Assembly (NCBI GenBank): GCA_028722305.1 | Contig: JAQYHB010000023.1 | Location: forward strand, 1-33,513 | Source of the DNA: Spirochaetales bacterium | GTDB lineage: Bacteria; Spirochaetota; Spirochaetia; Sphaerochaetales; Sphaerochaetaceae | Direction of reading: 5' to 3' | Length of the DNA stretch: 33,513 nt | Shown here: piece by piece, positions 1 through 33,513 of the stretch | How the letters are laid out: every line of letters begins with the position of its first letter | Position numbering within the stretch: position 1 is the first letter of the stretch | Notes under the pieces: generated by a model | What the model saw: only the letters and a program-made list of their open reading frames with translations | Told to the model about the DNA's origin: nothing | Database searches by the model: none | Translations under genes and position numbers: made by a program

Positions 1-895
1 AGTCTTCAAGCAACGCCCAAGCGCGGTTGATGACCCGCTTGGTATTCGCGACGACGATGTCCTCGTCCTCATCCTTCCATGGCTTCACCTCGAAGGAGAG
101 CACATACGGCCGCTCCTTGTCGAGGAAACCGTTCCGCTTCAGCTCGCGGAAGAAATCCAAAAGCTGGTCCGTGTCGTTCGCGCCGCCAGGGAATCCGAAA
201 CGCTGGTGCAGGTCCCCATACCCTTCGGCCCCCTTTTCCGCCACGGCGTTGCCGATGTGGAAATGGGTGATGTACGGCCTGCATGTGCCGATCACCTGGT
301 GGCTGTCCTCATGGGTGATCGGAAAGTGCGAAAGATCGACCAAAAGGCCGAAGTTGGAATGCCTCGTCCTCACGTCCGCCGCGAATCGGGCGGCGAGTGG
401 AGCCGGACCGATGAGGGCCGCCTTGTCCACGTCGTAGTCGAACACCTCGAGCTCGACATGCATCCCCTTCGTGGCAGCGTAGGCGCACAGGTTGCTGGTG
501 GTCTTGAGAAGCTGGCGATACGCGATATCCTTGGTCTCTTCCTCCCATTTGCCGGCAAGAAACGCGATCCCCTTCGCTCCGAAATACGCCGCCTCGTCGA
601 TGGCCTCAAGCAAGGTCTTCTCCGCCTTCTTCCGCTCCTCCTCGTCGACGGCGTTCGGGTTGAGCCTCGGGCCGAGCAATCTCGGTTGCGCTCCATAGCA
701 GACTCTCAGATGGCTCTGGTCGAGCAGCTTCTTCTCCTCCGCCCTGCTTCCGTCGTCTTTGTTCTGCGTGATCTCGATCGCGTCAAAGAACGGGTCGCGG
801 GCGATGGCCTTCACCGCGTCAAGGACCGGACGGTTCGGATAGCTCATCCAAAGGATTGTCCCCAGCTGGAAATAGGCATGGATGGATTCTTTCAT
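1..895 (-). CDS. Sugar-phosphate isomerase/epimerase-like TIM barrel protein (3' end outside window)
   Basis: The frame is open from an ATG at 895 to the left edge (298 codons), so the C-terminus lies outside the window. The protein starts MKESIHAYFQLGTILWMSYP. It has the layout of the xylose-isomerase-like TIM barrel family (AP-endonuclease 2 fold): an E-I-T strand near residue 42, LEVFDYD near 150, LLVDLSHFPITHEDSH near 185, ITHFHIGNA near 210 and LSFEVKPW near 265. The acidic and His residues in these strands are the usual divalent-metal ligands. Such enzymes interconvert keto and aldo sugars or epimerise them; the substrate cannot be read from sequence. A GGGA-type ribosome site lies just upstream. 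It follows the hydrolase and TRAP genes on the same strand after a 72-base gap, but it is much more GC-rich than they are, so it may belong to an older neighbouring unit. Confidence 0.8.
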   Translation of the reverse strand, partial: MKESIHAYFQLGTILWMSYPNRPVLDAVKAIARDPFFDAIEITQNKDDGSRAEEKKLLDQSHLRVCYGAQPRLLGPRLNPNAVDEEERKKAEKTLLEAIDEAAYFGAKGIAFLAGKWEEETKDIAYRQLLKTTSNLCAYAATKGMHVELEVFDYDVDKAALIGPAPLAARFAADVRTRHSNFGLLVDLSHFPITHEDSHQVIGTCRPYITHFHIGNAVAEKGAEGYGDLHQRFGFPGGANDTDQLLDFFRELKRNGFLDKERPYVLSFEVKPWKDEDEDIVVANTKRVINRAWALLED

Positions 896-915
896 GTAAA
901 CAATTTCCCTTATCT

Positions 916-952
916 GTTGCGGCTATTAGCAACATTTACTTTTGGCCGCAAC
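916..952. repeat. Inverted repeat in the hydrolase/TIM-barrel gap
   Basis: Perfect 8-base arms GTTGCGGC (916-923) and GCCGCAAC (945-952) are separated by 21 bases in the 72-base gap between the hydrolase stop and the TIM-barrel start. It could be an operator for the downstream gene or a weak RNA hairpin. No T-run follows on either strand, so it is not a classical terminator. Confidence 0.45.
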
Positions 953-967
953 AACACATCAAATGAT

Positions 968-1720
968 TCAAGACAGATGTTTGTGAAGATACCTCATCGT
1001 TACATCATAAACCTCTGTCTTCCATTTCACGCTACTGAACTGATGGTTGGATCCAGCGACGATATATAGCTCTGCCTTGTCACCGTACATGTCAAGGTAG
1101 GGTCCTATAGAAGCCACCGGAACCTTCTCATCGCATTCTCCATGTACCAGCAATACATTCCCCTTGTACCCTCGAGCTTCTGCAACAATGTCAATCTGGC
1201 GTATCTGCTTCAAAAACTCTCCTGCAACATACAATCCACCAACATCATAGACCTTTTCGTAGTGACCGGGAATGGCATGCGTCCGATTGCTGATATCATA
1301 GTAGGCTGTATTGCCAGGAGCCCATAGTATCAGCCCCGCGGGCTGCACGACGGGTGCGACATTAGACGCAATCGCACCTCCCAAGCTATGTCCGGAAAGA
1401 AAAATCTTATCACGTTTTGCGAAAGACTGCTTTTCGGTCCAATAGTAAATTGCCTTTGCCTCTTCCACTTCATCGGCATATCGCATTTCCTCAAAATCGC
1501 CATCACTTTCCCCGACACCATAGAAGTCAAAACGTACACATGCAAAGCCTTCTTTGACACATCGGCGAGCAAACAATTCATGAAGACGCATCATGCCGAT
1601 ATGGTCAACAGAAAACCCATGATAGAAAATGACGGTGGGAAACGGCCCTTCCCCTTCCGGGGTACGTACAACGCCTCGGAGTAACATTTCTCCGACTTTT
1701 AATTCCACACTTTTATACAT
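968..1720 (-). CDS. Alpha/beta hydrolase (cinnamoyl/feruloyl esterase-like)
   Basis: A 250-residue serine hydrolase. The oxyanion-region motif HGF is at residues 34-36. The nucleophile elbow is GHSLGG with Ser112, the acid is probably Asp198 in HGECDEKVP, and the catalytic His is His226 in GSNHQF. Size and motif order match the small bacterial esterases that cleave cinnamoyl or other aryl/acyl esters from plant sugars. There is no signal peptide, so it acts in the cytoplasm. The start is the ATG at 1720 rather than upstream TTG/GTG codons, because AGGAGG lies about 7 bases before it. It begins 15 bases after the dctM stop and is almost certainly co-transcribed with the TRAP genes. A plausible job is hydrolysis of an ester imported by the TRAP transporter. 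That link is inference; the fold and triad are read directly. Confidence 0.85.
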   Translation of the reverse strand: MYKSVELKVGEMLLRGVVRTPEGEGPFPTVIFYHGFSVDHIGMMRLHELFARRCVKEGFACVRFDFYGVGESDGDFEEMRYADEVEEAKAIYYWTEKQSFAKRDKIFLSGHSLGGAIASNVAPVVQPAGLILWAPGNTAYYDISNRTHAIPGHYEKVYDVGGLYVAGEFLKQIRQIDIVAEARGYKGNVLLVHGECDEKVPVASIGPYLDMYGDKAELYIVAGSNHQFSSVKWKTEVYDVTMRYLHKHLS

Positions 1721-1735
1721 GACCAACCTCCTTTG

Positions 1736-3037
1736 TCACGCCATGCCTTTATAACCCATCAACTTTGGCAGACAGAGAGTGATGTCTGGGAAGATAATGA
1801 GAATCAGCAAAACAACAATCAACGTGATAATCATGGGCAACACGTCCTTAAACACTTCCTCAAAGGTCGCGCCGGCGACACGTTGAGCGACAAACAGGTT
1901 GCCACCCATGGGTGGAGTAATCATGCCGATGCACAGGTTCACACACATGATGATGCCAAAGTGGAGAGGATCATATCCGATAGCGGTAGCAATTGGAGCG
2001 AAAATCGGGGCGAACAGTACGATGGAACTTATCGTATCAAGGAACATACCAATGACGAGGAGAGCGAGATTGATCATCATCATGATAAGGAACTTGCTGT
2101 TTGTCACCGACAACATCGCAGCGGTAACCTTGTTCGGAACATCATTCATGGTCAGGATGCGACCAAAAGTGTTGGCTGCCCCAAACAGGACCATGACCGT
2201 CGCGCTGGTAATCGCAGCATCAAACAGTGCCTGCTTGAAATCTTTCCAAGTCAACGAATGATACAGGAAGATGCTGACGACAAGAGCATATACGACACCA
2301 ACGACAGAAGACTCGGTCGGTGTAAAAATTCCCGAATAGATTCCACCCAAGATGATAATCGGCATCAATATAGCAGGAATTGCTCTAATAAGGACACGAA
2401 TCTTCTCTTGCCTAGACTTAAACTGGTTTTCTGCCCCATGGTAACCATACCGGGCAGAGGCATGTTTGTTCCACAAAATCAGGGACAAGCCCATCAAGAT
2501 ACCAGGAATAATGCCACCGATAAACAAGTATGAGACAGAGACCCCTACCGTTGTGCCATACATGATCATGGGAATAGATGGAGGAATGACAGGCCCGATT
2601 GTGCTTCCTGCTGCGATAATAGCCCCGCCATACCCACGGCTATATCCCTGGCTCTTCATGGCTCCAAGGAGAATACCCCCAATGGCGGCTGCTGTTGCAG
2701 GGCCTGAGCCGGAAATAGCTGCAAAAAACATGGATGCGACAATCGCTGCGCTGGCGAGTCCGCCAGGGCGCGAACCGGTAATCATGTTCGCAACATCGAC
2801 CAGTTTTTGCGCAATGCCGGTCTTTTCCATCAGAGTACCGACCAGCATAAAAAATGGAATGGCCAATAATGAAAAAGAGTCGATGCTTGTGACTGTCGAT
2901 TGGGCAAGCATGGCAATCATGTTGCTTCCCATGCCAGATGCGGTAAAAGCCGCAATACAAGCCGTTCCAAGGCAGACCGTGATTGGTACTGTCAACACGA
3001 GCAAAGCGAATAAGACAATAAGCATCACACCCGTCAT
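1736..3037 (-). CDS. dctM: TRAP transporter large permease (DctM)
   Basis: A 433-residue, very hydrophobic protein with about 12 membrane spans, the usual length for the DctM subunit of tripartite ATP-independent periplasmic transporters. Typical family stretches are visible: SGSGPATAAAIGGI near residue 110, GSTIGPVIPPSIPMI near 145, and FLDTISSIVLFAPIF followed by TPPMGGNLFVAQ in the C-terminal half. DctM is the ion-motive-force-driven channel that receives substrate from the binding protein. The ATG overlaps the dctQ stop codon in a 4-base ATGA, showing translational coupling. Confidence 0.95.
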   Translation of the reverse strand: MTGVMLIVLFALLVLTVPITVCLGTACIAAFTASGMGSNMIAMLAQSTVTSIDSFSLLAIPFFMLVGTLMEKTGIAQKLVDVANMITGSRPGGLASAAIVASMFFAAISGSGPATAAAIGGILLGAMKSQGYSRGYGGAIIAAGSTIGPVIPPSIPMIMYGTTVGVSVSYLFIGGIIPGILMGLSLILWNKHASARYGYHGAENQFKSRQEKIRVLIRAIPAILMPIIILGGIYSGIFTPTESSVVGVVYALVVSIFLYHSLTWKDFKQALFDAAITSATVMVLFGAANTFGRILTMNDVPNKVTAAMLSVTNSKFLIMMMINLALLVIGMFLDTISSIVLFAPIFAPIATAIGYDPLHFGIIMCVNLCIGMITPPMGGNLFVAQRVAGATFEEVFKDVLPMIITLIVVLLILIIFPDITLCLPKLMGYKGMA

Positions 3038-3537
3038 TTGGATACCCCCTGAGCAACATCAGCCGGTTGCTTCCACATGTAATATCTACGTTGAAGGATC
3101 CTAATCCCCATTCCAGCCATACCAAGGACTCCAGCTAGATACATCAACCATTTGGGAATCCAAGGAATAGCAGAAAGAACCTGCCCTTGCTTCATGACCA
3201 TAATCATGAACTTGGCAATCCGGTAGGAAAGGAAAAACCCGTAACAGGCGGCCACCAAATCTCCAATCAGGTAAATCGTACCGAACACTTTGGGGTGTGT
3301 TTTCGTTGCTAGGCTAATAGCAGTCACCCTCATATGGGCATCTGTCGATCCCGCCCAACTAATTCCCGCGAAGGAAATCCATACCAAGAAGAACCGGACT
3401 AATTGCTCAGCCCAGGAAAGCGTGAAATCGAAAACAAACCGGGTGATAATCGTTAGGAAGCTGATAGCAATCATTAGAATCAACAACACGATGCACACCC
3501 AACGCTCGATATTATTGTAAAATGCGTGTTTATTCAT
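3034..3537 (-). CDS. dctQ: TRAP transporter small permease (DctQ)
   Basis: 167 residues with four predicted membrane helices (roughly residues 13-35, 45-65, 87-108 and 125-148), the size and topology of DctQ. The WAEQLVRFFLVWISFAGISWA segment near residues 40-60 is characteristic of the family. DctQ partners DctM in the membrane and is needed for docking of the binding protein. The start is the ATG at 3537, with a GAGGG ribosome site nearby. An in-frame extension further upstream would run through the intergenic hairpin and is rejected. It lies 58 bases after the dctP stop. Confidence 0.93.
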   Translation of the reverse strand: MNKHAFYNNIERWVCIVLLILMIAISFLTIITRFVFDFTLSWAEQLVRFFLVWISFAGISWAGSTDAHMRVTAISLATKTHPKVFGTIYLIGDLVAACYGFFLSYRIAKFMIMVMKQGQVLSAIPWIPKWLMYLAGVLGMAGMGIRILQRRYYMWKQPADVAQGVSK

Positions 3538-3556
3538 GGAACTGCCCTCGAAATCA

Positions 3557-3584
3557 CGGGTTCTCGTCTTCCGACAAGAACCCG
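3557..3584 (-). promoter_or_regulatory. mRNA stem-loop between dctP and dctQ
   Basis: Twelve-base arms at 3557-3568 and 3573-3584 form, in the minus-strand transcript, a stem with one U-G wobble closed by a GGAA (GNRA) tetraloop. No U-run follows. It is therefore more likely a 3' stabiliser of the dctP message, or a partial attenuator that keeps binding protein in excess over permease, than a full terminator. Confidence 0.65.
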
Positions 3585-3595
3585 TCTCTTGTTTC

Positions 3596-4687
3596 TCAAT
3601 GCTTGGCATTAACTTCTTCTACAAGTTTCAGCTGGTCTTCGCCTATTTGCGGACCATATTTGTCATACACAGGCTGGGCAGCCTTCTTAAACGCATCTCG
3701 CTCTGCATCACTCAATGTGATGACCACGTTGCTCCCGTTGTGCCCGATCTTCTCCTCAAGTTCTGCCTCGTTAGAGTACGAAAGCTCTCGCTCTTTTGCC
3801 AAAGCTTCGGTAACTACTCCCTGAATCAAATCTTGGTCAGAAGCCGAGAGCGTATTCCACCACGAGCTCGAAGCAAGCAACGGGCTCGTATCATAGATAT
3901 GGCCGGTCTTGATGATGTACTTTTGAACTTCATACAGGCGGCTACCATTGATGTTCGCGAAGGGGTTCTCCTCAGCGTCCATTGTTCCATTCTGCAATGC
4001 CGTGTAAAGTTCAGAGAACGCCATAGGAATAGCAGAAGCGCCAAGCGCATTAAAGTGGTCGATATGCATCTGGTTTTCCATCACACGGATTTTCAGGCCT
4101 TTCATATCCTCAGGCTTGTGAATCTCCTTGTTTGCGGTCAAATGTCTCCACCCAGTGGAAAGCCATGCCAGGCCATGGAATCCAGAGCTCTCCAATTCGC
4201 TAAAAATGTGCTGGCCGACAGGTCCATCGAGAATCTCTTCGGCTGCTGCGTTATTCTTGAACAAGTACGGTAAATCCAGAAGTTTTGTTGAATTGGTAAA
4301 AGAGCCGAGGAATGCAACAGAAGAAATCGCCATCTCCAAAGTACCCGCCTGCAACTGCTCCATCAACTCAGTATTGTTTCCCAGTACAGAATTTGGGAAC
4401 ACTTTTGCTGTAATTCGACCGCCAGTCTTCTCCTCCAGAATCTTGCCAATCTCGTTCGAGGCAACATCAATGGGCACTCCGGCCTGACTGACATGGGCGA
4501 TTTTAATGGTAATTTTCGGCCCTTTGGTGTAATCAACTTCCGACGAGCTGGTGGCGGCCGCCGTTGCGTTTGCCTCCTGAGCGCTTGGCGTAGCCACTGA
4601 TTGGGTCGTGCTGTTCGATTGCTTGGAACATCCCACAAAACAACATGCAACCATTGCGATCAGACAAAACAATGAGTTCTTCTTCAT
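3596..4687 (-). CDS. dctP: TRAP transporter solute-binding lipoprotein (DctP family)
   Basis: 363 residues. The N-terminus has a Lys-rich start, a hydrophobic core and a lipobox VGC with Cys20, so the mature protein should be lipid-anchored outside the cytoplasmic membrane. A low-complexity Ala/Thr/Ser linker (about 25-50) precedes the DctP fold. Family landmarks are LDLPYLF (about 137-143), STGWRHLTAN (177-186), GLKIRVM with Arg201, and AEENPFANI near 238. Arg201 corresponds to the arginine that clamps the substrate carboxylate in this family, so an organic acid or sugar acid is the likely ligand. The ribosome site is GGAGG, 7 bases before the ATG. It is the first gene of the minus-strand operon and divergent from the regulators. 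Confidence 0.93.
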   Translation of the reverse strand: MKKNSLFCLIAMVACCFVGCSKQSNSTTQSVATPSAQEANATAAATSSSEVDYTKGPKITIKIAHVSQAGVPIDVASNEIGKILEEKTGGRITAKVFPNSVLGNNTELMEQLQAGTLEMAISSVAFLGSFTNSTKLLDLPYLFKNNAAAEEILDGPVGQHIFSELESSGFHGLAWLSTGWRHLTANKEIHKPEDMKGLKIRVMENQMHIDHFNALGASAIPMAFSELYTALQNGTMDAEENPFANINGSRLYEVQKYIIKTGHIYDTSPLLASSSWWNTLSASDQDLIQGVVTEALAKERELSYSNEAELEEKIGHNGSNVVITLSDAERDAFKKAAQPVYDKYGPQIGEDQLKLVEEVNAKH

Positions 4688-4999
4688 TTTTAACCTCCAA
4701 TCTTTGTATTTTTAGTTTACCATCTGAAAAAGTTCCTAAAACCCCTGTAATTACTCAAGATTTTCACGGAATAATTGGTTTTATAGCACATAACTATGCG
4801 AAATAATTTCAAAATTAGTTGCTTTTGTTTTTTTCAATCAGTTGATTTTTTGCAAAATTGGTCATATTTCCTACAAAATACAGGCTTTTTTGTATGTACT
4901 GCACACTAATCACCAAAATCTTTCTTTTTCTTGGGATATTTTCTTGTGTTTTTCTCTTCCTCGTTTTAGGATAAAAGCACTAAACCAAAGGATTAATTT
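4688..4999. promoter_or_regulatory. Divergent promoter region between dctP and the fusion regulator
   Basis: 312 bases without a gene, strongly AT-rich. It must contain the promoter of the dctP operon on the minus strand and that of the regulator pair on the plus strand. A candidate plus-strand promoter is TTGCAA at about 4850 with TACAAA 16 bases further on. A 12-base palindrome AATCAGTTGATT lies at 4836-4847 and is a possible operator, though a palindrome of this strength could arise by chance in a region this size. No other convincing structure is seen. Confidence 0.4.
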
Positions 5000-7051
5000 G
5001 TGTATCTCAGACCTGAACAAGTCCAATCCATCCTCTCTTCCATCCAGATGGCACTGACAAATCCGGTCGCCATTCTCAGTATGGATTGGTTGGTCCTCGG
5101 AACCACGACGCCTACACTTAAGGAAAAACTGGACAGTATGATTCTTGTCTGCAAGCAGGATCAACAGCTTGCCTCTTCCTTCGGTGCAGATCTCTTTTGC
5201 TGCCGCGTCCTCGGAGAAGACGTATGCCGAGTAGTCGTTTTTGGTACTCATGCTGAACTTTTTCGAACGTTTATCTCTCAAATTATCGTCCTTACTGTCG
5301 GTAATAATGGGATAGTACAAGCCGAAAATGCCCAACTCAACATGCGAACAATGTTGACCAATCAGCTTGCAAACAGTTCCAAACCAACTACAGAAATTCT
5401 CGGATTCCTCTCGGATCTTTCTTATCGGCCAGACATTTCTCGATGTGCGATACTATTCCACCTCGATCCAAAACCGCTTAGTGCCAAGTTGGAAATTTCG
5501 TGGTTTGAACAGAATTTCTCCAGAATAATCAACGATTCTGGATTCCAGAACACCCAAGATATTTACGGCCCCCTCAACAGCGAGCACTACTTGGTCTTTA
5601 AAGCAACGAGAACCACGAAAGAAGCGGAAATTCACAAGGAAATTTCCGATTTCGTCCACGCATTCCGCATAGCTTGCCAGAGTCAATTCGGTTTCTCCGT
5701 TCAGGCAACTGCTGGGACGTTCTATCCGCGTGTGGATGGCATGAAAAACAGTTACGAGGAGGCGGCCTTCCTTCAAAACCAGTATCGATACCTCCATAAC
5801 CATGACCAAGAAGTATTGTTCCTGGATTGCTATATTTACGAATACCTCAACTCATTGCTCCCCAAACATTTTCTTGACAATGCCTTTCAACATATCAACG
5901 CTGTTGTCGATCGGTATCCGTTGCTCTTGGAAACAATAACTGCTCTTTCCAAAAATGACACAAACCTCACCTTTTGCGCCAACGACCTGCACCTCCACCG
6001 GAATACCCTTCTCATGCGGTATGCTCATCTCAAAGAACGGCTTGGGATGGACCCCGTCCATAAGGATACCGATAGGCTCAATCTTCGTTCTTATGCGCTC
6101 TATCGAAGCCAGAAATTAAACCTGCATGTGGGTATCATGATTCAACCCCATAGTGTGCTTCACCAAGGAATGGAACGGTTTGCCCAAATCGTGGAAAAGG
6201 AAAGCCAAGGAAATATCGTATTAGACATTCACACTCTTTCTACGTCAGGAGACAACTCTATGGTATTCAACATGCTTTGCCAAGGAGCTCTTGATTTCGT
6301 AATTTGTTCTACGAGTGTGATGAACGAAGCCACCGCAGGACGATCAGCCGTCATGGAACTTCCATTCCTCTTTGATTCGTATGAGCAAGCCCAAGATGTA
6401 CTCGAACGGGTTGTTCTTCCGGACATCGAAGAATCTTTAACTGGTGTTGGGGCAAAATGTCTTGCTATCTGGTCGATGGGTTGGCGATACATCACTACCA
6501 ATGGGAAACCGATCCATGTCCCATCCGACCTTGCAGGTCTTCGTTTCCGCATCATGTTCAACAACACAATGGAAACCTATTGTAAGATGATTGGCGCCAT
6601 TCCCATCAAGATGAATTATAACGCTATTGCCAAAGCGTTCGAAACCGGGCTGATTGATGGGCAGGAAAACCCAGCAAACAACATTTTGGAGATGGGTTTT
6701 GCAAATTACCAGCAATATATCACTGTACTCAACTACAATTTTAGTACCGAGGGTTGCTTTATCTCTCGAACTATTTGGGAAAAACTTTCAGAAGTCCAAC
6801 GTAAACTCATTGTGCATGCGATGCGAAAAACTACTGAATGGATCTATCAAATGCAGGATTCCTATAACAAGCAATGTCTAGACACACTCATCAAAGGAAA
6901 GGGACTCATTCCCGTCTATCTGACAAAAGAAGAGATTGAGAAATGGAAGGATAGCGTGCGTCCACTGTACTCAGCGTTTGAACACCAAGACTTGATCCGA
7001 AAAATCAGAAAGGCAGCAAAGCTTTATGCAGTCAAACCAAAATCCAATTGA
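5000..7051 (+). CDS. PucR/CdaR-type transcription regulator fused to a cytoplasmic DctP-like ligand-binding domain
   Basis: 683 residues from a GTG start. AAAGG lies 8 bases upstream and an in-frame TAA at 4994-4996 excludes an earlier start. Residues 1-120 look like a divergent small-molecule sensor domain. About 150-310 resembles the degenerate cyclase-like middle domain of PucR/CdaR proteins. About 315-368 is the PucR C-terminal helix-turn-helix (LHLHRNTLLMRYAHLKERLG). About 372-683 is a complete TRAP binding-protein domain: MELPFLFDSYEQA, WSMGWRYITTNG, GLRFRIM with Arg517 and DGQENPANNI. These align in order with the neighbouring DctP (LDLPYLF, STGWRHLTAN, GLKIRVM, AEENPFANI). There is no signal peptide or membrane helix, so this domain stays in the cytoplasm. 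The likely role is a one-component regulator of the divergent dctPQM operon that binds the imported substrate. Domain calls are direct; ligand and target are inferred. Confidence 0.85.
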   Translation: MYLRPEQVQSILSSIQMALTNPVAILSMDWLVLGTTTPTLKEKLDSMILVCKQDQQLASSFGADLFCCRVLGEDVCRVVVFGTHAELFRTFISQIIVLTVGNNGIVQAENAQLNMRTMLTNQLANSSKPTTEILGFLSDLSYRPDISRCAILFHLDPKPLSAKLEISWFEQNFSRIINDSGFQNTQDIYGPLNSEHYLVFKATRTTKEAEIHKEISDFVHAFRIACQSQFGFSVQATAGTFYPRVDGMKNSYEEAAFLQNQYRYLHNHDQEVLFLDCYIYEYLNSLLPKHFLDNAFQHINAVVDRYPLLLETITALSKNDTNLTFCANDLHLHRNTLLMRYAHLKERLGMDPVHKDTDRLNLRSYALYRSQKLNLHVGIMIQPHSVLHQGMERFAQIVEKESQGNIVLDIHTLSTSGDNSMVFNMLCQGALDFVICSTSVMNEATAGRSAVMELPFLFDSYEQAQDVLERVVLPDIEESLTGVGAKCLAIWSMGWRYITTNGKPIHVPSDLAGLRFRIMFNNTMETYCKMIGAIPIKMNYNAIAKAFETGLIDGQENPANNILEMGFANYQQYITVLNYNFSTEGCFISRTIWEKLSEVQRKLIVHAMRKTTEWIYQMQDSYNKQCLDTLIKGKGLIPVYLTKEEIEKWKDSVRPLYSAFEHQDLIRKIRKAAKLYAVKPKSN

Positions 7052-8168
7052 ATTCTATCAGCTGTTGTGTGCCACATTTCCAAATGCTTCCCTATTTGTG
7101 GTTTCAAGAGAAGGGCATTGTGTCAGCGATTTTAAAGGAGATTTCCATTTGTTTGAATCGGCTACAACTTTTTCTGGTATAAAAGAAGTCACAGGAGTTC
7201 ATATTCATGAGGAATTGTGGCTGAAAATTGGTCTTCCGTATAATGGGCAGTACCAGTTGTTCGTCTTTTTTCCCGAAGGCGTATTCCCGGACAGTTTCAC
7301 CCCGGCACGGATGATCGACACACTCTATCAACTGTACTCTCGGAAGGCTCAAACCTCTGACATTCCCATTCCGAACGAGCGAAGCATTCAGAATCTTTTC
7401 ATTTACCAGTTATTCAACTGCCGTACGCAAAGTGATGCTACGTATACATCATTGCTCGCAACCAAACTCGGTTTAGACCTCACTTCCTCCCGGCTCGTCT
7501 GCCTTTTAGCGTGGGAAAATGGAGAAAGCACTATTACACCACAACAACTCAATTTGCTCCTCGGCAGATATAGTGACGCACAAGATATCCATGGAGAATA
7601 CGGAGCCAAGTGGCTTGTCTATTGTCCTCATTTTGAACTCTCCACTTATCGGCGGGAAGATTGGAAAGAACGTCTTGTCTCCCTCAAGAAACACTTAGAA
7701 AAACGATACAACATCTCCATCTTTATCGGGGTTGGATTAATCGTTCACTCCTTAGGAGAATATGGTACTGCAATATATTCTGCGCGCATTGCAATGGAAC
7801 ATGCAAATTCGGAGAATCCTGTGTGTTTCGCTTTGGACTACCCCGTCGAACATATGCTTCAGTCAATTTCAGAGCACACCTTGCACCATTTTCTCGGAGC
7901 GAAGACGCAATTTTTAAGGGAAAACCCGTTGCTTCTTTCGACTGCGGAGGCGCTCGTCAATTCTAACATGGATATCCTTCAAGCCGCAGAAGCCCTTTCC
8001 GTTCATCGGAACACAGTGGTATTCCGCATCGGGCAAATACGAAAAATACTTGGAATAAACCCACTCCATCGAGACAACGATCGTTTCCTTCTTATTCTTA
8101 TCTGTGTATATGCGCGCATGAACCAGGCCCACCAAACCGAGCAAGTTGTTATTCCGGAAGGACAATAA
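7026..8168 (+). CDS. PucR/CdaR-like transcription regulator
   Basis: 380 residues, overlapping the end of the fusion regulator by 26 bases in another frame, so the two are co-expressed. The C-terminal 55 residues (about 311-365) hold the PucR-type helix-turn-helix: ILQAAEALSVHRNTVVFRIG followed by the GINPLHRDNDRF segment, which matches GMDPVHKDTDRL in the first regulator. The middle (about 150-270) has the degenerate cyclase-like layout, and the first 110 residues are a poorly recognisable sensor domain. There is no DctP-like extension, so it is a shorter relative of the upstream protein. It may form mixed complexes with it or read a second signal. Its 3' end overlaps the convergent racemase gene by 20 bases. 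DNA target unknown. Confidence 0.8.
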   Translation: MQSNQNPIEFYQLLCATFPNASLFVVSREGHCVSDFKGDFHLFESATTFSGIKEVTGVHIHEELWLKIGLPYNGQYQLFVFFPEGVFPDSFTPARMIDTLYQLYSRKAQTSDIPIPNERSIQNLFIYQLFNCRTQSDATYTSLLATKLGLDLTSSRLVCLLAWENGESTITPQQLNLLLGRYSDAQDIHGEYGAKWLVYCPHFELSTYRREDWKERLVSLKKHLEKRYNISIFIGVGLIVHSLGEYGTAIYSARIAMEHANSENPVCFALDYPVEHMLQSISEHTLHHFLGAKTQFLRENPLLLSTAEALVNSNMDILQAAEALSVHRNTVVFRIGQIRKILGINPLHRDNDRFLLILICVYARMNQAHQTEQVVIPEGQ

Positions 8169-9426
8169 CGGAAACCCCATCAGGAATCACCGTAACGGAG
8201 GCTTTGGGGTTGCCGAGAATGCGTTGTGCCTCCGCCATGGCAGTTTCAAGCGAATGACAGGGAACCATATGAAGGGCCTTTACCATCGCATCGGGAGCAT
8301 CGGACACATAGATGACTGACGCTTTTTGGAGAATACGAATAAAAATCTGTGCCTGCCACTGGTCTGGTAGCGTTTCGTTTCTTCCTCTGGATAAAAAAAG
8401 CTTCAATGTCTTATCGATATCACGTTCATCGCCCAACTGGTGAAAGAAATGCTCCCCTCCGTGTCCATCCTGTGACTGTGCCACCATGATGATGACGCCA
8501 CCGCGACGTACCGTAGCCTCTGCGGCTGTCATGCCCTTTACCGCCTGATAGATATTTTGATCCAATGGATACCCACCATTGCTGGAAATCACGATATCAG
8601 CTGGTTTTGCCGATACTTTGCAAAGTGAAGAAAGAAATGCGCATCCACGCAAATGGGCTTCCTCCATATCTCCGGCAACGGCATAGATGATTTCTTTCTT
8701 GGCATCCAACACCACATTGCAGATAAATGCAAGTTTGGCTTTGCGCGCAGCCCAAACCATATCTTTGTGAATAGGGTTTCCATCAAGTACTCCCGTACGC
8801 GCATGCTCATCAGCGATAAATTCGCTGCAATGGTTGGCCAGAACGCTTTTCCGGCTCGCTATACCGGGAAGCACGCTTTTCCGTCCTCCCGAGAAACCGG
8901 CAAAGAAATGCGGTTCGATAAAACCTTCACTGCAGACCAAGTCGGCATCCACAACAATCCGGTTGACCAGCAAGTCTCCACCACTGGGAAGTACACCGAC
9001 ATGGGCCATTGATGAGGAATCACAGTCGTGAACAATTATGTGCTCATGCCGAGCGATGAAAGTGCCGAATTTTTCCTCAATCTCTTGTTTTGTCGTGCCA
9101 CGATGGCAGCCGGTGGCAATCAGGATGGTGATTCTTGCATCTGGATTTCCCTTGCGGATTTCGGCGAGCATTCTTGGAACAATGATTTTGCTTGGAACCG
9201 GACGGGTATGGTCACTCGCAATCAAGACGACATTGCGTTTTCCCTTGGAAAGTTCGGAAAGTCGTGGACTGCCGATGGGATTAGCCAACGCATTGTCAAC
9301 CAGCTGTTCCTGGCTTTTGTCAGGCACATAGTCGTGCAGTTTGGGAACCAAAACACCATGCAAACGGCTATCTTCAAGTTGCAATGACAATGTGGTTTTC
9401 CCATATGGAATCAAGAGCCTTTTCAT
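8149..9426 (-). CDS. larA: LarA-family nickel-pincer racemase (lactate racemase-like)
   Basis: 425 residues from the ATG at 9426 (AAGGGG site 7 bases upstream), the normal LarA length. Residues known to matter in Lactobacillus plantarum LarA fall at the same or adjacent numbers: Asp72 and Arg75 in SDHTRPVP, His108 in ATGCHRG, His173 and Lys183 in EPHFFAGFSGGRKSVLPGI, and His199 in LANHC. LarA uses a nickel-pincer nucleotide cofactor, covalently bound to the lysine, to racemise or epimerise 2-hydroxy acids by hydride transfer. The cofactor-making genes larB, larC and larE are not in the window. With a TRAP transporter and acid-type regulators alongside, a 2-hydroxy or aldonic acid other than lactate is quite possible. 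The 3' end converges on the second regulator. Confidence 0.88.
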   Translation of the reverse strand: MKRLLIPYGKTTLSLQLEDSRLHGVLVPKLHDYVPDKSQEQLVDNALANPIGSPRLSELSKGKRNVVLIASDHTRPVPSKIIVPRMLAEIRKGNPDARITILIATGCHRGTTKQEIEEKFGTFIARHEHIIVHDCDSSSMAHVGVLPSGGDLLVNRIVVDADLVCSEGFIEPHFFAGFSGGRKSVLPGIASRKSVLANHCSEFIADEHARTGVLDGNPIHKDMVWAARKAKLAFICNVVLDAKKEIIYAVAGDMEEAHLRGCAFLSSLCKVSAKPADIVISSNGGYPLDQNIYQAVKGMTAAEATVRRGGVIIMVAQSQDGHGGEHFFHQLGDERDIDKTLKLFLSRGRNETLPDQWQAQIFIRILQKASVIYVSDAPDAMVKALHMVPCHSLETAMAEAQRILGNPKASVTVIPDGVSVIVLPE

Positions 9427-9441
9427 GTGAACCCCTTTTTC

Positions 9442-9455
9442 GATTATCAATAATC
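9442..9455. promoter_or_regulatory. Palindrome upstream of the LarA gene
   Basis: GATTAT-CA-ATAATC is a perfect 6+2+6 palindrome ending 16 bases before the racemase start codon. Its place between promoter and ribosome site suits an operator. The protein that binds it is unknown; one of the two adjacent PucR-like regulators is a candidate. Confidence 0.4.
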
Positions 9456-9480
9456 TGCCATGGGAAAACAATGTACTCAT

Positions 9481-10058
9481 TCACAAGAAAATGAGGCGAT
9501 TATCTGTACTCTCCGCATAAGAATTTTCTGGTGTGCCGGAAATGCCTATCGTGCAAACAGGAAAGCATTAGTCCGACGAATTAGGAAGCGCCCACGTTTC
9601 CCCTGAGCGAGGAAGCCGCAGAAAATGATTGTGGCAATTGGCTGTTTCTTAGCAAGCGTTGAATCCAATCCATAGACTTCCCGTATGGAGATGCCTTTTA
9701 GGATTGACGCTCTCGATCACGCTTTTATACGAACCATAAGAGAGCCGATCGATTCATTATGGCATCGGCCAAAAGGCTGTCCTCGCCACCGAGATTGTTG
9801 TACCAGCTTTCCTTCCTGGACTGCGAGCAGAAGATGTGAAAGAGAGCTTCCCCTCCTATGGATCCGCTCAAGAAGATTCGGGCCGCCTCCGTGAGCTAGA
9901 GAAGGAGCCATTCATTAAGAATCAGCCGTCATGATTTAGGGATTGACAGCTTTTGACAAATACTAAATAGTCGGACTCTCTTTTCTTTCTCATCCAAACA
10001 CATCTCCGGTTTGCTGCGTTTTTCCTCGACAAACATCGGAATGCCAGTACACTACCTA
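9481..10058. other. Gene-poor stretch with a possible decayed coding fragment
   Basis: About 600 bases between the racemase and the symporter without a convincing intact gene. A plus-strand frame is open from about 9741 to a TGA at 9934 (around 64 codons, including EIVVPAFLPGLRAEDVKESF). It has no start codon or ribosome site and looks protein-like, so it may be the tail of a decayed gene; I do not recognise the family. A possible promoter is TTGACA at 9943-9948 with TAAATA at 9964-9969; the 15-base spacing is short. Confidence 0.35.
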
Positions 10059-10076
10059 TGTAACAACATTGTTACA
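10059..10076. promoter_or_regulatory. Perfect 18-base palindrome upstream of the symporter
   Basis: TGTAACAA-CA-TTGTTACA, 8-base perfect arms with a 2-base centre, sits 34 bases before the symporter start. A match this long is unlikely by chance, and its position suits a repressor operator. The cognate regulator is not evident in the window. Confidence 0.55.
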
Positions 10077-10110
10077 CAAACAGCAATACCGTACATTCAA
10101 GGAGGTTTGT

Positions 10111-11544
10111 ATGGCAATGCAAGTAGGACCGCTCATCATCGTAGTCGCGTACCTGATAGGCATGATGATCATCGGCTATGTCGTCGCGAAACTGAAAATC
10201 AAGACCAGTGAAGACTACATGGTCGCTGGCCGCCGCATGGGCCTGTTCTTGGTGGCGTTCTCCCTTTCGGCCAACAATATCGGTGGAGGTTCCACCACGG
10301 GTCTCGCCGGCAAGGCATTCGGAGCCTGGGGCATGAGCGCTATCTGGTATGTGCTTACCGCCTCAATCGCCATGATTCCTCTTGCCTATTTCGCCCCTCG
10401 CATCCGCAAGACTCTCGCCATCACGATTCCCGAAGTCGTCGAACGGAGGTTTGGCAAGGCAAGCGGGACCTTTACCGCCGTGCTCAACATCCTCGCCCTG
10501 TTCTGTCTGACCAGCAGCCAGATTGCCGCCAGCGGCGCCGTCATCACCACTCTGACCGGCATCCCTCTGAATGTCTGCCTGTTGATTGCCGGGCTTGTCG
10601 TCATCTGCTACACCACCCTCGGCGGCATGATCGCAGACCAGATCTCGGACCTGCTCCAGTTCCTCATCATCCTGGTCGGGCTTGCGGTTGCCACGCCATT
10701 CGTGCTCCATGCGGCAGGTGGATGGAGCGCCCTCAGCGCAAAACTTCCCGGCGAACAGCTTTCCCTTGTCAAAATCGGCTGGGTCCCGATTCTCGGCTAT
10801 ATCTTCAACTATTTCTGCACCTTCCTCTCCGGACCAGAGATGGTCAGCCGTTTCGAGAGCGCCAAGGACGAGAAGACCGCCATGCGGGCGTCCCTGCTCT
10901 CCGGCGTACTCATGGCGCTGATGGCGGTTTTCCCAACCTTGCTTGGGCTTGCCGCCCTGGCGCTGAAGGACGAGCTTCCTGGTGTCGCTGGCAACACGGC
11001 GATGATGGCGATTACCAGCAAGTACGCACCCGGCTTCATTACCGGCCTGGTGTCAGCCGCCATCATCAGCGCGACAATGAGCAGCGCGGACAGCAACCTG
11101 CTTTGCATGTCGACCATGTTCATCAACGACATCGTCAACGTCTATAGTCCGAAACAGCGGACCGACAAGCAAGAAATCCTCATGACACGGATCTGCAACG
11201 CGGTCTTCTGTCTGGTCGCCATGTCCATTTCCTTCCTGGGCGTCAACATCGTGACGATGAACACCTTCGCCTTCGCGATCCGGTGCGCCGGCCCGTTCGC
11301 CGCCTACGGCCTCGGACTGATTGTTCCCCGGGCGACCAAGGCCTCAGGCGCTGTCTCGATTGTGACCGGCACGATTGCCGTCATCTTCTGGCAAATCCTT
11401 TCCGGAGGCGGGTTCTACCTGGGAATCCTGCCGGTGGTCTTCGGTTGCGCGGTCGGCACCGTCACCTTCTTCCTCATCAACGCAATCCAGTGGAAGCAGG
11501 GTGTGGAACCCGCGCCTTCCGCGTTCGTTCCGACGACGAATTGA
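10111..11544 (+). CDS. Sodium:solute symporter (SSS family)
   Basis: 477 residues with about 13 hydrophobic helices, the usual size for the SSS (PanF/PutP-like) family. Landmarks are SEDYMVAGRRMG near residue 30, the LSANNIGGGSTTGLAGKAF segment near 50-70 that lines the substrate and sodium site, ITIPEVVERRFG near 105-116, and TMSSADSNLLCMSTMFINDI near 320-340. It imports a small organic solute with sodium; the substrate is not clear. The ATG at 10111 is chosen over one 42 bases upstream because AAGGAGG ends 5 bases before it. It stands alone on its strand, with a palindromic operator candidate before it and a hairpin after it. Confidence 0.9.
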   Translation: MAMQVGPLIIVVAYLIGMMIIGYVVAKLKIKTSEDYMVAGRRMGLFLVAFSLSANNIGGGSTTGLAGKAFGAWGMSAIWYVLTASIAMIPLAYFAPRIRKTLAITIPEVVERRFGKASGTFTAVLNILALFCLTSSQIAASGAVITTLTGIPLNVCLLIAGLVVICYTTLGGMIADQISDLLQFLIILVGLAVATPFVLHAAGGWSALSAKLPGEQLSLVKIGWVPILGYIFNYFCTFLSGPEMVSRFESAKDEKTAMRASLLSGVLMALMAVFPTLLGLAALALKDELPGVAGNTAMMAITSKYAPGFITGLVSAAIISATMSSADSNLLCMSTMFINDIVNVYSPKQRTDKQEILMTRICNAVFCLVAMSISFLGVNIVTMNTFAFAIRCAGPFAAYGLGLIVPRATKASGAVSIVTGTIAVIFWQILSGGGFYLGILPVVFGCAVGTVTFFLINAIQWKQGVEPAPSAFVPTTN

Positions 11545-11562
11545 TTCGCGACAGCAACGTAT

Positions 11563-11593
11563 GGAGTGCCTTCCCGTTTTGCGAAGGCACTCC
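11563..11593. terminator. Bidirectional hairpin between the symporter and nucleotidyltransferase genes
   Basis: Perfect 11-base arms GGAGTGCCTTC (11563-11573) and GAAGGCACTCC (11583-11593) with a 9-base loop lie between two convergent genes. There is no clear T-run on either side, so it is a non-canonical but well-placed terminator for both strands. Confidence 0.6.
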
Positions 11594-11603
11594 CCTGCTC
11601 CCA

Positions 11604-12371
11604 TCACGCATAGCCAAGCACCTTCCGGAATGCAGTATTCAGCTCCTGCCAGTCTTTCTTCCGGTCATCGGCTGCGGATTCGGCAAGCAGGTTTTGCCGT
11701 TCACACTCCTGGGTGACAAAATCAAGAATCTGGGGAATCTGAGGATGCTGCTCCTTTTCCTCGCTCCTTGCCTTCAGTTTCAACAATTCTTCCACTGCGT
11801 CACGAAACGAGGTTCTCTCGAGCAACGGCAGCATCTGCCGGAACTCTACGGGAGGAACCGAATGGTATGTCTCGATCCACCTGCAACACAAAAGGGGGCG
11901 CAACGCATACAGGTACTTCTTGTAGCTGACCTCGCTTCCCTTCAGGTAGCCCATCAGCGTCGCCTTGGCGATCCCATAGTAATGGCAGAGCGCCGCCTTC
12001 TCGGAAAAATAGCCCATCGCAACCGGCTTCAGTTCCTGCCAGGCTGGTGTTTCCTTGTAGATGATTGGCGAGTTCGTCCATTCCATCACATTGGGATTTC
12101 CTTTTCCAAAAGCCAAGAGTGTCTTTTGCAAGTCCCATCCGTTGATATCCAGCACCGCATCCAGCTTCCACTCGATGACATCGCGCATCGCGTCAATGCG
12201 CAGATACTCCTCGGGATGGTGCACGTACACGAAACGCACGTCATAATCGCTATCCGGCGACGGGAAACCCCACGCGCGGCTTCCAGCCTCTGCCGCCCAC
12301 AGGATACGCACATCGTACTGCTTTTCAATCGCATCCAGATTCTCCTGGATTTCCCTGGCTATATCCCTCAT
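11604..12371 (-). CDS. Nucleotidyltransferase, RlaP/PF10127-like (second of pair)
   Basis: 255 residues. The polymerase-beta-type signature GS-x9-D-x-D is at the N-terminus: AEAGSRAWGFPSPDSDYDVRF, residues about 27-47. It is followed by VIEWKLDAVLDINGWDL and NPNVMEWTNSPIIY, as in the PF10127 nucleotidyltransferases; one member, RlaP, is tied to RNA repair. It would transfer a nucleotide to RNA, a protein or a small molecule; which one is unknown. Its ATG overlaps the stop codon of the upstream homologue by 4 bases, so the two are made together. Confidence 0.8.
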   Translation of the reverse strand: MRDIAREIQENLDAIEKQYDVRILWAAEAGSRAWGFPSPDSDYDVRFVYVHHPEEYLRIDAMRDVIEWKLDAVLDINGWDLQKTLLAFGKGNPNVMEWTNSPIIYKETPAWQELKPVAMGYFSEKAALCHYYGIAKATLMGYLKGSEVSYKKYLYALRPLLCCRWIETYHSVPPVEFRQMLPLLERTSFRDAVEELLKLKARSEEKEQHPQIPQILDFVTQECERQNLLAESAADDRKKDWQELNTAFRKVLGYA

Positions 12372-13387
12372 CTTCCCCCCTCGCTGACTGCCTGGCGGTT
12401 GATATGCTCGACGAACGTCTCCACCGCATGCATGTCGGGATTATCCGGCAACAAGCTATGCTTCGATGCCTCGGCAAACCGGTTTTCATAATCAGCGACT
12501 ATCTCGTAAAACTCCGGCGTAGGAACTCCGTCCTGCATATATGCGCCATCCCGGATCTCCCTCAGGAGCCGCAAATCCGATTCCGGCCTGTGCGTCCGGA
12601 TTTCCGCATGCTCCAGGATGTCGATTCCCATCATGAGCAGGCGGACGAGATGCATGGCGTGTTTTTGCAGGTGGTTGGTATCTTTTGTATGGTTCCGGCT
12701 CCCACCTGTATCATAATTCCTCACCACCGCATGCAGGCTGTCCATCAACTCGAACCATTTCCGAAGCGGATACTGCGCAATATGCCCTTCCAGGAAAAGT
12801 TCCTTTTCCAGCCCTTCGGTCACCGCGTCGGCGACATACAGCCGCACCCCCGGTCCCTGTTCTTGGAAGCGCCGGTTGTAATCTTCCAGCACATGGCCAG
12901 CAGACCGCAAGATATGCGCTTCCCGTTCGGGCTGAGGCAACTTGTCCCGGGCAACCGCATTCTGCAACTTGCGAAGCTGGGTGTCCGCATAGTGGCAGAA
13001 AGACGATGCGGCGCGTTTGCTCAAAAACAGCATCGTATGGTCCAACAGCTCTTGGCCGACCACGGATTTCACCACGTACTGGTCGCTGTCCAAACCCAGA
13101 ATCTCGATGACATTCGGGTTACAGTTCAACAGGAGCCTGACCAGTTTCCGGAACGAATAGATGACGGTATCTGTCGTCCGGTCCTCAAACTGCTCGAACT
13201 CGGTCAGCCCAAGGATATCCGACACCGGGTTGAGCGCTATTCCGCGCAGGTCCACATCGCTACCTTCCCGGTTCGTCCCATAGCCATAACTGCCACAGAC
13301 ACCCAGCAGCATGACCCGGTCTTTCAACCGGGAATCGGTGCGGAGGAAATCGTAGGCTTTCGTTTGTATCAAATTGTTGAAATCCAT
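12368..13387 (-). CDS. Nucleotidyltransferase, PF10127-like (first of pair)
   Basis: 339 residues with the same catalytic layout, GVCGSYGYGTNREGSDVDLRG (residues about 29-49), then NCNPNVIEILGL near 88-99. The middle and C-terminal regions are longer than in its partner and helical, with a conserved-looking TKDTNHLQKHAMHLVRLLMMG stretch near 235. The pairing of two different PF10127 proteins in one coupled operon suggests a heteromeric enzyme or successive reactions on one substrate. The gene is divergent from the interrupted exonuclease, 104 bases away, so the two units may share a control region. Confidence 0.8.
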   Translation of the reverse strand: MDFNNLIQTKAYDFLRTDSRLKDRVMLLGVCGSYGYGTNREGSDVDLRGIALNPVSDILGLTEFEQFEDRTTDTVIYSFRKLVRLLLNCNPNVIEILGLDSDQYVVKSVVGQELLDHTMLFLSKRAASSFCHYADTQLRKLQNAVARDKLPQPEREAHILRSAGHVLEDYNRRFQEQGPGVRLYVADAVTEGLEKELFLEGHIAQYPLRKWFELMDSLHAVVRNYDTGGSRNHTKDTNHLQKHAMHLVRLLMMGIDILEHAEIRTHRPESDLRLLREIRDGAYMQDGVPTPEFYEIVADYENRFAEASKHSLLPDNPDMHAVETFVEHINRQAVSEGGR

Positions 13388-13491
13388 ATGGCTTTTCCTT
13401 CATTGCGACACGTCGATTCTAGCACATTTCCGGCATTCAAATCGTGTTTTCTCCAGTTTCAGGCCATTGCCTTCCATGGTAAGATGGAAAA

Positions 13492-15096
13492 ATGGCAATA
13501 CGACAAAAAACAACCTTGGGCAGGAAAACCATCGTGGATGTGGAACTGGTCGACCTTGCCATGGACCAGGTCCGTGCCAGCCGCCTGAAAGCCGAAGTCC
13601 TGGAAATCGGCGCCGTCATGCTCGATGGCAGGTATGCCTTGGTCGACAGGTTCCATGCCCTAGTAACACCGGGCCATGCCAAAGGTCTGTACGAGAAGCG
13701 ATACAAGGCGCTCGAAAGGGATTCGGATGAGCGGACCACGCTCAAGACTACCTTCGGAAAGGCAATGGTGGCATTCTGCGGCTGGCTCGGGGAAGCGCCA
13801 ATCGACCTGTATATGTGGAGCGAATCGGACTACCACATTTTGTGCGAGCAAATCCGCTGGCAGACACCCAAGGATTAGAGGAACGAGCTGCTTCCCTACT
13901 TGGAACGCAGCATCGATCTGCAGAAACTCTTCATGAAGGCGCTGGAAGCCAACAACTGTCCCTCCCTGGATTATGCGATGGAGCTGGTCCACGAGCCATT
14001 CCAGGGAAAGCGCCATCACGCGCTGGACGATGCGGAAAATACTGCCCGGGTCTTCGCAAAACTTGCCAGAAGCAACCGGTTGCCGGAAAACCCTGTCAGC
14101 ATTCCCATGGCAGAACGGACAAAGCAGGATACTCTGCCAGTAGCCTCCATCGCGTCCCTCCTGGGGCTTCCCGTCCCTCCAAGGGAAGCGGAAAAGAAGC
14201 CGCGCACGCCCTACGGCATCAAGCCCAGCGCGAGGATCGCCTTTTCCGTCTCTTCCTTCTTTACTCCGGGGCTCTCCCATGAGCACCGCATCCTGGAAAC
14301 CATCGACAAGGTCTTCCATGGGAAAGTCCAAAACCCGGTCATCGAGGAACCGGAACCTTGCCCTACCTTTCTCTCGTACACGACCAGATTCTTTTCCCGA
14401 AAGGACGGCGCGTTCCGAGTCTCCCATCCGGAAGTTGACGACGGGACGGGAAACGCCTTCGACGAGTTGTTTGTGGAAGAGGTGCTTGAGGCCCGCTTTT
14501 CCCAGAAACAGCTTTGCGAAATCACCCATGCGGAAGTGCGCGCGTTCTGCAAATACGTGCGCAAGCGCCACCCCGTCGGCTGCCAGTATGTCCTGTACCT
14601 GCTCAAGGAGGTCTGCGACCAGGCTTGGAAGGACGGCCTGCTTTCCTTCAACGGGGATGTGGCGGAATCCTTCGCCGATACCAGGACCCCCGGGACCGAG
14701 AAAGCTCTAAGGCGGTTGTTCTCGTTCGCTTGGGAAGAGGAAACGCATGCCGTCATCGTCCAGACGATGGTAGTGACCGGGCTTTCCCTAGGCGATGTGA
14801 CATCGCTCCTTGCCGAAGATGCCGGGCGCCTGGCGGGACAGATGATCCAGGAGGGGCTTCCCTATGGCTGGGAAACCTGCCCGCTCTCCGACTATCTCGC
14901 GAAACAGACGCTCGAGCCCTACGCCAAGGTATTCGGGGAAATCCCTCTGACCAAGCGGGAAGTGCGAAAGACCCTCGCGAACGCGGAAAAACGCGCGGGC
15001 ATGGACGCGTGGGTGCCACTTGAAACGCTACGCATGCTCGGCGTCCCAAAGCCCGGGGACGCGCGCGCGGCGCGCCCCCCTTTCCAGCGGACTTAG
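13492..15096 (+). pseudogene. DEDDh (DnaQ-like) exonuclease gene interrupted by one in-frame TAG
   Basis: A single reading frame of 535 codons is broken only by a TAG at 13876-13878 (codon 129). The exonuclease active site spans the stop: Asp16 and Glu18 (IVDVELVDL) and the motif-II Asp in SESDYHIL lie before it, and the motif-III HHALDDAENTARVF (His175 and Asp180 in the continuous numbering) lies after it. Neither piece alone can be active. The sequence around the break (TPKD*RNELLPYLERSIDLQKLF) continues smoothly, and CAG to TAG is a single transition. The C-terminal 330 residues have no family I recognise and contain a WEEETHAVIVQTMVVTGLSL helix-rich section. Alternatives are readthrough, a suppressor tRNA or a sequencing error. 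The 3' end overlaps the convergent MBL-rubredoxin gene by 4 bases. Confidence 0.82.
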
Positions 15097-16052
15097 GCTT
15101 TGCCGAACTTTGTCTTCGGCTGCCTGCAATGCGGACAATGCCAATCCTCGGGAAGCTTCTCGAACGGCGTTCCGGGAGCGATGCCCTGGCTGGGGTCTCC
15201 CACAGCGGGATCGTAGACATATCCGCAGACACTGCAGACATATTTGCCCGTAGCGGTCTTGCGCATCTTCGGTTCCTTCGGAGCGATGACCGCGGGGGGA
15301 TTGTCCAGGTCGACGACTTTCTTCGCCTCAAGATTCTCCCATCCGAGCGGGGTATGGGTCGACACGTAGACGGTCGGATGGGTGGCGATGAAGGCGCGCA
15401 CCATATCGAGTGTCTTGCGCGCCGCGGCCTTGTCCTCGTAGACGACAGACAACTTGTTGGCGTACAAGGCTTCGTCGCAATAGGTCACGTCCCCGTGAAT
15501 CAGATAGAAAAGCCCTCCGTCCTCGACGATGACGATGGAATTGCCTGTGGTATGGCCGGGAGCGGGAATGAAGCGCACGCCCTCGCAGATTGTCTGGGAA
15601 GCGGGGAAATTGGCATAAGGGCCATCGGTGAACCCGACAGGCACGACATTGGGCAATTGCAGTTCCTTGGCCTGGGCTTCAGCCGCGGAAGCGTAGATCT
15701 TCGCATTGGGGAAGTGCTTCAACGCCCCGGTATGGTCGGCGTGCTTGTGGGTGACCAGGATCTTGGTCACCTGTTCACTCGCATATCCGGCCTTTTCCAG
15801 CGCGGGCAGGTAGTCGCTGATCTTTTCTCCCATGTAGAGCATGGTCTTCTCCTCGACGACCTGGCCCGGATATCCGTCCGGCATGCCGGTATCGACCAGA
15901 ATGACTTCCTTGCCCGTATCGATCAGGTAATTCTGCAGGCTGGAACGATAGCGGATGGCGGGATTGAACGCGGCCGGCCCTTCCTCTCCGCCAAAGGCGA
16001 AAGGCTGAACCATGAAACCGTCTTGGAACAACTTGATAGCTTTGATTGTCAT
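15093..16052 (-). CDS. Metallo-beta-lactamase-fold hydrolase with C-terminal rubredoxin
   Basis: 319 residues from the ATG at 16052, with AAGGAG 7 bases upstream. Residues 1 to about 250 are a metallo-beta-lactamase fold with the metal motif HKHADH (102-107), PAPGHTTG near 178 and IHGDVT near 197, most like the lactonase-type subgroup. The last 50 residues are a complete rubredoxin: [18 protein letters not shown] and [14 protein letters not shown], with all four iron-binding Cys present. Fusions of rubredoxin to metal hydrolases or flavoproteins usually serve electron transfer in anaerobes (oxygen or NO detoxification). Here, however, the flavodoxin part typical of Rbo/FprA proteins is absent, so the role of the electron carrier is unclear. 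No signal peptide. Confidence 0.9.
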
Positions 16053-16185
16053 TTTCCGACTCCTTCTCCGACATATTTTTCCATAGATGGGCGTTTGGCA
16101 CCAGTCCAAGCCCGCTTTTTGGTGACAGATTCGCAAAAAGTTTTCCCAATGTGGTTCGAAAGCATTAGTATTGGTGTTCTGTGGG

Positions 16186-16200
16186 CGCGGGTTTCCCGCG
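16186..16200 (+). promoter_or_regulatory. GC-rich hairpin just upstream of the sppA ribosome site
   Basis: CGCGGG-TTT-CCCGCG is a perfect 6-base stem with a 3-base loop, ending a few bases before the AGGAAGG ribosome site of the next gene. It may limit or protect translation initiation. Confidence 0.35.
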
Positions 16201-16214
16201 TCGAGGAAGGTGAA

Positions 16215-17030
16215 ATGAAACATAAGAAATTCGCAAGAATCTTCATTGAGGGAATTATCGAGAAAGACAACGACACCTACAACCAGGAGTGGTTGCTGGA
16301 CACGATCGACGAGATAGCGGACAAGAAGCGCATCATGGGGATCCTCGTGCATATCGATTCTCCGGGAGGCGGTGTCTATCAGACCGATGAGGTGTATAAG
16401 GCGTTGCTCGCTTACAAGAAGAAGACGAAGAAGCCGGTATACGCGTACTTCGGTTCCCTCGCGGCTAGCGGAGGGTACTACATCGGGCTTGCGGCGGACA
16501 AGATCTTCGCCAACAGGAACACCCTTACCGGTTCCATCGGTGTGATTTCCGCCCGGTTCCTTGACGCTTCCGCCTTGCTGGGGAAGGTCGGCATCAAGTC
16601 CGAATACATCCATACGGGCAGGAACAAGACTATGGGCGACATCGCGACGCCCCCCACCCAGGAGCAGATTGCCATCATGCAGCGTATCTCCGATGAAAGT
16701 TACGAGCAGTTCACGGGGCTTGTCGCGGAAAGAAGGAAGCTGGGCATCGAGAAGGTACGGGAACTTGCCGATGGAAGGATCTATTCGGCGAAGCAGGCGC
16801 TTGAAGCGGGGCTGATTGACGAGATCGCCGATTTCAAAGAAGCCTGCGATTCCATCGAGAAGGAGCTCGGTTATTCCCTAACGGCAATCGACTACAAGAG
16901 GAAAAAGAAGGGTCTCCTCAAGAAGTTCCTAGGTCCAAAAAACCAGAGCGGCGTCGACGCGGTGCTGGCAAAGCTGAAATCCCCGACACCCTTTCCCGCT
17001 TTCTTCTTTGATCCGGGGAGATTCAGGTAA
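16215..17030 (+). CDS. sppA: Signal peptide peptidase SppA-like serine protease (S49 family)
   Basis: 271 residues from the ATG at 16215, preceded by AGGAAGG. The S49 landmarks are [14 protein letters not shown] (47-60), the nucleophile Ser85 in [25 protein letters not shown] (105-111) and Lys138 in HTGRNKTMG. The Ser-Lys spacing of 53 is what SppA enzymes with a Ser-Lys dyad show. SppA degrades leftover signal peptides at the membrane. Oddly, no N-terminal membrane anchor is present, even if the ATG at 16149 is used (22 extra residues, no clear helix). It could therefore be soluble or peripheral, or act on other peptides. The next gene starts 36 bases downstream on the same strand. Confidence 0.88.
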
Positions 17031-17066
17031 TCCCTGATTCTTCCTTCATCGCGGAGGGGAACCGGT

Positions 17067-18035
17067 TTGCTCAGCTATTTCAAACTTTTCGAGGAGAGCT
17101 TGCTTTCGCCCGAACCGGCGTGGCTCATAGAGTTGGAGCGAAGGGGCAGGCAATGGTTTGGCCGCTCGTGGAGCGACAAGGACGGGTCTCCGATTCCTCA
17201 GATGCGCGCTCTTCAGGCAAGGACCAGACAGGTGGAGCGGCTTTATCCTATCATCAGGCGCTGGGAGGCGATGACACTCGCGGGGGAAGACTCTCCCCTC
17301 TCTCCATGGTGCCTCGTGTACCGGCTCGGTGGCAAGGCAATCCGCAAGACAGGATTCGCCCATCCCTCCACCTGGAACCAACTCGTCTGGTTGTGCAGGA
17401 AGATGCTCCCTGTACCGTTTCTCTGGCAGTCTTCCCTCCGCAAGGCCGAGCTTAGAGTCAACGGCATGGGCCATATGCGCGTGCTCGCCGATGGCCCCCG
17501 GGGAGCCCTTTCCGTATCCTCCCGTCGGCCGGAAGTCTCCATCGCGCGTACCGACAGCGATGCCTGCGTGTCCGCCCTGCAGTTCATGGAGGGCTTCCTG
17601 ACAGAACAGGACCATGCAAACGACGATGGTCCCGTCATGACGATTACCTATCACCCCATCGACAAGCCGCCGTTCTCTCTGAAGCGCAGGTTCTCTACCA
17701 GTTCCATGCCAAAAGATTGGCAGAAATTCGCTACCTTGTTCGAGAAACTCACCGCCCTTCCCTTCCGGCCAATCCTCTCGACCGGTTGGCATTGTTACGT
17801 CCTGGTCCGCGTCGCACAATGGAAGGGTAAAGAATACTGGTACCGGGCTCGAAAACAAACCCACCGCCTAGGCAAGGTTGTCTTTGCGCCATGGGGAGAG
17901 GACAACAATTTCACCACGGGAACCATCACCCAAATCCACTTCTTTCAGGAAGACGAAGTGCCGTTTCCTCTGGAAAGGACCAAATTCAGTGAACGTACTC
18001 CCGCCTATAGAGACGGGAGCTTCCTGTTTCAATGA
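17067..18035 (+). CDS. Uncharacterised protein, 3' end replaced by IS insertion
   Basis: 322 codons from a TTG start with a GGAGGGG site about 8 bases upstream. I do not recognise the family. The protein has no signal peptide or membrane span. The segment YVLVRVAQWKGKEYWYRARK to DEVPFPLERTKF (about 250-307) reads like a small beta-barrel domain, recalling the N-terminal domain of PriA-like proteins; this is only a resemblance. From residue 308 the sequence comes from the IS200/IS605 right end, giving the tail SERTPAYRDGSFLFQ and a stop inside the element. If the element is removed, the frame continues from 17988 into 19784-19827 and the native tail becomes IKEDILERAEASME (321 residues). The change is short, so the product may still work. 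It follows sppA by 36 bases. Confidence 0.75.
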   Translation: MLSYFKLFEESLLSPEPAWLIELERRGRQWFGRSWSDKDGSPIPQMRALQARTRQVERLYPIIRRWEAMTLAGEDSPLSPWCLVYRLGGKAIRKTGFAHPSTWNQLVWLCRKMLPVPFLWQSSLRKAELRVNGMGHMRVLADGPRGALSVSSRRPEVSIARTDSDACVSALQFMEGFLTEQDHANDDGPVMTITYHPIDKPPFSLKRRFSTSSMPKDWQKFATLFEKLTALPFRPILSTGWHCYVLVRVAQWKGKEYWYRARKQTHRLGKVVFAPWGEDNNFTTGTITQIHFFQEDEVPFPLERTKFSERTPAYRDGSFLFQ

Positions 18036-18140
18036 GAACAGCACCTCTGACTCCGAAGAGTTGCGACGACTTACACTCTCTCCACAGGCGTAGATTTCCG
18101 TGCGACCCACGGTATTTTACGAGTTACGTTAGGCAGATAT
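17969..18140 (-). ncRNA. Predicted TnpB guide RNA (reRNA/omega RNA) with guide in the host gene
   Basis: The minus strand downstream of tnpB is non-coding, structured and similar in layout to known right-end guide RNAs: a GTGGAGAGAGTG stretch, a stem AACTCTTCGGAGT, then GAAACAGGAAGC and the terminal stem at 17998-18019. The guide is expected to be the 15-20 bases beyond the element end (17988 downward, TGAATTTGGTCC). That sequence next to TTTAA is exactly the reconstructed empty site. The 5' extent inside tnpB is uncertain. Confidence 0.65.
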
Positions 18141-19238
18141 TCGCCTAGCTTCCTCGCGAATGTTTATTGCAGCATTCTTGTCCCGATTATGGTGATTGCC
18201 ACAATTGGGACAATCCCATTCTCGTACAGACAAGTCCTTGGTCTCGTCATTTTGGTAGCCGCAAACATGACAAAGCTGGCTACTTGGATACCACTTGTCT
18301 ATCTTGACAAGCTTTTTGCCTTGCCAAGCAAGTTTATACTCCAGTATGTTCGTGAACATATTCCAGCCATTGTCGGCTACGGATCCACCAAAACTGAACT
18401 TGCCACCTTTCTTATGTTTTGCCATGGCCTTGACGCTAATATCCTCAATGCCAATGGCATCATAGCGGTCTACAAGATAGCGAGCCTTCTTATGCAGAAA
18501 ATCACGGCGTTGATTAGCAATCTTCTCATGAAGCACAGCCACACGCAATCTTTGCTTTTCTCTGTTGTGGCTCCCCTTCTGCCTTTTGGATAGTTTTCTC
18601 TGTGCCTTGGCCAGTCTTTTTTCTGCTTTTCGCAGGAAATTGGGATAATCGGCATCATCCTCATCCGAAGCAACATACAGACCGTGCATAGCAAAATCCA
18701 GCCCAAGAAATTTCTTCGGTATTATGGGGAGTATTTGATTTTCGTACTCCACCAAAATACTTATGTAGTATTTGTCCGATGGTGTTTTGCTTATGGTCAC
18801 TGTCTTTATAGTGCTATTCTCCATCAATGGACGGTGCAGACATAGCTTTACCCAGCCTATTTTGGGAAGCTTTACCTTGCTCCCCTCGATTCCAACCGAA
18901 CCATTTTGGTTGTTGGTCGAATAAGAGGTATGGCTGGTTTTCTTTGACTTGAAGCGTGGCTTGCCAAAGTGCTTCCGATTGTTCCAAAAGTTGTTGTATG
19001 CCTTGTTCAGGTTCAGTTGGGCATTGGCGAGAGCCAAACTGTCCACTTCCTTCAGCCAAGGAAATTCGTCCTTGTACTGTGCGGGGGTATTGTTCAGCTT
19101 CTTGCCCGTTTCCTTGTAATAGTCAAGGCGGTCGGCAAGCATCTTGTTATAGATGAATCTGGCACAGCCGAAGGTCTTGGCAAACATAATCTTCTGTTCA
19201 GTTGTCGGATAGAGCCTGTATCGGTATGCCTTATTCAC
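18129..19238 (-). CDS. tnpB: TnpB, RNA-guided endonuclease of IS200/IS605
   Basis: 369 residues from a GTG at 19238 (AGGTGA just upstream); further upstream in-frame codons overlap tnpA and are rejected. The RuvC-like nuclease residues are all present: Asp181 in FLGLDFAMHG, Glu265 in IGIEDISV and Asp353 in HNRDKNAAINI. The zinc-finger Cys pairs are LCHVCGY (323-326) and DCPNCGN (343-346). The N-terminus KAYRYRLYPTTEQ is the standard TnpB beginning. TnpB cuts DNA at sites matching its guide beside the target motif, helping to keep the element at its donor site. The GTG start lies 6 bases after the first base of the tnpA stop codon, so the two are coupled. Confidence 0.95.
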   Translation of the reverse strand: MNKAYRYRLYPTTEQKIMFAKTFGCARFIYNKMLADRLDYYKETGKKLNNTPAQYKDEFPWLKEVDSLALANAQLNLNKAYNNFWNNRKHFGKPRFKSKKTSHTSYSTNNQNGSVGIEGSKVKLPKIGWVKLCLHRPLMENSTIKTVTISKTPSDKYYISILVEYENQILPIIPKKFLGLDFAMHGLYVASDEDDADYPNFLRKAEKRLAKAQRKLSKRQKGSHNREKQRLRVAVLHEKIANQRRDFLHKKARYLVDRYDAIGIEDISVKAMAKHKKGGKFSFGGSVADNGWNMFTNILEYKLAWQGKKLVKIDKWYPSSQLCHVCGYQNDETKDLSVREWDCPNCGNHHNRDKNAAINIREEARRISA

Positions 19239-19243
19239 TATAG

Positions 19244-19639
19244 TCACCTGCCTTGGTTTTCTATGTATTTGCGAATTGTTTCTATGGGAGCACCGCCTGT
19301 TGTCAGCAGACAATAGCTTCTCGACCAAAACATTTCCTTCCACAACTTACGCCTAACTTCCGGAAAATCTTTTTTGATTAGTCTGGAGCTGGCACTTTTG
19401 TAAGCATTGATGAATTTTGACATCTCCGTGTTAGGGTGGGCACGAAACATGATGTGTGCGTGGTCTTGGTCGTGATTCCACTCTTCCAGGGTGATATTAT
19501 ATGATGAGCCTATGCGGATGAATATGTCTTTTGCATATTGGCTCATTTGGTCAGAGAATACTTTACGACGATACTTTACCACCAAGACGAGGTGGTAATA
19601 GAGCAAGAACACTGAATGGTTATTATTATCTAATTCCAT
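19244..19639 (-). CDS. tnpA: TnpA, Y1 HUH single-strand transposase (IS200-like)
   Basis: 131 residues, the usual length. The HUH motif is DHAHIMF (His60 and His62) and the catalytic tyrosine is Tyr125 in IRKYIENQ. The start MELDNNNHSVFLLYYHLVLVVKYR is typical of IS200-like TnpA. It cuts and rejoins single-stranded element ends recognised by their hairpins. The promoter should lie in the AT-rich left end (about 19640-19720), where no other gene is seen. Confidence 0.95.
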   Translation of the reverse strand: MELDNNNHSVFLLYYHLVLVVKYRRKVFSDQMSQYAKDIFIRIGSSYNITLEEWNHDQDHAHIMFRAHPNTEMSKFINAYKSASSRLIKKDFPEVRRKLWKEMFWSRSYCLLTTGGAPIETIRKYIENQGR

Positions 19640-19783
19640 TGTACAATCAGTCCTTTCTCTTCTACGACTGATTATACCACAAAACTATCTACGGAGCAAT
19701 TGTCTGGCTCAATTACTTACGTAAATTCGCCAGACCCGCCTTCATCTCCCACCTAAGAGGTGGAGGACTTCTGGCGGATTAGG

Positions 19784-19827
19784 TTAAAGAGGACATCCTG
19801 GAGCGCGCAGAAGCCTCCATGGAATGA
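19784..19827 (+). pseudogene. Orphaned 3' end of the gene at 17067
   Basis: Codons for KEDILERAEASME and a TGA stop (825-827 of this kb). They are in frame with the 17067 gene once the element is removed; base 17988 plus 19784-19785 makes an Ile codon. Now separated from the rest by 1.8 kb, it is not translated as part of that protein. Confidence 0.7.
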
Positions 19828-19979
19828 CGGGAAAACATCTGTCAGCGGAGAGACCTGAACAGTACGGGGGCAAAGAGGAGCATGATGCTGGTTCAGCCGT
19901 ACTCAGAGGCCGTTCCCAGCCCTTTGGAAGTTGGCGAAGGCCACACGCAGGATCAGTCTTGCCGCTGTCGATGTTCCCC

Positions 19980-20154
19980 TCAATCCACCAGCTCTTCCTT
20001 CCACTCCTGGACGGTATGCCCGGTCGAGCTGAAGGCGATGCCAAGCAGGTGGATGGTCTTCCCTCTCTCCAGGCGGAACTTGTCGGCGTGGTGTTCCTCC
20101 TTGGATTCGCCTTCGTGCAGCATCAGCGCTCTTGAGGCGCGGCCAGCCCTTCAT
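19980..20154 (-). pseudogene. Decayed C-terminal fragment of an AAA-ATPase/PD-(D/E)XK-type protein
   Basis: The minus strand encodes about 47 residues from 20123 to a TGA at 19980, including KTIHLLGIAFSSTGHTVQEW. This matches the C-terminal pattern (VIKVGISF..RNI.EW) of the widespread AAA-ATPase-like proteins with a DUF1703/PD-(D/E)XK nuclease tail. Upstream, the frame is broken (a related-looking segment MKGWPRLKSADA is in another frame) and the ATPase part is absent. It is a relic and unlikely to be functional. Confidence 0.5.
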
Positions 20155-20445
20155 TCCGGCACAGCATCACCGAAACACAATGTTCCCGCAAGACTGTTTC
20201 ACGTTTCCAGACAATTCCGTTGCCCCAGCTTTCCCATGGGCGGCAATTGCATGCAACAAGCTTCGACGTGACCACCCGGCCACATCTGTGCGCAAACCGA
20301 TAACTGCGGCAGAAAACATCGAATACATGGTCAAGCCAGAATCACCTATGGTTTCAGGAACATCCCGTACTTCTTCCCCAGAATCTACGAGAACTCCCGC
20401 AAGCCCTCTCAAATCTGGCTATCCCACAAAATTCTGATTTGAACC
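20155..20445. other. Gene-poor stretch, possible coding relic
   Basis: About 290 bases with no convincing gene. A minus-strand frame (20412-20167, TTG start, preceded by an in-frame TAG) encodes a protein-like sequence with TIGDSGLTMYSMFSAAVIGL, but there is no ribosome site. It may be another gene relic; the family is not recognised. A 17-base match to the right window end lies at about 20259-20275. Confidence 0.3.
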
Positions 20446-20482
20446 AAAAAAACAACTCGACTCCCTTGCGGAAATCAAGTTG
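20446..20482 (-). terminator. Rho-independent terminator of the tRNA-Gly gene
   Basis: Read on the minus strand, CAACTTGATTTCC and GGGAGTCGAGTTG form a 13-base stem with wobbles and a GCAA tetraloop, followed by seven T residues. It begins 7 bases after the tRNA 3' end. Confidence 0.9.
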
Positions 20483-20488
20483 CTGGAG

Positions 20489-20560
20489 AGCGGGAGACGG
20501 GGATCGAACCCGCGACAACCACCTTGGCAAGGTGGAGCTCTACCACTGAGCCACTCCCGC
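20489..20560 (-). tRNA. tRNA-Gly (anticodon GCC)
   Basis: A 72-base cloverleaf: acceptor stem GCGGGAG with CTCCCGC, D-arm GCTC-AGTGGTA-GAGC, anticodon stem CCACC/GGTGG around TTGCCAA (anticodon GCC), and T-arm GCGGG-TTCGATC-CCCGT. The discriminator base is U, and CCA is not encoded in the DNA, so it must be added by the CCA enzyme. It stands alone between gene relics and the next operon. Its 3' side faces the IS and relics, which is the kind of spot where mobile DNA accumulates, but no attachment-site duplication is seen. Confidence 0.97.
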
Positions 20561-20573
20561 GTACGACGTTCCT

Positions 20574-20603
20574 TTTGTAGCACACCTTGGATTGTCCATG
20601 CAA
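20574..20603 (-). promoter_or_regulatory. Candidate promoter of the tRNA-Gly gene
   Basis: On the minus strand TTGCAT (20603-20598) and TACAAA (20579-20574) are 18 bases apart, and the -10 box lies 13 bases before the tRNA 5' end. This gives a short leader, as usual for tRNA genes. Confidence 0.5.
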
Positions 20604-20615
20604 GGGGGTGCATAT

Positions 20616-20630
20616 ATCCTCCAAGAGGAT
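20616..20630. promoter_or_regulatory. Palindrome upstream of the binding-protein/GGDEF-EAL unit
   Basis: ATCCTC-CAA-GAGGAT is a perfect 6+3+6 palindrome 76 bases before the start codon at 20706. It lies between that unit and the divergent tRNA promoter and may be an operator. No regulator can be named. Confidence 0.3.
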
Positions 20631-20705
20631 TCCATCACATTCCCAACCAACTCTCTTGCATTTTTCTCTCAGAATCCATGAACATAGTGGGGTGGTAGCA
20701 AGACA

Positions 20706-22142
20706 ATGAGCAGACAGTCTTTGGCAAGAATTCTCCTTGCATGCGCGCTGGTTGCTGCGCTCGGAGGGTGCAAGGGCAGACATCAATCGGTTCTTTTCGA
20801 TGCGAAGCATCCTGTCTCCCTTTCCCTCTGGACCTATTACAGCGGCAAACAGCTCGACAGTTTCAACGATTCGGTACGCACTTTCAACGAAGGGAAAGGA
20901 CGCAAACTCGGAATCCAGGTCGTGGTCTCCAGTCCCGGATCCCTGAATGACCTCCAAAACGCGCTGATTGCTTCCGCACAAAAGGAAGTCGGCTCCTCGG
21001 AAATCCCGAACATGTTCGCGACGTACCCGGATATCGCCAGGGTCATGGATTCAATGGGTACCACCGCGGACCTTTCTTCCTATCTTACCGAAGAGGAAAA
21101 GCATTCCTACATCGATGGCTACATCTCCGAAGGAGAGATTGGCAAACCAGGCGAGCTGAAAGTGTTCCCCTTCGTGAAATCAACGGAAGTCCTAATCCTG
21201 AACGAAACCGACTGGAACAAGTTCGCCTCCGCCACCGGAGCGAAGACCTCGGACTTCTCCACCATCGAAGGGCTTGTGGATGTCGCGCGCCGCTATTACG
21301 AGTGGACGGACAGCCTGACGGAAACGCCGGATGACGGCAAGGCCTTCTTTGGCCGTGACGCCATGGCGAACTACATGATCATAGGAATGAAGCAGCTAGG
21401 CATGGAAATCATCCAGCAGAACCCTGACGGTTCCTGCAACCTTACATTCGACGAGCATATCGTCCGCGAGCTGTGGGACAACTACTATGTGCCCTACATC
21501 AACGGCTATTTCTCGTCGATGGGGCGCTTCCGCAGCGACGACATGAAGACCGGGAACATCATCGCCTACGTCGGCTCTTCCTCCGGTGTGGCGTTCGCGC
21601 CTAATAAGGTGACTCTCGAGGATGGTTCCACCTACCCCATCACCACCCAAGTCTTCCAGGCCCCGGCATTCGAAGACGGCAAGGCGGTCGCCGTCCAGCA
21701 AGGCGCAGGAATCGCGGTCACCAAAGCTTCCGAAGCTGAAATCCAGGCTTCGGTGGAATTCCTCAAGTGGTTCACCCAGCCGGAGCAGAACATGCGCTTC
21801 GCCATGAGTGTCGGCTACATGCCGGTAACGAAAGCGGCGATGCAGATGCAAGAACTCCCCGACGTGCAGACCACGCCTATCATCCTCGAGACACTCAAGG
21901 TCTCGATGGAGACGGCGCTGACGCACGAGATGTACACGCCGAAACCAGTGGAGAACGGCACGAAAATCCGCCAGATTCTTGAGGAGAGTCTCTCCGGACA
22001 AGCGGTGGCTGACCAGCAGAGGATTGCGGAACTGGAGAAATCCGGGCTTTCAAGGCGCGACGCGGTAGCGCGATTCGATACGGACGAGCACTTCCGCTCC
22101 TGGTATGAAGAGACATTGAAGGAGCTCGAGGCGCTCACATGA
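20706..22142 (+). CDS. Lipoprotein solute-binding protein (ABC family 1 type), probably a sensor partner
   Basis: 478 residues. The signal peptide has a lipobox LGGC with Cys22, so it should be anchored outside the cytoplasmic membrane. The rest has the layout of extracellular family-1 (sugar) binding proteins: VSLSLWTYYSG at the first strand (about 37-47), IPNMFATYPDIA near 100, LKVFPFVKSTEVLILN near 150-165, QGAGIAVTKASEAE near 335 and FLKWFTQPEQNMRFAMSVGYMPVTK near 350-375. There are no permease or ATPase genes beside it. Its stop codon overlaps the start of the GGDEF/EAL sensor (ATGA), so the two are made together. The likely role is to present a sugar or oligosaccharide to that sensor rather than to a transporter, although sharing with a remote permease is possible. 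Confidence 0.88.
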   Translation: MSRQSLARILLACALVAALGGCKGRHQSVLFDAKHPVSLSLWTYYSGKQLDSFNDSVRTFNEGKGRKLGIQVVVSSPGSLNDLQNALIASAQKEVGSSEIPNMFATYPDIARVMDSMGTTADLSSYLTEEEKHSYIDGYISEGEIGKPGELKVFPFVKSTEVLILNETDWNKFASATGAKTSDFSTIEGLVDVARRYYEWTDSLTETPDDGKAFFGRDAMANYMIIGMKQLGMEIIQQNPDGSCNLTFDEHIVRELWDNYYVPYINGYFSSMGRFRSDDMKTGNIIAYVGSSSGVAFAPNKVTLEDGSTYPITTQVFQAPAFEDGKAVAVQQGAGIAVTKASEAEIQASVEFLKWFTQPEQNMRFAMSVGYMPVTKAAMQMQELPDVQTTPIILETLKVSMETALTHEMYTPKPVENGTKIRQILEESLSGQAVADQQRIAELEKSGLSRRDAVARFDTDEHFRSWYEETLKELEALT

Positions 22143-25141
22143 AACGCATCCGCAAGCAAAAGGACACCCCGATTTTCCAGAGAATCCTGCTTCCGGTATT
22201 GGTCCTCGTCTGCGCCCAGATCAGCGTCGTCCTTGGCATCTTCTATGCCACTGGCCTTCCTCGGCGCGTCAGCCAGTATTCCAAGGATATCACCGACAGC
22301 AAGCTGGAGGCACGAAGATACTTTCTGGAATCCATCATGATCAACAGATGGATGAACCTCCGCATGACACAAGAGGAAATCAACAAGGTCGTCCAGGCAA
22401 AAGTTGATGGCGGCGAATTCACCGTGGAATCACTGGACCAGATCGGCGGGAAGACGGACGAGCTGCTTTCCCTCCTTGCCGGTCCACTGATTGGAATGAT
22501 GCGGGCCAACCAGGTCACCGGCGTGTTCCTGATTCTGAACACCCAGCCATTGGATGGCGGGCTCAAGGACAAGCCCGGCATCTACCTGCGTGATATCGAC
22601 CCTCTTTCCTCCTTCTCGGAGAAAAACACCGACCTGCTCATTGAACGTTCCCCCGCGTCCGTCATCCGGAAGACCGGCATCACCACGGACGCGAACTGGA
22701 CTTCCTGCTTCCGGTTCGCGAGCAACCAGGTCCCGTACTACCACTTTTTCGCCAACACCTACACTACCGCCGTCCAACACCCGGAGCTTTCCTGGAAGGA
22801 ACTCGGCTACTGGGGGAATCCGTACCAGCTCCACGAGGAAAACCGCTACGCGATTACCTATTCGATTCCTCTCAGGTTGGATGACGGGACCGTCTACGGC
22901 GTACTGGGCATAGACGTGACGCTGAGGTACCTGGAGGCGCTGCTCCCCTACGATGAGCTGACGGACACCGACGAGGACGGCTGCTACTTCTTCGCCCTCC
23001 CAAACAGGGAAAACACCAACGCGTTCAGCCATGTCTTCGGATCCGGGCCCGCCAACTGGAATCATCTGCTGAACGCATCCGCTTTCATGAGGGAACCGCC
23101 AAATTCGTTCCTCGAGGAAGAAGGGGAAGCGGTACTCGACATCGACACGGATACCTACTATCTGCATGTCCTTCCCTTGAGAATCTACAACTCCAACGTC
23201 CCGTATGCCGACAGCCACTGGATGCTCGGCGCGATTGTCACCAACAGCTATATCAACAACTATTCCGGACAAATCCAGCTCCTTTTCCTGCTGGCGTCGA
23301 TTGCGGTCATGGCCTTCGGCATCATCGGCGGCATCCTGGTCGCTTTCAGAATCAGAAAGCCAGTCTCCCAGTTGGAGAGCCAGCTCAGGACGGCAAGCGG
23401 GCGCAACCTCGTCGACCTCAAAAGGACGGGAATCAAGGAAATCGACGAGCTGTCGGAAGAGATCGAGCGCTTGAACAAGGATATGCTCGATGCCGGCAAG
23501 AAGTTCTCCCGTATCATCAAGATGGCGGAGGAAGACCTCGCGGGGTTCCAGATCGACGAGGACAAGCGGACCTTGTTCATTTCCGATGGTTTTTTCGAGA
23601 TTTTCGGCTTGGAACCACCCAGCGATATCGACCATTTTTCCATAGGGGACTTCACCAAGGTACTCCAGACCATTTCCGCTCTTCCCGTCGAGGGCGAGGA
23701 CTCCAACGGGAAGATCTACGAAATCAACGGAAACGGGAAGAAGCGCTACGTGCAGCTCCGGTTGGCCGTGGAGAATGGCATGCGGTTCGGCCTGGCGGAA
23801 GACGTTACCCAGCGGTTGCTCCGCAACCGTATCCTGATGTTTGAGAGAGACCACGACGCCTTGACCGGGTTGTACAACCGCAAGGCGTTTCTGTCCCGCC
23901 TTACCGAGCTTTTGGACAACACCCGCGACATGGGTTGCGCCGCGCTGCTGATGATGGACTTGGACAACCTGAAGCTGATCAACGACAACTACGGACACGA
24001 GCGTGGCGATGCCTATATCAGGATGGCCGCGACCACACTCACCAAGAACCTTTCCTCCAAGGCCCTGGTCAGCCGTATCTCCGGAGATGAATTCAATGTA
24101 TTCCTGTACGGGAAGGACAAGGCGGAGGTAATGGAACAAATCGACAAGCTGCAGGAAGCCTTCAGGGACGCTACCATTCTCGTCGGCGACGACCAGGTCC
24201 GTCATGTCCATATCTCGGCGGGAATCAGCTGGTGGCCGCAGGACGCCACCAACTATGACACCCTGCAGCACTATGCCGATGCGGCCCTGTACGAGGCGAA
24301 GCGTTCCCACAAGGGATCCTTCGAGACATTCGACCTCTCACATTTCTTGGGAGAGAAGACGGTCACCCGCCGCAGGGAGGCGCTGGTCACCCTGCTCGAG
24401 AAGCGATGTTTCCACTACGAGTACCAGCCGATTGTCGGCACGCATAGCGGAGTGGTCTTCGGCTACGAGGCTTTGCTCAGGCCGGACATGGAGGAATTCA
24501 CCTCCCCGCTCGATGTGATTTCCGCGTTGCGGCAGGAAGGAAAGCTCCACGAGTTCGAAAACCTTTCGGTGCCCATCGCCGTCGACACCTTCTTCTCCAC
24601 CCAGATGCATGAGAACAGCCACCTCTTTTTCAATTCGGTCACCAACCAGACTCTGGACAGGAACTCCATCGACGAGATCTGCATGGCCTGCCACGGCCAG
24701 GTGCGGCGGTTGGTGATGGAGATCAGCGAGCAGGATCCGCTGGAGCTGGACGGTTGGAAACGCAAGACCTCCTGGCTGACCAACAATGGTGGAAAGCTTG
24801 CGCTGGACGATTATGGAACGGGGTACAACACCGAGAAGAACCTGCTGCGTGTCAGCCCGGATTTCATCAAAGTCGACATCGCCATCGTCAAGAACATCGA
24901 CCGCGACCCGGACCGGCGCCAGATCATGGAGTATATCTCCAACTACGCCCACGCCAGAGGAAAGTTCATCATCGCGGAGGGTGTGGAAACGCTCGAAGAG
25001 GCAAAAGTCTGCATCGCCTATGGCGCCGATTACATCCAGGGCTTCTTCTTCTCCCGCTCTCAGCGCGTCCCCGGGGGCATAGACCCCAAGAAGGCCGAGG
25101 CGGTCAGGACTTTCTCCGCCAGTATCGGGAAAAACGCATGA
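22139..25141 (+). CDS. Membrane sensor with HAMP, GGDEF and EAL domains (c-di-GMP synthesis/breakdown)
   Basis: 1000 residues. A first membrane helix (about 16-38) is followed by a large extracytoplasmic region (39-375; Cache-like, with YAITYSIPLRLDDGTVYGVLGIDVTL near 235-260), then a second helix (about 380-403), a HAMP linker (404-455) and a PAS-like region (456-560). The GGDEF domain (about 570-735) has LTGLYNRKAF, DLDNLKLINDNYGHERGD and the active-site form SGDEF near 647; no RxxD inhibitory site is seen before it. The EAL domain (about 755-985) keeps the main residues: YEALLRPD near 775, Asn in FFNSV, Glu in VMEISEQ, the DD pair in LALDDYGTGY, Lys in FIKVD, Glu in IAEGVET and Gln in YIQGFFFS. 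It can thus probably both make and break c-di-GMP. Its translation is coupled to the binding protein upstream, the likely signal input. Confidence 0.93.
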   Translation: MKRIRKQKDTPIFQRILLPVLVLVCAQISVVLGIFYATGLPRRVSQYSKDITDSKLEARRYFLESIMINRWMNLRMTQEEINKVVQAKVDGGEFTVESLDQIGGKTDELLSLLAGPLIGMMRANQVTGVFLILNTQPLDGGLKDKPGIYLRDIDPLSSFSEKNTDLLIERSPASVIRKTGITTDANWTSCFRFASNQVPYYHFFANTYTTAVQHPELSWKELGYWGNPYQLHEENRYAITYSIPLRLDDGTVYGVLGIDVTLRYLEALLPYDELTDTDEDGCYFFALPNRENTNAFSHVFGSGPANWNHLLNASAFMREPPNSFLEEEGEAVLDIDTDTYYLHVLPLRIYNSNVPYADSHWMLGAIVTNSYINNYSGQIQLLFLLASIAVMAFGIIGGILVAFRIRKPVSQLESQLRTASGRNLVDLKRTGIKEIDELSEEIERLNKDMLDAGKKFSRIIKMAEEDLAGFQIDEDKRTLFISDGFFEIFGLEPPSDIDHFSIGDFTKVLQTISALPVEGEDSNGKIYEINGNGKKRYVQLRLAVENGMRFGLAEDVTQRLLRNRILMFERDHDALTGLYNRKAFLSRLTELLDNTRDMGCAALLMMDLDNLKLINDNYGHERGDAYIRMAATTLTKNLSSKALVSRISGDEFNVFLYGKDKAEVMEQIDKLQEAFRDATILVGDDQVRHVHISAGISWWPQDATNYDTLQHYADAALYEAKRSHKGSFETFDLSHFLGEKTVTRRREALVTLLEKRCFHYEYQPIVGTHSGVVFGYEALLRPDMEEFTSPLDVISALRQEGKLHEFENLSVPIAVDTFFSTQMHENSHLFFNSVTNQTLDRNSIDEICMACHGQVRRLVMEISEQDPLELDGWKRKTSWLTNNGGKLALDDYGTGYNTEKNLLRVSPDFIKVDIAIVKNIDRDPDRRQIMEYISNYAHARGKFIIAEGVETLEEAKVCIAYGADYIQGFFFSRSQRVPGGIDPKKAEAVRTFSASIGKNA

Positions 25142-25178
25142 TCGCGCGATGATGAAATGCCAGCCGGAAAGTAACCCA

Positions 25179-26045
25179 TCATCTTCCCCGGAGCGAAGGG
25201 GCTTTGCGCGCGAGATCACGGAATTCGTTCGGGGAGGATTGCCGTTTCCGACGGTACAGGCGGGAGAAGTAGAGGGCGTCGTCGTATCCCACCATGGCCG
25301 CCGCTTGGGCGATGGTCATTCCCGGGTCATTCTTGACAAGCGTCTCGAACTTCTGGATTTTTTGGCCGATTACGGCGCTCTTGAACGAGATGCCCAGCCG
25401 CTTTTTCATCGCGTGCGTTATGGTTGAAGGGCTTTTCCCCACTGCCGCGCTCACCTCTTCGAGGGATATCGCCTTTCCGATGTGCCGTTCGACATAGGCG
25501 AGCACCAGCTCGATGACCTCCCCCTGGCAGACCCGAAGGCTTTGGGTGGAAGCCAGCAGCTCAAGGTTTTGGGAAAACAGATCGGTAATGCGTCGTACCT
25601 TTTCTGGAGAAAACAACGGACGGTCGGTGTACGCCTTCTCCAGCGCCTTCGGGTCTCTTCCACCCGACACCCAGGCGTCCACCACATCCTTCGGGGGAAG
25701 GGCATTCCTGCGGAATTGCCCCATCATGGCATAAGCCACCACCTTCCCTTCCAGACGGATAGGCACGATGATTTCGGTCATTCCGCCATGGCACGGGTAA
25801 CACAGCGACCGGCCACTTTGCCCACAGCGTCCGCACATCACCCAGTCCAGATGCATGCAACGGGGCCGAAGCCTCAGTTCCTGCTGGATCATCAGGCAGT
25901 AATCGCTCGCATCCGCGTGATACCCAACCAACCATTCCTCCATCTTCACGGAATAGAATGTGATTTTCACGTCAAAGCAATACGAGAAGTTGTCGACAAA
26001 ACTTTTCACTCGAGGGTCAAAAAAGAGCCGGTCATCCATATCCAT
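25179..26045 (-). CDS. AraC-family regulator with N-terminal PocR domain
   Basis: 288 residues. Residues about 10-160 form a PocR sensor domain with its Cys/His pattern: RPRCMHLDWVMCGRCGQSG, then CYPCHGGMTEIIVPI and AYAMMGQF. PocR domains bind small hydrophobic or diol-type ligands and are common in regulators of sugar and propanediol genes. Residues about 185-285 hold two AraC helix-turn-helix units: ISLEEVSAAVGKSPSTITHAMK, and MTIAQAAAMVGYDDALYFSRLYRRKRQSSPNEFR. It is divergent from the kinase/ABC/sulfatase operon with 101 bases between, so it is the probable activator of that operon. It is convergent with the GGDEF/EAL gene. Confidence 0.92.
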   Translation of the reverse strand: MDMDDRLFFDPRVKSFVDNFSYCFDVKITFYSVKMEEWLVGYHADASDYCLMIQQELRLRPRCMHLDWVMCGRCGQSGRSLCYPCHGGMTEIIVPIRLEGKVVAYAMMGQFRRNALPPKDVVDAWVSGGRDPKALEKAYTDRPLFSPEKVRRITDLFSQNLELLASTQSLRVCQGEVIELVLAYVERHIGKAISLEEVSAAVGKSPSTITHAMKKRLGISFKSAVIGQKIQKFETLVKNDPGMTIAQAAAMVGYDDALYFSRLYRRKRQSSPNEFRDLARKAPSLRGR

Positions 26046-26073
26046 AGACTTACCCTAACATATATTGCAGATT

Positions 26074-26101
26074 TGTCCATATTTTCAGCATCTCTGTCCA
26101 T
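26074..26101. promoter_or_regulatory. Direct repeats, candidate AraC-type operator
   Basis: TGTCCATATTTTCA (from 26074) and TGTCCATGTTCA (from 26095) are direct repeats exactly 21 bases apart, two turns of the helix, in the gap between the AraC regulator and the kinase gene. This is the classic arrangement for an AraC-family dimer site. Confidence 0.55.
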
Positions 26102-26146
26102 GTTCAACTCAGGAAAGTGCCTTAGACTTCAAGAAAGGAACCAGCT

Positions 26147-27232
26147 ATGGACATCGCACATATCGTAAGCCACTTCGCAATACACGGCACTTTGCGGGAA
26201 GGACATGCGAATACCACCGGACATATCAATACGACGATAATTCTTCATACTTCCGAGGGTTGCTCCTATGTCCTGCAGAGGATCAATACGGCCGTTTTTC
26301 CCCATCCAGCCAAACTTATGGAAAATATCCATCTCGTCACCACCCATATCGAGGGCAAAGTGCGGGGGTTGCCGGACGCTACGCGGCGACATCTGTCCAT
26401 CATTCCTACCAAGGATGGCAGATTGTTCCATCAGGAGCCCGACGGTTCCTGTTGGCGTATCTACCCGTACATCGACCAAGTGGACAACTATGACACGGTT
26501 GCGGACGAAGAAATCGCGTACCGGTTCGGCAGCGCGGTCGGGCTGTTCCAAAGCCAAATGCGGGATTTCGACGGCTCCCGGCTTTTCATCACCATTCCCC
26601 ACTTCCACGACATGGCATGGCGCTACGTCCAATTGGATGCCGCGGTAAAAGCCGACCGATGCGGCCGGGTCAAGGAGGTAAGTCCGGAGCTGGCATACCT
26701 GGAGGAGAACAGGCAAAGAGGTTGCGTGATCTGGGATTCCTGGCAGGAGGGGCGGTTGCCCACCCGGGTGACTCATAACGACACAAAGGTGAACAACGTC
26801 CTTTTCGGCAAGGATGGCCTTTCGTGCATGATCGACCTGGACACCGTCATGCCGGGCACTATCCTCTTCGATACAGGCGACATGATCCGGACGGCGACCA
26901 CAACTGCGGTGGAGGATGAACCGGACGTCACGCAGGTGCACTGCGACACCTCACGTTTCCAGGCGTTACTGGAAGGGTACGCGGAGGCCACTCCCTTCCT
27001 GACAGAAAAGGAGGCGTCGTTTCTCACGGAAAGCGGGCGAACGATCACTCAGATCATGGCGGTGAGGTTTCTCACAGACTATCTCGACGGGGACTGGTAT
27101 TACGCCACCAGCAGGCCGAGGCAAAATCTCGACAGGGCTCGGACCCAACTTGCTTTCATGCGTTCTATGGACGCACAAAGGGAGATCATCTCCCATATTT
27201 CATCATTGGCTCAAAGGAGGAGTTCAGTATGA
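26147..27232 (+). CDS. NahK-like N-acetylhexosamine 1-kinase (aminoglycoside phosphotransferase fold)
   Basis: 361 residues with a clear AGGAA ribosome site. The kinase signature RVTHNDTKVNNVLF (about 207-220) and the metal site MIDLDTVMPGTILFDTGDMIRT (about 227-248) are those of the NahK group, which phosphorylates N-acetylglucosamine or N-acetylgalactosamine at C1. Members are also annotated as mucin-desulfating enzymes. The N-terminal part has SYVLQRINTAVFPHPAKLMENI (about 40-61), typical for the nucleotide site of the group. It opens an operon in which nearly every gene overlaps its neighbour. The substrate assignment (amino sugar) is inferred from family and from the sulfatase and glycosidase genes downstream. 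Confidence 0.85.
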   Translation: MDIAHIVSHFAIHGTLREGHANTTGHINTTIILHTSEGCSYVLQRINTAVFPHPAKLMENIHLVTTHIEGKVRGLPDATRRHLSIIPTKDGRLFHQEPDGSCWRIYPYIDQVDNYDTVADEEIAYRFGSAVGLFQSQMRDFDGSRLFITIPHFHDMAWRYVQLDAAVKADRCGRVKEVSPELAYLEENRQRGCVIWDSWQEGRLPTRVTHNDTKVNNVLFGKDGLSCMIDLDTVMPGTILFDTGDMIRTATTTAVEDEPDVTQVHCDTSRFQALLEGYAEATPFLTEKEASFLTESGRTITQIMAVRFLTDYLDGDWYYATSRPRQNLDRARTQLAFMRSMDAQREIISHISSLAQRRSSV

Positions 27233-28509
27233 AACGATGGTTGACAGCAGTGGCGTTTATGTGCGCATCCGCCCTATTCGCCGGCGGCATGACGGAACAG
27301 GCAGCCCCGGTATCCGATTCGGCTCTCCATGCGAATCTCGAGTATTGGTCCAGCTACAACGCGAATGAAAACCAAGGTGTCATCCTGCAAGAGGCCGCAG
27401 ACGATTTCATGAAACAGAATCCTGGCGTGAAAATCACCATGACCTTCAACGGCCGCGACAACAGGACCCTGGCGACCAGCGCCATCCAGGCCGGCACGAA
27501 AGTCAGCATGATGGATGCCAATGCCGACAACATCCAGGTACGGTGGTCCGACTTCCTGCTTGACCTGACTCCCTATATATCCCAAGCATATCCGGGAACG
27601 AACGGGGCGAGCCTTGAGTCCTGCCTGATGCCGAGCATGATGGTTCTCGACCGCAAGCTCTTCAACGGAAAAATCGGCTTTGTCCCCTTCCTCCCCCAGG
27701 CATACATGATCACCTGCAACAAGGGGATCTTCGAAAAGTGTGGCGTCACGGAGTATCCGAAGACGTGGGATAATCTGCTCGCGACATGCAAGAAGATCAA
27801 GGATGCCGGGTACATCCCCATTTCCACAGACTCCTTCTACTGCAACAGTTGGCTCGGCTATTATCTTTCCCGCCTCTGCGGCACGCAGTTCGTGGAACGG
27901 CTGGCGAGCGAACCAGCCTTGTGGAAGGATCCCCGCGTGCTTGAGGGAGCCAAAGCGATCGAGCAGGTAGCCAAACTGGGGTATTTCGATCCGGATATCG
28001 CATCACTGGTGTATCCGACAGCCCAGCAGAACATGGTCATCAACGAGAACATCGCCATGTATATCAACGGAACGTGGCTTCCCAACGAAGTCGCCGCTTC
28101 CACCAGTGATACCTACAGGTGGGGATTCTTCGCATTTCCGACGGTTCCCAATGGTGTTGATGGCCTGGAGTCGCTCTGCTATTCGACGTTCGGCATCGCC
28201 GTCAACAAGAGCTGCACGCAGCAAGAGGTCGACGCCGCCATGGCGTTCGCCGCTTTCATCGTGACCGGAAAGTATGACCAGGATTTCGCCGACATGGCGG
28301 ACGCCATCCCGGTCAACGTGAAATCCACCTGGCCAAAGAATCTGGAAGAGGCGAAGGTGGTGTTCGACCAGTGCACGAACCGCTATCCTTCCCAGACCGG
28401 GTTCTTCCTGAACAGCAAAAGCAAACAGGTCATCACCGACGCATGCCTGTTGCTGATGAGCGGGAAAATCAGCGCGGAGGAATTTGTCGTACAAGCCTCC
28501 AAGTTCTGA
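27229..28509 (+). CDS. ABC transporter sugar-binding protein (family 1)
   Basis: 426 residues. The signal peptide (about 1-19, ending ALFAGG) has no Cys at the cleavage site, so it is probably released by signal peptidase I or anchored differently. The mature part has LEYWSSYNANENQGVILQEAA at the first strand, DAMP-type loops, and NIAMYINGTWLPNEV near 270, typical of oligosaccharide-binding proteins. The ATG overlaps the kinase stop (ATGA) and AAAGGAGG lies upstream. A stem-loop follows the gene. No ATPase gene is present in the operon, so a shared MsmK/MalK-type ATPase encoded elsewhere must energise it. Confidence 0.92.
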   Translation: MKRWLTAVAFMCASALFAGGMTEQAAPVSDSALHANLEYWSSYNANENQGVILQEAADDFMKQNPGVKITMTFNGRDNRTLATSAIQAGTKVSMMDANADNIQVRWSDFLLDLTPYISQAYPGTNGASLESCLMPSMMVLDRKLFNGKIGFVPFLPQAYMITCNKGIFEKCGVTEYPKTWDNLLATCKKIKDAGYIPISTDSFYCNSWLGYYLSRLCGTQFVERLASEPALWKDPRVLEGAKAIEQVAKLGYFDPDIASLVYPTAQQNMVINENIAMYINGTWLPNEVAASTSDTYRWGFFAFPTVPNGVDGLESLCYSTFGIAVNKSCTQQEVDAAMAFAAFIVTGKYDQDFADMADAIPVNVKSTWPKNLEEAKVVFDQCTNRYPSQTGFFLNSKSKQVITDACLLLMSGKISAEEFVVQASKF

Positions 28510-28523
28510 TGCATCTTCGAACC

Positions 28524-28546
28524 AATGGGGGGGCATTCCCCCCATT
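28524..28546 (+). promoter_or_regulatory. mRNA stem-loop after the ABC binding-protein gene
   Basis: AATGGGGGG (28524-28532) and CCCCCCATT (28538-28546) form a perfect 9-base stem with a 5-base loop. No T-run follows. The position matches the hairpin behind dctP, so it probably protects the binding-protein message or reduces readthrough to the permeases. Confidence 0.65.
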
Positions 28547-28559
28547 CGGGAGCCTTTCC

Positions 28560-29447
28560 ATGAAACTTGATACAAAAAACCTTTTTCTCTTTCTTGGTCC
28601 TGCGATGTTTCTCATCCTTTCGGTATTCCTCTACCCGGTTTGCCGCACCACGGTCATGAGTCTGTTCGACGTGAAAAGCGTTGTCGCGCCCATGAGCGAA
28701 TGGAAGTTCGTCGGGATGTCGAACTTCGTTTCCCTGGCCCACACTTCGGTGTTCATACGCTCCATGGCGAATATCACCAAGCTATGGATATATGGAGGAC
28801 TCGCCACCATTCTCTTCGCCTTGCTTTTCGCTGTCGCGTTCACCACCGATCTGAAAGGAAAGAAATTCTTCCGCGCGATCATCTATCTGCCCAATGTCAT
28901 CGCCGCCATCGCTGTCGGTTACATGTGGCTGCTCTATATCTACAACAGCAAGTTCGGATTCATGACCAGTATCGGGAAACTACTGCACTGGACTGCATTG
29001 GAACACTTCAGCTGGCTGGACAACGAGCATATCTTCCTTTCGATGCTCATCGCTTTCGTGTATGGAAACATCGGGTACTTCATGCTGATCTTCATCGCCG
29101 GTATCGAACGAATTCCCATCGACTTCTATGAAGCCGCGCGAATCGAAGGAGCAAACGTGTTCTCCCAGTTCATGAGGATTACCCTTCCCCTCGTCAAAGG
29201 GGTATTCTCGACCGCCCTGGTCCTATGGACCACACGCACAATGGGGTTCTTCGCGCTTTCCCAGGTATTCCAGAGCGTGAGGACCTATACGCCGATGCTG
29301 TTTGTCTATGAGACTCTGTTTGGAACCGAGGTAACCCAGGAAGGCATCCACGCGGGACTTGCCGCGTCCAGCGCGGTCACCATGACCCTCATCGTAGTGG
29401 TTGTCTCATCCCTGCTCAGTAGGCTCGTGAAGGAGGAAACGGTATGA
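28560..29447 (+). CDS. ABC sugar transporter permease (MalF/UgpA type)
   Basis: 295 residues, about six membrane helices. It starts MKLDTKNLFLFLGPAMFLIL at 28560, after GGGAG. The EAA loop that docks the ATPase is EAARIEGANVFSQFMRITLPL (about 200-220). It pairs with the next gene; the stop overlaps the next ATG (ATGA). An in-frame extension to 28371 lies inside the binding-protein gene and is rejected. Confidence 0.92.
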   Translation: MKLDTKNLFLFLGPAMFLILSVFLYPVCRTTVMSLFDVKSVVAPMSEWKFVGMSNFVSLAHTSVFIRSMANITKLWIYGGLATILFALLFAVAFTTDLKGKKFFRAIIYLPNVIAAIAVGYMWLLYIYNSKFGFMTSIGKLLHWTALEHFSWLDNEHIFLSMLIAFVYGNIGYFMLIFIAGIERIPIDFYEAARIEGANVFSQFMRITLPLVKGVFSTALVLWTTRTMGFFALSQVFQSVRTYTPMLFVYETLFGTEVTQEGIHAGLAASSAVTMTLIVVVVSSLLSRLVKEETV

Positions 29448-30304
29448 AACCAAGGAAGAACGGCGGAACAAGCGTGCTCAAGCAGGAGCTTCGTCGCGCC
29501 CCCGCCTACGCGATCGGCATCCTCTGGACGATGTTCACTGTCGTGATGATCGGATGGATCATCCTTGCATCGCTTTCCACCACCCGGGAGATCTTCAGCG
29601 GGCAGCTTCTTCACAGCGGCTTGCACTTCGAAAACTACCAGAGGACCCTCATCCGGAACAAGCAGGCAGCGAGCCTTGTCAACTCGGTCATCTACACGGT
29701 TCCCTCTTGTGTCCTTTCCCTGCTGATAGGCGCGCCGGCAGCCTATTGCCTCGGCCGTTTCAAATTCCGCGGGAACACCCTGCTGCAGAAGGCAGTGCTC
29801 GTCTGCATGGGCGTACCGAGCGTGATGCTGATCATGCCGCTCTTCTCCACTGCCAGCAAGCTCCATCTCGCGGGTAGCCACCTGACCCTCATCTACATCT
29901 ACACCGCTTCCGCCATTCCCTATACGACATTCTTCCTGATGACCTTTTTTCGCAGCATCTCCACCTCGTTCGAGGAAGCGGCTACTATCGACGGTTGCTC
30001 GCCATGGCGATGCTTCTGGTCGATCATATTCCCGCTTGCCCAACCTGCGCTCGTCACCATATTGATTTTCAATTTCATCCGCTTCTGGAACGAGTACTTC
30101 ATCGCTCTTGTCTTCGCGAACAAGGCGAAACTCAGGCCAATCGGAGTGGCCTTGTACCAGACCGTCTACTCGATGATGAACACCGGTGACTGGGCGGGAC
30201 TGTTCTGCTCGGTAGTCATTGTCTTCGTTCCGACCGTGGTCATCTACATCCTGCTCTCCGATAAGATTGTAAGCGGCGTGACTGCTGGAGGCATCAAGGA
30301 ATGA
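29444..30304 (+). CDS. ABC sugar transporter permease (MalG/UgpE type)
   Basis: 286 residues with six membrane helices and the EAA loop EEAATIDGCSPWRCFWSIIFPL (about 178-199). The C-terminus SDKIVSGVTAGGIKE carries the standard end of this permease class (..GLTAGAVKG). It forms the channel with the preceding permease. The start overlaps the previous stop, and its own stop overlaps the sulfatase start, so all are translationally coupled. Confidence 0.93.
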   Translation: MKPRKNGGTSVLKQELRRAPAYAIGILWTMFTVVMIGWIILASLSTTREIFSGQLLHSGLHFENYQRTLIRNKQAASLVNSVIYTVPSCVLSLLIGAPAAYCLGRFKFRGNTLLQKAVLVCMGVPSVMLIMPLFSTASKLHLAGSHLTLIYIYTASAIPYTTFFLMTFFRSISTSFEEAATIDGCSPWRCFWSIIFPLAQPALVTILIFNFIRFWNEYFIALVFANKAKLRPIGVALYQTVYSMMNTGDWAGLFCSVVIVFVPTVVIYILLSDKIVSGVTAGGIKE

Positions 30305-31830
30305 ATATGACGAAACAACCTAATATCCTGTTCATCCTTTCCGACGACCAGGGCTCGTGGGCTTTGCACTGCGCCGGATGCGACGAGCTGCAGACCCCCC
30401 ATCTGGACCAGCTTGCAAAGCGGGGAACCCGGTTCGAGAACTTTTTCTGCGTCTCTCCGGTCTGTTCGCCGGCGCGGGCCTCCATCTTCACCGGAACCAT
30501 TCCCTCCGTGCATGGAATCCAGGATTGGCTGCGGGGAGGCAACATCGACCTTGGACAACATCCATCCCTCAAGGGAGATTCCCGCTATGCGGAGGAATGC
30601 AAGGCGATTCCTTACCTGGAAGGGCTGACCTGCTATACGGACATTCTTGCCAAATCAGGCTATCGGTGCGGTCTCTCGGGCAAGTGGCACATGGGTGACA
30701 GCGTCCATCCCCAGCATGGGTTCACCGAATGGTATACCATCGCCAAAGGCGGGTGCCCCTACTACAAGCCGGACATGGTGCGTGACGGGAATATCGAGAC
30801 CCTGGAGGGGCAGTATGTCACCGATCTGATTACCGATGACGCCATCAGCAACCTCCAGAGGTATGCAAAAGGAAACCAGCCCTTCTACCTCAGCGTCCAC
30901 TACACGGCTCCCCATGCACCGTGGGACGAGGCGAACCACCCCAAGAGGTTCCTTGACCTGTACCGGGATACCGACTTTCCCTCGGTTGCAAACGAGCCGC
31001 TCCATCCATGGCTCACCCTTGCCGCACCGTACAAACCGGGTTCCGAAGGACGAAAGGCGCAAATCCGCGGCTATTTTGCCGCCATCACCGCGATGGATGA
31101 GGCCATCGGCAGGATCCTGGCCGAACTTGCGAGGCTCGGCTTGGAGGATGACACCGTCGTCATCTTCACCTCGGACAACGGAATGAGCCTCGGCCAGCAT
31201 GGCGTCTGGGGCAAGGGCAACGGTACGTTTCCCCAAAACATGTACGACTCGTCGGTAAAGATCCCCTGCATCATCTCCTGGCCTGGCCATGTTCCGCAGG
31301 GACAGGTAGACCAGTCTCTTCTCTCCCACTACGACCTCTTCCCCTCTTTCCTCGAGGTGCTGGGGCTCGCAAGACCGGAAACCTGCCAACCGCTTGTCGG
31401 TACCAGTTTCGCAGAGCTGTTCCAAGGGCAGGCAATCAGGCAAACAGACCGTCCGGTGGTCGTCTACGACGAGTATGGTCCGGTACGGATGATCCGCACC
31501 AAGCGCTGGAAGTACGTCATGCGCATTCCCTACGGGCCGGATGAGCTGTATGACCTTTTCTCTGACCCGGACGAGCATGACAACCGGATCAATGATCCCG
31601 GATTGCGGGAGCAAAGGGAGGAACTGAGGGAGCAAATCATTGCATGGTTCACCACCTACGTGGATCCCGCGAGAGACGCCAGCCATGAGTGCAACACGGG
31701 CTACGGGCAACTGCGGCGTGTGGGGACCAAGAGCGGGGGGAAACCCGTCTTCAGCGAGGAGGGTCCCTACCGGAGGAGCGTCCAAAACGCGTTTGACCGG
31801 TTCGCGAAACCGGATGGGCAGCAACCATAA
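30301..31830 (+). CDS. Sulfatase (S1 family, formylglycine type), cytoplasmic
   Basis: 509 residues. The active-site motif is CSPAR (Cys55 to Arg59) in SPVCSPARASIFTG, where Cys becomes formylglycine. Metal residues are Asp15-Asp16 in FILSDDQG, and FTSDNGMSLGQHG near 285-297 gives the Asp-Asn pair. The Lys/His in SGKWHMGD near 125 and HYTAPHAPWD near 200 also fit. It removes sulfate from sugars or aryl esters. There is no signal peptide, so it acts inside the cell on an imported substrate. A maturase (anSME or FGE) is needed and is not in the window. Coupled by ATGA to the ABC permease upstream. Confidence 0.93.
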   Translation: MNMTKQPNILFILSDDQGSWALHCAGCDELQTPHLDQLAKRGTRFENFFCVSPVCSPARASIFTGTIPSVHGIQDWLRGGNIDLGQHPSLKGDSRYAEECKAIPYLEGLTCYTDILAKSGYRCGLSGKWHMGDSVHPQHGFTEWYTIAKGGCPYYKPDMVRDGNIETLEGQYVTDLITDDAISNLQRYAKGNQPFYLSVHYTAPHAPWDEANHPKRFLDLYRDTDFPSVANEPLHPWLTLAAPYKPGSEGRKAQIRGYFAAITAMDEAIGRILAELARLGLEDDTVVIFTSDNGMSLGQHGVWGKGNGTFPQNMYDSSVKIPCIISWPGHVPQGQVDQSLLSHYDLFPSFLEVLGLARPETCQPLVGTSFAELFQGQAIRQTDRPVVVYDEYGPVRMIRTKRWKYVMRIPYGPDELYDLFSDPDEHDNRINDPGLREQREELREQIIAWFTTYVDPARDASHECNTGYGQLRRVGTKSGGKPVFSEEGPYRRSVQNAFDRFAKPDGQQP

Positions 31831-31832
31831 CC

Positions 31833-32642
31833 ATGAAGACACTTCGCGCGCTTATCTGCCTGCTTGGCTGCCTGTTTCCTGCGCTTCCGTTGTTTCCGTC
31901 CCGGCAATTGGGGGATTACGGGGTGTTTCTCGGCATTGACGCCGGGCAACTTTCCCGGACGGATGGGTACCGTCTCGTCGTAATCGACCCGTCCGAGTTT
32001 CTCGCGCAGGATATCGCCCGGATGCACCAGGACGGCAAAACGGTCTACGGATATCTCAATATCGGTTCAATCGAGGCATACCGTCCCTTCTACGACCGTT
32101 TCAAGCAGCTGTCTCTTGCCCCCTATGAGAACTGGCCGGACGAACGATGGGTTGATGTGTCCGCCTCCACCTGGCAGGACTTCCTCACGGACGAGCTGGG
32201 ACGGCAGTACGTGGACAAGGGCATCGACGGATTCTTCCTGGACAATGCCGACGTCTATGACCACTATCCTACCGAAGAGACGTTCCAAGGGCTTTGCACA
32301 ATCCTGAAAGGGCTCAAGCAGTATCATCTGCCGCTGGTCATCAACGGAGGCGATACCTTTGTCAGAACGTGCATGCGGGAAGGCATCGCCCGATCGATGA
32401 TTGATGGCATCAACCAGGAATCGGTGTTTACCAGCGTAGATGTCGCAAAGGGGACGTACGGAAACCAACCACCATCCATATCGGCCTACTTCCAGGAGTA
32501 TCTCTCTGCGGCGAAGGAATGCGGCTTGTACGTGTATCTGGTGGAATATCGGGCAAGCAAGGCCCTTGCGAGGCAGATTGACGCATATTGCGCAAAAAAC
32601 GGTTTCCTTTGGTATAACGCAAAAGGAATTGAACTACGCTAG
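31833..32642 (+). CDS. GH114-like (TM1410/endo-alpha-1,4-polygalactosaminidase type) secreted protein
   Basis: 269 residues with a signal peptide of about 22 residues (hydrophobic core ALICLLGCLFPALPLF). The mature part is a TIM-barrel of the GH114/TM1410 kind: VVIDPSEF near 49, VYGYLNIGSIE near 71-81, KGIDGFFLDNADVYDHYP near 128-145 with the probable catalytic Asp, LVINGGDTF near 168, and DGINQESVFT near 190-199 with the probable catalytic Glu. Such enzymes cut alpha-1,4-linked galactosamine polymers; many members are only annotated by similarity. It starts 3 bases after the sulfatase stop, so it is part of the same operon, as the export-side partner. The polymer is not known. Confidence 0.8.
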   Translation: MKTLRALICLLGCLFPALPLFPSRQLGDYGVFLGIDAGQLSRTDGYRLVVIDPSEFLAQDIARMHQDGKTVYGYLNIGSIEAYRPFYDRFKQLSLAPYENWPDERWVDVSASTWQDFLTDELGRQYVDKGIDGFFLDNADVYDHYPTEETFQGLCTILKGLKQYHLPLVINGGDTFVRTCMREGIARSMIDGINQESVFTSVDVAKGTYGNQPPSISAYFQEYLSAAKECGLYVYLVEYRASKALARQIDAYCAKNGFLWYNAKGIELR

Positions 32643-32730
32643 GCGTTCTCCACAGAAAAGAAAAACCCACATATCCTCCCTCTCAAACAGCACGGACACC
32701 ACATATACTCGCGACAAAAAGGAGTTGTAC

Positions 32731-33237
32731 ATGAAAAAAATTCTCCCATGCCTTTTTGCTGGCTCTGATGTCGCTGTCTTTGGCGCTGACGGGATGTTCC
32801 GATGGTTCTGCCACCCCTGTGGCTACCTACGTAAACACCGAAAAAGGAATAACTACAACGTTCGTTTTCCATGATGACGGAACGTACACATATCCCGATA
32901 CAGAAGACGAGGCATTGTCTGGTACCTATACAGGATCTCCCACTTCCGATGGTACGTTGACATTGCATATGGAGGCAATCGGTGTTCTCTCGGATGACGG
33001 CGATACGTTTACCACGGGAAAAGGCGAAAGTCTTCAAGACGACCTACACCTTTACGGACACCACCAATACGTATGAAGGAATTCACGTACGATGGTACGG
33101 TCATCCTAGACATACAAGGCACCTACAGTGGGGACATCACCGCGACAAGCGGAACCATTACAATGGTGGAAGAACTTACCGCCACAATCTCTGGAACGAC
33201 GTTGTCGTGCTATGGTATGGATTTCACATTGCAATAA
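32731..33237 (+). pseudogene. Frameshifted small lipoprotein gene
   Basis: A good ribosome site (AAAGGAG) precedes ATG at 32731, but the protein is readable only by changing frame three times. The first change is in the run of seven A at 32734-32740: with one A fewer, the start reads MKKFSHAFLLALMSLSLALTGC, a clean lipoprotein signal peptide. The body then runs as repeated Thr/Gly-rich strands (FVFHDDGTYTYPDTEDEAL). The second change is near 33016-33030, giving KTTYTFTDTTNTY. The third is near 33073, giving FTYDGTVILDIQGTYSG and ending MDFTLQ, stop at 33235. The three shifts go in the same direction and add up to three extra bases. The original looks like a beta-rich surface lipoprotein. Either a pseudogene or sequence errors in short runs explain it. 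Confidence 0.7.
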
Positions 33238-33265
33238 TCCATTCCCGATTGGTGCTGTCTGCATG

Positions 33266-33295
33266 TCCCTGTGCCCTGCGGGTGCAGGGATTTTT
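33266..33295 (+). terminator. Rho-independent terminator after the lipoprotein gene
   Basis: TCCCTG (33266-33271) pairs with CAGGGA (33285-33290). An inner GC-rich continuation includes two G-U wobbles, and five T residues follow. Confidence 0.75.
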
Positions 33296-33403
33296 GTGAC
33301 GGGATGAGGCGGAAACGGAGGGAGACGGGAATAAAAAAAGGCTCAATACAGATTTTTGTGGGATGAAGCGGAAACGCAAGGGATGGGGGGTATGAAAAAA
33401 GGG
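33289..33403 (+). repeat. Imperfect tandem repeat of about 53 bases
   Basis: Two copies (33289-33341 and 33351-33403) share GATTTTTGTG, then GGGATGARGCGGAAACG, and end with a run of six or seven A followed by GG. It lies between the terminator and the hairpin before the next gene, and could belong to the end of a mobile element or to an untranslated RNA. Confidence 0.5.
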
Positions 33404-33458
33404 AATGAAGTCTCAAACTTGTAAGCAACTACACTAGCAAGGAGAGACCACATTCCCT
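33400..33458 (+). promoter_or_regulatory. Strong hairpin covering the ribosome site of the next gene
   Basis: AGGGAATG (33400-33407) pairs with CATTCCCT (33451-33458), and inside that GTCTC (33410-33414) pairs with GAGAC (33444-33448), leaving a 2x2 internal loop and a 29-base loop. The stem ends immediately before the ATG at 33459, and the AAGGAG site lies at the loop/stem junction. It would block translation from transcripts that include the whole hairpin. Confidence 0.6.
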
Positions 33459-33513
33459 ATGAGTGACATTATCATGGCAAGCCTTGGGCTGGCAAGCTTC
33501 GACGTGACCGTCC
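33459..33513 (+). CDS. 5' end of an unidentified gene, possibly a transposase (cut by window edge)
   Basis: ATG at 33459 followed by 18 open codons, MSDIIMASLGLASFDVTV, to the window end. The first strand followed by an Asp-Val is compatible with the start of a DEDD (IS110-type) transposase, and the hairpin just upstream is a common guard of transposase genes. Eighteen residues are too few to decide. Confidence 0.35.
   Translation, partial: MSDIIMASLGLASFDVTV

Follow-up and report, generated by a model that had tools for sequence, protein, structure and literature searches.

A PucR/CdaR-type regulator with a C-terminal TRAP-type DctP domain, its partner regulator and an operator-like site beside dctPQM

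A single gene of a Spirochaetales bacterium (Sphaerochaetaceae) encodes a PucR/CdaR-type regulator that continues, past its helix-turn-helix (HTH), into a complete DctP domain of the kind found in TRAP solute-binding proteins. The gene lies in the window, by which I mean the whole stretch of DNA analysed here (33,513 nt; GCA_028722305.1, contig JAQYHB010000023.1, positions 1-33,513, forward strand), next to a divergent dctPQM operon and together with a second, DctP-less regulator. My reading of this arrangement, to which I give about two chances in three, is that the fusion protein is a cytoplasmic one-component regulator with a TRAP-type DctP sensor that, together with its partner, binds the site TGTRY-N5-GCACA and switches the dctPQM-hydrolase operon in response to an imported hydroxy-acid or a close product of it. 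The genes concerned are as follows.

968..1720, minus strand: closing gene of the dctPQM operon, an alpha/beta hydrolase of the cinnamoyl/ferulic acid esterase type
1736..3037, minus strand: dctM, large TRAP membrane subunit (69-78% identical to relatives)
3034..3537, minus strand: dctQ, small TRAP membrane subunit, probable start MNKHAF (58-65% identity to the genes in DctQ position in L045, L046 and L052)
3596..4687, minus strand: dctP, exported lipoprotein-type TRAP solute-binding protein (Pfam 3e-86, signal-like N-terminus)
5000..7051, plus strand: PucR/CdaR-type regulator with a C-terminal, predicted cytoplasmic DctP domain, 683 aa, GTG start (Pfam, AlphaFold2, fold matches, orthologues)
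6485..6670, plus strand: carboxylate-pocket codons of that regulator, Arg496 (6485-6487), Arg517 (6548-6550), Tyr540 (6617-6619) and Asn557 (6668-6670)
7026..8168, plus strand: second regulator, PucR/CdaR-like, GGDEF_2 plus HTH_30, without a DctP domain (Pfam, clade, gene order)
8149..9480, minus strand: nickel-dependent 2-hydroxyacid racemase of the larA type, transcribed towards the regulator pair (NCBIfam NF033504)

The regulator is one unbroken frame in which a small alpha/beta domain (residues 1-103) is followed by a GGDEF-like domain (about 111-280), an HTH_30 domain (about 309-368) and the DctP domain (371-678). Pfam places HTH_30 (PF13556) at 309-355 (E 1e-7, 32 bits against a curated cut-off of 27), and the same domain exceeds the cut-off in six relatives and in L119 as well. 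The DctP match at 382-661 is far stronger (E 4e-64, 217 bits, cut-off 23), whereas GGDEF_2 (PF17853) at 134-255 stays below threshold (20.7 against 24.5 bits) and exceeds it in the relative L054. The regulator does not reach the CdaR equivalog NF008550 (14.8 bits against a cut-off of 612), and a Pfam scan with E up to 0.1 found DctP in place of SBP_bac_5. Hydropathy revealed no signal peptide-like stretch at the N-terminus, and the DctP part sits behind 370 residues of PucR-type protein. The original prediction of a PucR-type HTH and a full-length DctP domain in one frame, with no export signal, is thus borne out by Pfam, AlphaFold2 and hydropathy alike. Its domain boundaries need a small correction: the HTH begins somewhat earlier (309 by Pfam) than the proposed 315 or so, while the DctP fold does start at about 371-373.

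The AlphaFold2 model of the full-length regulator has a mean pLDDT of 90.9. Compared by fold, residues 371-678 of the model match the sugar-acid binding protein 7bbr with a Z of 37.4 and an rmsd of 2.3 over 304 residues, which removes the possibility, raised at the outset, that the DctP-like part has an unrelated fold; solved DctP proteins match the domain throughout (Z about 36-37). A fold search with residues 111-371 returned two solved PucR-type regulators, 9f80 (Z 14.2 over 235 residues) and 3onq (Z 12.3 over 231 residues), both with a high rmsd, and the domains are therefore set at different angles. Residues 1-103 gave only roadblock-type matches (Z about 9), leaving the fold of this domain uncertain; it could be a second sensor. 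In the model the HTH region ends in a helix (356-370) that leads almost without a linker into the first DctP strand (373-379), so closure of the DctP domain could move the HTH directly.

The fusion was found in 12 further genomes, from Sphaerochaetaceae and Clostridia, making 13 with the window; one of them has lost its 5' end. The same full-length layout is present in L050 (with L045, part of genome G085), G091, L052-L057, L060 and L119 (genome G814), and only the HTH-DctP part is seen in L058, where a contig end cuts the gene, and in L051 (with L047, part of genome G097), where the 5' part of the gene is lost. In the home family, to which G097 also belongs, G085 and G091 are 43% identical to the regulator over its full length; those from Clostridia (L052-L057, L060 and L119, besides L058) are 28-38% identical. 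The fusion is rare, occurring in 2 of 394 sampled genomes of the home class, the home genome aside, and in 1 of 390 genomes sampled from the class to which G632 belongs. An alignment-based scan of genome contigs found relatives where a single-protein scan had matched nothing, and a search of viral contigs found none. Four other candidates were inspected: the long open frames around DctP matches in G001 and G058 are not fusions, and G396 and G139 have ordinary CdaR-type genes near a glycerate kinase instead.

This spread also disposes of the suspicion that a chimeric assembly or a frameshift joined a PucR gene to a dctP gene. Beyond the unusual layout nothing speaks for such an artefact, and independent genomes of two phyla carry the identical join; the orthologues refute it, and I regard its probability as very small.

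Is the DctP domain still able to bind a ligand? TRAP binding proteins grip the ligand by its carboxylate with Arg152, Arg173 and Asn213 (4P47 numbering), and residue 196 closes the site (PMC11668362). Arg496, Arg517, Tyr540 and Asn557 of the regulator correspond to Arg152, Arg173, Tyr196 and Asn213 of PDB 4P47, and all four are invariant in 12 of the 12 aligned regulators, whose overall identity is about 30%. Arg517 aligns, as predicted, with Arg201 of the neighbouring DctP, and so do Arg496 with Arg181 and Asn557 with Asn241. Mean entropy is 0.53 bits over the 12 pocket columns and 1.42 bits over the whole domain (309 columns); only 5 of 100,000 random column sets reached so low a value. Among other DctPs, 31 of 46 have the carboxylate triad. 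As judged from the sequence, the carboxylate pocket of the regulator is intact, and its invariance and low entropy argue for continued ligand binding.

The same data bear on the idea that the domain is a ligand-free scaffold or a protein-docking module, with sensing left to the N-terminal domain or to the partner. The regulator does retain its N-terminal alpha/beta domain, and PucR-family regulators function without any DctP domain (PMC7652997). However, few residues of the domain are as well conserved across the two phyla as those that hold the carboxylate, and a scaffold would need none of them; I consider this explanation improbable.

Although the regulator does carry a predicted cytoplasmic DctP domain, as originally proposed, the suggestion that this domain is a recruited copy of the DctP next door does not hold. 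In a DctP tree, from which three rows of the home genome that look misread were omitted, the DctP domains of the regulators form one clade (100/100) outside every transporter DctP, and the identity between the window's regulator domain and the DctP next to it is no more than about 27%. The separate clade and low identity therefore point to one old fusion rather than to a recent copy of the neighbour. The two proteins also differ at pocket positions outside the carboxylate residues, where the regulator has Glu584 and Met493 and the neighbouring DctP has Ser and Thr, respectively, which counts against my main reading.

These differences leave room for a sensor that responds to another molecule, such as a downstream or feedback metabolite (glycerate or another aldonate, for example), with dctPQM still under the control of the regulator. 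The regulator domain is as far from the neighbouring DctP as from unrelated DctPs, pocket positions 149, 240 and 241 differ systematically, a cytoplasmic sensor meets the pool after metabolism, and glycerate kinase and dehydratase genes adjoin some copies. Set against this, most regulators share Asn76, Ser94 and Asn217 with the DctP encoded beside them, and a change of transporter goes along with a change of pocket: in L055 and L060, which have a different neighbouring transporter, positions 37, 76, 94 and 240 of the regulator pocket differ too. On balance I think it unlikely that the sensed molecule is a different one, and I prefer the reading in which the regulator responds to the imported acid or a close product.

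The second regulator gene overlaps the fusion gene by 26 nt, and an overlap between the two is usual. In the window, G085, G091, G097, L052-L055, L060 and L119 the partner gene comes after the fusion gene, and in L056 and L057 it is located upstream of dctP instead. The partner sequences (n=11) form a single clade (100/99), and the partner and regulator trees share the groups (L054,L055), (L053,(L056,L057)) and (window,(L050,G091)). Judged by these trees, the partner and the fusion regulator evolved as a pair, a conserved two-gene arrangement that the original observation did not mention.

The genes on the other side of the regulator belong to a TRAP system with a hydrolase. The neighbouring DctP has a signal-like N-terminus by hydropathy, with a lipobox, FVGC, recognised by eye. 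The hydrolase has ferulic acid and cinnamoyl esterases among its nearest relatives of solved structure and is found at the equivalent place in L045, L046, L052, L056, L057 and L119. Beyond the regulator pair, the larA-type gene scores 619 bits against a cut-off of 460 (NF033504), and a LarA-type racemase also occurs in the module of L056, L057 and L119. In L056 the gene after the regulator encodes a glycerate kinase, as it does, judging by sequence similarity, in L057 and L058, and an IlvD-type dehydratase neighbours it in L055 and L060.

The fusion is not always beside dctPQM. In G097 the fusion gene (L047 9244-10452, minus strand) is missing the first 260-odd codons and no longer has dctPQM beside it, and it retains an open HTH-DctP frame and the partner gene. 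This case, an HTH-DctP part kept without dctPQM, counts against my main reading. In L055 and L060 (about 1-6700) the neighbouring dctPQM comes from another lineage and lies three genes off, the intervening genes being of IlvD type, of 3-hydroxyacyl-CoA-dehydrogenase type and a third metabolic gene.

Elsewhere in the window several other genes deserve a record. A carbohydrate-type solute-binding lipoprotein gene (20706-22142) overlaps by 4 nt the gene directly after it, which encodes a 1000-residue GGDEF-EAL protein (22139-25141, plus strand); the two are a possible sensory unit leading from a binding protein to cyclic-di-GMP. A protein with a PocR sensory domain and an AraC-type HTH (25179-26045, minus strand) lies beside a sugar ABC transporter and sulfatase cluster. 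The minus strand also encodes a TnpB-type protein (OrfB_IS605 with a Cas12f1-like TNB domain, 18129-19343), a metallo-beta-lactamase-fold protein with a C-terminal rubredoxin domain (15093-16613) and two adjacent RlaP-like nucleotidyltransferase-type genes (11604-13387), the first assigned by Pfam (RlaP) and the second by eye.

When the DNA between the divergent regulator and dctP genes was aligned for the window, G085, G091 and L052, a block, TTGTAT-N5-GCACA, stood out from otherwise poorly conserved sequence. In the window it gives two candidate sites.

4890..4905, plus strand: proposed operator, TTGTATGTACTGCACA, which matches TTGTAT-N5-GCACA exactly; the 2.7-Mb genome has no other exact copy
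4775..4790, plus strand: possible second, degenerate operator, TTGGTTTTATAGCACA, with 2 mismatches, 115 bp from the first

The degenerate site occupies the place of the exact second copy of relatives (L050, G091 and L052), which lies at 116 bp in G085, 107 bp in G091 and 105 bp in L052. The regulator-gene promoters of L053, L055 and L060 contain the perfect inverted repeat TGTGC-N5-GCACA; before dctP there is a copy with one mismatch in L053 and there are exact copies of TGTRY-N5-GCACA in L057 and L119, and the promoter of L056 has only a site with one mismatch. TGTRY-N5-GCACA was not found before the regulator gene of L119, nor before dctP in L055 and L060; these gaps, like the imperfect site of L056, count against my main reading. 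Overall it occurs at 12 sites in 4,320 bp of DNA upstream of regulator and dctP genes, as opposed to one in 182,383 bp elsewhere. Without the four loci used for motif discovery a hand count gives 5 sites in about 3.0 kb of such upstream DNA and 1 in about 103 kb of other DNA, L055 and L060 being near-duplicates. The lone match outside promoter DNA (L119 9485, minus strand) is inside the fusion gene and is either a chance occurrence or an internal site. Across a set of 101 family genomes the exact 11-base form occurs by chance about 0.9 times per genome; pairs of exact copies no more than 120 bp apart occur only in G085 and G091, and these are the other two genomes of the set that have an intact fusion beside dctPQM.

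I therefore propose TGTRY-N5-GCACA as an operator-like site that marks the promoters of regulator and dctP genes. It might belong to another regulator, with the fusion protein acting elsewhere, given that the perfect form resembles other dimer sites in its general shape. Yet in the home genome the exact site stands only beside the fusion gene, and it tracks the gene pair across Spirochaetota and Bacillota, which makes ownership by another regulator quite unlikely. On sequence grounds, the sites indicate that the regulator, with its partner, probably controls the neighbouring transporter genes, in line with the original choice of the divergent dctPQM operon as the predicted target, since operator-like sites stand in its promoter and in those of relatives.

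The proposed mechanism would run as follows. The regulator-partner pair would bind the inverted repeats between the regulator gene and dctPQM; the imported small hydroxy-acid, or a close product, would close both lobes of the DctP domain; closure would reposition the HTH, which is joined directly to the first DctP strand; and transcription of the dctPQM-hydrolase operon would then be switched, most likely on. As to direction, the characterised PucR-family regulators covered by PMC7652997 are activators, B. subtilis PucR both activating and repressing, and GabR binds two inverted repeats in its own divergent promoter and activates (PMC7652997). By analogy with these, activation of dctPQM is the likelier outcome. 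As to the ligand, related solved binding proteins carried pantoate or erythronate, often co-purified (PMC11668362). Together with these bound ligands the esterase-type hydrolase, LarA, the glycerate kinase and the dehydratase suggest that the regulator would sense a small 2-hydroxy acid or its ester.

At 105-107 and 115-116 bp the two copies of the site are roughly 10 and 11 helical turns apart, which would set both on one face of the DNA. I put forward tentatively, and with rather more doubt than belief, that a hetero-oligomer of regulator and partner bridges the two operator copies, the single TRAP domain of each pair being a ligand-driven hinge; a binding protein of a transporter family would then serve as the allosteric domain of a transcription factor. 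DNA looping is only an idea at this point, because four related loci are few.

How does this regulator compare with known systems? A GGDEF-like domain precedes the HTH in about half of the PucR/CdaR family. With members such as E. coli CdaR, B. subtilis PucR, PutR and AdeR and C. glutamicum GabR the fusion regulator shares the GGDEF-like and HTH_30 domains, a position divergent from or next to catabolic genes, and inverted-repeat sites, of which the GabR promoter also has two (PMC7652997). Family members, however, carry the HTH at their C-terminal end or close to it, whereas here it ends at about residue 368 of 683 and 310 further residues add a complete DctP domain; unlike these members, the fusion regulator also has a second family member as an encoded partner. 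SgrR and DsvR are likewise cytoplasmic transcription factors in which a solute-binding-protein domain follows the DNA-binding part (PMC13060122). They differ in their type of HTH and in their sensor, which is an ABC-type SBP_bac_5 domain rather than a TRAP DctP, and they have neither a partner regulator nor a tie to a cognate transporter of their own binding-protein family. Btr (YbbB) of B. subtilis, a one-component regulator with an AraC HTH and a Peripla_BP_2-type domain, detects the imported solute with a sensor similar to the binding protein of the uptake system next to it. Its AraC HTH and siderophore-type binding domain contrast with the PucR and DctP parts found here. TRAP binding proteins themselves are exported receptors of a secondary transporter. 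Those compared here (4P47, 7BBR DctPAm and IseP) have the fold and the carboxylate-binding residues in common with the regulator domain, which is unexported, fused to a DNA-binding protein and in a clade of its own.

In the open-licence literature I found no paper on a PucR-DctP or any other HTH-DctP fusion, nor on a PucR-family HTH that is followed, not preceded, by its sensor, on the dedicated partner or on the shared site. The original statement that no regulator of this layout had been described holds to that extent; sensors derived from other binding proteins are known, as SgrR and Btr illustrate. Thus, the principle of a binding-protein sensor on a regulator is known, and a TRAP DctP domain in that role is, as far as that literature shows, new.

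What matters here is that a TRAP fold with an intact carboxylate clamp has been placed on a cytoplasmic transcription factor. If the domain does bind a ligand, the substrate of an unannotated TRAP system could be read from its regulator, the protein would offer a ready biosensor scaffold for hydroxy-acids, and it would show how DNA binding can be driven by the closing of a TRAP domain. Finally, the binding site of even E. coli CdaR had not been determined (PMC7652997), and the regulator pair and its site make this poorly studied PucR/CdaR family testable.
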